Shown here: positions 1 through 64,000 of the stretch, piece after piece
Layout of the letters: each line of letters opens with the position of its first letter
Position numbering within the stretch: the first letter of the stretch is position 1
NCBI RefSeq assembly: GCF_000429105.1
Contig: NZ_KE386848.1
Location: 121,064 to 185,063, forward strand
Direction: 5' to 3'
Source of the DNA: Schaalia suimastitidis DSM 15538
GTDB lineage: Bacteria > Actinomycetota > Actinomycetes > Actinomycetales > Actinomycetaceae
DNA length: 64,000 nt
Made by a program: the position numbers and the translations under genes
Notes under the pieces: generated by a model
What the model was told of the DNA's origin: nothing
What the model saw: the letters and a program-made list of their open reading frames with translations, nothing else
Databases searched by the model: none

Positions 1-1221
1 GTCTGAGGCTGGCGAGCCAGCATCACCCAGAGCACCTGCCGTGCCCACGATAGCCACGGTCGCCATGGGGCTAAAGCCCATCGCCACACACAGTGGCACG
101 TAGATCGCCGTAATAATGGGAAGCGTAGAAAAGGACGAGCCGATACCCATCGTGATCACCAGACCCACGAAAAGCATCGCGAAAGCAGCACCAGCGCGGT
201 TACCTTGGAAAAGATCCGCCGAAGCTTGAACCAGCGGCTCGATTGCGCCGGTAGCCTTCATTACCGACGCGAAACCATTAGCGGTGATCATGATGAGGCC
301 AATAAGAGACATCATGCGCATACCGCCGGTAAAAACGTGGTCAGCATCCTTCCATTTCACGGCGCCAGTTCCCACAAATAGCAGCAAGCCAACTAAGGTT
401 CCTACTAGCATGGGATCGGCCTGAGAACCAGCGACAGCCAGCCACGTTTGCAGTGCCACGCATACGATAATGGCAATGATCGCAACGGTCACCTTACGTG
501 GATCAATGATGGTCCGTTCGCTCATCTCTTCGACCTCAACGACCTCGTAATCGCGGGGCGACCGGTAGGTGACAAAGAGCGCTGCAAGCAAACCTAGGAC
601 CATACCAAGGGCTGGAATACCCATTGCCAAAAGAGGGTTGACCGCAGAAACGTCCAGACCGGCCTCGCCAATGAATTTATACAGCAGGTCATAGAGGAAG
701 ATCCGGCCAAAACCAATAGGGAGGAACATATAGGTGGTGACTAAGCCAAAGGTGAGGGCACAGGCAATAGCGCGCCGGTCAATACGTAGGCGCGTCATGA
801 CGACCAATAGCGGTGGAATAAGCAGAGGGATGAAGGCGATATGGATGGGAATGAGGTTCTGACTCATAATGGCCATGGCGACGATGCCGCCAATAATGCC
901 CCATTTTGTCCATCGGGCGCGTCGCTCGGCGCGCGACTGGTCAGGATTGTCGAGTTTGGCAATGAGCCAGTCGGCAAGGAGCTGAGGGAGCCCAGAGTGG
1001 GCAACTGCCATCGCGAAAGCTCCAAGCAACGCGTAGGACAGTGCGATCTTCGCCCCACCGGCCAAGCCATCTTGGAATGCGACCATCGTGTCACTTAAGC
1101 CCAAGCCAGCGACGAGGCCGCCGACTAAGGCACCAAGGAATAGCGAAATCACGACGTGGACGCGCAGAATCGCCAAGGCCAGCATGACAAGGACTGCGAT
1201 AACTACCGCATTGAGAAGCAC
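1..1221 (-). CDS. Na+/H+ antiporter family protein (YuiF/NhaC-like), 3' end cut by the window edge
   Basis: An open frame of 407 codons enters from the left edge; the C-terminus lies outside. Translation gives a very hydrophobic polytopic protein with an RRARWTKW loop after the third helix region, a charged central loop (EVVEVEEMSER), and near the cut end the segment GTAGALGDAGSPASD. That glycine-rich motif is typical of the B. subtilis YuiF branch of the Na+/H+ antiporter superfamily, where at least one member is reported to carry histidine. The start is GTG at 1219-1221, with GGAG 5 nt upstream. It lies 54 nt downstream of proC on the same strand, so co-transcription is plausible. The transported ion or amino acid cannot be told from sequence alone. 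Confidence 0.8.
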   Translation of the reverse strand, partial: MLLNAVVIAVLVMLALAILRVHVVISLFLGALVGGLVAGLGLSDTMVAFQDGLAGGAKIALSYALLGAFAMAVAHSGLPQLLADWLIAKLDNPDQSRAERRARWTKWGIIGGIVAMAIMSQNLIPIHIAFIPLLIPPLLVVMTRLRIDRRAIACALTFGLVTTYMFLPIGFGRIFLYDLLYKFIGEAGLDVSAVNPLLAMGIPALGMVLGLLAALFVTYRSPRDYEVVEVEEMSERTIIDPRKVTVAIIAIIVCVALQTWLAVAGSQADPMLVGTLVGLLLFVGTGAVKWKDADHVFTGGMRMMSLIGLIMITANGFASVMKATGAIEPLVQASADLFQGNRAGAAFAMLFVGLVITMGIGSSFSTLPIITAIYVPLCVAMGFSPMATVAIVGTAGALGDAGSPASD

Positions 1222-1275
1222 ACGAACTCCTGAAGGTGAAGGGAAGCAGGGGGGGCAGGAAAGATATAGTAAATA

Positions 1276-2079
1276 TTAGGCGAGTTCTGCGTCGCGAGCG
1301 ATTGCCGCATCGACAGCGTGGATAAGGGCCGTATTGAGACCCGCCTCCTCGGCAGCGAGCAGCCCCGCGATAGTGGTCCCACCCGGCGAGGTCACCTGAT
1401 CGATCAGTTGCGCAGGTTGGGTACCTGATTCAAGGCTGTGAAGGCACAGCTGTGCACTCCCAGCCAATGCTTGGGCGGCTATCGTTGTCGAGGCCGATTT
1501 ACTTAACCCATGTTTGACACCAGCACGCGCCAAAGTGTCAATAATTTGGAAGGTCCATGCGGGTGAGCAGCTGGCGAGAGCTTGGAAGGCAGGGAAATCC
1601 TTTTCGTCGAGGGCGATTGTTCGCCCGACAAAGCCCATTAATGTGGTGACTGCATCGATTTGTGCCCTGGAGGCAGCGTCGGAACAGATGGCAGACATTG
1701 ACAGACCAATTTGCGCATTGACATTGGGCATGACGCGGACAACGGGGACTGCCGCCCCAAAATCGCTGATGATGGCATCGATGGTGCGCCCTGCTGCAAT
1801 GGAAGCAACAGCAATATTGCGTTCTTTCACAGTCGAAGCGATATCGGCAATGACTTCGCGTTGGATGTGGGGTTTGACGCCAAGGAAAACCAAGTCGACC
1901 TGTGAGGCTAGCGTCGCATTATTGCGGGCAGGAGTTGCGCCGATCTCTTCGGAAAGGGCAACAGCTGCAGAGAAATTTCTGTCTGCTAGGACGAATGTTG
2001 AGGCGTCTGCGCCTGCACGTACAGCGCCGCGGAGGATGGCAGAGACCATGGCACCTGTGCCAATAAAGCCAATACGCAT
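1276..2079 (-). CDS. proC: Pyrroline-5-carboxylate reductase
   Basis: 267 residues, the usual length. The enzyme reduces 1-pyrroline-5-carboxylate to proline with NAD(P)H in the cytoplasm, the last step of proline synthesis. The N-terminus MRIGFIGTGAM is the Rossmann nucleotide-binding turn. The family signature is near the C-terminus, where DQVTSPGGTTIAGL holds the substrate-binding loop. I chose the ATG at 2079 because AGGAG lies 7 nt upstream and the glycine motif begins at residue 4; a frame extension to 2115 adds 12 residues unlike the family. The antiporter gene follows 54 nt downstream on the same strand. Confidence 0.95.
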   Translation of the reverse strand: MRIGFIGTGAMVSAILRGAVRAGADASTFVLADRNFSAAVALSEEIGATPARNNATLASQVDLVFLGVKPHIQREVIADIASTVKERNIAVASIAAGRTIDAIISDFGAAVPVVRVMPNVNAQIGLSMSAICSDAASRAQIDAVTTLMGFVGRTIALDEKDFPAFQALASCSPAWTFQIIDTLARAGVKHGLSKSASTTIAAQALAGSAQLCLHSLESGTQPAQLIDQVTSPGGTTIAGLLAAEEAGLNTALIHAVDAAIARDAELA

Positions 2080-2415
2080 TGCACTACTCCTTCGAATCCA
2101 CATGCGGTTTACCAACGCTTGACATATACCATAATCAATGGCGGCATTCGTGTGCCCGCAGCGTCCACATTACGCATCGGGCGTTGCCACACCATTACAG
2201 GTGCGTGCTGGCAGACCAGCATCCGTCTCGGACACTAGTGGTGTTCGCAGGATGCTCGGCTGCCCGCGCCTGGCTGCGCACTCGTCGCCGGGGCACCTGG
2301 CTGGATTCTCACCGCACTTCCCTGGCCGCTGCCTTTGCCGACGGCGCGGCCGTCGCCTCGCCATCCCGTCACCGAGTTGCGCCGTTGCCTCGCCGCGCTG
2401 TCACCCGCGAATGCA
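2080..2415. other. Intergenic region without a convincing gene
   Basis: About 340 bases between the proC start and the hairpin behind the DUF853 gene. Open frames here are Arg/Pro/Ala-rich in every reading and match no family I know. An AT-rich patch at about 2118-2140 (minus-strand TATGGTATATG) is a reasonable proC promoter region. Confidence 0.6.
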
Positions 2416-2454
2416 CCCGATCCCGCCGCCGCGCAGGGCGATGGCGGGATCGGG
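2416..2454 (-). terminator. GC-rich hairpin after the DUF853 gene
   Basis: Arms CCCGATCCCGCC (2416-2427) and GGCGGGATCGGG (2443-2454) are perfect 12-bp complements around a 15-nt loop. The hairpin starts 7 nt past the stop codon of the minus-strand gene. There is no following T-run, so it may act as a GC-type or Rho-assisted terminator or as a 3'-end stabiliser. Confidence 0.6.
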
Positions 2455-2460
2455 CAGGTG

Positions 2461-4473
2461 TTAGCGGCGGTTCCCGAAGATCGAGCGCGTAATTTGACGA
2501 CCGAGCTGTGAACTGGCTGAACGTACTGCGCTAGTGAGTGCCTTTTCAAAAAGACTTGTGCGTTTCTCTGCTGCCTTCCGAGCAGCGGCTGCTTCACGTT
2601 CTGCTGCCCGCTCAGCTGCGCGCGCTTCACGTTCCGCCTCCTTCGCGGCAGCGCGTTCGTCACGCTCCCGCTGGCGGGCCTCCTCCTTAGCCAGGCGCTC
2701 CGCCTCTTTCGCTTCCAACGCAGCTTGCTCCGCCTCGGCCCGTATCTGCTGGGCTTCCTCGATGCGACCAGTGAGGATTTCCGTAGCTGACTCAGGGTTT
2801 ACGGCATCACGGTAGCGTTCAGCCAAGGCAGATGATGAGGCAATGGAAGAGACGATATCTGGAGCGGCAGGGCCCATCACCGAGGCTGGTGCCCACAGGC
2901 GTGTTGGCGCCACCGGTGTTGGCTGCCCCTTCGGTCCAAGTACCGTCACAATGGCCTCACCAGTACCCAGAGTAGTAAGCACCTCGTCTAAGGGCAGCGG
3001 TGTATGCGGGAAGGTGCGCACCGACTGTTCCAGTTTCGTTTGATCCTCGGGGGTGATTGCCCGCAGGCCATGTTGGATACGCGAACCCAATTGAGCCAAG
3101 ACATCGGCAGGGATATCTTTCGGTGTCTGCGTGACAAATACGATGCCCACGCCTTTGGAACGAATGAGGCGAACCGTTTGGACAACCGTGCGAGTGAATT
3201 CTTTAGTGGCGTCCGCAAATAGGAGATGTGCCTCGTCAAAGAAGAACACCAGTTTGGGTACTTCGACGTCACCAACTTCTGGCAGTGAGGCGAAAAGATC
3301 AGCGAGCAGCCACATAATGACGGCACTGACCAATGCGGGCCTCGACTGGATATCGCCCACACCAAGGAGGGAGATCACACCGCGACCATCGTTGGCCTTG
3401 CGCAGGAGATCCGCAGTATCAAAACTGGGTTCACCGAAGAATTCGTCGCCACCTTGGGCTTCCAAGGCAGTCAGCGCCCGCAGGATGACGCCAGCTGTTG
3501 CTTTCGAGACGCCACCGATCTTTGCCAGCTCTTCTTTGCCGTCCTCGCCGGTAAGGTAGGTGATGACTGTCCGTAGGTCACCAGCGTCGACTAAGTCGAG
3601 GCCGTGCTCGTCAGCCCACGAGAAGATGAGCTGTAGGCACTGCTCCTGTGTGGTGTTGAGGCTGAGCGCGCGAGCCAACAAAATGGGGCCAAAATCCGTG
3701 ATGCGGGCACGCACCGGGATGCCGTTAAATTGCACCTGCGCGCCACCCAGGCTGAGGAGCTCAACTGGGAAAGCCGCGGCCTGCCATGGTTGCCCATTTG
3801 TTTGGGTACGCTCGATGAGTTTGGGTGAGGGACTGCCTGCTTCAGCCAAACCGGTGAGGTCGCCTTTGACGTCACATAGGGCAACCGCGGCGCCCGCTGC
3901 TGACAAGCCTTCGGCGAGCAGTTGCAGGGTGCGGGTCTTTCCTGTGCCGGTTGCGCCAGCGACGAGGCTGTGGCGATTAAAGACCGCGAGCGGCATTTTT
4001 GTGCGAACGGCAGGTACCGTCACGCCCGAGTCAAGGAGGGTGCCCAGGACAATTGACGGGGCGTCGAAGCTGTAGCCGTCAGCTATCATCTGAGCAAATT
4101 CTGACAGCGGTGCCTGGGGTGTCGTTTGTGGGGCAGGGGCATCGGCTTGTAGTGCGGTGACATCTGCCTGGGGTGCTGTTTGCGAGGCCGGGGCGGCTGC
4201 TTCGGGCACGGCGTGCGAGGCGGTGGGATCTGGTGTGGGCACTGCGGTGTCCACCTGTGGAGCGGCAGTATCTTCCTGCAAGGGGAGGGTGTTGCCAGCT
4301 GGTTGCTGTGTGTCAGCTTCTGCGGGCGCAGGGACAGCAGAAGAGGCACTAAGAGCCTCAAGTGCAGCGCGCGCAGCGTCGGCGCGTGCGCGAGCTGCCT
4401 TTGCTTCGGCCTCAGCTGCGAGGGCTTCTGCTTGGGCGAGTTGGGCTTTGAGAGCTTCGATATCGTCAGTCAC
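2461..4473 (-). CDS. HerA-like DUF853 ATPase (putative DNA helicase/translocase)
   Basis: 670 residues from the GTG at 4473. Order: a short Ala/Glu-rich coiled coil, a Pro/Ala/Gln-rich linker to about residue 120, then a RecA-like ATPase core with Walker A GATGTGKT at about 173-180 and Walker B FFFDEAHLLF. A long Arg/Glu/Ala coiled coil follows, then a basic tail. This is the DUF853 family, related to the HerA/FtsK superfamily of DNA-pumping ATPases; the cellular role is not established. The frame extends 10 codons upstream to 4503, but GTG 4473 lies 7 nt after TAGACT and reads MTDDIEALKAQ, so a leaderless start is likely. It is divergent from comEA. Confidence 0.85.
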   Translation of the reverse strand: MTDDIEALKAQLAQAEALAAEAEAKAARARADAARAALEALSASSAVPAPAEADTQQPAGNTLPLQEDTAAPQVDTAVPTPDPTASHAVPEAAAPASQTAPQADVTALQADAPAPQTTPQAPLSEFAQMIADGYSFDAPSIVLGTLLDSGVTVPAVRTKMPLAVFNRHSLVAGATGTGKTRTLQLLAEGLSAAGAAVALCDVKGDLTGLAEAGSPSPKLIERTQTNGQPWQAAAFPVELLSLGGAQVQFNGIPVRARITDFGPILLARALSLNTTQEQCLQLIFSWADEHGLDLVDAGDLRTVITYLTGEDGKEELAKIGGVSKATAGVILRALTALEAQGGDEFFGEPSFDTADLLRKANDGRGVISLLGVGDIQSRPALVSAVIMWLLADLFASLPEVGDVEVPKLVFFFDEAHLLFADATKEFTRTVVQTVRLIRSKGVGIVFVTQTPKDIPADVLAQLGSRIQHGLRAITPEDQTKLEQSVRTFPHTPLPLDEVLTTLGTGEAIVTVLGPKGQPTPVAPTRLWAPASVMGPAAPDIVSSIASSSALAERYRDAVNPESATEILTGRIEEAQQIRAEAEQAALEAKEAERLAKEEARQRERDERAAAKEAEREARAAERAAEREAAAARKAAEKRTSLFEKALTSAVRSASSQLGRQITRSIFGNRR

Positions 4474-4486
4474 GAAAAGAAGTCTA
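4474..4486 (-). promoter_or_regulatory. -10 element of the DUF853 gene, probable leaderless transcript
   Basis: On the minus strand TAGACT (4486-4481) is followed by 7 nt and then the GTG start. No Shine-Dalgarno sequence precedes the GTG. Confidence 0.55.
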
Positions 4487-4615
4487 CGGCGAAGTACCAT
4501 CACTGCGCATCACTGGATGCTGTGGAAAGCCCGCTGCAAATCCACAATGCTGAACCTCAACCCACGGTCGTTCACAAAAGGCTCGACTGGGACGCGACTG
4601 TGGGTGCTGTCGGCA

Positions 4616-4627
4616 TACAGTGCCCCC
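4616..4627 (+). promoter_or_regulatory. -10 element of comEA, probable leaderless transcript
   Basis: TACAGT (4616-4621) is followed by GCCCCC and then the ATG at 4628, the spacing expected if transcription starts at the initiation codon. No ribosome-binding site is visible. Confidence 0.55.
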
Positions 4628-5578
4628 ATGACACGTGAACGCCGCATACAGCGTTTCACGCGGGCGGTCTATCAGGCTCAAAGCGGTGATGCCATCGACT
4701 GCGCCGCTGACGCTGAGCCCATTACTGTTGTCTCTGCACCTCCTTTAGGTGACGCCGAATCTGCTTTCTGCGGAACTGGTGCAATTTCCAGTGGCACCAT
4801 CGGTCGGGCCAAAGATGGTGCCATCTTTCGGGCTGCTGAGGTCCCGATACGAAGTTGGCGCTTCCTGTACCAGACTCGGACCCTCGTTGTCGCCCTTATC
4901 GCGCTTGTCGTACTCGCTGGCCTAGGCGTACTACGCATAATGACATCACATTCCGTAACGCCCGACGGCACCTTAGTGCTAGCCCCAGCGGATGAGGCAT
5001 CACTTACCCACTCCACAATCGACAATGGGGCCTCCACAGGCGAACAAGCCCCAAGTGATGACACTGCTAGCGAATTGGCGACACTAAGCCAGGACTATGG
5101 TTACCAACGCGACCAAGTGGCCACAGGCAATACGTCAGAGTTGGTCACTATTTACATCACAGGCGCGGTACATCGCCCAGGCATTGTTCACATCACCTCA
5201 GGTGCTCGCCTGTATGAAGCCATTGATATGGCTGGAGGGCTTACGGAGCACGCAAATCCAGCCAGCGTCAACCTCGCCCGCACGATCGTTGACGGGGAGC
5301 ATATCGTAGTGGCGGCGCACGGTGAAACAGTCATCCCAACGGTAGGCTCTCCACACCAGGCGGGCTCTGCACAAATCCCCAACACATGCGTTGACCTCAA
5401 CACTGCAGATGCTGAGACCCTCCAAGAACTTGACGGAATCGGCCCAGCATTGGCAGAGCGCATCGTCACCTATCGCACCACTCATGGCCCTTTCACTTCT
5501 TTGAGCGATGTCGATGCTATTGCGGGAATTGGACCGGCATTGATAGCGCGTATCGGCGCAGGTACCTGTCAACAGTAG
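4628..5578 (+). CDS. comEA: ComEA family DNA-binding competence protein
   Basis: 316 residues. ComEA is the membrane-anchored receptor that binds incoming double-stranded DNA during natural transformation. It has a basic N-terminus, one membrane segment at about 84-103, a Ser/Thr/Asp-rich linker, an SLBB domain at about 172-230 (IYITGAVHRPGIV), and a C-terminal helix-hairpin-helix domain at 254-316. The latter begins VDLNTADAETLQELDGIGP and ends with a second GIGPALIARI hairpin. The frame stays open far upstream, but only the stretch from ATG 4628 reads like a protein, and this ATG has a well-placed -10 box. comEC follows 6 nt downstream. The unstructured first 80 residues are longer than in Bacillus ComEA. 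Confidence 0.93.
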   Translation: MTRERRIQRFTRAVYQAQSGDAIDCAADAEPITVVSAPPLGDAESAFCGTGAISSGTIGRAKDGAIFRAAEVPIRSWRFLYQTRTLVVALIALVVLAGLGVLRIMTSHSVTPDGTLVLAPADEASLTHSTIDNGASTGEQAPSDDTASELATLSQDYGYQRDQVATGNTSELVTIYITGAVHRPGIVHITSGARLYEAIDMAGGLTEHANPASVNLARTIVDGEHIVVAAHGETVIPTVGSPHQAGSAQIPNTCVDLNTADAETLQELDGIGPALAERIVTYRTTHGPFTSLSDVDAIAGIGPALIARIGAGTCQQ

Positions 5579-5584
5579 GTCGCC

Positions 5585-7204
5585 ATGTCCTCGCCACAAC
5601 GCCCGCCACGCGCCCGAGTTGGGGACTGTCGACTCTTTGGTGTTGCTATCGTGTGCTGGCTGTCAATGTGGGCGGGTTGTCGCGGCATTGTGGATCCGGC
5701 GCAGATGCCGACCTTCCTGATGAACATCACCCTTGGTGCCTGCGCATTATCTGGCCTGTTGATTGTCCACTGGCGGCACAGACGATACCAGGGGCGTCAC
5801 ATGTCACAACAGATACCGTCACTGCGTTTAAGTGTCGCCGTGCTAGTGGGCACCTCAGCGATCACCTTGAACGTGGGCAGTGTCGCATACTGGAAAGCGC
5901 GTGAAGACCCACTGTCAGCAGTACCCAGCGGTACCGCGGTACATGTTGACGCGGTACTCACCTCAGACCCCGCACCGCTACCGTGGGGGAGTGGGTGGAG
6001 CGCCTCGGCACGCAGCACAGCACTTATCGACGAGGCCGGGGCAACGTGGGTGAGCGATTGCGTGCTGCGCCTGCGTGACAGCGGGCACGAACGCTACTTC
6101 CGCGGTGACCACCTGCGAATGAGCGGCACGCTGGACCGGAGTGATGCTACTAACGCCCACCACATCGGGACGCTGGACGTCACGCACCTCGAATTACGGG
6201 CGCGCCCCCAAGGAGTGGGGGCGATTGCTCGAAGCGTGGTGCTTGCGCTAGAAAGCGCAATCGTCGGGGTGGAGCCAGATGCAGGCGCCATCATCGTGGG
6301 CATGTCAGTAGGCAATACAGCCTTGATGAGCTCTGAAATGAAAACCACGATGCGCAATAGTTCTCTTGCTCACCTCACCGCTGTGTCTGGAATGCACCTG
6401 TCGATACTGATTGGATGCCTGACTGCCCTTGTGCCGCGACGGTATCTGAAACTCAGTGCGATAGTGATGACAACAGTGGTGCTGCTGCTTGTGGTCGGAC
6501 CACAACCCTCGCTTGTGCGTGCGAGTGCGATGACATCGATGACACTGGTGGCCATGGCGATGCGTCGGCATGGACAGCCGCTAGCCTCCCTGTCGGCAGT
6601 GACGATTGGCATTCTGCTTCTTGACCCATGGGCGAGCCACTCCTGGGGTTTCGCATTGTCGGTGGTGGCAACGTGGGCGGTCATTGGCCCGGCGAGGCGT
6701 TTGAGCGCATGCGTAATGTCCCTACTTCAATCCGCCCACCCCAGGGACAGTCCACGGCTCAAACGTGTCGGGCGCGCTTTCGCCCGACAAATGCCGCTAC
6801 CAGCACGTGGCTCGCGATGGGCAGAGCCCCTCGTGTCTGTTGCTGCTATCTCGCTGTGCGCTCAATGCGCGACAGGGCCACTGATTGTGATGATGAGCGG
6901 TCGGTTCCCACTGTGGGGCATGATTGCTAACGTGCTGGCTGCACCTGCAGTTGCACCTGCGACTCTCCTGTGTGTTCTCGCCGCCGCCTTGGCCGTGCCC
7001 TTTCCTGGGGTGGCCGCAGCGTGTGCCCACGCCGCCTCGTATTTCACCCAGTGGATCGTGACCGTGGCGCACGCGGTATCTTCCTTGCCTGCCTCAACGA
7101 TTGAAGTGCCTGGCGGTGGCATCACAATGGGTGCCGTACTCGTCGTTGGTGGTGTCACATGGTGCCTTCAGCGGATAAGAAGCGCCGCTGTGCGCATCAC
7201 ATGA
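5585..7204 (+). CDS. comEC: ComEC/Rec2 family DNA-uptake channel, without the C-terminal hydrolase domain
   Basis: 539 residues, polytopic. ComEC forms the membrane channel that takes single-stranded DNA into the cytoplasm. Visible parts are two or three N-terminal membrane helices, a soluble OB-like segment with PLPWGSGWSASARS, and the Competence domain with the conserved NSSLAHLTAVSGMHLSIL at about residue 260. Many hydrophobic helices follow to the end. B. subtilis ComEC is near 775 residues and ends with a metallo-beta-lactamase-like domain; here the protein stops after the channel domain, with no HxHxDH motif. The ATG at 5585 lies 6 nt after the comEA stop. Confidence 0.9.
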   Translation: MSSPQRPPRARVGDCRLFGVAIVCWLSMWAGCRGIVDPAQMPTFLMNITLGACALSGLLIVHWRHRRYQGRHMSQQIPSLRLSVAVLVGTSAITLNVGSVAYWKAREDPLSAVPSGTAVHVDAVLTSDPAPLPWGSGWSASARSTALIDEAGATWVSDCVLRLRDSGHERYFRGDHLRMSGTLDRSDATNAHHIGTLDVTHLELRARPQGVGAIARSVVLALESAIVGVEPDAGAIIVGMSVGNTALMSSEMKTTMRNSSLAHLTAVSGMHLSILIGCLTALVPRRYLKLSAIVMTTVVLLLVVGPQPSLVRASAMTSMTLVAMAMRRHGQPLASLSAVTIGILLLDPWASHSWGFALSVVATWAVIGPARRLSACVMSLLQSAHPRDSPRLKRVGRAFARQMPLPARGSRWAEPLVSVAAISLCAQCATGPLIVMMSGRFPLWGMIANVLAAPAVAPATLLCVLAAALAVPFPGVAAACAHAASYFTQWIVTVAHAVSSLPASTIEVPGGGITMGAVLVVGGVTWCLQRIRSAAVRIT

Positions 7205-7320
7205 GTGCGCCGACGTTGTTGGGGCGTGACATTACCTCAAGGCCGTGGCACAGTGCCCCACATGTGGGAAGAACATGCCACACTAGGAGGCGATATTTCT
7301 CGATTGAAAGCGGACCCCGG

Positions 7321-8310
7321 ATGGCCACACGCACTTCGCGCACGAAGACACCGCAGGCTGCCTCGATCTCCCTGGCGCCCATCGTGGTGATCAGGGGTTC
7401 AGAGGAACTTCTTGCAGATAGGGCGCTGTCTCGTCTACGCGCACTGGCTCTTCAGGAAGACCCTGCTGTTGAGCGTGAGGAGCTTCAAGCAGCAACCTAT
7501 CAAGCCGGTCAGCTCTTTGTCGTCACTTCGCCTTCACTCTTTGGAGAATCACGTTTCATCACTATTCCTGACCTTGAAACGCTCAGTGACCAGATGATGG
7601 CTGACCTACTGGAATACGCGAAAGAACCGGCACCGGATGTGTGGCTCGTCATGCGTCATCCCGGCGGGAACGCTCGAGGGAAGAAGCTTCTTGATGTGCT
7701 AGCTCAAAGCGGCTATCCGATAATCGCAGCTGACCCTTTGAAATGGGATTCAGATAAATTGGCATTACTCGCCGCGGACGCCAAGGCAGCGGGACGCACC
7801 CTCGAGGGTGAGGCTGCACAGCTCCTTGTTGACGCACTGGGTTCTGACGTTGCCTCTATGGCTGCAGCGCTTGCTCAACTTCTTTCGGATGTTGAGGGGA
7901 CCATTACCGTTGAGGACGTGAAGCGGTATCACAGTGGCAGAGTTGAGGCGACCGGATTTGAGGTAGCCGACGCCGCAGTTGAAGGACGCAGCGCCGAGGC
8001 TCTTACTCTCCTTCGTCATGCACTTGCAACGGGCTTAAACCCGGTGCCGATTGTGGCCGTGCTTGCGCTGAAAATTCGGCAGATTGCGCGTGTGATGGTG
8101 TCTGCCTCTGCGTCGCCGCACAGCTTGGGGATGAGCCCGCGGCAACTCCAAAATATCCGACGTCAAGCCCGATCGTGGAATGATCAGCGTCTGGCCGCTG
8201 CGGTTGAAGCAATTGCATGTGCTGACGAAGAAGTGAAAGGTGCGTCGAAGGATCCTGAACGTGCCGTTGAAAAAGCGGTGATCACCGTGTGTCGATTGAG
8301 TCGCGCATGA
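7321..8310 (+). CDS. holA: DNA polymerase III subunit delta
   Basis: 329 residues. The delta subunit opens the beta sliding clamp within the clamp loader. The start MATRTSRTKTPQ leads into PIVVIRGSEELLADRALSRL, the usual opening of the truncated P-loop domain, which does not bind ATP. The C-terminal collar helices contain ALKIRQIARVM. The frame is open upstream to 7159 inside comEC, but that stretch does not resemble the family, so I take ATG 7321. Its place between comEC and rpsT is the standard actinobacterial order. No strong ribosome-binding site is visible. Confidence 0.92.
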   Translation: MATRTSRTKTPQAASISLAPIVVIRGSEELLADRALSRLRALALQEDPAVEREELQAATYQAGQLFVVTSPSLFGESRFITIPDLETLSDQMMADLLEYAKEPAPDVWLVMRHPGGNARGKKLLDVLAQSGYPIIAADPLKWDSDKLALLAADAKAAGRTLEGEAAQLLVDALGSDVASMAAALAQLLSDVEGTITVEDVKRYHSGRVEATGFEVADAAVEGRSAEALTLLRHALATGLNPVPIVAVLALKIRQIARVMVSASASPHSLGMSPRQLQNIRRQARSWNDQRLAAAVEAIACADEEVKGASKDPERAVEKAVITVCRLSRA

Positions 8311-8894
8311 AAGACACGTGTAGCCGAGAAACAGCACGGAGTGCTGCTCAAAATGGCGGTGGAATGCACGGTGATGGGATTGGGTGTGCCATTCAGGTCA
8401 GGCGTGCCGACAACGATGATCTCGCTTTCATTCACCGTATTCGCTGCGAGGAGGTCACCCATGGACTGTCCTACTGGGAGGAAGAGGTGCCAAGCCTCGA
8501 CGACACGCGCCGTTGGGTGAAGCAGCATCAGGAACACGGCATTGTCCTCATTGCCGAGGCTGACTCAGGTGACGGGGTGCGCCTGCCTTTCGGATGGGCC
8601 GCTCTTGGCCAATGGAGCGCATTAAGCGGATACCGTCACACACGAGAGGTGTCGATTTATGTCGATGCTTGTGCGCGCGGCGCCGGAGTGGGACGTATCC
8701 TTTTGGAAGCGTTGATTGCCCATGCGCGCTCTTTAGGGGTTCATACCCTGCTATCACTGATCGAATCCAGAAACGTGGCCTCGGTGCGTCTGCATGAGCG
8801 CTGCGGATTTCGTGTGGTCGGAACGGCGCGCCACATGGGAAGAAAATTCGATCAGTGGCTTGATCTGACGTTTGCTCAGTATGTCTTTGAGTGA
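8307..8894 (+). CDS. GNAT family N-acetyltransferase, phosphinothricin-acetyltransferase-like
   Basis: 195 residues from the ATG at 8307, whose ATGA overlaps the holA stop. The fold is GNAT: IQVRRADNDDLAFIHRI opens the domain, the acetyl-CoA loop is RGAGVGRILL, and SVRLHERCGFRVVGTARHMGRKFDQWLDL is the C-terminal signature of the Pat/MnaT branch, which acetylates free amino groups of small molecules such as methionine sulfoximine or phosphinothricin. The true substrate is unknown. A GTG at 8289 and ATGs about 20 residues in are alternative starts. It converges on rpsT with a shared hairpin between them. Confidence 0.85.
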   Translation: MKDTCSRETARSAAQNGGGMHGDGIGCAIQVRRADNDDLAFIHRIRCEEVTHGLSYWEEEVPSLDDTRRWVKQHQEHGIVLIAEADSGDGVRLPFGWAALGQWSALSGYRHTREVSIYVDACARGAGVGRILLEALIAHARSLGVHTLLSLIESRNVASVRLHERCGFRVVGTARHMGRKFDQWLDLTFAQYVFE

Positions 8895-8917
8895 CAGTAG
8901 TGGGCGAGTAAAGGTAA

Positions 8918-8948
8918 TGGGCGGGGAGCCTTTCGGCTCGTCCGCCCA
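8918..8948. terminator. Bidirectional hairpin between the GNAT gene and rpsT
   Basis: TGGGCGGGGAGCC (8918-8930) pairs with GGCTCGTCCGCCCA (8935-8948), with one bulged base. It sits between convergent stop codons and can serve both genes. Confidence 0.7.
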
Positions 8949-8969
8949 CTCAAAGTCGGAGAGAATAAC

Positions 8970-9233
8970 TCAGCCGAGTGAAGCAACGCGACGTGCAAGC
9001 TTTGACTTGCGGTTCGCTGCTTGGTTCTTGTGGATAACGCCCTTAGAAACAGCCTTGTCCAGCTTGCGTGAGGCGACACGCAGGGCTTCAACTGCAGCTT
9101 CCTTGTCGCCGGCTTCGACAGCTTCGCGAGCCTTGCGCACAAGGGTCTTGAGTTCGGACTTCACTGCCTGATTACGCAGGCGGCGCTTCTCGTTGGTGCG
9201 GATCCGCTTGATCTGGGACTTGATATTTGCCAC
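8970..9233 (-). CDS. rpsT: 30S ribosomal protein S20
   Basis: 87 residues, normal for S20. It binds 16S rRNA in the bottom of the 30S body. The sequence is typical: [21 protein letters not shown] at the start, then alternating basic helices ending [16 protein letters not shown]. The start is GTG, with AGGAG 10 nt upstream. Transcribed alone on the minus strand, converging with the acetyltransferase gene. Confidence 0.98.
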
Positions 9234-9657
9234 AGTCGGATGACTCCTTGATTTCGATCTGACAGGTCGGTGAGGGCTGTGTCTGAACCGGGACTGGGAC
9301 GTGGGGACATCCGCAAACGGTTCCGACCAGACCCCCTGCCCGACCAGGCTGGGAGTCCGACCGACAACATTAGCACCTCATATGCCTTCAATCCAAGTGG
9401 CGAAAGGTGAAAACTGGCGTGAAGAGGGTCACCGTCGCCAGTATGGCATTCGCCTGTCAAGCGTATTGGTCGTCCAGATGCCGCCAGCGTTAGCGGCACC
9501 TGCCGAGCCGCTATCCGTCGGCACGTGCCACCTGCCTGGCCGTTATCCGTCGGCGCGTGCCACCTGCCGAGCCGCCGCCTCTACCATCTGTGCCCCTGGC
9601 TATCCGCCCTACAAGGGCGGCTAGGCAGCGCGAGTATCCTTTGCCTTGCGTGCCGCC
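9234..9657. other. Intergenic region with degenerate short tandem repeats
   Basis: 424 bases between two minus-strand genes. The first 100 bases upstream of rpsT must hold its promoter. The rest has no coding pattern on either strand; it contains the 32-bp repeat listed separately and a small hairpin at about 9600-9621 (CCGCCCTACAAGGGCGG). Confidence 0.6.
9494..9576. repeat. Degenerate 32-bp tandem repeat, about 2.5 copies
   Basis: Copies starting at 9507 and 9539 share CCG(C/T)TATCCGTCGGC and CGTGCCACCTGCC with 32-base periodicity. Partial copies of CACCTGCCGAGCCG flank them at 9497 and 9561. No spacer/repeat alternation is seen. Confidence 0.75.
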
Positions 9658-10245
9658 CTAATTGACGTTGCGAGCGTGCGCGGTCACTGCCTCGACAATT
9701 GCCTCAAAGGTGCTGCGCGGTAAAATTGCGCCTTCGCGCCGAATATCCCCCTGAGGAACCCGAAGCACGCGATCGATACGCACTTCGGAAGGGCGTCGCT
9801 GCGGATCCCACTCACCTGCACCAATATCGAACCAAAAGCGGCCAGCACGTGCTTCTTGCTCGGCGTCCCTGTCGTGATCCTTCGATGTCATTTGAAGGAC
9901 GTAGACACCGCCAGCGTCTCGGGCAAGAACCACCACCGGGCGATCTTTTCCTCTGGACGGGTCATCCTCATAAGGAATCCAGGTCCACACAACCTCCCCT
10001 GGATCAGCATCCCCGTCACGATGAGGGTCGTAGGTGACGCGGCTAAGAGCCATGCGCGTATCTACCTGATATACGCCATTTGACGAGGCCGATTCGGATG
10101 CCGCATCACCGTGGGTTTTCGACGCTGACTGCTGTGCGCGTCGCGGCCTAGGGGTTGGCACCGTTGATAGGGGGCCTTGCTTTTGGTGACGTGTGAAGGC
10201 GCCATCAATGAGTGCGCTAAGCAGGCGAGTCACAAAATTCGACAT
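9658..10245 (-). CDS. PemK/MazF-like protein (orphan type II toxin-fold family)
   Basis: 195 residues. After a 70-residue Ala/Ser/Arg-rich N-terminal part comes a PemK/MazF-like core: DPGEVVWTWIPYEDDPSRGKDRPVVVLARD, then VLQMTSKDHD. The GKDRPVVVL segment resembles the conserved RPVLV strand of MazF endoribonucleases. This domain layout is common as a single gene in actinobacteria and is often labelled a toxin. No antitoxin-like small ORF is adjacent; the neighbours are rpsT and a divergent TPR gene. Whether it cleaves RNA is therefore open. Start ATG 10245. Confidence 0.75.
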   Translation of the reverse strand: MSNFVTRLLSALIDGAFTRHQKQGPLSTVPTPRPRRAQQSASKTHGDAASESASSNGVYQVDTRMALSRVTYDPHRDGDADPGEVVWTWIPYEDDPSRGKDRPVVVLARDAGGVYVLQMTSKDHDRDAEQEARAGRFWFDIGAGEWDPQRRPSEVRIDRVLRVPQGDIRREGAILPRSTFEAIVEAVTAHARNVN

Positions 10246-10386
10246 AGATACATGCTGGCCCTATCTGCCTGCTTCTGTCCACAGGGACGCAATCTTCGGC
10301 GCTGTATCCACAGATGACGTTGTGGCTCTGCCAGTAATGCGCTGCAGATGCGAGGCTTACGGAAAGGCATAAGCAAGGAGGCGAAA

Positions 10387-11430
10387 ATGTCCACGACTAC
10401 TCGTAAAAGAAGGCGCACAAATCGCACTGCAGGTGCTCAACGTGTTGAAACGAATCGGCCACATCGGCACGGCGCGCCGCTGCTCCATATCGATGGGTAT
10501 GACAGGCGCGAAATTCGCCTCGCTGAACGTGCGGCGCTTTCCGGTGACTATGACACTGCCATAACAACTCTCGAAGCCGTTATTGCTGCTGAAGATCTGC
10601 CCACTCGCCTCAAAGTACATCTGTTGAAAACCCTGGTTGATTGGTGTGCGCAGGATGAGCGGTGGGCTGAGGCCGGGCGACACGCAAGCCGCGGCGCTGC
10701 ATTAGCGTGTGCAGAACTGGAGGAGAACGATGAACTCACCTTCGTTGCGCGCAACGCAGATCTGTACTGGAAATGTATTAACGGCTATGCCTTAGCCGCA
10801 AAACGGGAATATCCGCGCCTCATTGCTGACGTCACTGCAGCGCTGGGTGCGGACCATCCACTGACCCATGCCGCTCGCAATAACTCAGCGATGCCCTACA
10901 AATATTGTTCAGACTTCAAGGAAGCAGCAAATATCTACCGCGACCTCGCCCAGGACATGCGCGATCAGGTGGGGCCACGCGATATCTTCCTTCACACCGT
11001 GTATATGAATCTTGCTGAAACACTTGCCTTAGCAGGACAAATTGCCGACTCAAATAAGGTCTATGAGGACCTCCTTGCTGACCTGCTGGATTATCGACAG
11101 CCTGACGACGAAATGGTCCTGAGTATCCGCCACGAAATCGCTGGCAATGTCTTTGCACAAGGCAATATTGACGAGGCGTTACAGCTGTGGGCACTCCTAC
11201 GCAAAGACTGCCAACAGCACCTCGGAAACCACCATCCGCTGACGATGCAACAACACGGCGTCTACCTCAGCGTACAGCTGGCAGAAGAAAACTGGAGTGA
11301 AGCAAAGAATACGTGCGAACTCATCCTGAATGCGCCCAAAAGCGCTGCCTCACCCGGGTGGTTTGACGAGATTGAAACGCTTGCAGCTGTGGTTGCGCAT
11401 TTTGAGGCAGAACCTGACCTCCTTCAGTAA
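10387..11430 (+). CDS. Tetratricopeptide-repeat protein of unknown function
   Basis: 347 residues from ATG 10387, which has AGGAGG 5 nt upstream. The first 30 residues are very basic (TTRKRRRTNRTAG). The rest is helical, with TPR-like pairs: LAERAALSGDYDTAITTLEAVI, DFKEAANIYRDLA, LAETLALAGQIADSNKVYEDLL and GNVFAQGNIDEALQLWALL. No signal peptide or membrane helix is seen, so it is likely a cytoplasmic scaffold. I do not recognise a named family. It is divergent from the PemK-like gene and upstream of lepA, with 134 bases between. Confidence 0.75.
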   Translation: MSTTTRKRRRTNRTAGAQRVETNRPHRHGAPLLHIDGYDRREIRLAERAALSGDYDTAITTLEAVIAAEDLPTRLKVHLLKTLVDWCAQDERWAEAGRHASRGAALACAELEENDELTFVARNADLYWKCINGYALAAKREYPRLIADVTAALGADHPLTHAARNNSAMPYKYCSDFKEAANIYRDLAQDMRDQVGPRDIFLHTVYMNLAETLALAGQIADSNKVYEDLLADLLDYRQPDDEMVLSIRHEIAGNVFAQGNIDEALQLWALLRKDCQQHLGNHHPLTMQQHGVYLSVQLAEENWSEAKNTCELILNAPKSAASPGWFDEIETLAAVVAHFEAEPDLLQ

Positions 11431-11564
11431 CGGCGCATGGTCTTGTCGCTGGGTCACGCGGTGACACGAGCGGCAATGTGCGCCACATAGCACTGTCCCG
11501 GTTGGCAATTCAGTAAGGAAAAATGGGACGATAGTGGCACTGTCCATTTTCTCGGAGGTCCTCG

Positions 11565-13424
11565 TTGTCCCCCATTCCTAGCGCCGAACAGCACACGTCG
11601 ATCACTCCTGCGCATACATCGCAGGAGAAGATCCGTAACTTCTGCATTATTGCGCATATTGACCACGGAAAATCCACACTGGCTGACCGAATGCTCCAAC
11701 TGACCGGTGTTGTCGAGACGCGCGATATGAGGGACCAATACCTCGACCGCATGGATATCGAACGTGAACGTGGGATCACCATTAAGTCACAGGCAGTGCG
11801 CATGCCGTGGGCTGTGGGTGAACAGGCTTACGCCCTCAACATGATCGACACACCGGGGCACGTGGATTTCACCTACGAAGTGTCACGGTCACTGGCAGCA
11901 TGTGAAGGCGCCGTCCTTTTGGTGGATGCCGCCCAAGGTATCGAAGCGCAAACCCTGGCCAATCTTTACCTGGCCATGGAAAACGATCTTGTGATCATTC
12001 CAGTGCTCAACAAAATAGACCTTCCCGGTGCACAGCCAGAGAAATACGCCAGTGAAATTGCGCAACTCATTGGCTGCGACGAAGATGACGTCCTCAAAGT
12101 CTCAGGCAAAACCGGGCAAGGTGTCCCCGAACTCCTTGACCGCATTGTCGAACTGGTCCCGCCACCCGCAGGTGATCCGCAGGCTGCCACGCGCGCCATG
12201 ATCTTCGACTCGGTCTACGACACCTACCGTGGGGTCGTCACCTATGTGCGTGTCGTTGACGGGCGTTTGTCAACCCGCGCCAAAGTGCGGATGATGTCAA
12301 CTGGCGCCACCCACGAACTACTGGAAATTGGCGTGATCTCGCCCGAGCCTCGTCCATCGGACGGTATCGGTGCCGGAGAAGTCGGCTACCTCATCACCGG
12401 CGTGAAAGACGTGCGCCAATCAAAGGTGGGTGACACGGTGACCAGCCAAGTGCGCGGCGCAGAGGTGCCGCTGGCAGGCTACCAGGATCCCAAACCCATG
12501 GTCTTTTCTGGTATCTACCCTGTTGACGGCTCTGACTTCCCGGACCTACGTGACGCACTCGAACGCCTGCAACTCAATGATGCGGCACTGACCTATGAGC
12601 CAGAATCCTCAGCAGCCCTTGGTTTTGGTTTCCGCTGCGGCTTCCTTGGTCTTCTTCACCTTGAAATCGTGCGTGAACGACTTGAACGCGAATTTGGTCT
12701 GGACCTTATCGCCACCGCTCCGAACGTTGTGTATACCGTCACCGCTGAAGACGGAAGTATTACCACCGTCGACAATCCGTCAGAATTTCCTGAAGGGAAA
12801 ATCTCTGAGGTGCGTGAACCAGTTGTCAACGCCACCATTTTGACCCCCACAGAGTTCACTGGCACTGTCATGGAACTGTGTCAGGAACGCCGCGGCGCGA
12901 TGAAAGGTATGGATTACCTGTCCGAAGATCGCGTCGAGATTCACTACAACCTTCCGCTGGCCGAAATTGTCTTCGACTTCTTCGACCAACTCAAGTCACG
13001 GACACGTGGATATGCCTCCCTTGATTATCAGGAATCCGGCGACCAAGCTGCTGATTTGGTGAAGGTCGATATTTTGCTCAACGGTGAGAGGGTGGATGCT
13101 TTCAGCGCAATCGTCCACAAAGACGCTGCCTATTCCTACGGGGTGCGCATGACCAAACGTTTGAAGGAACTCATTCCCCGGCAACAATTCGAAATCCCCG
13201 TCCAAGCGGCCGTCGGTGCGCGCGTGATATCGCGTGAAACCATACGCGCCCTGCGTAAAGATATGCTCGCCAAATGCTACGGCGGCGATATTACGCGTAA
13301 ACGCAAGCTGCTGGAGAAACAAAAAGAAGGTAAGAAACGGATGAAGGCAATTGGGCGCGTCGACGTCCCACAGGAAGCCTTCATCGCTGCGCTCACCTCG
13401 GATGTGCCGACGGGGAAGAAATGA
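11565..13424 (+). CDS. lepA: Elongation factor 4 (LepA GTPase)
   Basis: 619 residues. LepA is a ribosome-associated translational GTPase involved in back-translocation and 30S biogenesis. G-motifs are clear: AHIDHGKST (G1), DTPGH (G3), NKID (G4), then domains II, III and V and the LepA-specific C-terminal domain ending in a lysine-rich region ([17 protein letters not shown]). The start is TTG at 11565, supported by GGAGG 6 nt upstream. The N-terminal extension of about 20 residues before [15 protein letters not shown] is typical of actinobacteria. trmB overlaps the stop by 4 nt. Confidence 0.98.
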
Positions 13425-14278
13425 GCGGAGAGGCTACCGGACCGCGCGCAGCGGCAGTGCCCGCGACCGCCTCGTCAATACGTCACGGAAACGATAGGCG
13501 GACGCTACGCGGCGGCGACCTCTACATGGCCCGCACGAAGTCTTTTACCCGGCGCTCACGTGAACTGCCACCGAATCTGCAGCGGACATGGCAAGCCCAC
13601 GCCGACAAATTCGTGGTCCCCGTTGCCCGCGGTGACGGATATACCACAGTGGCCCCAGACTTTAGACTCGACCTCGGCGCCCTCTTTGGCAGGCAATGCG
13701 CAGTGACCGTCGAAATTGGTTCCGGCACTGGTGAGCAGGCAGTCCATGCTGCCAAAGCCAACCCTGACCGAGACTACCTGTGCTTCGAAGTCTGGGTGCC
13801 AGGGATCGCCAAATTGATGTCCAAAGCACTCGATGCGGGAGTGGACAATATCCGCGTTATCGAGGCTGACGCCCAACAGGCATTCCCCATTATCTTTGAC
13901 GAGGCCACCATCGCAGAAGTGTGGACCTTCTTCCCAGATCCGTGGCGCAAATCCCGCCACCACAAGCGGCGCCTCGTCAGTGACGACTTCGCTAAAGACG
14001 TGGCGCGCGTATTGGTCGATGAGGGGGCGTGGCGCCTTGCTACCGACTGGGATAACTATGCCTGGCAAATGCGTGACGTCATTGAACGGGCTGACGACTT
14101 CGACAACCCTTACCTGGGACAACGGCCTGATCCTGCCGACAATGATCCGATGCGTGGGGGTTTCGCTCCACGGTGGCCAGGGCGCCTCATGACGCATTTT
14201 GAACGCCGAGGTATCGACCAAGGCCGCATATCCCACGACATTGTCGGTATCCGCAGGCCCCGTCATCTTGCGCAGTGA
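13421..14278 (+). CDS. trmB: tRNA (guanine-N7)-methyltransferase
   Basis: 285 residues. TrmB makes m7G46 in the variable loop of tRNA using S-adenosylmethionine. The core has [15 protein letters not shown] (SAM-binding motif I), [15 protein letters not shown], and the family signature [17 protein letters not shown]. About 35 N-terminal residues precede [19 protein letters not shown], so an internal ATG at 13526 is a possible alternative start; the ATGA overlap with lepA favours 13421. hemW follows with a 4-nt overlap. Confidence 0.95.
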
Positions 14279-15534
14279 GCCCTCATCAGCCCAGCGGTAG
14301 CCCATGGCCGCGTGACGGACAGCTTGCCACGGCGTTGGCGGAAGTGGAACAACAGCGTCCACTGAGTCTTTATGTGCACGTGCCTTTTTGCACGGTGCGA
14401 TGCGGATATTGCGATTTCAACACCTACACTGTGGGTTTTGGTCCTGGCGCCGACCTGGCAACCTACGCATCGACAGTTGCCAAAGAAATTGACCTTGCTG
14501 CCCAGGTGCTGAGCGAAGCGGGATTTCCTGCGCGCCCGGCGAGCACCCTCTTCTTTGGCGGCGGTACCCCCACGTTGTTAGAAGCGGACGATATCGCGCA
14601 TATTCTTACCTGTGTGCGCACCACGATCGGAATTGCGTCAGGTGCAGAAATCACTGTTGAAGCCAACCCTGAGACTGTGACGCCGACGATGCTGCATACG
14701 CTTGCCCGAGCAGGTGTCACGCGTATTTCGCTGGGTATGCAATCAGCCGTTCCGCACGTTTTGCACACGTTGGAGCGCAGTCATCGGCCAGAAAAACTCC
14801 CACGCGTTGTTCAGTGGGTGCAACAAGAAGGTTTAGATATCTCCCTTGACCTTATCTATGGGACACCTGGTGAAAGCCTTGATGATTGGCGCACATCCCT
14901 TGAGGCGGCACTCGACATGTGCCCTGACCACATCAGCGCCTACGCCCTTGTCATCGAAGAAGGCACCAAGATGGCTGCCCAACTTGCTCGAGGCGAATTG
15001 ACTGCACCCGACGCCGACGATGAAGCGGCAAAATATGAGCTGGCCGATCATCTTCTGAGTGCCAGTGGCTACCGTTGGTATGAGATTTCCAATTTCGCGC
15101 GTGAGGAAGCAGGGGAGGAACAGCTGGTAGCGACCCAGCTTCGGCACGCCTCGCAACACAACCTCGCGTATTGGCGTGACTGGGATTGGTGGGGATTTGG
15201 CCCAGGCGCCCACTCCCATGTTGGCCGTTACCGATGGTGGAATGTCAAACATCCGCGGGCTTATGCGGCGCGTTTAATGAACGGGGACAGTCCCGCTTAC
15301 GCGGGGGAAACCCTTGACGAAGGCACGCGCGAATTTGAACGGATCATGTTGGCAGTGCGTACTGCCCAGGGGCTTGCTCTGCCTGGCGGGATGAAGCCGA
15401 CTGCAGTTGCGGGCCTCCTTGCCGATGGACTCATTGACGAGGCCTGGGCTGCCTTGGGGCGTATCGTCTTGACGTTGCGGGGGCGGCTCCTGGCTGACTA
15501 CGTCACAGGGGTGCTCACCGCCCATCTTGACTAG
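14275..15534 (+). CDS. hemW: HemW, radical SAM coproporphyrinogen-III-oxidase-like heme chaperone
   Basis: 419 residues, GTG start overlapping the trmB stop. The radical-SAM CxxxCxxC cluster ligands are Cys39, Cys43 and Cys46 in VPFCTVRCGYCDF. FFGGGTPTLL and the HemW-type C-terminal domain follow. The extra cysteine after the motif that marks true HemN (CxxxCxxCxC) is absent: the sequence is CGYCDF. That supports HemW, which binds heme and passes it to respiratory proteins, over oxygen-independent coproporphyrinogen oxidase. Confidence 0.93.
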   Translation: MSPHQPSGSPWPRDGQLATALAEVEQQRPLSLYVHVPFCTVRCGYCDFNTYTVGFGPGADLATYASTVAKEIDLAAQVLSEAGFPARPASTLFFGGGTPTLLEADDIAHILTCVRTTIGIASGAEITVEANPETVTPTMLHTLARAGVTRISLGMQSAVPHVLHTLERSHRPEKLPRVVQWVQQEGLDISLDLIYGTPGESLDDWRTSLEAALDMCPDHISAYALVIEEGTKMAAQLARGELTAPDADDEAAKYELADHLLSASGYRWYEISNFAREEAGEEQLVATQLRHASQHNLAYWRDWDWWGFGPGAHSHVGRYRWWNVKHPRAYAARLMNGDSPAYAGETLDEGTREFERIMLAVRTAQGLALPGGMKPTAVAGLLADGLIDEAWAALGRIVLTLRGRLLADYVTGVLTAHLD

Positions 15535-15663
15535 TGCCGAGGTATGCGGAGGTTTCTCAGGGGCGCTGCCAGGGTGTCGCCTGAGTGTCGAAATCCTCGC
15601 GCAGAAAAAGGGGAGTCAGCACGATAGAGTGGAGGGGACCGCAACCGTACGAAGGAGGACATG

Positions 15664-16077
15664 ATGACTGTCGATCACGGCCCGAAACCCTACGTCGTTG
15701 ATATTGAGAAAGTCACGCTTGATAACACCAACTACCGCACAACAGTGTGGACTGGTACAAATCTGCAGCTCACAGTAATGTGTATCCAACCTGGACACGA
15801 TATTGGTCTGGAAATACACCAAGACCACGATCAATTCCTCCGCATCGAGTCAGGGCGCGGCCTCGTGCAGATGGGACCAGCTCAAGATCAGCTCACCTTT
15901 GAGATGGAAGCTGAAGACGATGACGCTATTTTTATCCCCGCTGGGTCATGGCACAACGTCACAGCGATAGGGGAGGAGCCACTTAAGGTGTACTCCATTT
16001 ATGCGCCGCCGGAGCACCCACACGGCACCGTCCACGCCACCTACGACGAAGCAATGGCTGCCGAGCACGACCACTAA
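15664..16077 (+). CDS. Cupin domain-containing protein
   Basis: 137 residues from ATG 15664, with AGGAGG 5 nt upstream; the ATG one codon earlier leaves only 2 nt. The single cupin barrel has motif 1 GLEIHQDHDQFLRIESG and motif 2 IFIPAGSWHNV, giving the usual His/His/Glu/His metal ligands. The closest kind I know are small mannose-6-phosphate-isomerase-like cupins. The C-terminus is His/Glu-rich (AAEHDH). Substrate unknown. It is monocistronic: TAGAGT at 15625 is a possible -10 and a strong terminator follows. Confidence 0.88.
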   Translation: MTVDHGPKPYVVDIEKVTLDNTNYRTTVWTGTNLQLTVMCIQPGHDIGLEIHQDHDQFLRIESGRGLVQMGPAQDQLTFEMEAEDDDAIFIPAGSWHNVTAIGEEPLKVYSIYAPPEHPHGTVHATYDEAMAAEHDH

Positions 16078-16124
16078 GCAGGTTGACCTCGTGGCGTGAC
16101 CACGGGATATGTGCGTTCCTGAAG

Positions 16125-16163
16125 GAAGGGGCAGGTTCAAGTAAGAATCTGCCCCTTCTTTCC
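16125..16163 (+). terminator. Rho-independent terminator after the cupin gene
   Basis: GAAGGGGCAG (16125-16134) pairs perfectly with CTGCCCCTTC (16149-16158), with a 14-nt loop and a short T tail. Confidence 0.85.
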
Positions 16164-16321
16164 CGTATGCCTTCGCGGTCAAATAGCCCGAAGTGTCACT
16201 GTGCTGTGGCGAGAATGCGCGGGTGCCAGGAGATAGGGACGCCACCAATGCTCCAACGGCGACGCGGTGACACTGAATGTTGTCCGGTATGGTGCGCGCG
16301 CCACAGCGACTAAGTGCCTGC

Positions 16322-16334
16322 TAAGGTGTCGCGG
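16322..16334 (+). promoter_or_regulatory. -10 element of the DUF3097 gene, probable leaderless transcript
   Basis: TAAGGT (16322-16327), 7 nt, then GTG at 16335. There is no Shine-Dalgarno sequence. Confidence 0.5.
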
Positions 16335-17264
16335 GTGACACCTCCACCACTTCGCACTACTCCTTTCGACGATCCTTACGGCCGCGATGTCCTTTCCTGC
16401 GACCCGCACAGCACCGGACCTAGGGCGCGACGCCCTCAGTCGAGGCAGGTGCACCTGGAAATCGGCATGGTCCTAGAAGATGTCTCAAGTGGATGGGTGG
16501 GGGCTGTCACCGTCGTCCAAAAAATCGGTGGCATGCACACCGTTGAACTCGAAGACCGCAAGGGTCGGCGCCGCTCATTTCCATTAGGCGGAGGCTTTTG
16601 GCTTGAGGGGCAGCCCATCGTGGCACTTCCGCCGCGTGCCCAAGCCGCGTCATCGCAGGCGAACGTCCACATGACAACGCCAGGTGGACGCGCGGTGACA
16701 CATTCGGGTTCCATTGCCGCCCCGCCTTCAGCCCCGAAAGTGGCTCGTGCCTCGCGCTTGTGGGTGGAAGGTAAGCATGACGCTGACCTTGTTCAACACG
16801 TGTGGGGACAAGACTTGGCGGAGGCTGGTGTGGTCGTCCAACTCCTTGAAGGTGTCGACAATCTCGAAGCGATCCTTGAGGTCTTTGCGCCTCATGACGC
16901 GGCACGTGCAGGCGTCCTTGTTGACCACCTCGTGCCTGGATCAAAAGAAAGTCGTATCGCTGACCGTCTCCAGCAACGGTGGGGTGATGCGGTCCTTATT
17001 GTTGGCCATCCGTATGTCGATATATGGCAGGCAGTGAAACCACAGCGCGTGGGCCTTGCTCAGTGGCCCCAGATTCCCCGCGGCACTGATATAAAAATAG
17101 GGACACTAGCCCACCTGGGGTGGCCCCACGCGAACGCTGCTGACATCGCCAATGGGTGGAAGCGTATCCTGTCACAGGTGCGTAGCTACAAGGATCTGGA
17201 GCCAGCACTATTAGGGCGTGTGGAGGAACTCATTGACTTTGTGACCGCTCCAGGTACGCACTAA
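16335..17264 (+). CDS. DUF3097 family protein with a TOPRIM-like motif
   Basis: 309 residues from GTG 16335; an in-frame GTG at 16314 would add 7 residues. The N-terminal third (DPYGRDVLSCDPH, then WVGAVTVVQKIGGMHTVELEDRKGRRRSFPL) is a small beta domain. The C-terminal half has LWVEGKHDADLVQHVWG and VDHLVPGSKESRIAD, reminiscent of the Glu and DxD positions of TOPRIM enzymes such as RNase M5. DUF3097 is an actinobacterial family with no settled function. It lies between hemW and hrcA, its usual neighbourhood. Confidence 0.85.
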   Translation: MTPPPLRTTPFDDPYGRDVLSCDPHSTGPRARRPQSRQVHLEIGMVLEDVSSGWVGAVTVVQKIGGMHTVELEDRKGRRRSFPLGGGFWLEGQPIVALPPRAQAASSQANVHMTTPGGRAVTHSGSIAAPPSAPKVARASRLWVEGKHDADLVQHVWGQDLAEAGVVVQLLEGVDNLEAILEVFAPHDAARAGVLVDHLVPGSKESRIADRLQQRWGDAVLIVGHPYVDIWQAVKPQRVGLAQWPQIPRGTDIKIGTLAHLGWPHANAADIANGWKRILSQVRSYKDLEPALLGRVEELIDFVTAPGTH

Positions 17265-17278
17265 CGCCCATGGCAGAG

Positions 17279-17310
17279 TAGGCTTAGCACTCAAGGGAAG
17301 TGAGTGCCAG
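17279..17310 (+). promoter_or_regulatory. CIRCE operator and -10 box upstream of hrcA
   Basis: TTAGCACTC (17284-17292), nine bases, GAGTGCCAG (17302-17310). This is the CIRCE inverted repeat bound by HrcA, with two changes from consensus in the right arm. TAGGCT at 17279-17284 is a likely -10, so bound HrcA would block its own promoter. The operator ends immediately before the ribosome-binding site. Confidence 0.93.
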
Positions 17311-17320
17311 GAGGTGAATG

Positions 17321-18334
17321 ATGAGCGACGACCGTCGTCTTGATGTGCTTCGCGCAATCGTCTCCCAGTACGTGCATACGCGCGAGCCGGTCGGGTCCAA
17401 AGCCATCGCCGCCACACATGACCTGGGTGTTTCACCGGCAACGATACGTAATGATATGGCCGTCCTAGAAGACGCCGGTCTGATCTACCAGCCGCACACC
17501 AGCGCCGGCAGGGTTCCCACTGACAAAGGCTATCGCCTATTCGTTGATACCCTGACGTCAATTAAACCCATGAGCGCCCCCGAAAAGCGTGCTTTAGAAG
17601 CATTCCTTGCCCAAAGCGTTGACTTAGACGATATTGTCAGCCGCACTGTGCGTCTCCTCGCGCAGGTGACACAGCAGGTTGCCGTCATCCAATACCCGGT
17701 ACTGGCCAGTCAAACACTGCGCCGCGTAGAACTTGTCGACCTTGGTGCCCACCGCCTCCTCGTCGTTGTCATCACCTCCTCTGGCCGTGTGGAAGAACGC
17801 TTCATCGAATTCGACGAACCCATCAACCTTGACGCATTAGGGCGTTTACGTGCCCAACTCAACGACACCTGTGAGGGGCTGGGTATCGACGCTGTCCACA
17901 CGCAACTGGCGGCTTGTGCGGATAATGCGAGCCCCGATGTTAAAGCGATGACCGAGGCGGTCGCCACCGTCGTTATCGACATGCTGCGACCCGAATCCGA
18001 CTCCCGCATCGTCGTGGCAGGCATGTCAAACCTTGCGCGTTCAGGTATTGATTTTCGCGATATCTCGCCAGTCCTCGATGCGCTTGAAGAACAGGTGGCT
18101 CTGCTGCGCCTCTTTAATGAAATGACCGCCGACGACGACCTTCACGTCACCATCGGATCAGAAAACCTTCACGACGGACTCACCGAAGCCTCGGTTATCG
18201 CTGGAACCTATGGCGGCGGCAATGGGCCAAGTGCACACCTCGGCATCGTGGGCCCCACCCGCATGGACTATGCACGCACAATGTCCTCAGTACGTGCTGT
18301 CGCTGCCTACCTTTCTCGATACCTCAGTCACTAA
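17321..18334 (+). CDS. hrcA: Heat-inducible transcription repressor HrcA
   Basis: 337 residues. HrcA represses chaperone genes by binding CIRCE and is kept active by GroEL. The winged-helix N-terminus includes LDVLRAIVSQYVHTREPVGSKAIA and GVSPATIRNDMAVLEDAGLI. The GAF-like dimer domain includes LVVVITSSGRVEERFIEF. ATG 17321 is 6 nt after AGGAGG; the ATG at 17318 is only 3 nt away. The CIRCE site directly upstream shows autoregulation, and dnaJ follows 21 nt downstream as in many actinobacteria. Confidence 0.97.
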   Translation: MSDDRRLDVLRAIVSQYVHTREPVGSKAIAATHDLGVSPATIRNDMAVLEDAGLIYQPHTSAGRVPTDKGYRLFVDTLTSIKPMSAPEKRALEAFLAQSVDLDDIVSRTVRLLAQVTQQVAVIQYPVLASQTLRRVELVDLGAHRLLVVVITSSGRVEERFIEFDEPINLDALGRLRAQLNDTCEGLGIDAVHTQLAACADNASPDVKAMTEAVATVVIDMLRPESDSRIVVAGMSNLARSGIDFRDISPVLDALEEQVALLRLFNEMTADDDLHVTIGSENLHDGLTEASVIAGTYGGGNGPSAHLGIVGPTRMDYARTMSSVRAVAAYLSRYLSH

Positions 18335-18355
18335 CCGCCTAAAGGAAATACACGA

Positions 18356-19474
18356 GTGAACGACTACTACGAAGTTCTGGGTGTTGCCCGCGACGCCTCC
18401 GACAGTGACATCAAAAAGGCCTACCGTAAAAAAGCGCGACAACTACACCCTGATTACGGCGGGGACGAGGAGGCCTTCAAAGAGCTCTCTGTTGCCTACG
18501 AAACACTGTCGGACCCCAAGAAACGGCAAATGTACGACCTTGGTGGCCCCGACGCGGTGCGTGGCAACGGCGGCGGGATGCCGGCAGACTTTGGTGACCT
18601 TGGCGATATCCTCGGCGCAATGTTTGGTGGCGGTTTCGCTGGCGCCAGCGCAGCTGGCCCCATCCCACGTGCCCGGCGCGGCAAAGACCAGCTTGTCGGC
18701 GTCGACGTCACACTAGAAGAAGCAACATTCGGAGCCACCAAACAAATCAAAGTCAATACCTACGTGCTGTGCGAAACCTGCAAAGGCACGATGTGTGCAC
18801 CAGGGACTCATCCTGTCACCTGCTCCCAGTGTTCAGGTAGCGGCAGCCAAATCCGAGTCCAACAATCCCTTTTCGGACAGATGCGCACGCAGGTTCCCTG
18901 TGCCGCCTGCCGTGGACACGGTGACGTTATTTCCACCCCCTGCACCGAATGTGCGGGAAATGGACGTGTGCGAACCAGCCGTAATCTTTCGGTGGAAATC
19001 CCTGCTGGGGTTGATGAAGGGACACGTATTCGCCTCAGCGGCAAGGGCGAAGTTGGTCCTGGCGGTGGTGCGTCAGGTGACGTCTACCTTGAGGTGCACG
19101 AAAAGAAACACCCGGTTTTTGCTCGCCGAGGCGATCACCTCCATACCCGGATCACCATCCCCATGACGGTTGCTGCCCTGGGGACGACGTTCACCCTCGA
19201 CACGCTGGACGGTCCGCAAGAGATGACGATCGCACCAGGTACGCAACCGGGTGCCGAACTCAAACTTGCTGGTTTTGGTGTGGGGCGACTCCAACGCGGT
19301 GGCCGCGGTGACCTTTACGTCCGTGTTGACGTCGAAATACCTCGTTCACTGAGCGAGCGTGAACGTGAGCTCCTTGACGAATTCGCCTCACTACGTTCAG
19401 AAACGCGTGTGCAGACGCACCGTGAAGAGCCCAGCGTATTTGAACGCCTCCGTGACAAATTCATGGGGAATTAA
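18356..19474 (+). CDS. dnaJ: Chaperone protein DnaJ (DnaJ2-type)
   Basis: 372 residues, GTG start. DnaJ stimulates DnaK ATPase and delivers unfolded substrates. J-domain residues 3-62 contain the HPD motif at 31-33, followed by a Gly-rich region. Four zinc-binding repeats follow: CETCKGTM, CSQCSGSG, CAACRGHG and CTECAGNG. The first lacks the final glycine of CxxCxGxG, but both cysteines remain. The C-terminal substrate-binding domain follows. As second gene of the hrcA operon, it should be under CIRCE control. Confidence 0.96.
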   Translation: MNDYYEVLGVARDASDSDIKKAYRKKARQLHPDYGGDEEAFKELSVAYETLSDPKKRQMYDLGGPDAVRGNGGGMPADFGDLGDILGAMFGGGFAGASAAGPIPRARRGKDQLVGVDVTLEEATFGATKQIKVNTYVLCETCKGTMCAPGTHPVTCSQCSGSGSQIRVQQSLFGQMRTQVPCAACRGHGDVISTPCTECAGNGRVRTSRNLSVEIPAGVDEGTRIRLSGKGEVGPGGGASGDVYLEVHEKKHPVFARRGDHLHTRITIPMTVAALGTTFTLDTLDGPQEMTIAPGTQPGAELKLAGFGVGRLQRGGRGDLYVRVDVEIPRSLSERERELLDEFASLRSETRVQTHREEPSVFERLRDKFMGN

Positions 19475-19476
19475 CA

Positions 19477-20253
19477 GTGACGCGCCCAGTATTCCTGGCC
19501 GATGACCTCCAGCCTGAGGCGACAACTTGCAAGGTTGGCGCCCGTGCCGAGCTGCGTGGGGACGAGGCGCATCACGCGTGGGTGAAACGCATTGAAGTGG
19601 GGGAGCAGATCGACGTTGTTGACGGTCAAGGACTGCGCTTGACCTGTGAGGTAACGGCAATCCAGAAGTCTGCTTGTCAGCTCATCGTCCACGGCGTCGT
19701 GCAGGATAGCGCTCCAGTGGTGCCACTGACATTGGTTCAGGCACTTGCTAAAGGGGGACGCGACGAACAGGCCGTTGAAACAGCAACAGAAGTCGGAATT
19801 GACACCGTTATTCCCTGGCAATCCCATCGTGCAATTGTCCGTTGGGCCGGACCGAAGGCAGAAAAAGGAGCAGCCAAGTGGCGTCAAGTGAGTATTGCCG
19901 CAGCAAAACAAGCACGGCGGAGCTACCTGCCGCGTATCGAAACGGTCGTTGACACCGACGATCTGTGTGCGCGGGTTGCACGGGTGACACGAGGCGGTGG
20001 CGTCGTTTTCCTTTGCCACGAGGAAGCATGCGTGCCACTGGCGTCGCTACTTCGTGCCGAGTCGGATAGCCTCGCTCAGGCGGTCGAAATCATGGTAATC
20101 GTTGGTCCAGAAGGTGGTATTGGCCCCCAGGAATACGAAGCCCTTGTTACACAGGGTGCCCGACCGATTATCCTGGGCCCCCATGTTCTACGATCATCAA
20201 CAGCGGGCCCACTGGCAACCGCCCTTATCAGTGCCGCCATTGGGCGTTGGTGA
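19477..20253 (+). CDS. rsmE: 16S rRNA (uracil(1498)-N(3))-methyltransferase
   Basis: 258 residues, GTG start 2 nt after the dnaJ stop. RsmE methylates U1498 of 16S rRNA. An N-terminal PUA-like domain (LRGDEAHHAWVKRIEVGEQIDVVDGQG) is followed by the SPOUT knot with ALAKGGRDEQAVETATEVG and the SAM loop IVGPEGGIGPQEYEAL ... LGPHVLRSSTAGPLA. The position directly after dnaJ is conserved widely. Confidence 0.95.
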   Translation: MTRPVFLADDLQPEATTCKVGARAELRGDEAHHAWVKRIEVGEQIDVVDGQGLRLTCEVTAIQKSACQLIVHGVVQDSAPVVPLTLVQALAKGGRDEQAVETATEVGIDTVIPWQSHRAIVRWAGPKAEKGAAKWRQVSIAAAKQARRSYLPRIETVVDTDDLCARVARVTRGGGVVFLCHEEACVPLASLLRAESDSLAQAVEIMVIVGPEGGIGPQEYEALVTQGARPIILGPHVLRSSTAGPLATALISAAIGRW

Positions 20254-20302
20254 CTAGACTAGAAGGATCGACATCACCGCCAACGAAAGTACACCTATTT
20301 GC

Positions 20303-21334
20303 ATGAGCGACGTCCCCAGCATGACCTCCACTATTACGCGGCGCGCGACGATACCGCCAGATGTTGACCCGCTGACTGTACTGGGCACATCCGACCAGGT
20401 TCTGCGAGCCTTAGAGGCAGGTTATCCGCGTGTGCGCTTCCTAGTGTTAGGCCGCGAAATCAGCGTGACAGGTCCGATAGATGATGTCGAATCAGCCGCG
20501 CATCTTCTGGTCGAATTGATTGAAGCGGCACGGCGAGGCGAAGCACTGGATGCGCAATCGGTGGGATATGCCGTCAATATGCTGTCGGCATCAACACTGG
20601 CCATGCGACCTGCCGACGAAATACTGTCAGTACGCGGCAAATCCATCCGCCCGAAATCACCTGGACAAAAAGCCTACGTTGACGCCATCGACCGTTCCAC
20701 CGTCGTTTTTGGAATTGGGCCAGCAGGGACAGGCAAAACCTACCTGGCGATGGCACAGGCGGTCCAACGACTATTGTCCGGCCAGGTTCGCCGCATCGTA
20801 TTGACCCGGCCTGCTGTTGAGGCAGGGGAGAACCTGGGGTTTTTACCTGGCACCCTCACTGACAAAATCGACCCGTATCTGCGTCCGCTCTATGATGCTT
20901 TGAAAGATATGCTTGATGCCGACGCCCTACCAAAACTCATGGCGGCTGGCACGATTGAGGTGGCGCCACTTGCCTATATGCGCGGACGAACCCTCAACGA
21001 TTCCTTCATTATTTTGGACGAGGCACAAAATACGACCGCGGCGCAGATGAAAATGTTCCTCACACGCCTTGGTTTCAACTCTCAAATCGTCGTCACAGGT
21101 GACACCTCGCAGATCGACCTGCCGGGTAGTGCACAATCAGGCCTTGTCGTCGTCGAGGATATCCTTGGCGGCATTGACGGCATCGAATTTTGCTATCTGA
21201 CCAGCGCAGACGTCGTCCGACATACCCTAGTTGGTCATATTATCGATGCATACGACCGGTGGGATCGCCACAGTGAGGCGCTACGTCGTACCCGCACACG
21301 TGAGGGCCGCAATATTCGGCGCCGTCGGCGGTAG
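20303..21334 (+). CDS. PhoH family protein (PhoH-like ATPase)
   Basis: 343 residues. A KH-like N-terminal part is followed by the PhoH P-loop ATPase domain with Walker A GPAGTGKTYLA and Walker B FIILDEAQNTT. The C-terminus is very basic (RTRTREGRNIRRRRR). PhoH-type proteins next to ybeY are thought to act in RNA processing or ribosome quality control; biochemical activity varies in the family. ATG 20303; TACACC lies 7 nt upstream, a weak match to the leaderless pattern seen elsewhere here. ybeY follows 16 nt downstream. Confidence 0.93.
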   Translation: MSDVPSMTSTITRRATIPPDVDPLTVLGTSDQVLRALEAGYPRVRFLVLGREISVTGPIDDVESAAHLLVELIEAARRGEALDAQSVGYAVNMLSASTLAMRPADEILSVRGKSIRPKSPGQKAYVDAIDRSTVVFGIGPAGTGKTYLAMAQAVQRLLSGQVRRIVLTRPAVEAGENLGFLPGTLTDKIDPYLRPLYDALKDMLDADALPKLMAAGTIEVAPLAYMRGRTLNDSFIILDEAQNTTAAQMKMFLTRLGFNSQIVVTGDTSQIDLPGSAQSGLVVVEDILGGIDGIEFCYLTSADVVRHTLVGHIIDAYDRWDRHSEALRRTRTREGRNIRRRRR

Positions 21335-21350
21335 ATAAGGAAGAGGCACT

Positions 21351-21800
21351 ATGACCGAAGTTCTCAACGAAACGACCTACGATATCGACTGTCACGAATT
21401 TGTTGAATTGGCCGACCATGTTCTCACTGCAATGCATGTGTCTAACGCTGTTGAACTCAATATTGTCTTTATTGAGCCTGGCCCGATGGAAGACCTGCAT
21501 CTGCGGTGGCTTGACTTGCCTGGTCCAACCGATGTGATGAGTTTTCCTATGGATGAGTTGCGACCAGGTACGCCCGATAAACCCACCTCCACAGGCACAT
21601 TGGGTGATATCTGCATTTGCCCCCAGGTTGCTGAACAACAGGCAAGGGACGCAGGACACTCGACGGCAGAGGAAATGTTGATGCTCGCCACCCACGGTAT
21701 GCTCCACCTTCTGGGGTATGACCACGCCGAGGACGCAGAACGTGAAGAAATGTTTGCGCTCCAACGCAAATTACTCCTCACATTCCTTGCACGGCGATAA
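21351..21800 (+). CDS. ybeY: Endoribonuclease YbeY (rRNA maturation factor)
   Basis: 149 residues. YbeY is a single-strand-specific metal-dependent RNase needed for 16S rRNA 3'-end maturation and ribosome quality control. The zinc motif THGMLHLLGYDH is intact, and DLPGPTDVMSFPMDEL is the conserved upstream block. The ribosome-binding site AAGGAAG precedes ATG 21351. It sits in the usual phoH-ybeY-corC-era order. Confidence 0.96.
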   Translation: MTEVLNETTYDIDCHEFVELADHVLTAMHVSNAVELNIVFIEPGPMEDLHLRWLDLPGPTDVMSFPMDELRPGTPDKPTSTGTLGDICICPQVAEQQARDAGHSTAEEMLMLATHGMLHLLGYDHAEDAEREEMFALQRKLLLTFLARR

Positions 21801-21821
21801 CACGATGAATACGTCAACGCC

Positions 21822-23132
21822 ATGAGTGCCGCCTCGACTTTACCATTCGCTGTTTCCATTACTGCCGCGCTCGCTGCACTACTGGTGGCCCTGGTCCTAT
21901 CTGCCGTTGAAAGTGCGTTGGCCCGCCTGTCGCGTGCCAGCGTCCAAGACATGGTTGACGAGGACAAGAAGAATGCGACGCTCCTTGCGGGCTTGCTCGC
22001 ACATAGGTCCCGTACCGAATTGGCTTTACGAGGGCTAAGGACCTTGAGTCAAACGATCCTCGTCATGGCTATCACCCTTGTCTTTGTGAGGACTTCCCTG
22101 CCGCTGTGGGCAATCGCGTTGTTATCACTGCTTATTGCTGCCGTCAGTCAATTCGTGGCCGTATCGCTGATTGCCACCCGATGGGGTGGGCGTCGCCCAG
22201 AAAAGGTGGCATTGTGGGCAGCCCCATGGACTTCGAGCTTGGTCAAAATCTCCCACGTTTTTGACCCCTTTATTGTGGCTCTACGTGGATGGTTCCCTGC
22301 GCCCAGCCGAACAGAGGCCGAAGCACGCGCCGAAATGGCTGAGGACCTGCGCGAAATGGTGGACCAAGTGGGGGAGACCGAACTTCTTGAAGCTGAAGAT
22401 CGTCAGATGCTGCGATCTGTCTTTGAACTTGGGCGAACACTGGTGCGCGAAGTGATGGTGCCGCGGACCGAAATGGTGACTGCCGATGCTGATTTACCTG
22501 CCCGAAAGGCGCTTCGTCTTTTTGTGCGCTCAGGTTTTTCCCGTATCCCTGTCGTTGGAGACGATGTTGACGACGTGCGCGGTGTCTTGTATTTCAAGGA
22601 TGTTGTCCAACGCATGGAAGCAGCGGAAGGGCAGCTCAGCCTCGTTGCGGAACAAATGATGCGTCCAGCAGAGTTCACCGTCGAAACAAAACCAGCTGAT
22701 GACCTGCTACGCCATATGCAGGCCGAGCACTACCACCTTGCCCTAGTCGTCGACGAATACGGAGGTATCTCCGGTTTAGTCACCTTGGAAGACCTCATCG
22801 AAGAAGTTGTCGGCGAACTTACCGACGAACACGATCGCAATGTTGTCGAACCTGAAGAATTACCTGATGGTTCATGGCGTGTCCCAGCCCGTTTTAGTGT
22901 CTGGGAAGTGGGCGAGCTACTGGGCATTGAGATCGACGACGAAGATGTTGATTCAGTAGGTGGTCTCCTCGCCAAAGCGATCGGTAAAGTGCCGCTACCT
23001 GGTGCTGAAGGGGACCTCGCTGGATTACATATGATGGCAGAAGAAGCCCGCGGACGGCGTCGCCAAGTTGGTACCATTGTGTGTTCCCTGTCTGCCTCAC
23101 ATGTAGAACCGTCACCCATCCAGGAGGACTGA
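21822..23132 (+). CDS. Hemolysin C/CorC family protein (CNNM and CBS domains)
   Basis: 436 residues. An N-terminal CNNM/DUF21 membrane domain of three to four helices (residues about 1-145) is followed by an acidic linker, a CBS pair from about 200 ([16 protein letters not shown] ... [25 protein letters not shown]), and a CorC_HlyC transporter-associated domain. Such proteins are linked to magnesium efflux or homeostasis. It is co-linear with ybeY (21-nt gap) and era (1-nt gap). Confidence 0.93.
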
Positions 23133-23133
23133 C

Positions 23134-24255
23134 ATGCACTTTCCCAGTGACGACGAATTAATGGCCGGGCCCAACGCATTCGATGGGGTAGATCTCGATG
23201 CGCTTGTAGAGGATGAGGACAGTCAAAGCGCAGCGAGCGATGAATGGGACGACGACGTCGACGAGGCGCAGATGCAGGCCGATATTGCCGACCTTAAGGC
23301 ATTGCGTGACGAGGCAAACGCTGGAGCTGGCCTATTGGCGCCTGATTATCCCGACGACTTCCGCGCAGGTTTCGTGTCCATCGTCGGTCGCCCTAATGTT
23401 GGCAAGTCGACGCTGACGAATGCTTTAGTCGGACACAAGGTGGCGATTACCTCGGGTCGCCCCGAGACAACACGCCACAATATTCGTGGCATCGTTCACC
23501 GCCCCCAATCCCAACTGGTGCTGGTCGACACCCCCGGATATCACCGGCCGCGCACGTTACTGGGCAAGCGCCTCAATGACATGGTTCGTGAGGCGCTGGC
23601 TGAAGTGGATTGTGTAGTCTTTTGCCTGCCTGCAAATCAACGCATCGGCCCGGGTGACCAGTTCATTGCGCGAGAATTACGTGATATCCGCCGCCCCATC
23701 ATTGCAGTTGCCACCAAATGTGACACGGTGCCACGTGAACGGGTGATGAAACACCTGATCGCCATTGAACGGTTAGGGGAGTGGGCAGCGATTGTGCCCG
23801 TATCAAGCCACGAAGGTAAAGGTATTGACACCCTAATTGACGTATTGTCCCAGCATGTGCCGCTGTCACCGCCGTTGTACCCTGCGGACGATATTACCGA
23901 TGAGTCACGCGACACCTTGATCGCTGAGTTCATTCGTGAAGCCGCGCTTGAGGGCATCCACGACGAACTTCCTCACTCTCTGGCTGTGCAGGTCGAAGAG
24001 ATCATTGAGCGTCCAGCCCGTGAAGGCGACACCCGTAAGCCCCTGCTGGATGTTCATGTTAACGTCTACGTTGAACGTGACTCTCAAAAGGCCATCATCA
24101 TTGGTCGACGTGGTGCCCGCCTCAAAGAAATCGGGACAAAGGCACGCGCCCAGATCGAAGAGCTCCTTGGGAGGCGCATCTACCTCGACCTGCATGTGCG
24201 CACTGCGAAAGATTGGCAATCCGATCCAAAGATGCTGGGAAGGCTCGGTTTCTAA
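23134..24255 (+). CDS. era: GTPase Era with an acidic N-terminal extension
   Basis: 373 residues; typical Era is about 300. Era binds the 3' end of 16S rRNA during 30S assembly. G1 is GRPNVGKS at residues 85-92, G3 DTPGY, G4 TKCD (Thr for the usual Asn), and a C-terminal KH domain includes [21 protein letters not shown]. The first 75 residues form an acidic segment ([19 protein letters not shown]). The start is well supported: AGGAGG ends 6 nt before ATG 23134, so the extension is real. The final codons are partly duplicated downstream. Confidence 0.96.
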
Positions 24256-24295
24256 AGTCACGCCATGGCGCTGGAAAGGCTCGCTTTTTAAGGTC
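24234..24295. repeat. Imperfect direct repeat of the era 3' end
   Basis: A 26-base segment ending just after the era stop (24234-24259) recurs at 24270-24295 with 22 of 26 identical bases and a 36-base offset. Both copies include the TTTxTAAxGTC context of the stop codon. It looks like a local duplication. Confidence 0.8.
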
Positions 24296-24312
24296 GAGCA
24301 ACGAAAAGCGCC
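24267..24312 (+). terminator. Interrupted hairpin downstream of era
   Basis: GGCGCT (24267-24272) pairs with AGCGCC (24307-24312), and inner GCTCG (24279-24283) pairs with CGAGC (24295-24299). The second copy of the era-end repeat supplies one arm. There is no T-tail after it, so this may be a weak terminator or a 3' stabiliser. Confidence 0.45.
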
Positions 24313-24360
24313 AAGCGTCCACGATACGTACGCGGCGGACCAAGGGACGCGAGATGTCGT

Positions 24361-24372
24361 TAGAGTGACACC
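24361..24372 (+). promoter_or_regulatory. -10 element of the leucine leader transcript
   Basis: TAGAGT (24361-24366) lies 6 nt before the ATG of the leader peptide, so the transcript probably begins at that codon. Confidence 0.65.
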
Positions 24373-24414
24373 ATGCGTCAATCGCTGCTGCTTATTCGCC
24401 GCGTCGGGGCCTGA
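24373..24414 (+). CDS. leuA leader peptide (13 codons, three consecutive Leu codons)
   Basis: ATG 24373 to TGA 24414 encodes MRQSLLLIRRVGA. The Leu-Leu-Leu-Ile-Arg-Arg-Val run matches the leader peptides predicted and studied upstream of leuA in other actinobacteria, where ribosome stalling at Leu codons controls the downstream gene. It has no Shine-Dalgarno site and is probably translated leaderless from TAGAGT 6 nt upstream. The stop codon is 83 nt before leuA. Its last five codons form one arm of the following stem-loop, the arrangement needed for attenuation. Confidence 0.82.
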   Translation: MRQSLLLIRRVGA

Positions 24415-24468
24415 AAGGGCTGGAACCCCGCCGCGGAGTTTGTCGTATCCGGTCCACCGCCTCGACAA
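24399..24468 (+). promoter_or_regulatory. Leucine attenuator: two consecutive stem-loops between leader peptide and leuA
   Basis: Stem 1: CCGCG-T-CGGGG (24399-24409) pairs with CCCCG-C-CGCGG (24426-24436), 10 pairs and one mismatch, overlapping the leader stop codon. Stem 2: TTGTCG (24440-24445) pairs with CGACAA (24463-24468). There is no U-run, so control could act on leuA translation or through Rho rather than by a classical terminator. Confidence 0.7.
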
Positions 24469-24497
24469 TCACACCCACAGAAGCAGAAAGCACAGCA

Positions 24498-26252
24498 ATG
24501 AAAACGACCGCATCCGTACCTCGTCCAGCCTCCAGTGGAATGCCTGTGGCTAAATATCGGCCGTTCCTTGAAACGAACCCCGTTGACCTGCCTGACCGGC
24601 AATGGCCGTCACAACGCATCACCATCGCCCCACGTTGGCTCTCCACAGACCTGCGCGATGGTAACCAAGCCCTGATCGAACCCATGGACCCTGTGCGTAA
24701 ACGCCGCATGTTTGACCTGTTGGTATCTATGGGCTACAAGGAAATCGAAATAGGCTTCCCCGCTGCCTCCCAAACCGACTTTGATTTCGTCCGCTCCCTG
24801 GTTGACTCCGATGCGGTGCCAGACGACGTAACATTGTCGGTTCTCACCCAGTCGCGCAGCGAACTCATTGAACGTACCTTGGATGCGCTGGTCGGCTTAC
24901 CACGCGCTACCGTTCACCTGTACAACGCGACATCGCCGCTGTTCCGTCAGCTTGTTTTCCGCAATGACAAAGCGCAAACGGTTGACCTTGCGGTCACTGG
25001 CACCCAGGAAGTAATCGCCCGCGCAGAAAAGGTGCTGGACGACGACACCATCTTCGGCTTTGAATACTCGCCGGAAATCTTTGTCGACACCGAACTTGAT
25101 TTTGCCTTGGAAATTTGCGAATCCGTCATGGACGTATGGCAGCCTGAAGCGGATCGAGAAATAATCCTCAACCTTCCGGCAACTGTGGAACGCGCAACCC
25201 CCAATGTTTACGCCGACCAGATCGAATATATGAGCCGGAACCTGTCACGGCGTGACTACATCGCCTTATCTGCGCACCCACATAATGATCGCGGCACCGG
25301 GATTGCCTCAGCAGAACTTGCCATACTGGCCGGTGCAGACCGGGTGGAAGGATGCTTGCTTGGGCAGGGAGAACGCACCGGCAATGTCGACCTGGTGACC
25401 TTGGGCTTGAATCTTTTTAGTCAAGGTATCGACCCGGGGATTGACTTTTCCAATGTGGACGAGATTCGACGCACCGTCGAATACTGCACCTCAATGGAAA
25501 CGCCACCGCGCAGTCCCTACGTTGGCGACCTGGTGTACACAAGTTTTTCAGGCTCACATCAAGACGCAATTAAGAAAGGTTTCTCGGCACGTAAAGCCAA
25601 GGTGGCTGCTGCGGGCGGCAACGAAGAGGCTGTGGTGTGGGAACTGCCGTATCTGCCTATCGACCCACACGATGTTGGTCGCTCCTACGAGGCGGTGGTG
25701 CGTGTGAACTCCCAGTCCGGTAAGGGCGGTATCGCTTACCTCATGTCAACCTCGCATAGCTTGGAACTACCTCGTCGCCTGCAGGTGGAGTTCTCCCGGA
25801 TTGTGCAGCGTCATACTGATACCTACGGTGGTGAAATCGATGCCGATAATCTGTGGAAGATTTTTGCTGACGAGTACTTACCTACGTCAGCAGCGAAAGA
25901 TCTGACGCCGTGGGGACGCTTTGAACTGGGGCGTTCACGTGTCCACACTTCCGACGATGAGCGTGTCGAACTGAGTGCCGTCGTGAAAGACCGCGGTGCT
26001 GATGTAGAGGTCCAAGCTCACGGCAATGGTCCCATTGATGCTTTTGTTCAAGCGATGCACGGCTTTGACCTAGACGTGCGTATCCTTGACTACGCTGAAC
26101 ACGCGATGAGCCAGGGTCGTGATGCGAAGGCTGCCTCCTATGTGGAGGCGGCGGTTGACGGCAAGATCGTGTGGGGTGTTGGTATTGATGCCTCAATTAC
26201 GCGAGCAACATACAAAGCAGTAATCTCTGCTGTCAACCGAGCCTTACGGTAG
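24498..26252 (+). CDS. leuA: 2-isopropylmalate synthase
   Basis: 584 residues. It condenses acetyl-CoA with 2-ketoisovalerate, the first committed step of leucine synthesis. Visible are STDLRDGNQALIEPM (HMGL-like active-site start), HPHNDRGTG (metal-binding His pair), VEGCLLGQGERTGNVDLVTL, and the C-terminal regulatory LeuA dimer domain from about 440, which normally gives leucine feedback inhibition. It is the long actinobacterial class. ATG 24498 lacks a strong ribosome-binding site, in line with control by the leader upstream. A shared terminator lies 145 nt downstream. Confidence 0.97.
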   Translation: MKTTASVPRPASSGMPVAKYRPFLETNPVDLPDRQWPSQRITIAPRWLSTDLRDGNQALIEPMDPVRKRRMFDLLVSMGYKEIEIGFPAASQTDFDFVRSLVDSDAVPDDVTLSVLTQSRSELIERTLDALVGLPRATVHLYNATSPLFRQLVFRNDKAQTVDLAVTGTQEVIARAEKVLDDDTIFGFEYSPEIFVDTELDFALEICESVMDVWQPEADREIILNLPATVERATPNVYADQIEYMSRNLSRRDYIALSAHPHNDRGTGIASAELAILAGADRVEGCLLGQGERTGNVDLVTLGLNLFSQGIDPGIDFSNVDEIRRTVEYCTSMETPPRSPYVGDLVYTSFSGSHQDAIKKGFSARKAKVAAAGGNEEAVVWELPYLPIDPHDVGRSYEAVVRVNSQSGKGGIAYLMSTSHSLELPRRLQVEFSRIVQRHTDTYGGEIDADNLWKIFADEYLPTSAAKDLTPWGRFELGRSRVHTSDDERVELSAVVKDRGADVEVQAHGNGPIDAFVQAMHGFDLDVRILDYAEHAMSQGRDAKAASYVEAAVDGKIVWGVGIDASITRATYKAVISAVNRALR

Positions 26253-26396
26253 ATCTTCCTGCGTTGCGTGACAACTGGAGGCAAATATCGCCCAGAAAAA
26301 GAGGACGTATTTGCAGCCTTACTATCAGGCGGTACCCAGCTTCCACACAATCTGCGACATGATGCTTCAGGTGACATGTCAGGCAGTGCAGCCCAT

Positions 26397-26430
26397 CGGT
26401 GGCTCGCACAGGTACACAGGCGAGCCACCG
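26397..26430. terminator. Bidirectional terminator between leuA and the surface protease gene
   Basis: CGGTGGCTCGC (26397-26407) and GCGAGCCACCG (26420-26430) are perfect 11-bp arms around a 12-nt loop, placed between convergent genes. Confidence 0.85.
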
Positions 26431-26447
26431 AATTGGGCGTAGGGGCA

Positions 26448-29400
26448 CTAATGTGCTGCCTTGCGCTGCCGCAACCGTGCCAACGTGATCCCAGCAAAAA
26501 GGAGGAGTATCGATACGCTGGCTGTGGCAAGGGCGGGTGTTCCCGTGGTTGCCAGTGAGGTGGGTCCCCCTGATGGTGTTGTGGCAGATACCTGGCTGGC
26601 AGTTCCACGATGAGGTGTGGCTAGCGTGTCGGCACTCGTGCCATGTCCAGTAGTAGCGTCCGATTCAGAACCATTTGACTTGCCAGCATCTTGGGGGTGA
26701 GCGGCACTTCCTGACACAGTGCTGTGATCTGCTGACGGAGGTACAGGAGGGTGGGTAACTCCCGTGGAACACCCCAATTCTTCGCGTGTCGGCGCATTCC
26801 ATGTCCACTGAGCAGGGGCTCCTTGTGCCAGTGAATACCCTGCACGTGGTTGCGCCACGACCGTAATGCTGCGACCGTATCCGTAATCGACACGGCCCGG
26901 TGAGGTAACTGCGCCGTCAATAAGGTAATCAACGGCTGCAGAGGCGGGGATATCCACGTACGGAATGACTGTACAGCTCGTCGGATCCGATACTGTGGGC
27001 GCAATTGGAGTCACAGTGCCGATGGGCATCAGAGGCGAAAGGAGCGGGGAGAAACGCCAACGTCCGCTCACCGTCACATCGGCAGTATCCATCACTACTT
27101 GGTCGCGGTCCCACCCATCAAAGGTCCACACGCCATTACTGGCCTCGTCTTGTATGCGTGGCGTTTCGAGTGATGGAGAGGTGACAATGTTGCCTTTGAT
27201 CTTCCCGCTCAGCGGCAACGGCAGTTGCGCCAGTATCGTTTGTGGGAGAGCACGATCAGTTGAGGACGTGAAGCGATAGGTAACGGTATGTTCACGAGGC
27301 GTGAAGGACCAGCGTCCCTCCACCGTCACATCGTTGGTCCCAAGGGTGAGACTGCTGGGAGTCCAGGCGTCGAAAGACCACACACCGTCAGCGAGAGGAT
27401 CTTCCACATCGCGTGGTGCCTCGAAGGTGAGCATCGTTGCCTCGTAAGCAGTAATTGGTGTCGGTGGCGTCATCGTGGGTGGTAGTGATGGGCCGTTTGT
27501 TGGGCCAGCGTAGGTAAATGTCACCATGTGTTGACTGTGAGGGACAAAAACCCACGAGCCTGTGAGTGCGATATCGGCATTGTCAACAATGGGAGCAGCG
27601 TTGACGGTGTTGCCCTTAAGAAGCCATCCGACAAAACGCCAACGACCGGGGACCCCATCTTTTGTTGTGCTGGTAGTTGTTGGTACATCCTGCAGGGTGA
27701 TGGTTTCGCCGTTTCGATATGCAGTGGGATCCTCAGGCACAGGCTTGGCATCTGCGGGGGTTTCGCCAGTAACGGTGTAGGTCACGGTGAATGTTGGTGC
27801 CGGCCTGACGTGGACGGTCACGACGATCTCGTGAGTTGACCCGTCAGAGAAAGTCACACGCACGGTGCCATGTGCCGTGCCTGGCGTTGACACGGCAGGT
27901 GCTTGAGCCCACTCAACGTGTGCCGTCGCTGGCAGGGTCGAGGACAATCCGCTGCGTGCCTCGGGGAGTTGGTCGATGTCAGTGGTAATGTCAGCTGCCT
28001 GAAGTGGATAGTTATCCGCTTCAGGACCAAATGTCACTGGTACGTCTACAGTGTCCACGCTGCCATCGGTATAGGTGATCGACACCTGTACCGTTGCATG
28101 TCCCTGCGTGGGGATGGGGCCGGTGACTTCAAAGGTGTGAATCGCCTCGCTTGGGGCAGGCGAATCCACGGCGGCAAGTATTTCTGCGTGTGACAGGGGG
28201 TGGCCAAAGGGGCGTGTGAGAGGTTGAGAAGTAGGGGACCAGCGTTGCGCTTGGCTAAGTGAGGCTCGGTAAATGCTGGTGTTAAACTCCGACGTTTGTG
28301 CCTTATAAGCCAGGTAGACAGCAGATTTGAGCTGCTCAACCTGGGTGTGTCGGGCGCGCGTGGATAAGGGGGTGTTGGTGAGGTCTGCTGTGACGGCTTG
28401 TGTCATCAATTCGCGTAGTGTGGCAACGTCGTTGATCTGAACCTGCCTGCCCTGCCAGGTAATGGAGATGGGCTGGAGGTCATTTAAACGCTGCGAACGA
28501 GCATTAAACGCTGCTTTCCTTAGGTCAGTACTTGTTGTATGCGGCGTGATCGCGCGAATGATCTCGCTGTCAGCAAATGCTGTGCGGCTGGCTACGCCAC
28601 CGGGGTTGTACTGGTTGGATAAATATGGCACGAGGCCGTCACTGTATCCGTAGTCGGCGAGGAGTTGCCATGCAATGCGACGCATATGCACATCGCCGGT
28701 GACGCCGGTGGGGGAGGTGGGAGCACCGAATAATGGGGAAAACAAAGGAATGGTGTGGTAGCCGTTGTAGTTTGCGGTTCCAGTGGTCTGCAGCCCTACC
28801 GCCTCATAGCGTGCCACGACAGCATTCGCTTCTACCAGATCATCAATGCTTTTCCATGATGCGGCTTGCTCTTGGGTGGAGGGGATAAAATTCTCGTTCC
28901 ACGCGCCAGCATATGCCGTATTGGGTGTAAGAGTGACAGTGTTGAACCACCGTTGTTTTGCGGCGGTGTCACGGCTGAGGACCTCTTCGGCTTCAATAAT
29001 GTCAAGGGTGGTGGTGACATCAAGGAGGTTGCGCATATAGTTGTGAACCGCTGTTTCATCCTGGAAAAGCGCAGGCGAGGAGTTGGCATAACCGGTGGTG
29101 GGCCAATCCATGATTTGGTTAAGCGCATAGATGGGTTCGTCAGTTTCTAATGTCTCAAATAGGCCACGTGGCAGTAGTTCCGCAGAGGTTCCGGCACGCA
29201 CGCCGAAATCTTTCAGGTACGTGTCGGCGTCAAGTTGGTGGGTAAGTTCATGACTATAGGCGGAATTACCCGAGGCGCTGAGCAGACGTGCAAGCCACAG
29301 TGAGATATTTTGTCCAGTTGCTTCAGCACCAATACGTTTGAATTCGTACCAGCGGTTCATTGGGGCAAAGAAGTCGGTGACTGCCTCGGCTGCTGTGGCA

Positions 29401-30536
29401 CCCATGCGTGGAGACCAAGCGGCTTGTCCGCTGCCGCGTCCTTGGACAAAATATCCGTCGTTCACGATCCGTCCGGTGATGAGATCGTTTTTCTGATCGG
29501 GGAGCATCCGTGCCCAAAAATCGATGTATGACGCTTGATTTTGTGCGTATTGGGCGACTTGGTCTTGAAATTGTGCCATTGCCGCTAGGTCTGATTCGTT
29601 GGCAACGTAGCTTTCGCGCATACCCCAACCAATACTCGACACGTTGGACAAGACGAATATCTCGCTGTTGGTTCGGCTTAGTAGCGGCAGAAGGTAGGGG
29701 GTAAGTGCAGGATACGTGGTGAGTTTTCCGTAGAGGGTGTACACGCCGTGAGGCAGCGATGCCGAGGGCGTTTCCTCAACGATATTGCCGTGCTGCTCCA
29801 TTTGTTCGACATACCAGGCAGCCGCATCGGCAGTAGGGACAACCGCGGTAATAAAGGCATCGAGGGTTGTCGCATCTGTGGCGACGCCGGCGATCAGGCG
29901 GGTAAAGGTCTCGACGTTTTTCGGCATAGCATATTGGTCGCCATTTTGACTGCCGATACTGAGTGCCAACGACAGCGGCGAGAATGCTTTGCCGAATGAG
30001 CCTGAGGTACGCAAGGCGTGAGCAAAGTTGAATTGGCCGTAGTCAAAGTCAAATAGCCGCTGGATGTAGGTCAGACCAAGCAGAAGTTGGACGGGTTGGG
30101 CGCGGATAGCCTCGGTGTACTGTGCGACATCCTTCGTGCTTTGGGTGGAATCGGAAAGCAGGAGTTCCCCAAGGTATTGGTCAAGATTTTGTTGGATCTG
30201 CTGAAAGGTTTCTTGATATCCGCTCGTTGACAGATAGTCCGTTTGTAACGCGCGAATAGCTTCCTCATTGCTGATTTGGTTGATGGGTGTTCCGGTGCTG
30301 CGGAAGATTTCAATCTTCTTATTGGTGATCTGGTAGGACGGAAAGTATGTCGGCGCAATCTGTGCGAGGACCTCGGGTGAGTCGAAGCTGATGGCTGTCA
30401 ATGTGCCTTTGACGTCGTTAACGATCTTCTGGACTTGGGATGGGGTCAGACCTCCTGCGGCCTGCGCGCTGGGTGTGACCAGGCCGATGACGACGAAAGT
30501 GAGAACAGTAAAGATAACGACCAATCGGTGCCGCAC
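26448..30536 (-). CDS. Large cell-surface zinc metalloprotease, M26 (ZmpB/IgA1 protease)-like, with Rib/SHIRT repeats and an LATTG anchor
   Basis: 1362 residues. A signal peptide (HRLVVIFTVLTFVVIGL, cut after AQAA) follows GTG 30536, which has GAGG 7 nt upstream. The catalytic motif HELTH is at 429-433 with a further Glu at 453, in the arrangement HExxH-x19-E; AYSHELTHQLDADTYLKDFG resembles streptococcal ZmpB/IgA1 proteases of family M26. Then come Rib/YPDG-like modules (about 780-912), three SHIRT-like repeats (about 915-1163; for example GVWTFDGWDRDQVVMDTADV), a CTVIPYVDIPAS module, a Ser/Thr linker, and LATTG (1328-1332) with a hydrophobic helix and basic tail for sortase anchoring. It probably cleaves a host or matrix protein outside the cell. 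Confidence 0.82.
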   Translation of the reverse strand: MRHRLVVIFTVLTFVVIGLVTPSAQAAGGLTPSQVQKIVNDVKGTLTAISFDSPEVLAQIAPTYFPSYQITNKKIEIFRSTGTPINQISNEEAIRALQTDYLSTSGYQETFQQIQQNLDQYLGELLLSDSTQSTKDVAQYTEAIRAQPVQLLLGLTYIQRLFDFDYGQFNFAHALRTSGSFGKAFSPLSLALSIGSQNGDQYAMPKNVETFTRLIAGVATDATTLDAFITAVVPTADAAAWYVEQMEQHGNIVEETPSASLPHGVYTLYGKLTTYPALTPYLLPLLSRTNSEIFVLSNVSSIGWGMRESYVANESDLAAMAQFQDQVAQYAQNQASYIDFWARMLPDQKNDLITGRIVNDGYFVQGRGSGQAAWSPRMGATAAEAVTDFFAPMNRWYEFKRIGAEATGQNISLWLARLLSASGNSAYSHELTHQLDADTYLKDFGVRAGTSAELLPRGLFETLETDEPIYALNQIMDWPTTGYANSSPALFQDETAVHNYMRNLLDVTTTLDIIEAEEVLSRDTAAKQRWFNTVTLTPNTAYAGAWNENFIPSTQEQAASWKSIDDLVEANAVVARYEAVGLQTTGTANYNGYHTIPLFSPLFGAPTSPTGVTGDVHMRRIAWQLLADYGYSDGLVPYLSNQYNPGGVASRTAFADSEIIRAITPHTTSTDLRKAAFNARSQRLNDLQPISITWQGRQVQINDVATLRELMTQAVTADLTNTPLSTRARHTQVEQLKSAVYLAYKAQTSEFNTSIYRASLSQAQRWSPTSQPLTRPFGHPLSHAEILAAVDSPAPSEAIHTFEVTGPIPTQGHATVQVSITYTDGSVDTVDVPVTFGPEADNYPLQAADITTDIDQLPEARSGLSSTLPATAHVEWAQAPAVSTPGTAHGTVRVTFSDGSTHEIVVTVHVRPAPTFTVTYTVTGETPADAKPVPEDPTAYRNGETITLQDVPTTTSTTKDGVPGRWRFVGWLLKGNTVNAAPIVDNADIALTGSWVFVPHSQHMVTFTYAGPTNGPSLPPTMTPPTPITAYEATMLTFEAPRDVEDPLADGVWSFDAWTPSSLTLGTNDVTVEGRWSFTPREHTVTYRFTSSTDRALPQTILAQLPLPLSGKIKGNIVTSPSLETPRIQDEASNGVWTFDGWDRDQVVMDTADVTVSGRWRFSPLLSPLMPIGTVTPIAPTVSDPTSCTVIPYVDIPASAAVDYLIDGAVTSPGRVDYGYGRSITVVAQPRAGYSLAQGAPAQWTWNAPTREELGCSTGVTHPPVPPSADHSTVSGSAAHPQDAGKSNGSESDATTGHGTSADTLATPHRGTASQVSATTPSGGPTSLATTGTPALATASVSILLLFAGITLARLRQRKAAH

Positions 30537-30818
30537 GGTGGAGCCTCGCAGTATGCCATGACAATGCTTGATTACGAACGCTAATAATAAACATGAATGT
30601 GCATATCTGGTGTCGGTTTTCGTTGAAAAATCGGGTGCATTGCCCCACATCATCTAGTGTCGTGCATAACCCCAGGTTGCGATGTTGTGAGCAATCGATG
30701 CGGAGGATGGGAAACAAGAGGAACACCCAAAGTGTGAGCGTAGGGAGGCCCTTCATTGACGTCATATGGCCCACGGAGTGGCAAGGGCATCATGTAGTGA
30801 CGCCGTCCTTGTGTGGCC
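30537..30818. other. AT-rich promoter region upstream of the surface protease gene
   Basis: 282 bases with AT-rich stretches at about 30570-30640, notably more AT-rich than flanking genes. It should hold the protease promoter, but I cannot choose one -10 with confidence. No coding pattern. Confidence 0.5.
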
Positions 30819-31406
30819 TTAGCGCGCCTGAGGTGCGGCGAATAATTCGAGGCTACGCAGGACGCTGCCGTGTAGGATACGCTCGATGTTTTCGACGAGG
30901 ATGTACGGGTCGTCACGCATTTCGCGAGCTAACCAATGTAACAGGTGGCCGAGTACGCACAGCGTATAGTGCTGAACAATAAACTCGCGGTCGTCTTTTT
31001 TCACGGGCAGATCACCGTCGAGTTCGGCAACGATTGCAGCAGTCATGGTCCGTAGTTGTTGGTAGAAGAATAATTCGAGGTCGTCGTGTTTGAGGGACGA
31101 TATTACCGCGAAACTTTGTTCGCGGTGTTGCTGCAAATAGACCAACATTTCAAGGAAGCCATCCGACCATTGCGCGTAGGAGGCGTGTGAAAGGATATGG
31201 TCGGCAATTTCTGATTTAAACAGCCACACAGCAAGGTCGTAGACATCAGCGAAGTGGTAGTAAAAAGTTTGACGTCTTAGCCCTGCAGCGTCAGTGAGTT
31301 GCCGTACGGTGACTTTATTGAGTGGGGTGGTGCGTAGCGCTGTTTTCAATGCCGAAGCCAGTGCCTGTCGTGTCGGCGAATTGAGCGCATCATCGCAGGT
31401 CTTCAT
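30819..31406 (-). CDS. TetR/AcrR family transcriptional regulator
   Basis: 195 residues. The N-terminal helix-turn-helix is typical: ALASALKTALRTTPLNKVTVRQLTDAAGLRRQTFYYHFADVYDLAVWLF. The C-terminal part resembles the TetR_C_8/DhaS-type ligand domain (FYQQLRTMTAAIVAEL ... FIVQHYTLCVLGHLLHWL). Divergent from the DUF5692 gene with a 206-nt gap that holds a 20-bp palindrome, so it probably represses that gene. The ligand is unknown. Start ATG 31406. Confidence 0.9.
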   Translation of the reverse strand: MKTCDDALNSPTRQALASALKTALRTTPLNKVTVRQLTDAAGLRRQTFYYHFADVYDLAVWLFKSEIADHILSHASYAQWSDGFLEMLVYLQQHREQSFAVISSLKHDDLELFFYQQLRTMTAAIVAELDGDLPVKKDDREFIVQHYTLCVLGHLLHWLAREMRDDPYILVENIERILHGSVLRSLELFAAPQAR

Positions 31407-31511
31407 GGAACGATTGTGCCAGATGGACCTGTCGTCGCTGAAACCTAGGACCCAATACCCAAAGTGCCGTGAAGGCTACTTTGGTAGTAGTCGATGGTGC
31501 CCGGCATTTTA

Positions 31512-31531
31512 GACACTTTGATCAAAATGTC
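31512..31531. promoter_or_regulatory. Candidate operator of the TetR-type regulator
   Basis: GACACTTTGATCAAAATGTC is a 20-bp palindrome with one mismatched pair, located between the divergent tetR-type and DUF5692 genes. TATCTA at about 31571-31576 could be the -10 of the DUF5692 gene. Confidence 0.65.
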
Positions 31532-31612
31532 CGTCGCGCATCCCTTCGGGACTTCCATACGGTGGACACATATCTAGTGTGAAATCTGGCAATCTCAACG
31601 AGGAGGTCCCCG

Positions 31613-32539
31613 ATGTTTCTTTTTGCTCCCATCCCGTGGTACTCATGGGTGGCGTGGTGTGTTGTGCTGGCTGCATTGATTGGCCTGAATGAACTGAGCC
31701 GAAGGTCTCGTGTTGCAGGATGGGTGATCTTTATTGTTCTGCCCATCATTTTGACTATTTTCGTCTGGCCGACAACCGCGGGAGGAGGATCATCTACAGG
31801 CACATGGTTCCACTGGGTGAAAGTGTATTCCGCCTTGGCGGGATGCATCGGCTTTATGGCGCTACGGTACCGTCCAAAACTGGCAGCAAATAAATGGATC
31901 TTGCTGTTCCCGCCAGCAATTCTGGCCATTAATATTTTCGAAGCCTGTATTCGTGACTTCGAGGTGGGCGCAATGAAGGCTGCTGGAATGGTTGACGGCG
32001 TTTATATGCTGTCGGGCCCGTGGAACTGGATGAATGGCATCGCTGGGCTGATCAACCTGGTGACGATATGCGGGTGGGGTGGCATCATCATTTCCCGTGA
32101 TGCATCCAAAGATATGGTGTGGCCGGACATGCTGTGGTTTTGGATCATCGCCTACGATTTGTGGAATTTTGCCTACGTGTATAACTGCGTTGGTGACCAC
32201 TCGTTCTACGCTGGTGCCGCACTACTCATCTCCTGTACGATACCTGCCTTCTTCATCAAGAAGGGTGCGTGGTTGCAGCATCGCGCACACACCCTGGCGC
32301 TGTGGATGATGTTCACGATGGCAGTGCCGAGTTTTGTCACTTCCTCGCGTTTCGCGGTTGAGTCCTCGCACGACCCGGCTGCGCTGTTTGCGGTGTCAGC
32401 AGTGGCCCTTGGTGCCAACCTTGCGGTGTTGGTCTACCAGGTCTACACCGTGATTGTCCGCAAGAAAAACCCTCTCAAGGACGAACTCTACGAGCATTTG
32501 CCGCAGTACAAGCAGATACGCGAGGCAAATATCGGCTAG
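31613..32539 (+). CDS. DUF5692 family polytopic membrane protein
   Basis: 308 residues with about eight hydrophobic segments. Conserved-looking features are FEACIRDFE, GPWNWMNGIAGLINLVTI and DMLWFWIIAYDLWNFAYVYN, which I associate with DUF5692, a family of unknown function often paired with TetR regulators. AGGAGG precedes ATG 31613 by 7 nt. The cytoplasmic tail is charged (RKKNPLKDELYEHLPQYKQ). Probably a small-molecule-responsive membrane protein induced by release of the divergent TetR. Confidence 0.78.
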   Translation: MFLFAPIPWYSWVAWCVVLAALIGLNELSRRSRVAGWVIFIVLPIILTIFVWPTTAGGGSSTGTWFHWVKVYSALAGCIGFMALRYRPKLAANKWILLFPPAILAINIFEACIRDFEVGAMKAAGMVDGVYMLSGPWNWMNGIAGLINLVTICGWGGIIISRDASKDMVWPDMLWFWIIAYDLWNFAYVYNCVGDHSFYAGAALLISCTIPAFFIKKGAWLQHRAHTLALWMMFTMAVPSFVTSSRFAVESSHDPAALFAVSAVALGANLAVLVYQVYTVIVRKKNPLKDELYEHLPQYKQIREANIG

Positions 32540-32627
32540 GTCGGTGGTACTGTAGGCGCCCCTGCCGCGCACCTGTTGTCACCAAAAGCCTGTCGCTGGT
32601 GGGCTGGTGGCGCACATGGGCGCCGTT

Positions 32628-32730
32628 GGACGGATGCGCACAGCGTTTCAGGTCTGGACGGTGTGGTGCTGTGGCTGTTGCTGGAGAGGGTCCCCACCGG
32701 ACGGGTGCGCACAGCGTTTCGGGTCTGGAC
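32628..32730. repeat. Direct repeat of 32 bp, 71-bp period, in the DUF5692-recO gap
   Basis: 32628-32659 and 32699-32730 agree at 30 of 32 positions; both contain TGCGCACAGCGTTTC and GGTCTGGAC. The 278-base gap holds no coding pattern apart from the recO promoter. Confidence 0.8.
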
Positions 32731-32805
32731 AAGGGTAGGTAGATGGCGCACAGGCAACATCTGTGCGGGTGCGTGCCACCGTGGGCCGAAATGGGTTGGC
32801 GATGC

Positions 32806-32817
32806 GACAATAGTGCG
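32806..32817 (+). promoter_or_regulatory. -10 element of recO, probable leaderless transcript
   Basis: GACAAT (32806-32811), 6 nt, then GTG at 32818. Confidence 0.5.
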
Positions 32818-33579
32818 GTGAGTGGTGTGCGCAGTTACAGGGACGAGGCTGTGGTGCTGCGTACCCATAAACTCGGCGAAGCAGACCGCATCATTACCCT
32901 GCTTACCCGGGAACACGGGCAGGTGCGTGCAGTAGCCAAAGGCGTGCGCCGCACAACGAGTCGCTTTGGCGCACGCCTGGAACCGTTTAGTGTCGTTGAT
33001 ATTCAACTGCATCAGGGCCGCACCCTTGATACCGTGACGCAGGTAGAAATGATTACTTCGCACGGGAGTCATCTTGCTCTTGACTACGATTTGTATGCGC
33101 CAGCGCACGTGATCGTGGAAACCGCTGAACGTCTGACCGGTGATGGTGACGACGGTGCGCACAGTCAGTACCTTTTGCTGGTGGGCGCACTCCACGCATT
33201 GTCCCACCGTAGGCACGAAGCGAGCCTGGTCCTGACCTCGTATATGCTGCGCGCACTCGCCATCGCCGGATGGGCGCCTGCCTGTTTTGACTGCGCGGTG
33301 TGTGCGGCGCCGGGTCCGCATCAAGCCTTTTCTATCCCAGAAGGTGGTACGGTCTGCGATACCTGTCGGCCACCGGGGGCAAGCGCCCCAGCTCCTGACT
33401 CCTTGCGGCTCATGGGTGATCTTCTCTCTGGTGACTGGGGTGAGGCCGATAGGTCACCGTCTTATGCGCGTCAAGAAGCCTCGGCGTTGGTGGCCTCCTA
33501 TACTCAATGGCACCTTGAACGGCGCCTACAATCGTTAAAAGTGCTGCAGGCACGTCACACCTTGCAGGAGACGCTGTGA
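32818..33579 (+). CDS. recO: DNA repair protein RecO
   Basis: 253 residues. RecO helps load RecA onto gaps and anneals strands with RecR. The N-terminal OB fold reads YRDEAVVLRTHKLGEADRIITLLTREHGQVRAVAKGVRRTTSRFG. A zinc finger is formed by CAVC and CDTC in the C-terminal half. GTG 32818 is 6 nt after GACAAT with no Shine-Dalgarno site. The frame continues upstream to 32743, but that part is non-family sequence. uppS overlaps the stop by 4 nt. Confidence 0.94.
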   Translation: MSGVRSYRDEAVVLRTHKLGEADRIITLLTREHGQVRAVAKGVRRTTSRFGARLEPFSVVDIQLHQGRTLDTVTQVEMITSHGSHLALDYDLYAPAHVIVETAERLTGDGDDGAHSQYLLLVGALHALSHRRHEASLVLTSYMLRALAIAGWAPACFDCAVCAAPGPHQAFSIPEGGTVCDTCRPPGASAPAPDSLRLMGDLLSGDWGEADRSPSYARQEASALVASYTQWHLERRLQSLKVLQARHTLQETL

Positions 33580-34400
33580 AACTCACGCCTATGGAACGTG
33601 CACCTCAGGACCCACATGCCCCTCTGGCTGGACCTGGACAGTGGCATTGCCCTGCTCCTCGTTTCGCTGCAGGTGAGGTACCCACACATATTGCCCTGGT
33701 GATGGACGGTAATGGCCGTTGGGCCAATAGCAAGGGTCTGCCGCGCACGGAAGGGCATCGCGCGGGTGAGTATGCCTTGATGGATACGATCGCCGGTGCC
33801 ATTGATGCGGGGGTGCGTTACCTATCCGTCTATACCTTTTCCACTGAGAATTGGAAGCGTTCACCGGCTGAAATACGCTTCATTATGAGCTATGCCAGTG
33901 ATGTCTTGGCGCGTCGCACGCCGCAACTTCACCAGTGGGGAGTGCGCGTGCGCTGGTCTGGGCGGCATCCGAAGCTGTGGAAATCGGTGGTGCGAGCCCT
34001 TGACAAGGCAGAGCGATACACCGCGGATAATACGGTGCTTGACCTTGTGATGTGTGTTAACTATGGCGGACGCGCTGAAATTGCGGATGCTGCCCGCGAT
34101 ATCGCTCATCTGGTGGCTGCAGGCAAAATACGTCCTGACGGGGTCAATGAACGGACGTTTGCGCGGCACCTGTATTTGCCCGATGTGCCCGACGTTGACC
34201 TGATGATACGTAGTTCAGGTGAGCAGCGAATTTCGAATTACCTCTTGTGGCAGCTTGCCTACGCTGAACTCATGTTCGTGGATACGCCGTGGCCAGCTTT
34301 TGATAGGGAAGAGCTGTGGGATTGCATTCTTGCTTATGCGGGAAGGGAACGGCGTTTTGGCGGTGCCATTGACGCTATACGAGGCGGTGGCGAGGTTTAG
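33576..34400 (+). CDS. uppS: Isoprenyl transferase (cis-prenyl diphosphate synthase, UppS-like)
   Basis: 274 residues, GTG start overlapping recO. The enzyme elongates allylic diphosphates with isopentenyl diphosphate in cis to make the lipid carrier for cell-wall synthesis. ALVMDGNGRWANSKGLPRTEGHRAG holds the catalytic Asp and phosphate-binding residues; RSSGEQRISNYLLWQLAYAELMF is the C-terminal signature. Actinobacteria often have both a short-chain and a decaprenyl type; which one this is cannot be told by eye. Its stop overlaps the convergent DedA-like gene by 4 nt. Confidence 0.94.
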   Translation: MKLTPMERAPQDPHAPLAGPGQWHCPAPRFAAGEVPTHIALVMDGNGRWANSKGLPRTEGHRAGEYALMDTIAGAIDAGVRYLSVYTFSTENWKRSPAEIRFIMSYASDVLARRTPQLHQWGVRVRWSGRHPKLWKSVVRALDKAERYTADNTVLDLVMCVNYGGRAEIADAARDIAHLVAAGKIRPDGVNERTFARHLYLPDVPDVDLMIRSSGEQRISNYLLWQLAYAELMFVDTPWPAFDREELWDCILAYAGRERRFGGAIDAIRGGGEV

Positions 34401-34957
34401 GCGGTTTCGGGGCGGATGCTGTCAGAAGGTAGTGGAGCAACGGGACATGTCCCTGAGGCGCTGCGACGTTTACGCCGATGCCACAACATCACGGTGGCAG
34501 CCATTGCTAGGAGCGCCAAGCCTGCCCATCCCCATGGTGAGCCTGCTACAGCTGTCCACACTGACACCCACAGTGCGAGTAGTCCCGCACTGTAAAGGGC
34601 TGCCCACATGAGGCATCCGGGGATCATCGCGAGGGTATAGGTACGCCAGCGCAAGCGCACAATGCCTGCGCCCGCATTGACGGCCGTTTGTACGCCAACG
34701 GTGAGGAAAGACAAAGGGATAATCAGCAGTCCCCATCGTTCAAGTAGGGTCGCTCCTTTACGAGGCGTGGGACCGTTAAACCAGCGAGCCAGTGCACCAA
34801 GGAATCCTTTGCGTTCACGAGCGGTGAGGATTCCGTGTGTTGCGGCACGACCCAGCCAGTAGGTTCCCTGGGCGCGACAAAAGACGACAACGAAGAGGAA
34901 CAGAAAAAGTGGTAGGCCCGAGGACGCCCAATCCGGTACACCACTCACGGAAATCAT
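34397..34957 (-). CDS. DedA-like small membrane protein
   Basis: 186 residues with four or five hydrophobic segments. The central block LIIPLSFLTVGVQTAVNAGAGIVRLRWRTYTLAMIPGCLMWAALY fits the DedA/VTT pattern, a family implicated in lipid-carrier flipping and membrane homeostasis. It follows zur by 32 nt on the same strand. ATG 34957 is only 2 nt after AGGAGG; GTG 34948 is 11 nt after, so the exact start is uncertain. The stop overlaps that of uppS on the other strand. Confidence 0.75.
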   Translation of the reverse strand: MISVSGVPDWASSGLPLFLFLFVVVFCRAQGTYWLGRAATHGILTARERKGFLGALARWFNGPTPRKGATLLERWGLLIIPLSFLTVGVQTAVNAGAGIVRLRWRTYTLAMIPGCLMWAALYSAGLLALWVSVWTAVAGSPWGWAGLALLAMAATVMLWHRRKRRSASGTCPVAPLPSDSIRPETA

Positions 34958-34989
34958 ATCCTCCTACGTTGACTTAGGTTACCCTACGT

Positions 34990-35379
34990 TCATTGTAGGG
35001 CACAGGATGCACAAAGGCCGAAAAGCTCCATCGAATGATCGACGTCAACAAAGCCGTGCGTCGTCGCAATCTCCGACACCCACGTTTCAATTTCACCCTG
35101 TGATATCTCCTCGGTATGCCCACATTGGCGGCATACGAGGTGATGGTGGTGGTATGCCGATGCGCAGAGGCGGTACAAGGCCTCGCCCTCTGCAGAACGT
35201 AAGACGTCAACGCGTTCGTCGTCGGCAAGTGCCTGTAAATTACGGTAGACGGTTGCGAGGCCGACACGCGTCCCACTGAGGTGGAGATCTTCAAAAATCT
35301 GCTGCGCACTGCGAAAATCACGCACGCGCTCCAACTCTGAAAACACCGCTTGGCGCTGTTTTGTCATACGTTGCACCAT
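34990..35379 (-). CDS. zur: Fur family repressor, probable zinc uptake regulator Zur
   Basis: 129 residues. The winged helix has MTKQRQAVFSELERVRDFRSAQQIFEDL and GLATVYRNLQAL. Metal sites: YHHHHLVCRQCG, and a C-terminal CASC pair for the structural zinc. Being last in the znuA-znuC-znuB operon argues for zinc rather than iron sensing. AGGAGG ends 2 nt before ATG 35379 and 5 nt before the in-frame GTG at 35376; either may be used. A CCCTAC/GTAGGG hairpin (34983-35000) spans the stop codon. Confidence 0.92.
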   Translation of the reverse strand: MVQRMTKQRQAVFSELERVRDFRSAQQIFEDLHLSGTRVGLATVYRNLQALADDERVDVLRSAEGEALYRLCASAYHHHHLVCRQCGHTEEISQGEIETWVSEIATTHGFVDVDHSMELFGLCASCALQ

Positions 35380-35386
35380 AACCTCC

Positions 35387-36337
35387 TCAATACAGGGTTG
35401 TGCTACCTTGCGGCAGTTCGTCTTGCGCGATACGTTCCGGGTGGCTGGGAAGTGCGCGGGCACGCAGAATCCTCTTCCGATGGTGTGCCTGATCCAAGGC
35501 ACTACGGATAAGGAAGCCACAGGCGTACAGCGCAATAGCTGCTACCACAATAGTCGCACCCGGTGAAAGATCAACAAAATAGGTCGTCGCTAAACCTGTG
35601 ACAGTCAGCGCAGTACCAACACCCATTGCCCACACCATGGTCGAACGAAAAGAGCGAGCCCATAATTGCGCGATTGCCACCGGTATCACCATCAGGGCAG
35701 ATACCAGGAGCGCACCCACGATACGCATAGCGATGACGACGGTGAATGCTGAGAGTACGGCTAAAATCATCGACAGTGTACGCACCGGAAGACCAGTAGA
35801 ACGAGCAAATTCCTCATCATTTGTTACTGAATACAGTGCAGGCGCCAAGCCCACGCCGATGATGAGGATAATTGCAGCCAAGGCCGACACCGAGGCAATG
35901 TCGGCCCATGACACGGTGGAAATTGAACCGAAAAGATAGGAATTGAGCTGCGCGCTTGTGCCGCCTGCAAGGCCAATGAGTAATACGCCGCCGGCAATGC
36001 CACCGTAAAAGAGCATGGCTAATGCAACATCTCCTGATGCCCTGCCGGAGTGACGAACCCATTCAATGGCAAGGGCCCCAAGGAGTGAGATGATCAGTGC
36101 CCCTGGTATTGCCCACGTATCAGGGGAGGCAATATTTGCTGTCGTTGCTGCGAGCCACCCCAGTGCTACGCCAGTGAGTGAGACATGCCCAATGCCGTCA
36201 CCGAGCATGGCCAAGCGGCGGTGAACAAGATAGGTGCCAACGACCGGGGCACACAGGCCAACGAGTACTGCGGCGAGAAGCGAGCGTTGCATGAGCGGCG
36301 AGGCGAGCATCGCCGCGAATGAATCAATCAAGCTCAT
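35387..36337 (-). CDS. znuB: Zinc ABC transporter permease
   Basis: 316 residues with eight or nine membrane segments. This is an ABC-3 family permease: MLGDGIGHVSLTGVALGWL near residue 45 and VGALLVSALMVIPVAIAQLWARSF are the family blocks. It transports Zn2+ (possibly Mn2+) delivered by ZnuA. It overlaps znuC by 4 nt and lies 7 nt upstream of zur. The cytoplasmic tail is basic and extended. Confidence 0.94.
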   Translation of the reverse strand: MSLIDSFAAMLASPLMQRSLLAAVLVGLCAPVVGTYLVHRRLAMLGDGIGHVSLTGVALGWLAATTANIASPDTWAIPGALIISLLGALAIEWVRHSGRASGDVALAMLFYGGIAGGVLLIGLAGGTSAQLNSYLFGSISTVSWADIASVSALAAIILIIGVGLAPALYSVTNDEEFARSTGLPVRTLSMILAVLSAFTVVIAMRIVGALLVSALMVIPVAIAQLWARSFRSTMVWAMGVGTALTVTGLATTYFVDLSPGATIVVAAIALYACGFLIRSALDQAHHRKRILRARALPSHPERIAQDELPQGSTTLY

Positions 36338-37116
36338 AGGTGATGTGCCTCCACATGGTGCCCTCCATCACGATGCGCCTGATCCCGTTGGTCGTCAAGG
36401 TGGGGTGGGCCGTCGTAGGAAATATGGCCAGCCGAAATATGTAGCTCCCGGTCGATGTGGACACCCAGTTCCCCGAGTTCATGCAGGATCACAAGAACTG
36501 ACCGACCGCTTTTTTTGACACCTTCGACAACGTCGGCGAGGCGTTGGCGTGAATGCTGGTCGACACCCGCCATAGGTTCGTCCATCAGCAGCAGATCGGG
36601 CTTGCGTACCAGTGCTCGCGCGATGAGGACACGTTGTTTTTGTCCGCCTGAAAGATAGGTGAAGGACTCCTTCGCCTTGTGAGCAAGGCCGACTTCGTCC
36701 AATGCAGCCATCGCCTTGGCCCTGTCGGAGCGGCTCAGCCACCATTTGCGGGCTGAGAGGAGCCCAGAGGCAACAACCTCCAAGGACGTAGAGGCGATTG
36801 CTCCGCCTGATGCCACGCGTTGTGGGACATATCCGATGCGATGCCATGGTGGGGTAGTTGTTGTAGGTGACGACACTTCGCCGAAATAGGAAACAGTACC
36901 CGCTGTGATCGGCGCATTCCCCAGTATCGCACGGATAAGGGTAGATTTTCCTGATCCATTTGCGCCTGTGACTGCCAGTACCTCCCCCTGGGGGAGAGCG
37001 AAGGAGACGCCATGGAGTACCAGATTGGAATCCCAAGCGACGTGGAGGTTTTCAACGGCAATGGCGGGCACCTCCGATACGGGGGTGCCCGCCACCTGGT
37101 GGCTCGCGGAGTTCAC
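36334..37116 (-). CDS. znuC: Zinc ABC transporter ATP-binding protein
   Basis: 260 residues from GTG 37116, which overlaps the znuA stop (GTGA); an in-frame TTG at 37122 would add two residues. Walker A is GANGSGKST, the signature LSGGQKQRVLIARAL, Walker B LLLMDEPMAGVD. The C-terminal tail is His/Asp-rich (HRDGGHHVEAHHL), a possible metal-binding extension fitting a zinc importer. Confidence 0.94.
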   Translation of the reverse strand: MNSASHQVAGTPVSEVPAIAVENLHVAWDSNLVLHGVSFALPQGEVLAVTGANGSGKSTLIRAILGNAPITAGTVSYFGEVSSPTTTTPPWHRIGYVPQRVASGGAIASTSLEVVASGLLSARKWWLSRSDRAKAMAALDEVGLAHKAKESFTYLSGGQKQRVLIARALVRKPDLLLMDEPMAGVDQHSRQRLADVVEGVKKSGRSVLVILHELGELGVHIDRELHISAGHISYDGPPHLDDQRDQAHRDGGHHVEAHHL

Positions 37117-38165
37117 TGGCAATCCAGAGCTGTTCGTAGGGCGGCAAGATTTTCCTTCATCACCGCCACATAGTCCTTTGAGTCATCGTTTTGCGATTCC
37201 AGTGGATCCAGGACCGCAGTAGTGATGCCAAGGTCTGAGGCAAGGGTTTGGGCGACCTTGGGGTCGATAAGTGCCTCGGTGAAAATAGTCGTGATGCCTT
37301 CGGCTTTGACGAGGTTGGCGATCTCTTGGAGGCGTGCGGGCGAGGGGGAAGAATCGGGATCAAGGCCAGAGATTCCGACTTGCTCGAGTCCTGTGCGGTC
37401 AGCAAGATAACCGAAGGCGGTATGTGAGGTGACGAAGGTCTTATGTGTGCATGTAGCGGTGCCCTGAACCAGTGAAGCTGACAGTTCATCCATCTGCTTC
37501 TTTACGCTGCCAGCGTTTGTGGTGTACGTCTGGGCGTTCACTGGGTCTGCAGCTGCAAGCGCCTGTCCAATCACCGTTGCGACTTGACCCATACGTGTCG
37601 GATCAAGCCAGAAATGAGGGTCACCGGCGGTGGCGTGGTCATGGTCATCATGTGTTGTCGCCGTTTCGCTTGTGGTGGTTTCGGCGGCATGGTCATGCGC
37701 ATGGCTGGTCTCGGTGGCGTGATCGTGGGTTTCTGTGGTTTCGGCATCGTGCGCGACATCAGTGGTTTCGGTGCGCTCAACAAGTTGGGCGGCTTCAGAG
37801 ACGTCAACCACATGGCTTGGCGGCGCTGCTTCAACTGCCTCGTCAACAGCAGATTGGAAACCCTTGAGGTAGACCACTGCATCGGAATTACGTAGTTCTT
37901 CCACCTTGGCCGGTGTGAGTTCAAGGTCGTGGGCCTCGCCACCGGGCGGTGTGAGTAGGCTGACTGACACTAGGTCGCCACCGATGTGCTCCGTCAGATA
38001 CTGCAGTGGATAGAACGCGGTCATGACGGTCAGGGGGTCGGCAGCTGGCGCGCTTTCTGTGCTGTCGCTGGCTGCAGGTGACGTTGTCGATGAACACGCG
38101 GCCATAGTGAGTGCGACACCGGCAGCAATGGGCAAGACAAATCTACGTGTGGCAAGGGAGGTCAT
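37113..38165 (-). CDS. znuA: Zinc-binding lipoprotein of the ABC importer
   Basis: 350 residues. Lipoprotein signal with the lipobox ending at Cys24 (LTMAACSS). The cluster A-I binding protein fold includes TAFYPLQYLTEHIGGD and PPGGEAHDLELTPAKVEELRNSDAVVYLKG. A long His/Asp/Thr-rich loop (about residues 140-185, with HDHATETSHAHDHAAE) precedes DPHFWLDPTRM and is characteristic of zinc-type ZnuA. I chose ATG 38165 because the signal peptide starts there; upstream codons to 38315 lie inside the lacI-type gene. A Zur-box-like site lies 19 nt upstream. Confidence 0.94.
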   Translation of the reverse strand: MTSLATRRFVLPIAAGVALTMAACSSTTSPAASDSTESAPAADPLTVMTAFYPLQYLTEHIGGDLVSVSLLTPPGGEAHDLELTPAKVEELRNSDAVVYLKGFQSAVDEAVEAAPPSHVVDVSEAAQLVERTETTDVAHDAETTETHDHATETSHAHDHAAETTTSETATTHDDHDHATAGDPHFWLDPTRMGQVATVIGQALAAADPVNAQTYTTNAGSVKKQMDELSASLVQGTATCTHKTFVTSHTAFGYLADRTGLEQVGISGLDPDSSPSPARLQEIANLVKAEGITTIFTEALIDPKVAQTLASDLGITTAVLDPLESQNDDSKDYVAVMKENLAALRTALDCQ

Positions 38166-38184
38166 AGGATAAGAATTGCGTGAA

Positions 38185-38199
38185 TGATAATCGTTGTCA
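38185..38199 (-). promoter_or_regulatory. Zur-box-like operator of the znu operon
   Basis: TGATAA-TCG-TTGTCA is a 15-bp 6-3-6 palindrome with one mismatch, close to the TGATAATCATTATCA-like sites bound by Zur/Fur proteins. It overlaps the stop codon of the upstream lacI-type gene and ends 19 nt before znuA. Confidence 0.8.
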
Positions 38200-39225
38200 A
38201 ATGGAGTGTTGGTGGGCGGGTGCAATACCCGTGGAGCCGCGGACAATGAGATCAGGGGTGTATTCGAAATGTCCCACGGCGCTGTTTGCGTCATTGATCT
38301 GATTAAAGAGCGCACGTACTGCAGCGGTAGTAATGGCGGCGATGGGTTGGCGAATTGTTGTCAACGGAGGGGACATATGCGCCATCAACATCGTGTCATC
38401 GAAACCGATCACCGAAATATCGCCAGGAATTGACAAACCCAAGGAGTGAAGTGTGCGGATGGCGCCAAGCGCCTGAAGATCGGAACCGCAAATAATGCCT
38501 GTGACCCCCTGTGTTGCCAGCTGTTTGGTGGCTGCGGCCGCTGCTTCATAGGTGTAAAAGGTTTCAACAATCACAGGATCTGTAATATCAAGGAACTCTT
38601 TCATCGCCTGACAAAAGGCATTCACTTTACGTTCTGCCGGAATGATATGGCTATAGCCCCCAAGTAACGCAATATTTCGGTGTCCAAGGTTGACCAGGTG
38701 ATTCACAGCCGCGTGGATGCCAATATTGTCTGCGGTAGAAAAATCCGGCGCGCTGATCTCTTTTCGTGCACCGTTAATGGTGACGAAGGGGATGTGCCGC
38801 TCGCTCAGGTGATGGTAACGGGTCAGATCGCCTCGGTAATTAGCGTGCCTGCCCGATATGAAGACGATCCCGGCAACGCCGCGTGCCACGAGCTCATTAA
38901 CGTAGTCTTCTTCTGATGTTCCCCCTGGGGTCTGTGTGCAGACCAAAGGCAGCGTGCCTGCACGTGAAAGCTCAAGTTCCATGGCGTGGGTAAAGGCCGC
39001 AAAAACGGGATTGGTGAGCTCAGGAACAATAATGCCGACGGTGCGCGAACCGTGAGCGCGCTCATGGCTGGGTCGTTCGTACCCTAAAGAATCGATGGCG
39101 ACCAGTACACGATGGCGTGTGTCGTCAGAAACTTGGCCGGTTTCATTGATAACACGGGAGACAGTCGCCGTGGACACACCGGCATGCCGTGCGATATCCG
39201 TCAGTCGTGTGCGGGTCTTCGACAT
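38197..39225 (-). CDS. LacI family transcriptional regulator (probable maltose/maltodextrin regulator)
   Basis: 342 residues. The LacI helix-turn-helix RLTDIARHAGVSTATVSRVINETGQVSDDTRHRV is at the N-terminus, followed by the periplasmic-binding-protein-like sensor domain (VGIIVPELTNPVFAAF ... ISVIGFDDTMLMAHMSPPLTTIRQP). ATG 39225 has GAGGAG 7 nt upstream. Divergent from malE, it most likely represses the transporter operon through the TGTAACGGTTACA site and may autoregulate. The sugar is inferred from the neighbours only. Confidence 0.9.
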   Translation of the reverse strand: MSKTRTRLTDIARHAGVSTATVSRVINETGQVSDDTRHRVLVAIDSLGYERPSHERAHGSRTVGIIVPELTNPVFAAFTHAMELELSRAGTLPLVCTQTPGGTSEEDYVNELVARGVAGIVFISGRHANYRGDLTRYHHLSERHIPFVTINGARKEISAPDFSTADNIGIHAAVNHLVNLGHRNIALLGGYSHIIPAERKVNAFCQAMKEFLDITDPVIVETFYTYEAAAAATKQLATQGVTGIICGSDLQALGAIRTLHSLGLSIPGDISVIGFDDTMLMAHMSPPLTTIRQPIAAITTAAVRALFNQINDANSAVGHFEYTPDLIVRGSTGIAPAHQHSI

Positions 39226-39305
39226 CGAAGGACTCCTCGTAATGCGTGGAATTGCTCCGTAAAATGTAACAGAAGTGTAACAGTTTCGCAATTCTCATGT
39301 AACCC

Positions 39306-39335
39306 TTGCAGAAATGGGTGTGTAACGGTTACATT
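39306..39335 (+). promoter_or_regulatory. malE promoter with overlapping LacI-type operator
   Basis: -35 TTGCAG (39306-39311), 18-nt spacer, -10 TACATT (39330-39335). The perfect 6-1-6 palindrome TGTAACGGTTACA (39321-39333) overlaps the -10. Two further half-site-like TGTAACAG copies lie at about 39265-39283 on the lacI side. Confidence 0.82.
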
Positions 39336-39401
39336 GGTTTTCACCGGACGGGGCTGTCCACATCGGGAGCCCGCCACACCTCACAACTCAGGAGTTCTGA
39401 T

Positions 39402-40640
39402 ATGCGACGCAGCATTGCAGCAATTGGCATTGTTGCCCTCACGGCATCACTTGCAGCATGTGGCACCAACAAAGCCGCGGACACGACCTCGACCAACACC
39501 GCGACCGAGACAACAACCAGCGAAGTGGGCACCCTTACCATCTGGGCCGACGACACCCGTTACACCCAGATGCAAGAATTTGCTACGGATTTCACCGCAG
39601 CCACCGGCATTGGTCTCAACGTCGTCCAAAAATCCGAAGACGATATGGACGATGAATTCATCACCCAGGTGCCCACCGGCAATGGCCCCGACGTTATGGT
39701 CACCGCACACGACCGCCTCGGCGGCCTCGTCGCCAATGGCGTAGTTGGTACCATCGACCTCGGCACCGCAGCCTCAGAACTGTCCGAATCCGCAGTACAA
39801 GGCGTGACCTATGACGGCCAAACCTACGGGATGCCCTACGCCATCGAATCGGTCGCCCTCATTCGCAACAATGCACTCACCACTGACACCCCCGCCACCT
39901 TCGATGACATGATCGCCTCAGGTAAGGCAACAGGCGCCGAGCGTCCTTTCGTTGTCCAGGCAGGTACCGGCGGACAACTTGACCCGTACCACATGTACGC
40001 CTTCCAAACATCTTTTGGTGCGCCCGTATTCAAACAGGAAGCGGATGGCTCCTACACCACAGAACTCGCGCTCGGCGGAGAAAACGGCACCAAATTTGCC
40101 GAATGGCTCCAAGCGCAGGGTGAAGCCGGTACCCTCGACACCTCGATCTCAGCAGATATCGCCAAGCAAATGTTCCTCGACGGCAAGGCCCCCTACATTG
40201 TGACCGGCCCATGGAATATCTCCGCCTTCACCGAAGCAGGCCTCGACATCGCGGTCCTGCCGATCCCCAGCGCCGGGGGACAAGAAGCCCAACCATTCGT
40301 GGGTGTGCAAGCCTTCTTCCCCTCAGCCAAGACCGCTAACCCGCTCCTCGTCGCCGAATTCATGAAGTACGTCGGCTCCAAGGAAGGCCAGCAGAAGCTG
40401 TACGAACTCGGCCAACGCATCCCAGCTCATACTGCTGCCGCACAAAGCATTGACGATGCACTACTCAAGGGCGTCGCTGAAGTTGCTGGTTCTGGTGTGC
40501 CAATGCCCGCCATCCCCGAAATGGGTTCCGTGTGGGAATTCTGGGGTGCCACCGAAGGCAATATCGCCACCGGCAAGGAAGCACCTGAGCAAGGATGGGC
40601 CACAATGGTCACCAACATCCAAAACGCCATCGCCAAGTAA
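39402..40640 (+). CDS. malE: Maltose/maltodextrin-type ABC transporter substrate-binding lipoprotein
   Basis: 412 residues. Lipoprotein signal with lipidated Cys20 (LTASLAACGTN) and a Thr-rich linker. The cluster D sugar-binding fold begins GTLTIWADDTRYTQMQEFATDF. PDVMVTAHDRLGGLVANGVV and YGMPYAIESVALIRNNAL are very MalE-like. GGAG precedes ATG 39402. A 14-bp stem-loop separates it from malF, which could give more malE than permease product. No transporter ATPase is encoded here, so a shared MsmK/MsiK-type ATPase elsewhere is expected. Confidence 0.92.
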   Translation: MRRSIAAIGIVALTASLAACGTNKAADTTSTNTATETTTSEVGTLTIWADDTRYTQMQEFATDFTAATGIGLNVVQKSEDDMDDEFITQVPTGNGPDVMVTAHDRLGGLVANGVVGTIDLGTAASELSESAVQGVTYDGQTYGMPYAIESVALIRNNALTTDTPATFDDMIASGKATGAERPFVVQAGTGGQLDPYHMYAFQTSFGAPVFKQEADGSYTTELALGGENGTKFAEWLQAQGEAGTLDTSISADIAKQMFLDGKAPYIVTGPWNISAFTEAGLDIAVLPIPSAGGQEAQPFVGVQAFFPSAKTANPLLVAEFMKYVGSKEGQQKLYELGQRIPAHTAAAQSIDDALLKGVAEVAGSGVPMPAIPEMGSVWEFWGATEGNIATGKEAPEQGWATMVTNIQNAIAK

Positions 40641-40666
40641 AGACCCTTCACAGCAGTGAAGTCGCG

Positions 40667-40706
40667 ATAGTCCCGGATAATCATTCATACGGTTATCCGG
40701 GACTAT
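40667..40706 (+). promoter_or_regulatory. Strong malE-malF intergenic stem-loop
   Basis: ATAGTCCCGGATAA (40667-40680) and TTATCCGGGACTAT (40693-40706) are perfect 14-bp complements with a 12-nt loop. No T-run follows. It probably protects malE mRNA or partly terminates transcription. Confidence 0.85.
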
Positions 40707-40761
40707 CCACACACCACAACGATCCACCCAGCCACACTCCCAGCACACCGGAGCATTCCAC

Positions 40762-42342
40762 ATGACACCCTCCCAAAATACGGCAGTGGATGAGGCACCC
40801 GTCTATCATCCTTCTCACGCCCGAGACGTGAGACGCCCAGGCTTTTTCATCAAACTCTTACTCATGATGCTGATCGATGCCTTGGGCATCTACGGCATTA
40901 TTACCGCCGCCATCGTGCAGTCCTGGATCATCGTGACGGTCCTAGTCGTCTTACTCATCGCCCTCAACTATGTGTATTTCTCGCGCAAGATGATTCCAGC
41001 GAAATACCTCATTCCTGGGATGGTCTTCCTGCTGATTTACCAAGTTTTCGTCATGGGATACACCGGCTACGTGTCACTGACAAACTACGGTCAAGGACAT
41101 AACTCCACCAAGAGTGACGCCATCGAAGCAATCCTCATGCAAAACCAGCGGCGCGCCCAAGACTCCGTGGACCTTTCAGCAGTCATCCTCGACCGAGGTA
41201 CAACCCTTGGTTTAGCCGTACTAGATAAAGACAGTGGCGAAGTGCTTATTGGCGATGCACAAACGCCACTCGAAGCAGTGCCTGGAGCAACGCTTGACAA
41301 TATTCCTGGCGAAACCATCCTCACCTTCAAAGAGATAGTTGCCCGTCAAACGGAACTGAAAACCCTGACTGTCCCAGTCAGTGACGACCCCAACGACGGT
41401 TTCTACGTCACCAATGATGGTTCCACCGCTTACCGCGCAGTATCCCTGCTCACCTACGATGAAGCTGCCGACACGATGACCAATGCCGAAACCGGCGTGG
41501 TGTACACCGCCTCGTCAAGTGAAGGTGCCTACGTTGCTTCCGACGGCACCCAGCTGTCGCCAGGCTGGCGCGTCTTTAAAGGATTCGACAACTACGGCAA
41601 TATTTTCGCCAACTCTGATCTAGCTGGTCCCTTCCTGAAAGCGCTGGGATGGTCCTTCGCCTTCTCTATCCTGTCTGTGTTGACGACCTTCGCATTCGGA
41701 CTTTTCTTGGCGTTGGTCTTTGCGGACCAACGCGTCAAAGGACGTCGCATCTATCAGTCGCTCCTCATCCTTCCCTACGCCTTCCCCGCTTTCTTAGCGA
41801 CACTGGTGTGGCGCGGCATGCTCAACACCGACTTTGGCTTCATTAACCAGGTTCTGCTGGGTGGCGCTTCCATCCCGTGGCTTACCGATGGCCTGTTAGC
41901 GAAGATCGCTATCCTCGGCGTCAACCTGTGGCTCGGCTTCCCCTACATGTTCCTCGTCTGTATGGGTGCCCTCCAATCCCTGCCATCCGATGTGATGGAG
42001 GCAGCACGTATGGACGGTGCGTCAGCACTTCGCACTGTGTGGAGCGTGAAACTTCCGCTGGTCCTTCAATCCACTGTGCCGCTATTGATCGCCTGCTTTG
42101 CCTTCAATTTCAACAATTTCTCGTTGATTTTCATGCTCACCGGTGGTGGTCCCAACTACCCAGGCTTGTCGGTGCCGGTCGGTGAAACGGATATCCTCAT
42201 TTCAATGGTCTACAAGATCGCCTTCCTTGGCGGTGCCCCCGACTACGGCTTGGCCTCGGCCATGTCAATCGTCATCTTCGTCGTTGTGGGCGTGATTGCC
42301 TGGCTTGGCTTCCGTCAAACGAAAGCATTGGAGGAACTGTGA
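40762..42342 (+). CDS. malF: Maltose-type ABC transporter permease MalF
   Basis: 526 residues, close to E. coli MalF in size. About eight membrane helices, with a large extracytoplasmic domain between helices near residues 105-280 as in true MalF. The EAA loop is EAARMDGASALRTVWSVKLPLV, followed by FNFNNFSLIFMLTGGGP. Start ATG 40762 with GGAG 8 nt upstream. malG overlaps the stop by 4 nt. Partner of MalE and MalG in sugar import. Confidence 0.93.
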   Translation: MTPSQNTAVDEAPVYHPSHARDVRRPGFFIKLLLMMLIDALGIYGIITAAIVQSWIIVTVLVVLLIALNYVYFSRKMIPAKYLIPGMVFLLIYQVFVMGYTGYVSLTNYGQGHNSTKSDAIEAILMQNQRRAQDSVDLSAVILDRGTTLGLAVLDKDSGEVLIGDAQTPLEAVPGATLDNIPGETILTFKEIVARQTELKTLTVPVSDDPNDGFYVTNDGSTAYRAVSLLTYDEAADTMTNAETGVVYTASSSEGAYVASDGTQLSPGWRVFKGFDNYGNIFANSDLAGPFLKALGWSFAFSILSVLTTFAFGLFLALVFADQRVKGRRIYQSLLILPYAFPAFLATLVWRGMLNTDFGFINQVLLGGASIPWLTDGLLAKIAILGVNLWLGFPYMFLVCMGALQSLPSDVMEAARMDGASALRTVWSVKLPLVLQSTVPLLIACFAFNFNNFSLIFMLTGGGPNYPGLSVPVGETDILISMVYKIAFLGGAPDYGLASAMSIVIFVVVGVIAWLGFRQTKALEEL

Positions 42343-43229
42343 TGGCACGTAACGCACGCACTGAGAAACTTCACACCTCTGTGACCGGATGGCGGTGGAT
42401 AGCCGAGGTAGGGTGGCGTCACGTTGTGGGCATCCTCGTCATCATTTACTGCGTGATTCCACTAGCTTACGTCTTGTCGGTGTCCCTGGTGCCGAATGCG
42501 ACGCTGACCGGCTCCAACGAACTCTTCCGCACGGTTTCATTCGACAATTTTGCTGCCTTGTCTGATACGCCGTATTGGAGCTGGATTGTTAACTCGCTCA
42601 TCGTTTCCAGTGTCACAGCCATTGGGACAGTACTGATGGGGGCAGCGGCAGCTTACGCGTTTAGCCGCTACCGTTTCCGCGGTCGTCGTGGCACCCTTAC
42701 CTTCCTCCTTTTAGTGCAAATGTTCCCGCAGATGCTGGCATTCGTGGCTCTATACCTGCTGCTCCTTGGTATCCAAGATGTCTTCCCGATTATTGGGTTG
42801 AACTCCAAACTTGGTCTGATTGCGGTGTATCTCGGTGGAGCACTCGGTTCCAATACCTTCCTGCTCTACGGTTTCTTTAATTCCGTGCCACGCGAGCTTG
42901 ACGAGGCAGCACAGATTGATGGGTGCAGTCATGCACAAACCTTCTGGACGATCATCATGCCGTTGGTGCTGCCAGTTCTTGCAGTTGTGTCACTGTTGAG
43001 CTTTATTTCCAGCTTCGGTGACTTCGTGATCGCCAAGGTTGTGCTTCAACAGCCCGAACAATTCACCCTCGCGGTGGGTATGTATAACTGGGTGGCTGAT
43101 GCCAGGACAGCCCCGTGGGGGGTATTTGCCGCAGGTGCGGTGGTCGCTGCGGTACCAGTCATCGCGCTATTCCAGTACCTCCAGCGTTACATCGTTTCTG
43201 GCCTGACGGCAGGAGCCGTCAAAGGGTAG
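42339..43229 (+). CDS. malG: Maltose-type ABC transporter permease MalG
   Basis: 296 residues, six helices. The EAA loop is ELDEAAQIDGCSHAQTFWTIIMPLVLPV, and the C-terminal tail IVSGLTAGAVKG is the conserved MalG end that contacts the ATPase. The start overlaps malF. A T-tailed terminator follows 15 nt after the stop, ending the operon without an ATPase gene. Confidence 0.94.
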   Translation: MMARNARTEKLHTSVTGWRWIAEVGWRHVVGILVIIYCVIPLAYVLSVSLVPNATLTGSNELFRTVSFDNFAALSDTPYWSWIVNSLIVSSVTAIGTVLMGAAAAYAFSRYRFRGRRGTLTFLLLVQMFPQMLAFVALYLLLLGIQDVFPIIGLNSKLGLIAVYLGGALGSNTFLLYGFFNSVPRELDEAAQIDGCSHAQTFWTIIMPLVLPVLAVVSLLSFISSFGDFVIAKVVLQQPEQFTLAVGMYNWVADARTAPWGVFAAGAVVAAVPVIALFQYLQRYIVSGLTAGAVKG

Positions 43230-43243
43230 GGGTCACAAGCGGC

Positions 43244-43284
43244 AAAGGTGGCATATGCGGGTAAGCCCTGCGTATGCCACTTTT
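43244..43284 (+). terminator. Terminator after malG
   Basis: AAAGGTGGCATATGC-GGG (43244-43261) pairs with CCCTGCGTATGCCACTTTT (43266-43284) with two mismatches and one bulge. The right arm ends in TTTT. Confidence 0.85.
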
Positions 43285-43581
43285 GTCTGTGTGGGTGTGC
43301 GTCATCGGGTTGTTGGGCGGGGTCTCCTCCTGTATGGCGGGCAGCTTCCAGGTACTGCGCGGGGGGTTCGTTGCTCTCGCGTGCCGAGGTGGTGCGTGCC
43401 TTCTGCGTAGTGCGCGCCTGCCGAGGCGGTGCGTGCGTGGGTTGTGTGGCCTCGACACGCTGATGCTTTCCCAGCCTTGCCCGCCTTGAGAGCGCAGCAA
43501 ACCGAAGGGGGCGCCGTGGGGTAGACTTTCTGGGAACGTGTCGCGCCAGCCAGGTGCGGCACCCTATATAAGGAGCACGAA
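43285..43581. other. Intergenic region with degenerate GTGCCGAGG repeats and glyS promoter
   Basis: About 300 bases, T/G-rich on the plus strand with no coding pattern. TGCCGAGGTGGTGCGTGCC (43382) and TGCCGAGGCGGTGCGTGCG (43419) are a direct repeat (17 of 19 identical). TAGACT at 43522-43527 is a likely glyS -10. I see no T-box. Confidence 0.6.
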
Positions 43582-44973
43582 GTGGCAAAGGGACCATCCC
43601 GCCTCGAATCCGTTATCAGCCTCGCTAAACGCCGCGGTTTTGTTTTCCCCTGCGGCGAAATCTACGGTGGTACACGCAGCGCCTGGGACTATGGGCCGCT
43701 GGGGGTTGAACTCAAAGAAAATATCAAACGGCAATGGTGGAACTACACCGTGCGTTCACGTGAAGATGTTGTTGGGTTAGATTCCTCGGTGATTTTGCCA
43801 CGAGAAACATGGGTGGCATCCGGACACGTCCAAGCCTTCACCGACCCACTTGTGGAATCCCTCCATACCCACAAGCGTTATCGTGCTGATGAACTCATTG
43901 AACAATACGCTCAACGTAAAGGTCTTAATCCGGACGACGTGCAACTGTCTGACGTGCCTGACCCGGTCACCGGTCAGCCTGGTGCTTGGACGGAGCCGCG
44001 CGCATTTTCTGGCCTATTGAAAACCTATCTGGGACCAGTGGACGACGAACAGGGCCTGCACTACCTGCGTCCTGAAACTGCTCAGGGGATCTTCATTAAC
44101 TATGCCAATGTCATGACCGCATCGCGGAAGAAACCGCCTTTCGGTATCGGGCAAATTGGTAAATCCTTCCGCAACGAAATCACGCCCGGAAACTTTATTT
44201 TCCGTACCCGTGAATTCGAGCAAATGGAACTTGAATTCTTTGTTCAGCCAGGTACCGACGAAGAATGGCACCAGTACTGGATTGACCACCGATGCGATTG
44301 GTATGTTGATTTGGGTATCGCCCGTGAAAATCTTCGCCTGTACGAACACCCCAAAGAAAAACTATCTCACTACTCCAAACGTACCGTTGACATCGAATAT
44401 CGCTTCGGATTCCAAGGCTCGGAGTGGGGCGAACTTGAAGGCATCGCAAACCGTACAGACTACGACTTGGGTGTGCATTCACAGGCATCAGGTGCCAAGC
44501 TTGACTACTTCGACCAAGCAACAGGCGAGCGGTGGATTCCTTACGTTATTGAACCGTCAGCGGGCCTGACGCGTTCCCTCATGGCCTTCCTTATCGAGGC
44601 GTATCACGAGGATGAAGCTCCCAACGCTAAGGGAGGTGTCGATACGCGTACGGTGCTGCGCCTCGATCCGCGCCTCTCTCCGGTAAAGGTCGCAGTCTTC
44701 CCATTGTCGCGTAAAGACGAACTTACGGGACCGGCGCGCGAACTAGCTGCAGAACTGCGGCAGTTGTGGAACGTCGAATACGACGACGCGGGTGCGGTAG
44801 GTCGACGCTACCGCCGCCAAGACGAGATCGGCACCCCGTACTGCGTGACCTACGACTTCGATTCCGTACAAGATGGAGCCGTCACCGTGCGTGACCGCGA
44901 CTCCATGGTCCAAGAACGCATTCCGTTAGCTGAGGTGAAAACCTGGCTCATTGAACGCCTCGGAGCCTGCTAA
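43582..44973 (+). CDS. glyS: Glycine--tRNA ligase (single-chain class II type)
   Basis: 463 residues. The eukaryote-like homodimeric glycyl-tRNA synthetase. N-terminal [27 protein letters not shown], motif 2 region [32 protein letters not shown], motif 3 [14 protein letters not shown], and a C-terminal anticodon-binding domain from about 355 ([16 protein letters not shown]). GTG 43582 follows AAGGAG by 6 nt. dus begins immediately after its stop, a frequent actinobacterial arrangement. Confidence 0.97.
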
Positions 44974-46227
44974 GTGACCGCACCAGTTCAGCGTACAGCT
45001 GGCCCGACCACCCCTGTGGAGGTCGGGCCGCTGCGTCTATGGTCACCGGTGATCCTTGCCCCAATGGCAGGTGTAACCGATGCGCCATTTCGTCGCCTCT
45101 GTCGATATTTTGGTGAAAAAGGCCTGCCCAAGGGGTGGTTTGACAGGCATAGGCTCCAAGCAGGTATCGACGCCCCAGCTGGCTTGTATGTCATGGAAAT
45201 GGTGACATCACGGGCACTGGTAGAGGGGGTTCCACGCACCATGGACATGGTGCGCCCCGATCCCAGGGAACGGGTCCGTTCCGTTCAACTCTATGGTGTT
45301 ATCCCGAAGGTCATGGGGCAGGCAACAAAGATCCTCATCCACTGCGACCTTGCCGATCACATTGACCTCAATTTCGGGTGTCCAGTCCCTAAAGTCACCC
45401 GTAAAGGTGGGGGAGCGGCAATCCCATGGAAACGCGACCTTTTTGCTGACATTATCGCCGAGGTCGTGGGGGCCGCTGACGCAGCAGGAAAAACTGTAGG
45501 ACGCAATATTCCTGTGACGATTAAGATGCGGATCGGCATTGATGATACCCACGAAACCTACCTTGACGCCGCCCGCATTGCTCAAAATCTGGGCGTGGCT
45601 GCTATCGGCCTACATGCGCGTACCCAAACGCAGCATTACTCCGGTAAGGCACGTTGGGACGATATTCGACGTTTGAAAGATACTGTGACGGTGCCCGTTC
45701 TGGGCAATGGCGATATATTTGCTGCTGCCGATGCGGTGCGGATGATGGAAACCACCGGCTGTGACGCCGTCGTCGTGGGGCGTGGATGCCAAGGCAGACC
45801 CTGGCTTTTTACCGACCTTGTTGCTGCCACACACGGCCAGGATCTCATGCCTGGCCCATCATTACGCGACATTGTTGACATTATTGAACAGCATGCGCGC
45901 TGGGCGATAGATGATGCAGGCGATGAATATCGTGCTATGCGAGAAATGCGTAAACATGTCGGCTGGTACCTGCGCGGTTTTGCCGTTGGTGGTGCCGCAC
46001 GCCATGCACTCAACCGTGTCAGCACATTGGATGAACTCGTTGATGGCCTCCACAGCCTGAACCTTGATCAACCGTTCCCACCTGCTGCTGAAGGTCCACG
46101 GGGGCGTGCTGGGGGAGAAAAAACTCCGCACCTGCCCAATGGGTGGCTTGACCACCCTTACCTTACCCGGGCAGAACGAGCCAACCTTCATCTAGCTGAG
46201 GAAGTAGGGGGATCCGATGGGGGCTAA
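44974..46227 (+). CDS. dus: tRNA-dihydrouridine synthase
   Basis: 417 residues, GTG start directly after the glyS stop. A flavoenzyme that reduces uridines in tRNA D-loops. The TIM barrel begins PVILAPMAGVTDAPFRRLCR; the catalytic Cys lies in DLNFGCPVPKVTRKGGGAA; FMN-binding blocks are TIKMRIGIDD and GLHARTQTQHYSGKARWDD. It has the long actinobacterial C-terminal extension. aroD overlaps its last 11 nt. Confidence 0.96.
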   Translation: MTAPVQRTAGPTTPVEVGPLRLWSPVILAPMAGVTDAPFRRLCRYFGEKGLPKGWFDRHRLQAGIDAPAGLYVMEMVTSRALVEGVPRTMDMVRPDPRERVRSVQLYGVIPKVMGQATKILIHCDLADHIDLNFGCPVPKVTRKGGGAAIPWKRDLFADIIAEVVGAADAAGKTVGRNIPVTIKMRIGIDDTHETYLDAARIAQNLGVAAIGLHARTQTQHYSGKARWDDIRRLKDTVTVPVLGNGDIFAAADAVRMMETTGCDAVVVGRGCQGRPWLFTDLVAATHGQDLMPGPSLRDIVDIIEQHARWAIDDAGDEYRAMREMRKHVGWYLRGFAVGGAARHALNRVSTLDELVDGLHSLNLDQPFPPAAEGPRGRAGGEKTPHLPNGWLDHPYLTRAERANLHLAEEVGGSDGG

Positions 46228-46954
46228 GCCGCTCATAGTAGGACGAGGCACCACCACCGTGAGTCTTGGGGACAAGGCGCGTATTATCGTGCCTCTGACC
46301 GCATCGAGCGTGCCCGACCTTATTGCGCAGATAGATGCTGCACGCAACGAACCTCACGACCTTTTCGAGTGGCGCGTCGACTATTTCCATGGCGAGCCTT
46401 CAGAGGCACTTGCCGACATACATGCCGCCAGCACGGTGCCCCTGATCGCAACGGTGCGAACAACAGAAGAAGGGGGGAAGGCAACCCTGACCCCGCACGC
46501 ATATGCGCAGCTGGTGACGCAGCTCGCCACGCGCGCAGATGTCGTCGATGTCGAAATATCACGCCGTTCCAGTCGCGAGATAATTGGCACAATCCACGCA
46601 CAAGGCGCCGCTGTTATCGCTTCTTACCACAATTTCTTGGCAACGCCGCCAGAGGAAGATCTGCGAACCATCATCACCGCCCAGGCCAATGCTGGCGCCG
46701 ATATCCTTAAATTTGCCTGCCATACGCGCAGCCGACACGACCTCGTCACCATCCTCACTGTTCAAATGTGGGCCAACGACACCTTTGCTCGTCCCATAAT
46801 TGGTATTGGCATGGGGCCGGAAGGGACGCTTAGCCGCATCTGCGGCATGAGCCTCGGGTGTGCCGCCACCTTCGCCACCGTCGGCGCCGCGTCGGCACCC
46901 GGACAGCTTCGCGCCACTGACGCCAAAGCGGTGCTTAACCTTCTGAATGCTTAA
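46217..46954 (+). CDS. aroD: Type I 3-dehydroquinate dehydratase
   Basis: 245 residues. It dehydrates 3-dehydroquinate to 3-dehydroshikimate by a Schiff-base mechanism. Visible active-site residues are EWRVDYF, ASYHNF (catalytic His) and ADILKFA (Schiff-base Lys). Type I enzymes are less common in actinobacteria than type II AroQ, and some serve quinate or shikimate use. It is translationally coupled to dus by an 11-nt overlap, not to other aro genes. Confidence 0.93.
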   Translation: MGAKPLIVGRGTTTVSLGDKARIIVPLTASSVPDLIAQIDAARNEPHDLFEWRVDYFHGEPSEALADIHAASTVPLIATVRTTEEGGKATLTPHAYAQLVTQLATRADVVDVEISRRSSREIIGTIHAQGAAVIASYHNFLATPPEEDLRTIITAQANAGADILKFACHTRSRHDLVTILTVQMWANDTFARPIIGIGMGPEGTLSRICGMSLGCAATFATVGAASAPGQLRATDAKAVLNLLNA

Positions 46955-47142
46955 ACGCAGACATTAATTCCGGTGTTGCACACTCAAAATGAAGCCATGC
47001 AATAGCTTGTGACCTGCCTAAATAGGCGAAATTAATGTTTCTTGGAATCCTCTCATAAATGATTTAGCTGCTTTCCAATCTTGGATTGCCATCCTTTATG
47101 TCAACGGGCCAAACCGGTCCCATCGACATAGGAGGCGATTCA
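46955..47142 (+). promoter_or_regulatory. AT-rich 5' region of the glycan cluster with several inverted repeats
   Basis: 188 bases, clearly AT-richer than its surroundings. Contains ACATTAATT (46961-46969) and its exact complement AATTAATGT (47030-47038), the small hairpin GCCTAAATAGGC (about 47016-47027), and CAATC-TTG-GATTG (about 47076-47088). It ends with AGGAGG before the first cluster gene. It probably holds the main cluster promoter and a structured leader; I recognise no known riboswitch. Confidence 0.55.
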
Positions 47143-48330
47143 ATGTTCACCGAGAAAACACGAGTCGTACTGTACAGCCACGACTCCCAGGGCCTGGGGC
47201 ACCTGCGACGTAACCTTGCCCTAGCCCACCACCTCGCCAACGAATTGCCACGCATGGGCGGCAAAGAACTCACCGGTCTACTTGTCACCGGCATTGTCCC
47301 CCCGGCCGGATCTACCCTTCCTGAGGGCTTCGACTGGTTGATTCTTCCCGGCATTTCGAAGGCAAGCGGCTCCTACCAGGCACGCAACCTCGGTGAAGAC
47401 CTCCCTACCGTCCTATCCATCCGATCAGCGATGATCGAAGCAGCATTGCTGTCATTCGAACCGGATATGGTCATCGTCGACCGCCACATCTATGGCGTCG
47501 GCAAAGAACTAAAAAAACCGCTGCACTGCCTGCGCAGCTACCTACCCCATAGCCGCATCATCCTGGGCTTGCGGGAAGTCCTCGACAGTCCACAGCGCTG
47601 CGCACGCGAATGGGAAAAACTCGGTGCCGGTACTGAACTGCGGGACATCATCGACGAAGTCTGGATCTACGGCGACAAAAAAGTTCACGACACTACCGCC
47701 ACAGGTGAAATCCCCTGGTACCTGCACACAAAGGCAGTCTTCACCGGGTACATCGCGAAACGTCACCACCTTGGTGACCACGGCCTCGACTCGAAACGTC
47801 CCTATATTGTCACGACCGCAGGCGGCGGCGAAGACGGCTACCACATCCTCGAACAGGCTGTACAAATCGACGTGCCGCACGGATATGACCACATCGTCGT
47901 TACCGGCCCTCAGCTTGACCGTGACAGTCGCAAACGCCTCCATACCATCGCCCGAACCGGTACACAGATCATCCCATCACTGCCGGGCCTAGGCAAAGTC
48001 ATCGACGAAGCCAGTGCCGTCATCGCCATGGGCGGCTACAACACGGTCAGCGAAATCCTCGCCACCACCACCCCCGCGCTCATCGTTCCACGGGAAAAGC
48101 CTCGACAGGAACAACTGATCCGCGCACAAGCCCTGGAAAAACATGGAGCCGTTGAGGTATTGCGTGCCCCACACGCACATGCTGATTCGCTCACCGCATG
48201 GATCCACTCGGCTGTTGGCCGCACCGTGTCACGCAGCAATATCGCCAGAGACGGCCTTGAGCATATGTGTCACCGCGCAGCAACACTCCTGAAAGACACC
48301 GCAGCATCCACCATGAAAGAAGTCCTATGA
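47143..48330 (+). CDS. Glycosyltransferase, COG4671/MurG-like (GT-B)
   Basis: 395 residues from ATG 47143, with AGGAGG 7 nt upstream. The N-terminus TRVVLYSHDSQGLGHLRRNLALAHHLA matches the GHLRR-type opening of COG4671 predicted glycosyltransferases. The C-terminal nucleotide-sugar domain has VTTAGGGEDGYHIL, VTGPQLDRDSR and IAMGGYNTVSEILATTTPALIVPREKPRQEQLIRAQAL, as in MurG/GT28 enzymes. No membrane helix. First gene of the cluster; the next gene overlaps its stop by 4 nt. Donor and acceptor are unknown. Confidence 0.85.
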   Translation: MFTEKTRVVLYSHDSQGLGHLRRNLALAHHLANELPRMGGKELTGLLVTGIVPPAGSTLPEGFDWLILPGISKASGSYQARNLGEDLPTVLSIRSAMIEAALLSFEPDMVIVDRHIYGVGKELKKPLHCLRSYLPHSRIILGLREVLDSPQRCAREWEKLGAGTELRDIIDEVWIYGDKKVHDTTATGEIPWYLHTKAVFTGYIAKRHHLGDHGLDSKRPYIVTTAGGGEDGYHILEQAVQIDVPHGYDHIVVTGPQLDRDSRKRLHTIARTGTQIIPSLPGLGKVIDEASAVIAMGGYNTVSEILATTTPALIVPREKPRQEQLIRAQALEKHGAVEVLRAPHAHADSLTAWIHSAVGRTVSRSNIARDGLEHMCHRAATLLKDTAASTMKEVL

Positions 48331-49541
48331 AACCCCGTATCGCCTACATCCTCAAGGTCTACCCCCGCTTTTCTGAGACCTTTATCGTCACCGAAATCCT
48401 TGCCCGCGAAGCTGCAGGTGAAGACATCAGTATCTACTCGCTGCGACCCACAAAGGACAGCCGCTTCCACCCCGAAATTGCTCGCGTTCAAGCCGGTGTC
48501 ACCTGGATAAGTCGCCCCACCACAACGGAAGAATTGTGGGAAAGTATCACCGCTTCACTGGCCGGTACCCACGAGGCCGAACGTTTCGCACAGATCCTTC
48601 CCGCATTGGCTACCTTACCGCCCGACGAAGTTGCGCAAGGCCTTGAATTGGCATATCGCCTTCAAGCGGACGGCATCACGCATATGCATGCCCACTTTGC
48701 GTCCCTCGCCGGCCGCGTCGCTTGGATCGCTTCACAGCTGAGCGGCATTCCTTTCACTGTCACGACACACGCCAAAGACATCTTTCACACAAGCGTGGAC
48801 CCACGATGGCTCAGCCGCGTACTCACAGGCGCGCACCGCGTCATTGCTATCAGCAAATACAACGAACGCTACCTCCACAATTTCCTCCAAGGACAAAGCG
48901 CTAATATCAGTTTGCTGCGCAACGGCATTGAACTGTCCCGTTTCCCCATGAAAGACCGTCACGACGTTGGCCCAGTCCTGCGTTTACTTGCCGTTGGCCG
49001 CCTGGTCCCCAAGAAAGGTTTCGACGTTCTTATCGAGGCGGTGGCGTGGCTACGCGACAACGGGATTGATTTCCGTCTTGACATCGCCGGTGAAGGCGAA
49101 TGCGCAGACGAGCTCAACGCCCTTATCGCCCGCCTTCACCTGGGCGAACACGTCCACATGCTTGGTGCACGCACACAAGCAGAAGTACGTGCATTGCTGG
49201 AGGACGCAGATATCTTCCTCGCTCCCTGCCGGGTCGCCGACGACGGCAATATGGACGGACTCCCGACCGTCCTCCTCGAATCGATGGCCGTAGGTACACC
49301 CGTTGTGGCCACCGCCGTCACCGGGATCCCCGAATTGGTCCGCAACGGTGAAACAGGCGTCCTCCTTGATGAGGCAGAAGCCACCAGCCTCGCGCAGGCA
49401 ATCGTACGCCTCGCAGCTGACGCCACACATCGCCGCCTTCTGGCAACTAATGCCCGCAACCTTCTGGAAATCGAATGTGACGCGCGCCGACAAGCGCGCA
49501 CCCTTGGCCAATGGGAATCCGCAGAACAGGAGCAAAACTAA
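48327..49541 (+). CDS. Glycosyltransferase family 4 protein
   Basis: 404 residues. N-terminal KPRIAYILKVYPRFSETFIVTEILAREAAG is typical of exopolysaccharide GT4 enzymes (WcaL/AmsK style). The C-terminal donor domain has AVGRLVPKKGFDVLIEAVA and the E-x7-E motif in DGLPTVLLESMAVGTPVVATAVTGIPELV. Start ATG overlaps the previous stop (ATGA). The next gene starts within its stop codon (TAATG). Confidence 0.92.
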   Translation: MKPRIAYILKVYPRFSETFIVTEILAREAAGEDISIYSLRPTKDSRFHPEIARVQAGVTWISRPTTTEELWESITASLAGTHEAERFAQILPALATLPPDEVAQGLELAYRLQADGITHMHAHFASLAGRVAWIASQLSGIPFTVTTHAKDIFHTSVDPRWLSRVLTGAHRVIAISKYNERYLHNFLQGQSANISLLRNGIELSRFPMKDRHDVGPVLRLLAVGRLVPKKGFDVLIEAVAWLRDNGIDFRLDIAGEGECADELNALIARLHLGEHVHMLGARTQAEVRALLEDADIFLAPCRVADDGNMDGLPTVLLESMAVGTPVVATAVTGIPELVRNGETGVLLDEAEATSLAQAIVRLAADATHRRLLATNARNLLEIECDARRQARTLGQWESAEQEQN

Positions 49542-50662
49542 TGCGTATCGCTTATGTATGTGTTGATCCAGGTATCGCCGTATTTGGTACCAAAGGTGCT
49601 TCCGTGCACATCCAAGAGGTCGTTCGTGAACTGCGTGCCCTGGGACACGAGGTCGAGGTCCATGCCCTCCGCCGTGGATCCGAAGTGCCCCGGGACCTTT
49701 CAGACCTAAAAGTATGCGAATACCTCATCGCCCCCAAAGATGGGCTTGAACGAGAACACGCCCAAGAAAAAGTGTCCCAGCAGATCGTTCGCGCCATCCG
49801 CGAAGGCAACTACGACCTCGTGTATGAACGTTACAGCCTCTTTAGTACCGTGATTGCTGACCTTGCTGTCATGCGTGAAGTGCCGGGCATCCTTGAGGTG
49901 AATGCGCCTCTTATTGATGAACAGCGTCAGCATCGCAGCCTCAGCAACGAAACGGGTGCGTGGCGGGCGCTGGAACGCCAAGCCCACGCGGCACGAGCCG
50001 TCATCTGTGTTTCTGACCTTGTCAAAGACTGGGTGATGCGTCATGCGCCCCTCGCGCGCGCATTCACAGTAGCAAACGGCGTGTCGGTGACACGCATCAC
50101 CCCACAGCCCGAAGACAGCCACAATGTCATCGTCACCTTCGTCGGCACACTCAAACCGTGGCACGGCGTTGAAGAACTACTACGCGCAGCAGCACTGCGT
50201 AAAGAAAACTGGAAACTGCGTATCATCGGGGACGGCCCCGAACGTCAGCGCCTCCAAAGCCTCGCCGCTGAACTTAGTGTGGACGCCGATTTCCGAGGCG
50301 CGATCGCCCCCGAGCACATGATGCAGCACCTGGCAGGTAGTGCCATTGGCGTAGCACCCTATCCCCAAGCCAAAGCAGGCGACTCGTATTTCTCGCCGCT
50401 GAAAGTCTACGAATACCTCGCAGCGGGCTTGCCTGTTGTCGCCTCCGACATTGGACAAATCCCGCAAATCCTCGACGACTTCGGCGTACTGGTTCCCCCA
50501 TCAGACCCGGCGCGCCTCGCACAGGCACTGGATGAACTCAGCTGCGATCGTGATCGACGCGCCCACATGGGCAAAGCTGGCCGTACTCGCGCCGAAGAGC
50601 GCCACTCCTGGCAACATGTCGTGCGCACCATCTTGCAGCTGGCGGCGATCACCCATGCCTGA
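49541..50662 (+). CDS. Glycosyltransferase family 4 protein
   Basis: 373 residues, translationally coupled to its neighbours by overlaps on both sides. N-terminal MRIAYVCVDPGIAVFGTKGASVHIQEVVRELRALGHEVEVHAL; the donor-binding part has FVGTLKPWHGVEELLRAA, IIGDGPERQRLQ and SPLKVYEYLAAGLPVVASDIGQIPQIL. The SPLKVYEY-type variant of the E-x7-E region is common in actinobacterial polysaccharide enzymes. Likely adds the second or third sugar of the glycan exported by the adjacent ABC protein. Confidence 0.91.
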   Translation: MRIAYVCVDPGIAVFGTKGASVHIQEVVRELRALGHEVEVHALRRGSEVPRDLSDLKVCEYLIAPKDGLEREHAQEKVSQQIVRAIREGNYDLVYERYSLFSTVIADLAVMREVPGILEVNAPLIDEQRQHRSLSNETGAWRALERQAHAARAVICVSDLVKDWVMRHAPLARAFTVANGVSVTRITPQPEDSHNVIVTFVGTLKPWHGVEELLRAAALRKENWKLRIIGDGPERQRLQSLAAELSVDADFRGAIAPEHMMQHLAGSAIGVAPYPQAKAGDSYFSPLKVYEYLAAGLPVVASDIGQIPQILDDFGVLVPPSDPARLAQALDELSCDRDRRAHMGKAGRTRAEERHSWQHVVRTILQLAAITHA

Positions 50663-52445
50663 AAAGAAACGCCAAGGGATGCGAGCAGCTATTGCGCTGC
50701 TTGCACCTCACCTGAAAAAACACAAAGGACTGATTTTCTTCGGCACCCTAGCGTTGCTGTTGGACGTCGTCTTTAGGGTGCTGGAACCCTGGCCACTCAA
50801 GATCGTGATTGATTCGATCCTGAGCGCACAAGGTATCGAATCTAGCGGACCAAAAGCCACCCTGACGATGCTCGTCGTCCTGGGCGGACTGCAGGTGCTG
50901 ATCGTGGCTGCACGCGCTGCGTGCAACTACCTATCCACAACCGCATTTGCCACGGTTGGCTCACGTGCAGCCGCGTCATTACGCAAAGTGGTATTCAGCC
51001 ACGTACAAGGCCTCAGCCAGCAATTCCACGCACGTAACCGCAGCGCCGACACCGTACAACGGATCGTTTCCGATGTAGCACGTATGCAGGAAGTCGCCGT
51101 CACCGCCGGCCTACCACTGGTGGCCAATATGACAACCCTGGTGGTCATGCTGGGCGTCATGGCCGTCCTCGACCCAATCCTGGCCATCGTCGTCGTCGTG
51201 GCAGTGGCACTCTTTGCCCTCAGCACATCAGGTATTTCCCGACGCATCACCGAAGCATCCCGCAAAAGTCGCGCCGGGGAAGGACATCTGGCAAATACCG
51301 CCCAGGAATCCCTGTCATCCATTAAGTTAATCCAAGCCTACGGACTGGAATCCTTTATCGAACGCCGTTTCGCTGGAGCCAATAAATCCTCTATGAAGGC
51401 CTCCATTTCGTCCCTCCAACTGGCAGCTCGTCTCGAACGTGGCACAGATGTGATTGTCGGCATGGCTTTGGCTGCAGTAATTGTCGGCGGCGGCATACGC
51501 GTCATGGGTAGTGCGATGACTATCGGTGAACTCGTCGTCTTCATCACCTACCTCAAATCCACCATGAAGCCACTGCGCGACATGGCAAAATATACCGGCC
51601 GTATCTCACGTGCCAATGCCTCGGCAGAACGTGTCGCTGACCTGTTGGCCACCCGCAATGAAATTGTCGAAAAAGACAATGCCATGCATCTCAATAGTGT
51701 TGCCGGCGACATCATCTACGACCACGTGAGCACTGCCTACGATGGGCACCAGATCCTCAACGACGTTTCCCTACGCATCACCCCAGGGGAACATGTCGCA
51801 TTGGTGGGACCGTCGGGCGCAGGAAAATCGACATTCATGTCGCTCCTGGTTCGCAGCCAAGACCCCACCAGCGGCCGCGTCCTTCTGGACGGCAAAAACC
51901 TTACCGATGTGTCGCTCACGCAGTTGCGCTCACAGGTCACCATGCTGCACCAGGACGCTGTACTGCTGGCCGGCACCATCCGCGACAATATCGCGATTGG
52001 CGACTCAAATGCCACCCAAGAAGATATTGAAAATGCAGCGCGTGCCGCCAATGCGCATCACTTCATTACTGAGTTGCCCGATGGCTACGACACCGTCGTA
52101 GGGGAGCGAGGCGGCACATTATCAGGCGGCCAACGTCAACGCATCGCCATTGCACGCGCACTATTGCGCAACAGCCCCGTGATCTGCCTTGACGAGGCGA
52201 CAACGGGCCTGGACCCGGAAGCGACGACGCAAGTCCTTGAAGCTCTCGACGTTCTCATCCAAGGCCGCACGACACTGTCAGTCACTCACCAATCGGTCAG
52301 CGCCTTGCGGGCAAGCCGTGTCCTGTGGATCGACAACGGGCAGGTACTTCTGGACGGCACGCCCACCGAATTACTTGAAACCTCCCAACTTTTTAGGGAC
52401 TGGGTAGATGCCGACACCGGCACGAAAGGCATGGTGAATAAGTGA
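50655..52445 (+). CDS. ABC exporter, fused membrane and ATPase domains (MsbA/ABCB-like)
   Basis: 596 residues. Type IV exporter half-transporter: six membrane helices in the first 320 residues with FGTLALLLDVVFRVLEPWPLKIVIDSIL, then the ATPase domain with Walker A GPSGAGKST (about 385-393), the Q-loop, signature LSGGQRQRIAIARAL and Walker B VICLDEATTGLD. The WPLKIVIDSIL pattern is shared with lipid- and glycolipid-type exporters. It overlaps the preceding glycosyltransferase by 8 nt and the following phosphotransferase by 1-4 nt, so export of the cluster's product is the natural role. Confidence 0.92.
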   Translation: MPEKKRQGMRAAIALLAPHLKKHKGLIFFGTLALLLDVVFRVLEPWPLKIVIDSILSAQGIESSGPKATLTMLVVLGGLQVLIVAARAACNYLSTTAFATVGSRAAASLRKVVFSHVQGLSQQFHARNRSADTVQRIVSDVARMQEVAVTAGLPLVANMTTLVVMLGVMAVLDPILAIVVVVAVALFALSTSGISRRITEASRKSRAGEGHLANTAQESLSSIKLIQAYGLESFIERRFAGANKSSMKASISSLQLAARLERGTDVIVGMALAAVIVGGGIRVMGSAMTIGELVVFITYLKSTMKPLRDMAKYTGRISRANASAERVADLLATRNEIVEKDNAMHLNSVAGDIIYDHVSTAYDGHQILNDVSLRITPGEHVALVGPSGAGKSTFMSLLVRSQDPTSGRVLLDGKNLTDVSLTQLRSQVTMLHQDAVLLAGTIRDNIAIGDSNATQEDIENAARAANAHHFITELPDGYDTVVGERGGTLSGGQRQRIAIARALLRNSPVICLDEATTGLDPEATTQVLEALDVLIQGRTTLSVTHQSVSALRASRVLWIDNGQVLLDGTPTELLETSQLFRDWVDADTGTKGMVNK

Positions 52446-53527
52446 TGCAAACAGCAGATATTGTCGACTTCACCATGGATAGCACCGCCATCAGCGACGC
52501 CTTCGGACGTCCTGTGGAAACTACACGCATCCGCATTAAACCCGAGCACTCCCTCGCGCTTTCACTCAAAGAGGGCGCAACGGGTGCCACCTACTGGGCA
52601 CAGATCCTGTGGCCACACAAGCGAGACAAAGCCACCACGATACGTCGCGAGACAGCGGGGCAGATCCACGAATGTGAAATGCCAGGGGAGTTGCTCCTCA
52701 TTGGCGGTCAGGCCCTCACAGACCCGGCACTTGACACCTATACGCGCACACTTGCCCTTGATGGCTACCAGATCCTTCGTCACAACCCTTTGCGCCGCCT
52801 CGTTGTCGGCAACGACACCACCATTTGCCGTGTCAGCGCCCGGCCTCAGGTAACGATGACTCAGCTTCACAGTGCGCTGGCAGACCTGCCAATCCCCGCA
52901 CTCGTGAGCGCCCCCCATATCGGGCCAGCCAACGCGACCCATGTGAGCGCGCAACAACGACTGGGCAGTCATGACCTCTCCCAGGTGCGCAGTGCCCACG
53001 GGCACTGGCACGCCGGCCAGATCCTCGCCGCCCTCCATGGACACGCCGCGGCCGCCATGCTGCGCCAACCACGCGGTATCGACCGTCACCTGGCAGCTGG
53101 CACCGCCCACATTGGCATCCTCAGTCACCTTGCCCCAGCACTCGCACAGCGACTGGCGGAGCTACTGCCGCTGGTCAAACGCGAAAAAGGCCAATGTGTC
53201 CTCACTCATGGTGATGCGTCGCCCGATCAATTTCTCGCTAACGACGCCGAAACCCACGTCTGGATCACCGACTTTGAGCGTGCACGCTTGGCGCCACGTG
53301 AAGCAGACCTCGGATCCTACCTTCAATGTGCGCCGCCTCATGCAGCCCAGCCCTTCCTTGACGGCTACGAGGCTGGCGGTGGCCAGGTACCCGACGATGA
53401 CTATCTGCGTGACGCGCGAGCCCGCACCATCGTGGAAAAACTCGCAGAGCCACTGCGCAATGCGCAGCCCACGTGGAAAAACGACATGAACAACGCCCTT
53501 GACGAACTGGAAGGACTCCTTCGATGA
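52442..53527 (+). CDS. APH-fold phosphotransferase (kinase-like), HGDxxxxQ type
   Basis: 361 residues; GTG 52442 and ATG 52445 are both possible starts. The C-terminal part holds the aminoglycoside-phosphotransferase catalytic loop THGDASPDQFL and the metal site WITDFERARLAPREADLGSYL. Gln replaces the Asn of the usual HGDxxxxN, as in maltokinases. The N-terminal half, with RIKPEHSLALSLKEG, resembles the N-lobe of Mak-like or trehalose-associated kinases. The substrate is probably a sugar or glycolipid intermediate rather than an antibiotic, judging by the neighbours. It overlaps the second kinase-like gene by 4 nt. Confidence 0.82.
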   Translation: MMQTADIVDFTMDSTAISDAFGRPVETTRIRIKPEHSLALSLKEGATGATYWAQILWPHKRDKATTIRRETAGQIHECEMPGELLLIGGQALTDPALDTYTRTLALDGYQILRHNPLRRLVVGNDTTICRVSARPQVTMTQLHSALADLPIPALVSAPHIGPANATHVSAQQRLGSHDLSQVRSAHGHWHAGQILAALHGHAAAAMLRQPRGIDRHLAAGTAHIGILSHLAPALAQRLAELLPLVKREKGQCVLTHGDASPDQFLANDAETHVWITDFERARLAPREADLGSYLQCAPPHAAQPFLDGYEAGGGQVPDDDYLRDARARTIVEKLAEPLRNAQPTWKNDMNNALDELEGLLR

Positions 53528-54498
53528 AAGCGTTTGAACGCCTCAACGCCATCGCGGATGTTCGACGCGCGTGGCCAGCAGCAGGCAACAGCATCGTCTT
53601 TGAAACACTTGACGAATACCAGCGTATTCGCGCCGGCAAGATTGACGCCGACGGCACGGTGACGATTAATGCCTACGCCAGTGACGGTCAACTGCCGACA
53701 GTGGCAGGTGCGACCGGCGATATTGTTGTCCACCGCCTCGGCAGACGAGCTGTCGAAATGCGCAGTCGAAGCGTACGCAAACACCTGCGCGCCTCCAAGG
53801 TCGCCTCAGCTTTTGGCGCAGCCCAGCTCGCCTCACGCGCAGCGCGGCGCTGCGGACTGTATGTCCCGCCCGTCATCGCCGTCGGCCAAACCTATATCGA
53901 CTTCGAAATGCGTCCGGGTATTAGCCTGGCCGGTGCTGACTGCCCCGAAAGCGCGTGGGAAGCCTTCTACGCCACATGGCCAGGTTTTGCCGCCAGCACA
54001 GTCGACGCCGCCACACACGATGGCGCAGATGAAGCCCGGGTACTTGCCACGTGGCTTGACCACGTGCGCACCCACAACACCATGGAAGCCATCACCGACA
54101 TTGCTGCCAATGCTCAAAGGGTTGCTGCAGTCTTGACTCGTACAGGTGACCATCTCGTCACCGCCCACCGTGACCTGCACGAAAAGCAAATGCTGTGGGA
54201 TGGACGTCACCTTACCCTCCTCGATGGGGACACCATCGCCCGCAGCGAAGCGGCCCTTGACCTTGGCAACCTCGCTGCACACCTTGAACTTGCCGCCACC
54301 AGCGGACACATTCCCACCAGCACAGTCAACCACCGCCTGGGCAAACTTCGCGACCTTGCGCACACGATGCATGTGAGCGAAAGCCGCCTAGAGGCATATA
54401 CCCAAGCAGCACGCCTGAGAACCGCGTGCGTGCACTCATTCAGACCAACATCTATGCCGTGGATCAGCCACTGGATTGACCACTGCCTGGCCCACTGA
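53524..54498 (+). CDS. Second APH-fold phosphotransferase, HRDxxxxQ type
   Basis: 324 residues, start overlapping the previous stop (ATGA). The catalytic loop is TAHRDLHEKQMLW and the metal site LLDGDTIARSEAALDLGNLAAHL. Sequence before residue 120 diverges from the first kinase. The two differ enough that this is not a recent duplication. HRD in place of HGD recalls eukaryotic-like kinases, but no other protein-kinase motif is present. Last gene of the tight overlap chain; an 82-nt gap precedes ugd. Confidence 0.8.
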   Translation: MKAFERLNAIADVRRAWPAAGNSIVFETLDEYQRIRAGKIDADGTVTINAYASDGQLPTVAGATGDIVVHRLGRRAVEMRSRSVRKHLRASKVASAFGAAQLASRAARRCGLYVPPVIAVGQTYIDFEMRPGISLAGADCPESAWEAFYATWPGFAASTVDAATHDGADEARVLATWLDHVRTHNTMEAITDIAANAQRVAAVLTRTGDHLVTAHRDLHEKQMLWDGRHLTLLDGDTIARSEAALDLGNLAAHLELAATSGHIPTSTVNHRLGKLRDLAHTMHVSESRLEAYTQAARLRTACVHSFRPTSMPWISHWIDHCLAH

Positions 54499-54580
54499 CA
54501 ACACCCACGACCAATGGCGCGAATAGTCGCGCCTGACACCACTCGTTCCACCTCAGACATGAAAGACAAGGACTACCACT

Positions 54581-55894
54581 ATGAATATCTCAGTTATCGG
54601 ATGCGGATACCTCGGCGCCGTCCACGCAGCATGTATGGCCTCCCTCGGCCACACGGTCGTTGGTATCGACACCAATAAAGAACGCGTTGACGCACTTGCT
54701 CAAGGTATCCCACCGTTCCACGAACCCGGCTTTGAGGAACTACTGGCTGAACAAATTGCCAGCGGACGCCTGAGCTTTACCACCAATGCTGACGAGGTGG
54801 ATTTTTCCAGCATCGACGTTCACTTCCTTGCCGTGGGCACGCCACAAAAGGCTGACTCTCATGCCGCTGATCTGTCGTACCTGTGGAGTGTCGTGGATAT
54901 GCTCATCACGAAGGATATTCGTGGAGCACTCCTCGTTGGCAAATCGACCGTCCCAGTCGGCACCGCCCAACAAATCGCCGACACCGTCGAACCCTATGGT
55001 GCAACCCTTATGTGGAACCCTGAGTTCCTACGTGAAGGCTTCGCCATCAAAGACACCTTACATCCTGACCGCATTGTCTACGGTCTGCCCGCCGACGAAA
55101 ACCGTGCGGCACGTGCGAAAAGTACCCTCGATGCTGTGTACGCAGCCCTGCTAGAAGAAGAAATCCCACTGCTCACAGCTGACTACGCCACTGCCGAACT
55201 GGTCAAGGTTGCTGCGAACGCCTTCCTGGCAACCAAGATCTCATTCATTAACGCCATGGCCGAAATCTGTGAAAGTACCGGTGGTGATGTGACAATCCTG
55301 GCTGATGCCATCGGTCACGATCCGCGTATTGGTCGCCGTTTCCTTGGCGCCGGCATTGGTTTTGGTGGCGGCTGCCTACCTAAAGACATACGCGCCTTTG
55401 TTGCGCGCGCCGAAGAGCTTGGCAATGGCGAATCGGTGTCCTTCCTCCGACAGGTTGACGCCATCAACGGGCGACGCCGCAGCCGCGTTATCGATTTGTC
55501 CCACGAAATGTTGGGCAAGGACCTCTCTGGCGCGCGCGTGGCCGTGCTTGGCGCCGCATTCAAGCCCAATAGTGACGACATACGTGACTCGCCGGCCCTT
55601 GACGTGGCAACGCGGCTTCACGAGGCAGGGGCAGATGTAGTGGTCACCGATCCCAAGGCCCTGCCTGCTGTTGCGGCCCGCTACCCGCAGCTGCGCCTCG
55701 AAAAGGAAACAACCACAGCGCTCAAAGATGCCGACCTGGTGATCCTGGCAACGGAATGGGACGAATACGCCACCCTCAACGCCACCCAGGTGGCAGGCCT
55801 GACACGTCAAAGCAACGTGATCGACGCACGCAACGTCCTCAACCATGAGCAGTGGCGTTCCCAAGGGTGGAACTTGCGCGGCTTAGGGCGATAA
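54581..55894 (+). CDS. ugd: UDP-glucose 6-dehydrogenase
   Basis: 437 residues. It oxidises UDP-glucose to UDP-glucuronate, a precursor for acidic polysaccharides. NAD-binding VIGCGYLGAVHAACMASLGH, the motif NPEFLREGFAIKDTLHPDRIVYG, and the catalytic Cys in GFGGGCLPKDIRAF are present, as is the C-terminal UDP-binding domain (GAAFKPNSDDIRDSPALDVA). Its place after the glycosyltransferase/exporter genes suggests that the glycan contains glucuronic acid or a derivative. Confidence 0.95.
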   Translation: MNISVIGCGYLGAVHAACMASLGHTVVGIDTNKERVDALAQGIPPFHEPGFEELLAEQIASGRLSFTTNADEVDFSSIDVHFLAVGTPQKADSHAADLSYLWSVVDMLITKDIRGALLVGKSTVPVGTAQQIADTVEPYGATLMWNPEFLREGFAIKDTLHPDRIVYGLPADENRAARAKSTLDAVYAALLEEEIPLLTADYATAELVKVAANAFLATKISFINAMAEICESTGGDVTILADAIGHDPRIGRRFLGAGIGFGGGCLPKDIRAFVARAEELGNGESVSFLRQVDAINGRRRSRVIDLSHEMLGKDLSGARVAVLGAAFKPNSDDIRDSPALDVATRLHEAGADVVVTDPKALPAVAARYPQLRLEKETTTALKDADLVILATEWDEYATLNATQVAGLTRQSNVIDARNVLNHEQWRSQGWNLRGLGR

Positions 55895-55930
55895 AAGATG
55901 AACATAGGTGCACGTATCCTCAAGGCAGGG

Positions 55931-55942
55931 CACAATAGCCAC
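55931..55942 (+). promoter_or_regulatory. -10 element of the sensor kinase gene, probable leaderless transcript
   Basis: CACAAT (55931-55936), 6 nt, then GTG at 55943; the same ACAAT-N6-GTG arrangement as at recO. Confidence 0.45.
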
Positions 55943-57424
55943 GTGAGACTTTGGGGAGCGGATGCCAAAATCCGTACGCGCATCCTATGGAGCATCATCG
56001 GTGTGGCCGTCAGTGCCGTACTGGTATGCGGGGTCAGCGTCTTTGTCCTCCAAACAAATAGTGTCTACTCGCAGATGACGTCAGAACTGCAAAGTATCGA
56101 AGGCGAACTCAAAGTACTTGCTGAAACTGGAGTAGATCCGCAAACAGGACAACCTTTCGCTGACCCCGCTGCGGTGATCCGCACACATTTAGAACGTTCA
56201 GTACTTCAACAAAGTGAATCAGAAATGGGTTACGTCGGCGCGAATCTCACCTGGCTCGCGCCCTTGGATGTGACATTTCGGCCCGAACAGGATGCCGAAC
56301 TACTCAGCGACGTCGCACAATGGGTCCAAGCCACCGAAAGCACCATACGTACCGTGTCGACGACCTCAGGTACCTACAGGGTCCTGGTGGCTCCTGTCCA
56401 TTCGGGTTCTTCCTCTGGCGCCCTCGTGCACGTCTACGATGTTAATAGTGCACTGGCGGGTCTGCGATCCATGCTGTGGACCTATGCCATTGTGGGGATC
56501 TTCACCATTGCGTTAGTGGCCGCCTTGGCCCATTTACTTGTTGGCAGACTTTTGCGACCCATCGGTGAATTGCGTGATGCCACCGAATCCATTGACGAAA
56601 CAGATCTGACCAAACGCGTGCCTGTACGAAGCCGAGACGACTTGGGGCGTTTGGCCGCATCCTTCAACCGAATGCTTGACCGTGTGCAGGAAGCCTCAGA
56701 TGCACAGCGGGCCTTACTTGACGATGTCGGACATGAGTTACGTACCCCGGTGACGATCCTGCGTGGCCACCTTGAATTAATCGACCCCACCGATGAGGAC
56801 GATGTCCGTCAAACCCGCGACTTGCTCCTTGATGAGACCCAACGCATGGGGATGCTCGTAGAAGACATTCTGATGCTCGCCAAAGCCCAGCAAGCAGATT
56901 TTGTTACCGCTACTGACGTTGACCTTGAGGTCCTTGGCGAGCAAGTCTTTGAAAAGGCGCGCGCCCTTGGTGACCGCGCATGGGTTGCTGACCTTCACGC
57001 TGTTGGCCAATCGAGGCTTGATGCGAGCCGTGTCACCCAAGCCTGGTTGCAGTTGGTGGACAATGCTGTCAAATATTCACGACCTGCCTCCACGATTACC
57101 GTGGGGTCACGTATCGTTGACAACGTCATTGAGTTGTCAGTGCGCGACGAAGGTATTGGCATTTCACCTGAGGATCTTGATCGTATTACTCAACGTTTTG
57201 CCCGCAGTCGCCAAGCGGCGCGCATGGCAGGCGGGAGCGGCTTGGGCTTAAGTATTGTCGAGACTATCGTCGTTGCCCACGGGGGTGTCCTTGCGGTCAC
57301 CTCACAGCCTGGGATCGGATCAACCTTCACCCTGCGCCTACCTGTCGTTCATGCACCTGACCCTGATACACCCGATACGTCGACGGCATCGTCGAAGCCC
57401 ACACCCTCCAAGGAGCGTCAATGA
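55943..57424 (+). CDS. Sensor histidine kinase (HAMP, HisKA, HATPase_c)
   Basis: 493 residues from GTG 55943; an ATG at 55898 in frame would add 15 residues. Layout: one N-terminal membrane helix (IRTRILWSIIGVAVSAVLVCG), an extracytoplasmic sensor of about 130 residues, a second helix (TYAIVGIFTIALVAALAHLLVG), a HAMP linker, H-box DVGHELRTPV with phospho-acceptor His264, an N-box LVDNAVKYS, G1 DEGIGIS and G2 GGSGLGLSIV. The C-terminal tail is Pro/Thr/Ser-rich. The response regulator overlaps its stop by 4 nt. The stimulus is unknown; an envelope signal is suggested by the glycan genes upstream. Confidence 0.92.
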   Translation: MRLWGADAKIRTRILWSIIGVAVSAVLVCGVSVFVLQTNSVYSQMTSELQSIEGELKVLAETGVDPQTGQPFADPAAVIRTHLERSVLQQSESEMGYVGANLTWLAPLDVTFRPEQDAELLSDVAQWVQATESTIRTVSTTSGTYRVLVAPVHSGSSSGALVHVYDVNSALAGLRSMLWTYAIVGIFTIALVAALAHLLVGRLLRPIGELRDATESIDETDLTKRVPVRSRDDLGRLAASFNRMLDRVQEASDAQRALLDDVGHELRTPVTILRGHLELIDPTDEDDVRQTRDLLLDETQRMGMLVEDILMLAKAQQADFVTATDVDLEVLGEQVFEKARALGDRAWVADLHAVGQSRLDASRVTQAWLQLVDNAVKYSRPASTITVGSRIVDNVIELSVRDEGIGISPEDLDRITQRFARSRQAARMAGGSGLGLSIVETIVVAHGGVLAVTSQPGIGSTFTLRLPVVHAPDPDTPDTSTASSKPTPSKERQ

Positions 57425-58080
57425 GACAGATCCTCATCGTTGAAGACGAAGAACGCATCGCCTCATTCATTGCCAAAGGACTGAAAGCTGCAGGCTACTC
57501 GACGATCGCCACGCCGTCGGGCCGTCAAGCCGTCACCTTACTGCTGACTGCAGAATTTGACCTCGTCATCCTTGACGTGGGTTTGGAGGATATTGACGGG
57601 TTTGAGGTCCTTGAACAGATGCGCGGGCAAGGTGTGTCAACGCCGGTCATTATGTTGACTGCACGTTCATCTGTGGCTGATCGGGTTGCGGGCCTGGAAG
57701 GTGGAGCCGACGACTATATGGCGAAACCTTTCTCCTTTGATGAGCTTTTGGCGCGTGTGAAGCTGCGTTTGCGAGCCGAAAAAACGCAAATGCCCGAGGC
57801 GGAGCTTGCTCACGCGGGGATGGTGTTGAACCTGCGGACACGCCAGATACACGTGGATGGGCGCGTGATCGACCTGTCGGCCCGTGAATTTGCGCTCGCT
57901 GAAGCGTTGATGCGTCACCCTGGGCAAATACTGTCGCGTGAACAACTCTTGTCGTCCGTTTGGGGTTTTGATTTCGACACGGGTTCCAATGTGGTGGATG
58001 TGTATATCTCGTATTTGCGTTCCAAATTAGGTAAGGATCACGTGGAAACGGTCCGCGGTATGGGGTATCGCCTCCGATAG
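57421..58080 (+). CDS. OmpR family response regulator
   Basis: 219 residues. The receiver domain has the acidic pair in IVEDEERI, phospho-acceptor Asp52 in VILDVGL and Lys in YMAKPF. The winged-helix DNA-binding domain follows from about 125 (IDLSAREFALAEALMRHPGQILSREQLLSSVWG ... VDVYISYLRSKLG). The start overlaps the kinase gene (ATGA). A perfect bidirectional terminator lies 180 nt downstream. Targets are unknown. Confidence 0.95.
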   Translation: MRQILIVEDEERIASFIAKGLKAAGYSTIATPSGRQAVTLLLTAEFDLVILDVGLEDIDGFEVLEQMRGQGVSTPVIMLTARSSVADRVAGLEGGADDYMAKPFSFDELLARVKLRLRAEKTQMPEAELAHAGMVLNLRTRQIHVDGRVIDLSAREFALAEALMRHPGQILSREQLLSSVWGFDFDTGSNVVDVYISYLRSKLGKDHVETVRGMGYRLR

Positions 58081-58261
58081 GCGTTTTGTGTGCAGTTTTC
58101 TGGCGCGCGCGCATGCTCGGGTGCATCCGACATGCATCACCGTGTCATTGCAGTGTGTCATTGCCTGTTTCTGCTGCACTTGGCCGTTATGTACAAAGTG
58201 GCGGTGTGCCACAGCCTACACCTGCTGCAGTGTGCCACTCACTGCGTCTGCTGCCAACGAC

Positions 58262-58293
58262 GAAGGGCCCAGCGCAGATGCGCTGGGCCCTTC
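58262..58293. terminator. Bidirectional terminator, 15-bp arms
   Basis: GAAGGGCCCAGCGCA (58262-58276) and TGCGCTGGGCCCTTC (58279-58293) are exact complements with a 2-nt centre, between the response regulator and the convergent small gene. Confidence 0.85.
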
Positions 58294-58304
58294 AATGACG
58301 ACAG

Positions 58305-58682
58305 TTAGTCGTCGGAGTCATCATCTGAATCGTCGTCATCCACCGTCACTGGAGCGGCTGGCGCCACAGGCTGCGGGGTGGACGGTACGGTGACCGTTGT
58401 TGTAGTTTGCTCGGCGGTCACTTCGGGTAAGGGGGTCGTCGTTTCAGTGCTGGTTACGCTGGATGAATCCAACGGAGACTGACCTTCGGTGGTGGCGTCG
58501 GTGCTTTGTTCGGTTGTGCTCTGATCCGTTCCAGTGGTGTCTGAACTATTCATGACGATTGCTTCAGAGCGAATCTCGGTGGAGTTATTGCTTGCCAGGG
58601 TAACAAGTGCCCACGTCGCAGCTGCGGCCGTCACAATCAGGCCAAGCAGTGATGCGCCAATACGTAGATAGCCGCTTCTCAT
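58305..58682 (-). CDS. Small anchored protein with Ser/Thr-rich linker and poly-acidic tail
   Basis: 125 residues. One N-terminal hydrophobic helix (YLRIGASLLGLIVTAAAATWALVTLA) that could be an uncleaved anchor, then about 85 residues almost wholly Thr, Ser, Glu, Pro and Val, then DDDDSDDDSDD at the C-terminus. No domain recognised. The composition suggests an extracytoplasmic, possibly O-glycosylated stalk; the acidic end may bind cations. Start ATG 58682; it converges on the two-component operon. Confidence 0.7.
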   Translation of the reverse strand: MRSGYLRIGASLLGLIVTAAAATWALVTLASNNSTEIRSEAIVMNSSDTTGTDQSTTEQSTDATTEGQSPLDSSSVTSTETTTPLPEVTAEQTTTTVTVPSTPQPVAPAAPVTVDDDDSDDDSDD

Positions 58683-58997
58683 GGTCTTTCCTTCCCAGTT
58701 CTCGTGTCCTTGTTACCACTAGTCAACACGACCTAGATGAAAAAACAGGTCGATGAAGATGAGAAAACTCTTAGGTACAGTCTGCCTGCAAATAGGCAAG
58801 AACAAAAGTCTGTTTCATGTCTGTGCCGCGAACGACAGCGTGGCCGTTAACGTGCCACAGCGTCGACATTTTACCGCTAGGCGCCGGGGATCCTCGGGCA
58901 TGAAAGCGTCGTTGAAGCCATTGAGTGACCTGTCGTGGGTTCGACACTAGTTCCGTCGTGGAATCACCGAAGTGGCCCGAGCCGAACTTGGCGCTTG
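58683..58997. other. Intergenic region with no gene seen
   Basis: 315 bases between two minus-strand genes. Contains minor inverted repeats only (for example GCCTGCAAATAGGC at about 58785-58798). No coding pattern; the promoter of the small anchored protein should lie in the first 100 bases. Confidence 0.5.
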
Positions 58998-60182
58998 CTA
59001 GGCGTAATCAAAGGGGGTGGGGGCCGCCTGCACGCGGGCGGTTTCAAACCACCCGCAACTATGTGCAGGCAGCGTAAAGGACACGGCAGAACGGTGACGG
59101 GGCGCCGCGGACGTCAGGAGCGGCAGGTGCTGGCTGGGAACCTCAATATCGGTGGAGGTTGTATTGAGTACCACCATGATCCCTGACACGATCATCACGA
59201 GGACCCCATCAGGGGCCCACTCAAGACCATCGACGATAGCCAACGACCCTGTGCCCATATCCCGTTCGCGGCGCAACCGCGTTGCTTCACGAAGCATAGC
59301 CACACGTGTTGTTCCACCGCCAAGTGCGCTGGCTTGGGCTTCAAGGGGGCTACATTGGGCGACCGGTATGCCACTGGCAAGGTAGACGCTTCCAGGCAAG
59401 GCAAGGGAGGCAAGCAAGCGAGCATTGTCGTCGTAGCCGGTTTGAGGCGATGCGGCAGCGTCGTTTTCCGAGGCCGACCACGACCATGCGGTCACCTGTC
59501 CTATGGGGTCACGCAATTCGTAGGCTTGTCGCAAGGTGCGCGCAATAGAAGGCCCATCCCAAGCGGTGTGATTAAGGAACGTGTCCCGCAGATGGTGGAA
59601 CCAGTTGTCTTCGAGTTGGTGACGCAATACATCGACGCTGGTTGTCGCTGACGATGCAGTCAAAATGGGGGAGTCGTCCTCGCCGCTGACCTCAGCCAGA
59701 AGGACCTGGACGAGGTCAGTAAAACGCTGGGCGTAACGGGCCTGTCCGTCTGGCGTGGCAATAGATGCTGGATCGGGTATTTCAGCGAGGTCAACGCCAT
59801 CGGCGCCAGCAGCCCGGCAGGCGCGGATACGGCCAAGCAGTGTGGTCACGCCCTCCATGACATCAAGGGTTGAGGCATCGACTGGGATAGCAGCCCCAGG
59901 AAGCGTAACAAGTACCTTCAGTGAATGCTCGTGCGTGGAGGCAACGAAAAGGGCGAGACGCCTGTCCCGTACCACATCAGCTGTCGATAGCTCCACGTGC
60001 ACAGCGTCCACACCCAGAGACGAGGCGCACTGGCCAAGGTGGAGTAAATTCGCCAAAGCCTCACCGTCCAGGGCGGGGCCTATGGGTAATACGACGGCAT
60101 TGTGCCACCACACACTTGGGCCGCGGTGCTTACGGTGGAGTAAAACCGTGCGCACCCGAGTCGAGGACGCATCAACTGTCAC
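58998..60182 (-). CDS. Degenerate GH13 (alpha-amylase family)-like protein, probably not catalytic
   Basis: 394 residues; active GH13 glucosidases of this type are usually 500-600. VWWHNAVVLPIGPALDGE resembles the WWxxAVxYQIYPRSF start of alpha-glucosidases, RACRAAGADGVDLAEIPD sits where GVDGFRxD should be, and FLNHTAWDGPSIARTLRQ resembles the NHDxxR region. DDNARLLASLALPGSVYLASG matches the LLLTLPGTPxxYxG block. The nucleophile Asp is displaced (Ala-Glu there) and the acid/base Glu block is not recognisable. It is divergent from dgt by 60 nt. GTG start. Family assignment is by eye. Confidence 0.62.
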   Translation of the reverse strand: MTVDASSTRVRTVLLHRKHRGPSVWWHNAVVLPIGPALDGEALANLLHLGQCASSLGVDAVHVELSTADVVRDRRLALFVASTHEHSLKVLVTLPGAAIPVDASTLDVMEGVTTLLGRIRACRAAGADGVDLAEIPDPASIATPDGQARYAQRFTDLVQVLLAEVSGEDDSPILTASSATTSVDVLRHQLEDNWFHHLRDTFLNHTAWDGPSIARTLRQAYELRDPIGQVTAWSWSASENDAAASPQTGYDDNARLLASLALPGSVYLASGIPVAQCSPLEAQASALGGGTTRVAMLREATRLRRERDMGTGSLAIVDGLEWAPDGVLVMIVSGIMVVLNTTSTDIEVPSQHLPLLTSAAPRHRSAVSFTLPAHSCGWFETARVQAAPTPFDYA

Positions 60183-60230
60183 ATGTCCATCATGTCATGC
60201 CAATGGCATTGTGTGTCGAGTCATTCACGT

Positions 60231-60242
60231 TAGGCTGGTCAT
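60231..60242 (+). promoter_or_regulatory. -10 element of dgt, probable leaderless transcript
   Basis: TAGGCT (60231-60236), 6 nt, then GTG at 60243. Confidence 0.6.
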
Positions 60243-61505
60243 GTGAGTGAAAGTCCCTACACTGCCATTGACCGAGCTCGGCGCGTTTTAGAATCCCCAA
60301 AATCACCTGTGCGCACCGACTTTGAACGTGATCGTGCACGTATTCTTCATTCCTCAGCGCTGCGACGCCTTGGTGAAAAAACGCAGGTCCTGGGCCCTTC
60401 TTCCGATGATTTTGTGCGCACGCGCCTCACGCACTCCCTTGAGGTAGCCCAGGTGGGTCGCGAATTGGGGAAGCTCCTTGGTGCTGACCCGGATGTGGTG
60501 GACGCAGCGTGTCTATCCCACGACCTGGGCCATCCACCATTTGGGCACAATGGGGAGGCGGCACTGGATGCGCTGGCCAAAGACGCTGGCGGATTTGAAG
60601 GAAACGCACAGACATTTCGGGTGCTCACGCGGTTGGAACCGAAGGTCCTTGACCACGACGGTGATCCAGCTGGCCTGAACCTCACCCGTGCAACCCTTGA
60701 TGCGGTGTGTAAATACCCGTGGGCAAAAGGGAAAGGTCCAGATAAGGGCAAGAGCGAACGCAAATATTCGGTCTACGACGACGATAGCGACGTATTTGCC
60801 TGGGTACGCCAGGACAGCCCGGAAGGCAAGCGGTGCCTGGAAGCTCAAATTATGGACCTTTCCGACGATATCGCCTACTCGGTACACGACGTTGAGGACG
60901 CTATTGCCACCGGCAAATTTGATCCTGCCGCGCTTGACGACCCTGCTCAAATTGATGCCATGATCGACACGACAATGAACTGGTACAAGCCGTCGTGCAC
61001 CCCGGATGACCTTGGCGCTGCCGTGGAACGCTTGCGGGCAAGTCGGGTGTGGTTGGCCCGCTTTGACCACAGCTGGGCGGACCTGGCTGCCTTGAAAGAC
61101 CTCACTTCTGAACTGATTGGTCGGTTCTGCGCATCAACCGTTGAAGCCACCAGGTCCCGCTTCGGTGAAGGGGCGCTCGGACGTTATCAGGCTGACCTGG
61201 TGGTGCCCACGAGTACACGCATTGAAATCCTTGCACTCAAAGGTATGGCAGCCCACTATGTGATGGGTCCTCGCGAAACCGAACCCGTGTACTACCAACA
61301 GGGCACGCTCCTTGCTGACTTGGTTGATGTCCTCTGGAATGGGGGAGCAGACCTGTTGGAACCACCATTTGCTCACAGATGGCGCGCCACGACCGTAGAC
61401 ACCGTGCGGCTACGTGTCGTGATAGACCAGGTGGCATCCCTCACTGACGCCTCGGCATCGACATGGCACGCGCGGCTGTGCGGTCTCCTGTCCACGCAGC
61501 TTTAG
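60243..61505 (+). CDS. dgt: Deoxyguanosinetriphosphate triphosphohydrolase-like protein
   Basis: 420 residues. HD-domain dNTPase that removes triphosphate from dNTPs. The HD motif is intact: RTRLTHSLEVAQVGRELGKLL, then CLSHDLGHPPFGHNGEAALD, and ILHSSALRRLGEKTQVLGP at the N-terminus. Actinobacterial Dgt is usually next to dnaG, as here. GTG 60243 lies 6 nt after TAGGCT and has no ribosome-binding site, so the transcript is probably leaderless. Confidence 0.95.
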   Translation: MSESPYTAIDRARRVLESPKSPVRTDFERDRARILHSSALRRLGEKTQVLGPSSDDFVRTRLTHSLEVAQVGRELGKLLGADPDVVDAACLSHDLGHPPFGHNGEAALDALAKDAGGFEGNAQTFRVLTRLEPKVLDHDGDPAGLNLTRATLDAVCKYPWAKGKGPDKGKSERKYSVYDDDSDVFAWVRQDSPEGKRCLEAQIMDLSDDIAYSVHDVEDAIATGKFDPAALDDPAQIDAMIDTTMNWYKPSCTPDDLGAAVERLRASRVWLARFDHSWADLAALKDLTSELIGRFCASTVEATRSRFGEGALGRYQADLVVPTSTRIEILALKGMAAHYVMGPRETEPVYYQQGTLLADLVDVLWNGGADLLEPPFAHRWRATTVDTVRLRVVIDQVASLTDASASTWHARLCGLLSTQL

Positions 61506-61621
61506 ATTCGCTCCGTACATACCGACGTGAGCTATTTCGTCGTCACCTGCCCGCCTGTGTGCAAATGCTGTCACATCACGATGAACCAGGTCCTATCGCC
61601 TGACAGTGCCACGATATTCGC

Positions 61622-61633
61622 TACACTCACACC
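61622..61633 (+). promoter_or_regulatory. -10 element of dnaG, probable leaderless transcript
   Basis: TACACT (61622-61627), 6 nt, then ATG at 61634. Confidence 0.62.
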
Positions 61634-63601
61634 ATGGCAGGTTTAATCCGAAAAGAGGATATTGCGGCAGTACGCGACGCCTCGCGGATTGACGATATTG
61701 TTGGCGAACACGTGGCTTTACGTACCGCAGGTGTTGGTTCACAAAAAGGCCTGTGTCCCTTTCATGACGAACGCACCCCCAGTTTTCATGTCCGCCCGCT
61801 CCTCGGCCTGTGGCATTGTTTCGGCTGCGGCGAAGGTGGCGACGTCATCAGTTTCGTTGAGAAAATCAACCATATTTCCTTCACTGAAGCCGTTGAACTA
61901 CTCGCAGCCAGAGCCAATATCACCCTGCACTACGAAGAAGGTGGACGGCATCGTCACACCGAGGAACCAGGGCGACGCCAACGTCTTCTTGATGCCCACC
62001 GCGCAGCGGAAGAGTTTTATCAACTCCAACTGGGCAGCCCCCAAGCCCATGTTGGTCGCGCATTTCTTGCGGGCAGAGGATTTACCGAAGCGATGTGTCG
62101 TCACTTCGGTGTGGGATATGCCCCCCAAGGGTGGGACAACCTCACCCGCCACCTCCGGTCCCGTGGATTCACTGACGACGAACTCAAAATCGCTGGCCTG
62201 GCCAGTGCTGGCAATCGAGGCCTTTACGATCGGTTCCGTGGCCGCCTCGTCTGGCCGATCCGCGATATCACAGGTGCCACTGTTGGTTTTGGGGCGCGAC
62301 GCCTCGATGACAACGACAAAGAATCACCGAAATACCTCAATACGCCAGAAACACCGATCTTTAAGAAATCGCAACTGCTTTATGGGCTGGACCTGGCAAA
62401 AAAGGCGATTATTTCCAGCAGACGCATTGTCGTCGTCGAGGGGTACACCGATGTAATGGCAGCCCACGTTGCTGGCGAAACCTGTGCGGTGGCCACCTGT
62501 GGTACCGCATTTGGATCCGAGCACGTCAAAATTGTGCGACGCCTTTTGGGGGATAATGCCGACCCTGCGGCAGGAGTGGTCCTTGCTGATGGGCGAGGCC
62601 ACGGCGGTGAAGTCATCTTCACCTTTGACGGCGACGAGGCAGGACAAAAAGCCGCATTACGTGCCTTTACCGAAGATCAAAACTTTGCCGCCCAAACCTT
62701 CGTTGCGGTCGAAGCTCACGGTATGGATCCGTGCGATCTGCGACTGGCCCATGGTGACCAGGCGGTGCGCCGCCTAGTGGAAGGTCGTATCCCGCTTTTT
62801 GAATTCGTGATCCGTGCACAACTGAAACCTTTGGACCTGCGAAGCGCTGAAGGACGTGTGCGTGGTTTACGTTTGAGCGCACCAGTGGTTTCACGCATTA
62901 AAGATCGCGCACTGCGCACAGAGTACACACGTCTACTTGCCGGGTGGCTCGGTATGGATATCGCCGAAGTGTCGCGCGAGGTGCGCTATAGTCCTCGACC
63001 AGGCCCTGGGGCACTTCAGCATGAAGTAGGTGCTCAGCCGATGGCAGCAGCAGGACTTTCTCGCCCGCGGCATGTGAGCGCAGAAGACCCTGTTACACGT
63101 TTGGAGCGTCATGCCTTGGCCTGCGTGTTGCAATTTCCCCGAGAATCTATCGGCATGGGTTTTGAAGAACTTGACGCACAGTCCTTCACCGCCCCAACGT
63201 TACGCACCGTCCACGATGCGTTACGTGCCGTCGGCGGATTGGACTACTATGTGACCCTCATGCGTGAAGAGGAAACAACACAAGGGGTGGGTAGCGCCGC
63301 ACATGCGACGGCAGCACGTCGTTTTGTTGATGCCGTTCGTTCGTTTGCTGATCCGTTTGCCGAGGCTGTTTCTGAGTTAGTGGTGACGCCGCTGCCCATC
63401 ATTGACGATGAGGAACGGATACGACACTACTGTCGTGGCACGATCGCGGCAATGGTGAGGAAAGACCTTGTGCGCCGAATCGGTGATTTACGCACGCAGC
63501 TGCATGGTATGAACGATACTGACCCCGCCTATACACAGGTATTTGCTGAGCTCATGCGCCTCGAGGCGCGCCGCCAGTACTTCGTTGAACATCCACAGTA
63601 G
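61634..63601 (+). CDS. dnaG: DNA primase
   Basis: 655 residues. DnaG makes RNA primers at the replication fork. The CHC2 zinc finger ligands are Cys41, His44, Cys62 and Cys65 (CPFHDERTPSFH ... HCFGCGEGGD). The TOPRIM domain has VVVEGYTDVMAAH and FTFDGDEAGQKAAL. The C-terminal DnaB-interacting region follows from about 500. Within TOPRIM, about 15 extra residues (NADPAAGVVLADGRGHGG) separate the two motifs, as in some Actinomycetaceae. ATG 61634 lies 6 nt after TACACT without a Shine-Dalgarno site. Confidence 0.97.
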   Translation: MAGLIRKEDIAAVRDASRIDDIVGEHVALRTAGVGSQKGLCPFHDERTPSFHVRPLLGLWHCFGCGEGGDVISFVEKINHISFTEAVELLAARANITLHYEEGGRHRHTEEPGRRQRLLDAHRAAEEFYQLQLGSPQAHVGRAFLAGRGFTEAMCRHFGVGYAPQGWDNLTRHLRSRGFTDDELKIAGLASAGNRGLYDRFRGRLVWPIRDITGATVGFGARRLDDNDKESPKYLNTPETPIFKKSQLLYGLDLAKKAIISSRRIVVVEGYTDVMAAHVAGETCAVATCGTAFGSEHVKIVRRLLGDNADPAAGVVLADGRGHGGEVIFTFDGDEAGQKAALRAFTEDQNFAAQTFVAVEAHGMDPCDLRLAHGDQAVRRLVEGRIPLFEFVIRAQLKPLDLRSAEGRVRGLRLSAPVVSRIKDRALRTEYTRLLAGWLGMDIAEVSREVRYSPRPGPGALQHEVGAQPMAAAGLSRPRHVSAEDPVTRLERHALACVLQFPRESIGMGFEELDAQSFTAPTLRTVHDALRAVGGLDYYVTLMREEETTQGVGSAAHATAARRFVDAVRSFADPFAEAVSELVVTPLPIIDDEERIRHYCRGTIAAMVRKDLVRRIGDLRTQLHGMNDTDPAYTQVFAELMRLEARRQYFVEHPQ

Positions 63602-63734
63602 GCACAGCCATCGGCAGGCACAGTAGTCGGCAACGACACCAAAGACGTCGAAGGCACGCAGCCAATAGGTCGAGTGGTTAGCACCGTGAGCGGCACCTAC
63701 ACTCCCAGCGCAGATCGGTGTTGTGGGCGCACAC

Positions 63735-64000
63735 CTACTCTAAGCCGACGGCTTCACGCATCTCCCATTCGAGCCTGTCAGCGGTACGCTTTGCCGCCTC
63801 GTCAAGCGGACCGGAGGCCGTGAGTACCGAAAACAACGCGCCGTCGGGCCCACGGCGTATCTGCACCACGATACGTGTCCCATTGTCGGCTCGTAGGGAA
63901 CGCAAAGACACCTGCGTATAAGCGAGGCGCTCGCGGGCATGGCGCATAAAATCAACGGGCTCGCATGTAGTGATGCAGGAAAAAGGGACACGGCCTGGAT
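63735..64000 (-). CDS. Hypothetical protein, 5' end cut by the window edge
   Basis: An open frame of at least 88 codons runs from the right edge to a TAG at 63735. The visible C-terminus includes RHARERLAYTQVSLRSLRADNGTRIVVQIRRGPDG, alternating strand-like segments, and ends LDEAAKRTADRLEWEMREAVGLE. The codon pattern is plausible for a real gene and a TAG follows a well-formed helix. I do not recognise the family. It converges on dnaG with a 133-nt gap holding no clear terminator. Confidence 0.55.
   Translation of the reverse strand, partial: PGRVPFSCITTCEPVDFMRHARERLAYTQVSLRSLRADNGTRIVVQIRRGPDGALFSVLTASGPLDEAAKRTADRLEWEMREAVGLE

Follow-up and report, generated by a model that had tools for sequence, protein, structure and literature searches.

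What do six tightly packed genes of Schaalia suimastitidis DSM 15538 make together, and by what route would their product leave the cell? Bacterial glycan secretion generally follows Wzx/Wzy, ABC-2, synthase or extracellular sucrase routes, and the locus asks how it stands beside these. The six genes (A to F, Table 1) were all found where the original prediction had placed them, overlapping or abutting at 47143..54498 of the 64,000-nucleotide stretch of DNA analysed here (the window), and their starts overlap the preceding stops by 1 to 8 bases each. The six genes stood as a unit, but the run did not end there as first supposed: past an 82-base gap behind F it extends into ugd, a sensor histidine kinase and a response regulator. 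As predicted, neither Wzx, Wzy, a phosphoglycosyltransferase nor a ligase was found among the ten window proteins scanned, which sets the locus apart from Wzx/Wzy-dependent loci, and the sole phosphoglycosyltransferase (PF02397) found in the genome lies on a different contig. Promoter and terminator scans (3 promoters observed against 4.9 in shuffles; 17 terminators against 10.9, sd 3.4) were not used as evidence.

Table 1. Genes of the cassette and its downstream neighbours, in window coordinates.
Feature	Position	Strand	Assignment
A	47143..48330	+	GT-B glycosyltransferase, MurG-like C domain (COG4671-type)
B	48327..49541	+	GT4 glycosyltransferase; Glycos_transf_1 130.9 bits
C	49541..50662	+	GT4 glycosyltransferase; Glyco_trans_1_4 86.5 bits
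D	50655..52445	+	MsbA-like single-chain ABC exporter; ABC_membrane 122 bits, ABC_tran 121.2 bits
E	52442..53527	+	APH-fold kinase; invariant H256, G257, D258, Q263, D277, D289
F	53524..54498	+	second APH-fold kinase; invariant H215, D217, Q222, D234, D236
ugd	54581..55894	+	nucleotide sugar dehydrogenase, probably UDP-glucose 6-dehydrogenase; TIGR03026 400.4 bits vs cut-off 189.8
sensor histidine kinase	55898..57424	+	HAMP, HisKA, HATPase_c
response regulator, winged-helix output domain	57421..58080	+	Response_reg + Trans_reg_C

The gene order of the cassette is no chance arrangement. It held in relatives, as befits the proposed six-gene unit dedicated to glycan assembly and export, two phosphotransferases included: A-B-C-D is collinear in 64 of 80 fetched A-relatives, spread over Actinomycetota, Cyanobacteriota, Pseudomonadota, Nitrospirota, Planctomycetota and Chloroflexota, while a Gemmatimonadota copy is rearranged. 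The prediction's description of an actinobacterial set thus fell, and an actinobacterial speciality is ruled out by these copies in other phyla. Among A-relatives with at least 8 kb of DNA the order is kept in 55 of 63 (or 56 with L088, which has a split C), and 54 of those 55 loci carry E or F, 47 of them both. Searching from the other end of the cassette, 30 of 35 fetched Actinomycetales genomes with a match to F have A-B-C-D in order plus a kinase gene; one of the other five is rearranged and four lack the cassette, these being the four weakest F matches (E 1.3e-4 to 9.9e-4). An independent phylum sample gave the full A-F set in 6 of 16 loci and six more that are consistent but cut by contig ends; a kinase-like gene sits between C and D in three loci, and one has only A and E. 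Both kinases occur in two cyanobacterial loci (L113 and L131, the latter with A and the kinases on different strands), and profiles recover a single one in six others (L119, L128, L135, L137, L145, L147), which rules out a strict twin-kinase rule and indicates that twin kinases are not essential.

The cassette is also present on E. coli plasmids, with ugd alongside. A tblastn search of plasmids with F gave no match, though annotated E. coli plasmids carry F, whose divergence is beyond the reach of an ordinary tblastn search (a profile itself gives just 42 bits). Pairwise distances among the six proteins correlate at 0.70-0.89 (49 sets, window included), as would likewise be expected under plain vertical descent. 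Hosts include the dental plaque bacteria Actinomyces oris, A. naeslundii and Arachnia propionica, as well as Arthrobacter, Brevibacterium and filamentous cyanobacteria. The cassette is, then, a real, widespread and apparently uncharacterised glycan synthesis-and-export unit.

The three transferases are of the GT-B type, and a Pfam scan of the window proteins found no inner-membrane GT2 synthase in the cassette. A, whose start (ATG 47143) is preceded by AGGAGG, matches Glyco_tran_28_C (33.9 bits, cut-off 22) and, by profile, MurG (1f0k, E 3.2e-11); COG4671 is the family to which the original prediction assigned it. B has EpsE as its nearest curated relative (184.9 bits, under the cut-off of 400), C shares the Pfam family Glycos_transf_1 with B, and the GPMC system glycosyltransferase model NF038229 was not reached (98.1 against 400). 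D joins ABC_membrane and ABC_tran on one chain and, having no separate permease and ATPase, is not of the ABC-2 type (Wzm/Wzt, KpsMT). Among the matches listed, no cassette protein reached a curated family cut-off; the teichuronic acid models stayed well below theirs (TuaC 83.1/550, TuaD 329.8/700, TuaH 63.3/550), and known teichuronic, capsule, colanic and EpsE loci were rejected on such scores, in six relatives likewise. Nothing in these matches identifies a known teichoic acid, capsule or antibiotic locus, in line with the original prediction.

Both kinase-like proteins belong to the APH superfamily (PF01636), with the predicted fold and an invariant catalytic Asp in each. E matches Pfam APH (34.7 bits, cut-off 23.2) and misses the NCBIfam cut-off for the resistance kinase APH(3') (18.7 against 205); F has no Pfam match, but structure prediction gives it the APH fold. 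Their iterated profiles cross-match, so that the pair foreseen as two different APH-fold proteins is indeed of that fold but mutually related. In structure alignments the catalytic residues given in Table 1 are invariant across 54 rows for E (57 stretches minus L046, L083, L172 and L174, plus the window) and 58 rows for F (61 stretches, omitting the second of L051, L092, the first of L095, L098, L101 and L174, and adding L039, L040 and the window). These include a Gln at the metal site (Q263 in E, Q222 in F) and the DxD site (D277 in E, D234 in F). The resulting HxDxxxxQ and DxD loops agree with the residues that PMC6520443 gives for glucosamine kinase, D300, Q305 and D317 within HGDFHVGQ and DFD. 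The glucosamine-binding consensus Q-x2-RE-x2-YA-x3-LP-x-W occurs in 0/52 E and 0/56 F sequences. Another protein of the host genome carries HGDLHLGQ and is, by this motif, presumably maltokinase-like. In 9 of the 48 loci that have both, E and F form a single frame with no intervening stop codon, and in Paracoccus they are annotated as a single 740-aa protein. The catalytic signature suggests that E and F are sugar kinases resembling maltokinase and glucosamine kinase.

Neighbouring genes bear on donor, regulation and fate of the product. Among the 64 A-B-C-D loci, families of nucleotide sugar dehydrogenase (ugd), histidine kinase and response regulator recur in 9, 22 and 25, respectively; with ugd also in the window and beside the E. 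coli plasmid cassette, the earlier hint of glucuronate is retained. Neighbours were picked mechanically, a minority of recurring families was annotated, and family 0, which resembles antisense ORFs, was ignored.

A sugar porin lies directly behind the cassette in 8 of 16 testable diderm loci, four of AlgE type (L108, L132, L140 and the E. coli plasmid) and four of OprB type (L113, L135, L137, L147). The species-genome set alone contributes 14 testable diderm loci, 7 with such a porin and 7 with none within the fetched DNA; of the two further copies, that of E. coli has a porin and that of Paracoccus does not. The AlgE family (PF13372) was matched in L108, L140 and L172, and in L132 by profile; such a protein follows right after the E. 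coli, Mixta, Lautropia and Nitrospirota copies, and no AlgE-type channel was found in most other diderm loci. OprB porins are common in cyanobacteria, so adjacency there counts for less. We left L131 out of this count, as its kinases and OprB lie together on the strand opposite to A, and also L146, which has the order A-A-B-D, a histidine phosphatase gene and neither C nor kinases. L146 is nearer the sister-cluster type described below, yet OprB adjoins its D.

We consider it about an even bet (roughly 0.5) that the six genes form a dedicated pathway which builds a glycan in the cytoplasm and then secretes it, the kinases acting on primer or glycan. A, B and C would transfer sugars from nucleotide donors, one of which, in this lineage, is probably UDP-glucuronate supplied via the adjacent ugd. 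E and F may phosphorylate the primer or growing glycan prior to export, and the phosphate may persist on the final product; a D homodimer would then carry the product over the inner membrane and, in many diderms, the AlgE- or OprB-type porin encoded right behind would release it. The product would most likely be a soluble acidic oligo- or polysaccharide, not a membrane-anchored glycolipid, and the adjacent histidine kinase and response regulator probably activate the pathway in this lineage.

The original prediction favoured a flipped glycolipid. In such a model the lipid that carries the short phosphorylated glycan made by A, B and C would be diacylglycerol or polyprenyl phosphate, and flipping by D would resemble that of lipid A by MsbA. 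The models closest to D are indeed MsbA-type (TIGR02204, 392.7 bits under a cut-off of 780.4; TIGR02203, 365.1 bits), in half of the testable diderm loci no porin adjoins the cassette, and MurG-like enzymes act mostly on lipid acceptors, so that the likeness of A to MurG would favour a lipid-linked intermediate. Yet D falls far under the lipid A cut-off of TIGR02203 (602) and scores nearly as high on the glucan export model PRK13657 (324.3, cut-off 733), and a lipid-anchored product would not use the porins of eight diderm loci. Porins of two Pfam families in this position favour a secreted, probably soluble glycan, and we now regard the glycolipid as doubtful.

The kinases could also serve ends other than the glycan. 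Salvage of free sugars for nucleotide-sugar supply, leaving the glycan untouched, seems improbable to us, since uptake genes occur in few loci, no pyrophosphorylase is among the annotated minority of recurring neighbours, and the kinases are bound up with the rest of the cassette: the two overlap each other or are fused, E begins inside the exporter gene, and in some loci a kinase gene separates C from D. More improbable still is a secreted oligosaccharide antibiotic or signal, phosphorylated inside to keep it inactive and the host safe until D exports it. Kinases of the APH fold are well known as self-protection enzymes, profile or fold comparison matches E to APH, macrolide and amicoumacin kinases, and corramycin phosphotransferase ranks second for F in the PDB profile search (all among the matches listed, the best 50 for structure, where absence of other folds carries no meaning). 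Antibiotic kinases, however, carry the form HGDxxxxN, whereas E and F have the metal-site Gln of saccharide kinases; the annotated minority of neighbours includes no recognised sugar-tailoring or scaffold gene, and such cross-phylum conservation is unlike most antibiotic clusters.

Order conserved across phyla usually means a useful product, and for this cassette we found none assigned; multi-term full-text queries of open-licence papers named no product, which is weak evidence of absence. If a phosphorylated acidic glycan is secreted, it may explain unassigned matrix material, and cassette proteins annotated as 'aminoglycoside phosphotransferase' are probably not resistance enzymes. With their Gln signature, the kinases offer a concrete enzymatic handle.

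Several known systems share parts of this design. NdvA/ChvA and HepA are, like D, single-chain ABC exporters for sugar polymers, but the cassette adds three GT-B transferases and kinases, D is far under their curated cut-offs (250.0 against 585.4 and 324.3 against 733 for NdvA/ChvA; 327 against 725 for HepA), and no large cyclic glucan synthase, as in cyclic beta-glucan systems, was found among the neighbours scanned. Alginate secretion has in common with some copies an AlgE-family outer-membrane protein, whereas the cassette lacks a membrane synthase and relies on an ABC exporter at the inner membrane. WbdD-type kinase-terminated O antigens likewise combine GT4 transferases, a sugar kinase and ABC export, but through an ABC-2 exporter instead of single-chain ABC_membrane, and F does not match WbdD significantly in the PDB search (E 0.62). 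Maltokinase and the actinobacterial glucosamine kinase share with E and F the APH fold and catalytic loops; E and F differ in their linkage to transferases and exporter and in lacking the glucosamine-kinase consensus. Sister clusters in Rhizobium, Mesorhizobium, Azospirillum, Sulfitobacter and Desulfobulbaceae share relatives of A and B, a further glycosyltransferase and an ABC exporter, several also a nucleotide sugar dehydrogenase, but have a larger exporter and no kinase genes in the stretches read; those of Azospirillum and Sulfitobacter carry histidine phosphatase and deacetylase genes, that of Mesorhizobium MBL and deacetylase genes, and that of R. etli neither set. Against this background we tentatively raise the possibility of a further glycan-secretion route, in which three GT-B transferases, a single-chain ABC exporter and interchangeable outer-membrane sugar porins would act together with a pair of sugar kinases that license or end export by phosphorylating the glycan. 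Such a route would be collinear in six phyla but rearranged in a seventh, and plasmids would make it mobile.

Genes A to F make up a cassette for glycan synthesis and export that is real, widespread and apparently undescribed so far, and we put the probability that it is a functional unit at about 0.9. In the window (host genome 2.29 Mb), almost no gaps separate the ugd, histidine kinase and response regulator genes that follow it. Nothing unusual lies to either side: on the 5′ side of the cassette are genes for sugar uptake, a class II tRNA synthetase, dus and a type I dehydroquinase, and on the 3′ side of the operon an HD phosphohydrolase and dnaG. A few other cassette loci also hold relatives of the upstream uptake permeases. 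Elsewhere in the window, the 394-aa ORF had no match in Pfam or NCBIfam, and the 1401-aa protein is of a type known from mucosal colonisers.

Features of the window, with positions and strand
Feature	Position	Strand	Description
Cassette A-F	47143-54498	+	six genes, each overlapping its neighbour by 1 to 8 bases
A	within 47143-54498	+	transferase, C domain MurG-like
B, C	within 47143-54498	+	GT4 transferases
D	within 47143-54498	+	single-chain ABC exporter
E, F	within 47143-54498	+	APH-fold proteins
ugd	54581-55894	+	82 bases separate it from F
Histidine kinase gene	55898-57424	+	next after ugd
Response regulator gene	57421-58080	+	next after histidine kinase gene
Sugar-type uptake system	39306-43229	+	solute-binding protein and two permeases, upstream of cassette
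394-aa ORF	58998-60182	-	convergent to operon
1401-aa protein	26448-30653	-	M26 IgA1-peptidase-like region, Rib and SHIRT domains
DUF5692 protein	31613-32539	+	477.6 bits

The six-gene synteny, whose break-up in relatives would have refuted the original prediction, stood up to three tests. A search for F in 198 genomes of the order (E 0.001) matched 36, counting the window's own; all 35 others were fetched, and 30 keep A-B-C-D in order with a kinase gene, which in one (L068) is detectable by profile only. The order is changed in L069, and the four loci that lack the cassette (L070-L073) have the weakest matches to F, with E values of 1.3e-4 to 9.9e-4. Scanning species genomes with a profile of A gave at least 584 relatives; among the best 80, 64 have A-B-C-D in order, and 55 of the 63 loci that extend 8 kb or more from the A start begin this way (56 if L088, where C is split, is counted), the remaining seven having other arrangements. 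E or F is present in 54 of these 55 loci and both in 47. A search with A through 396 genomes of the phylum, with an E limit of 1e-30, yielded 18 matches, of which 16 were new; the other two were the window's own and one from the order. Of the 16, six carry A to F in order, and six stop at contig ends but fit this order up to there. A kinase-like gene sits between C and D in three, one of them without a detected B, and in the last only A and E were seen. Over 49 sets, the distance matrices of the six proteins show correlations of 0.70 to 0.89, as joint descent would give, although plain vertical descent would produce the same pattern. Variants include B and C relatives sharing one long frame in L042 (13792-16695, - strand), a possible transferase fusion; two tandem F-like genes in Arthrobacter L095 (16721-18999), a duplicated or third kinase; and a second F match in L092.

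A quick tree of 64 concatenated A-D sets places 43 Actinomycetota rows and the window on one side, and on the other Cyanobacteriota (9), Pseudomonadota (4, plus an E. coli plasmid copy), Planctomycetota (3), Nitrospirota (1), Chloroflexota (1) and Gemmatimonadota (1, with the changed order A-D-B-C). By path, the cassette nearest to the window's is that of Buchananella hordeovulneris, which points to the Actinomycetaceae as the host's probable family. Nine cassettes, the window's among them, group together (SH-aLRT 99); the others come from Actinomyces, Buchananella, Gleimia, Arachnia, Rothia, Corynebacterium and an uncultured Propionibacteriaceae member. Because the nine come from four families, the grouping suggests cassette exchange among them. 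Seven of the nine have ugd beside the cassette. Across the 64 loci with A-B-C-D in order, the window's families of histidine kinase and response regulator occur in 22 and 25 (together in 17) and ugd in nine, counts from mechanical ORF picking in 21-kb loci that may miss some neighbours and include unlinked ones. Of 5426 E. coli genomes, 18 have the A gene, on a plasmid every time, and the plasmid record examined runs A-B-C-D-E-F, an AlgE-type protein, then a nucleotide sugar dehydrogenase. On plasmid pCFSAN004179G, IS elements flank the cassette copy, and a heat-stable enterotoxin gene is annotated on the same plasmid.

The product is probably a secreted glycan. The original prediction favoured a phosphorylated glycolipid or glycoconjugate flipped out by D; we prefer a soluble glycan over a glycolipid, mainly because outer-membrane sugar channels directly follow the cassette in several diderms, and a lipid-anchored product would need a route other than a porin. 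Directly 3′ of the kinases lies an Alginate_exp gene in Nitrospirota L108, Mixta L140, E. coli L172 and, by profile, Lautropia L132, and an OprB gene in cyanobacteria L113, L135, L147 and, by profile, L137. As two different channel families occupy the same place, they suggest separate recruitment for one need, release of a sugar product. Among diderm loci that extend 1.5 kb or more past the cassette the raw count was 8 of 15, or 7 of 14 once L146, without C or kinases, was removed; adding the E. coli plasmid (porin) and Paracoccus (none) gives 8 of 16, and the eight porin-less loci, Paracoccus and seven others, weaken the preference for a soluble product. The joint claim of a soluble product on which the kinases act is an even call. 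The set in L146 (Tolypothrix; D at 12.1 kb) is sister-like, with an OprB porin gene (13969-15807) directly 3′ of the exporter gene.

Existing annotations stop at glycosyltransferase, ABC transporter and aminoglycoside phosphotransferase. Among the matches listed for A to F, which for B are the 25 best of 39 and for D the 25 best of 189, no curated NCBIfam model reached its cut-off; nor did any for six relatives from E. coli, Azospirillum, Rhizobium and Mixta, again among the matches listed (for one relative the 25 best of 108), and a search of open-licence papers with several terms combined found no product named for the cassette. Kinase-free sister clusters lie on plasmids of Sulfitobacter, Rhizobium, Azospirillum and Mesorhizobium (L173, L175, L177-L179), with a large exporter and, in some, adenylate cyclases or cyclic-nucleotide-binding proteins; two genes of R. 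etli CIAT 652 bear the names redA and redB. Like the cassette, this sister type (rhizobia, Azospirillum, Sulfitobacter) includes relatives of A and B, but no kinase gene turned up in the stretches read, and some members carry phosphatase, MBL or deacetylase genes instead.
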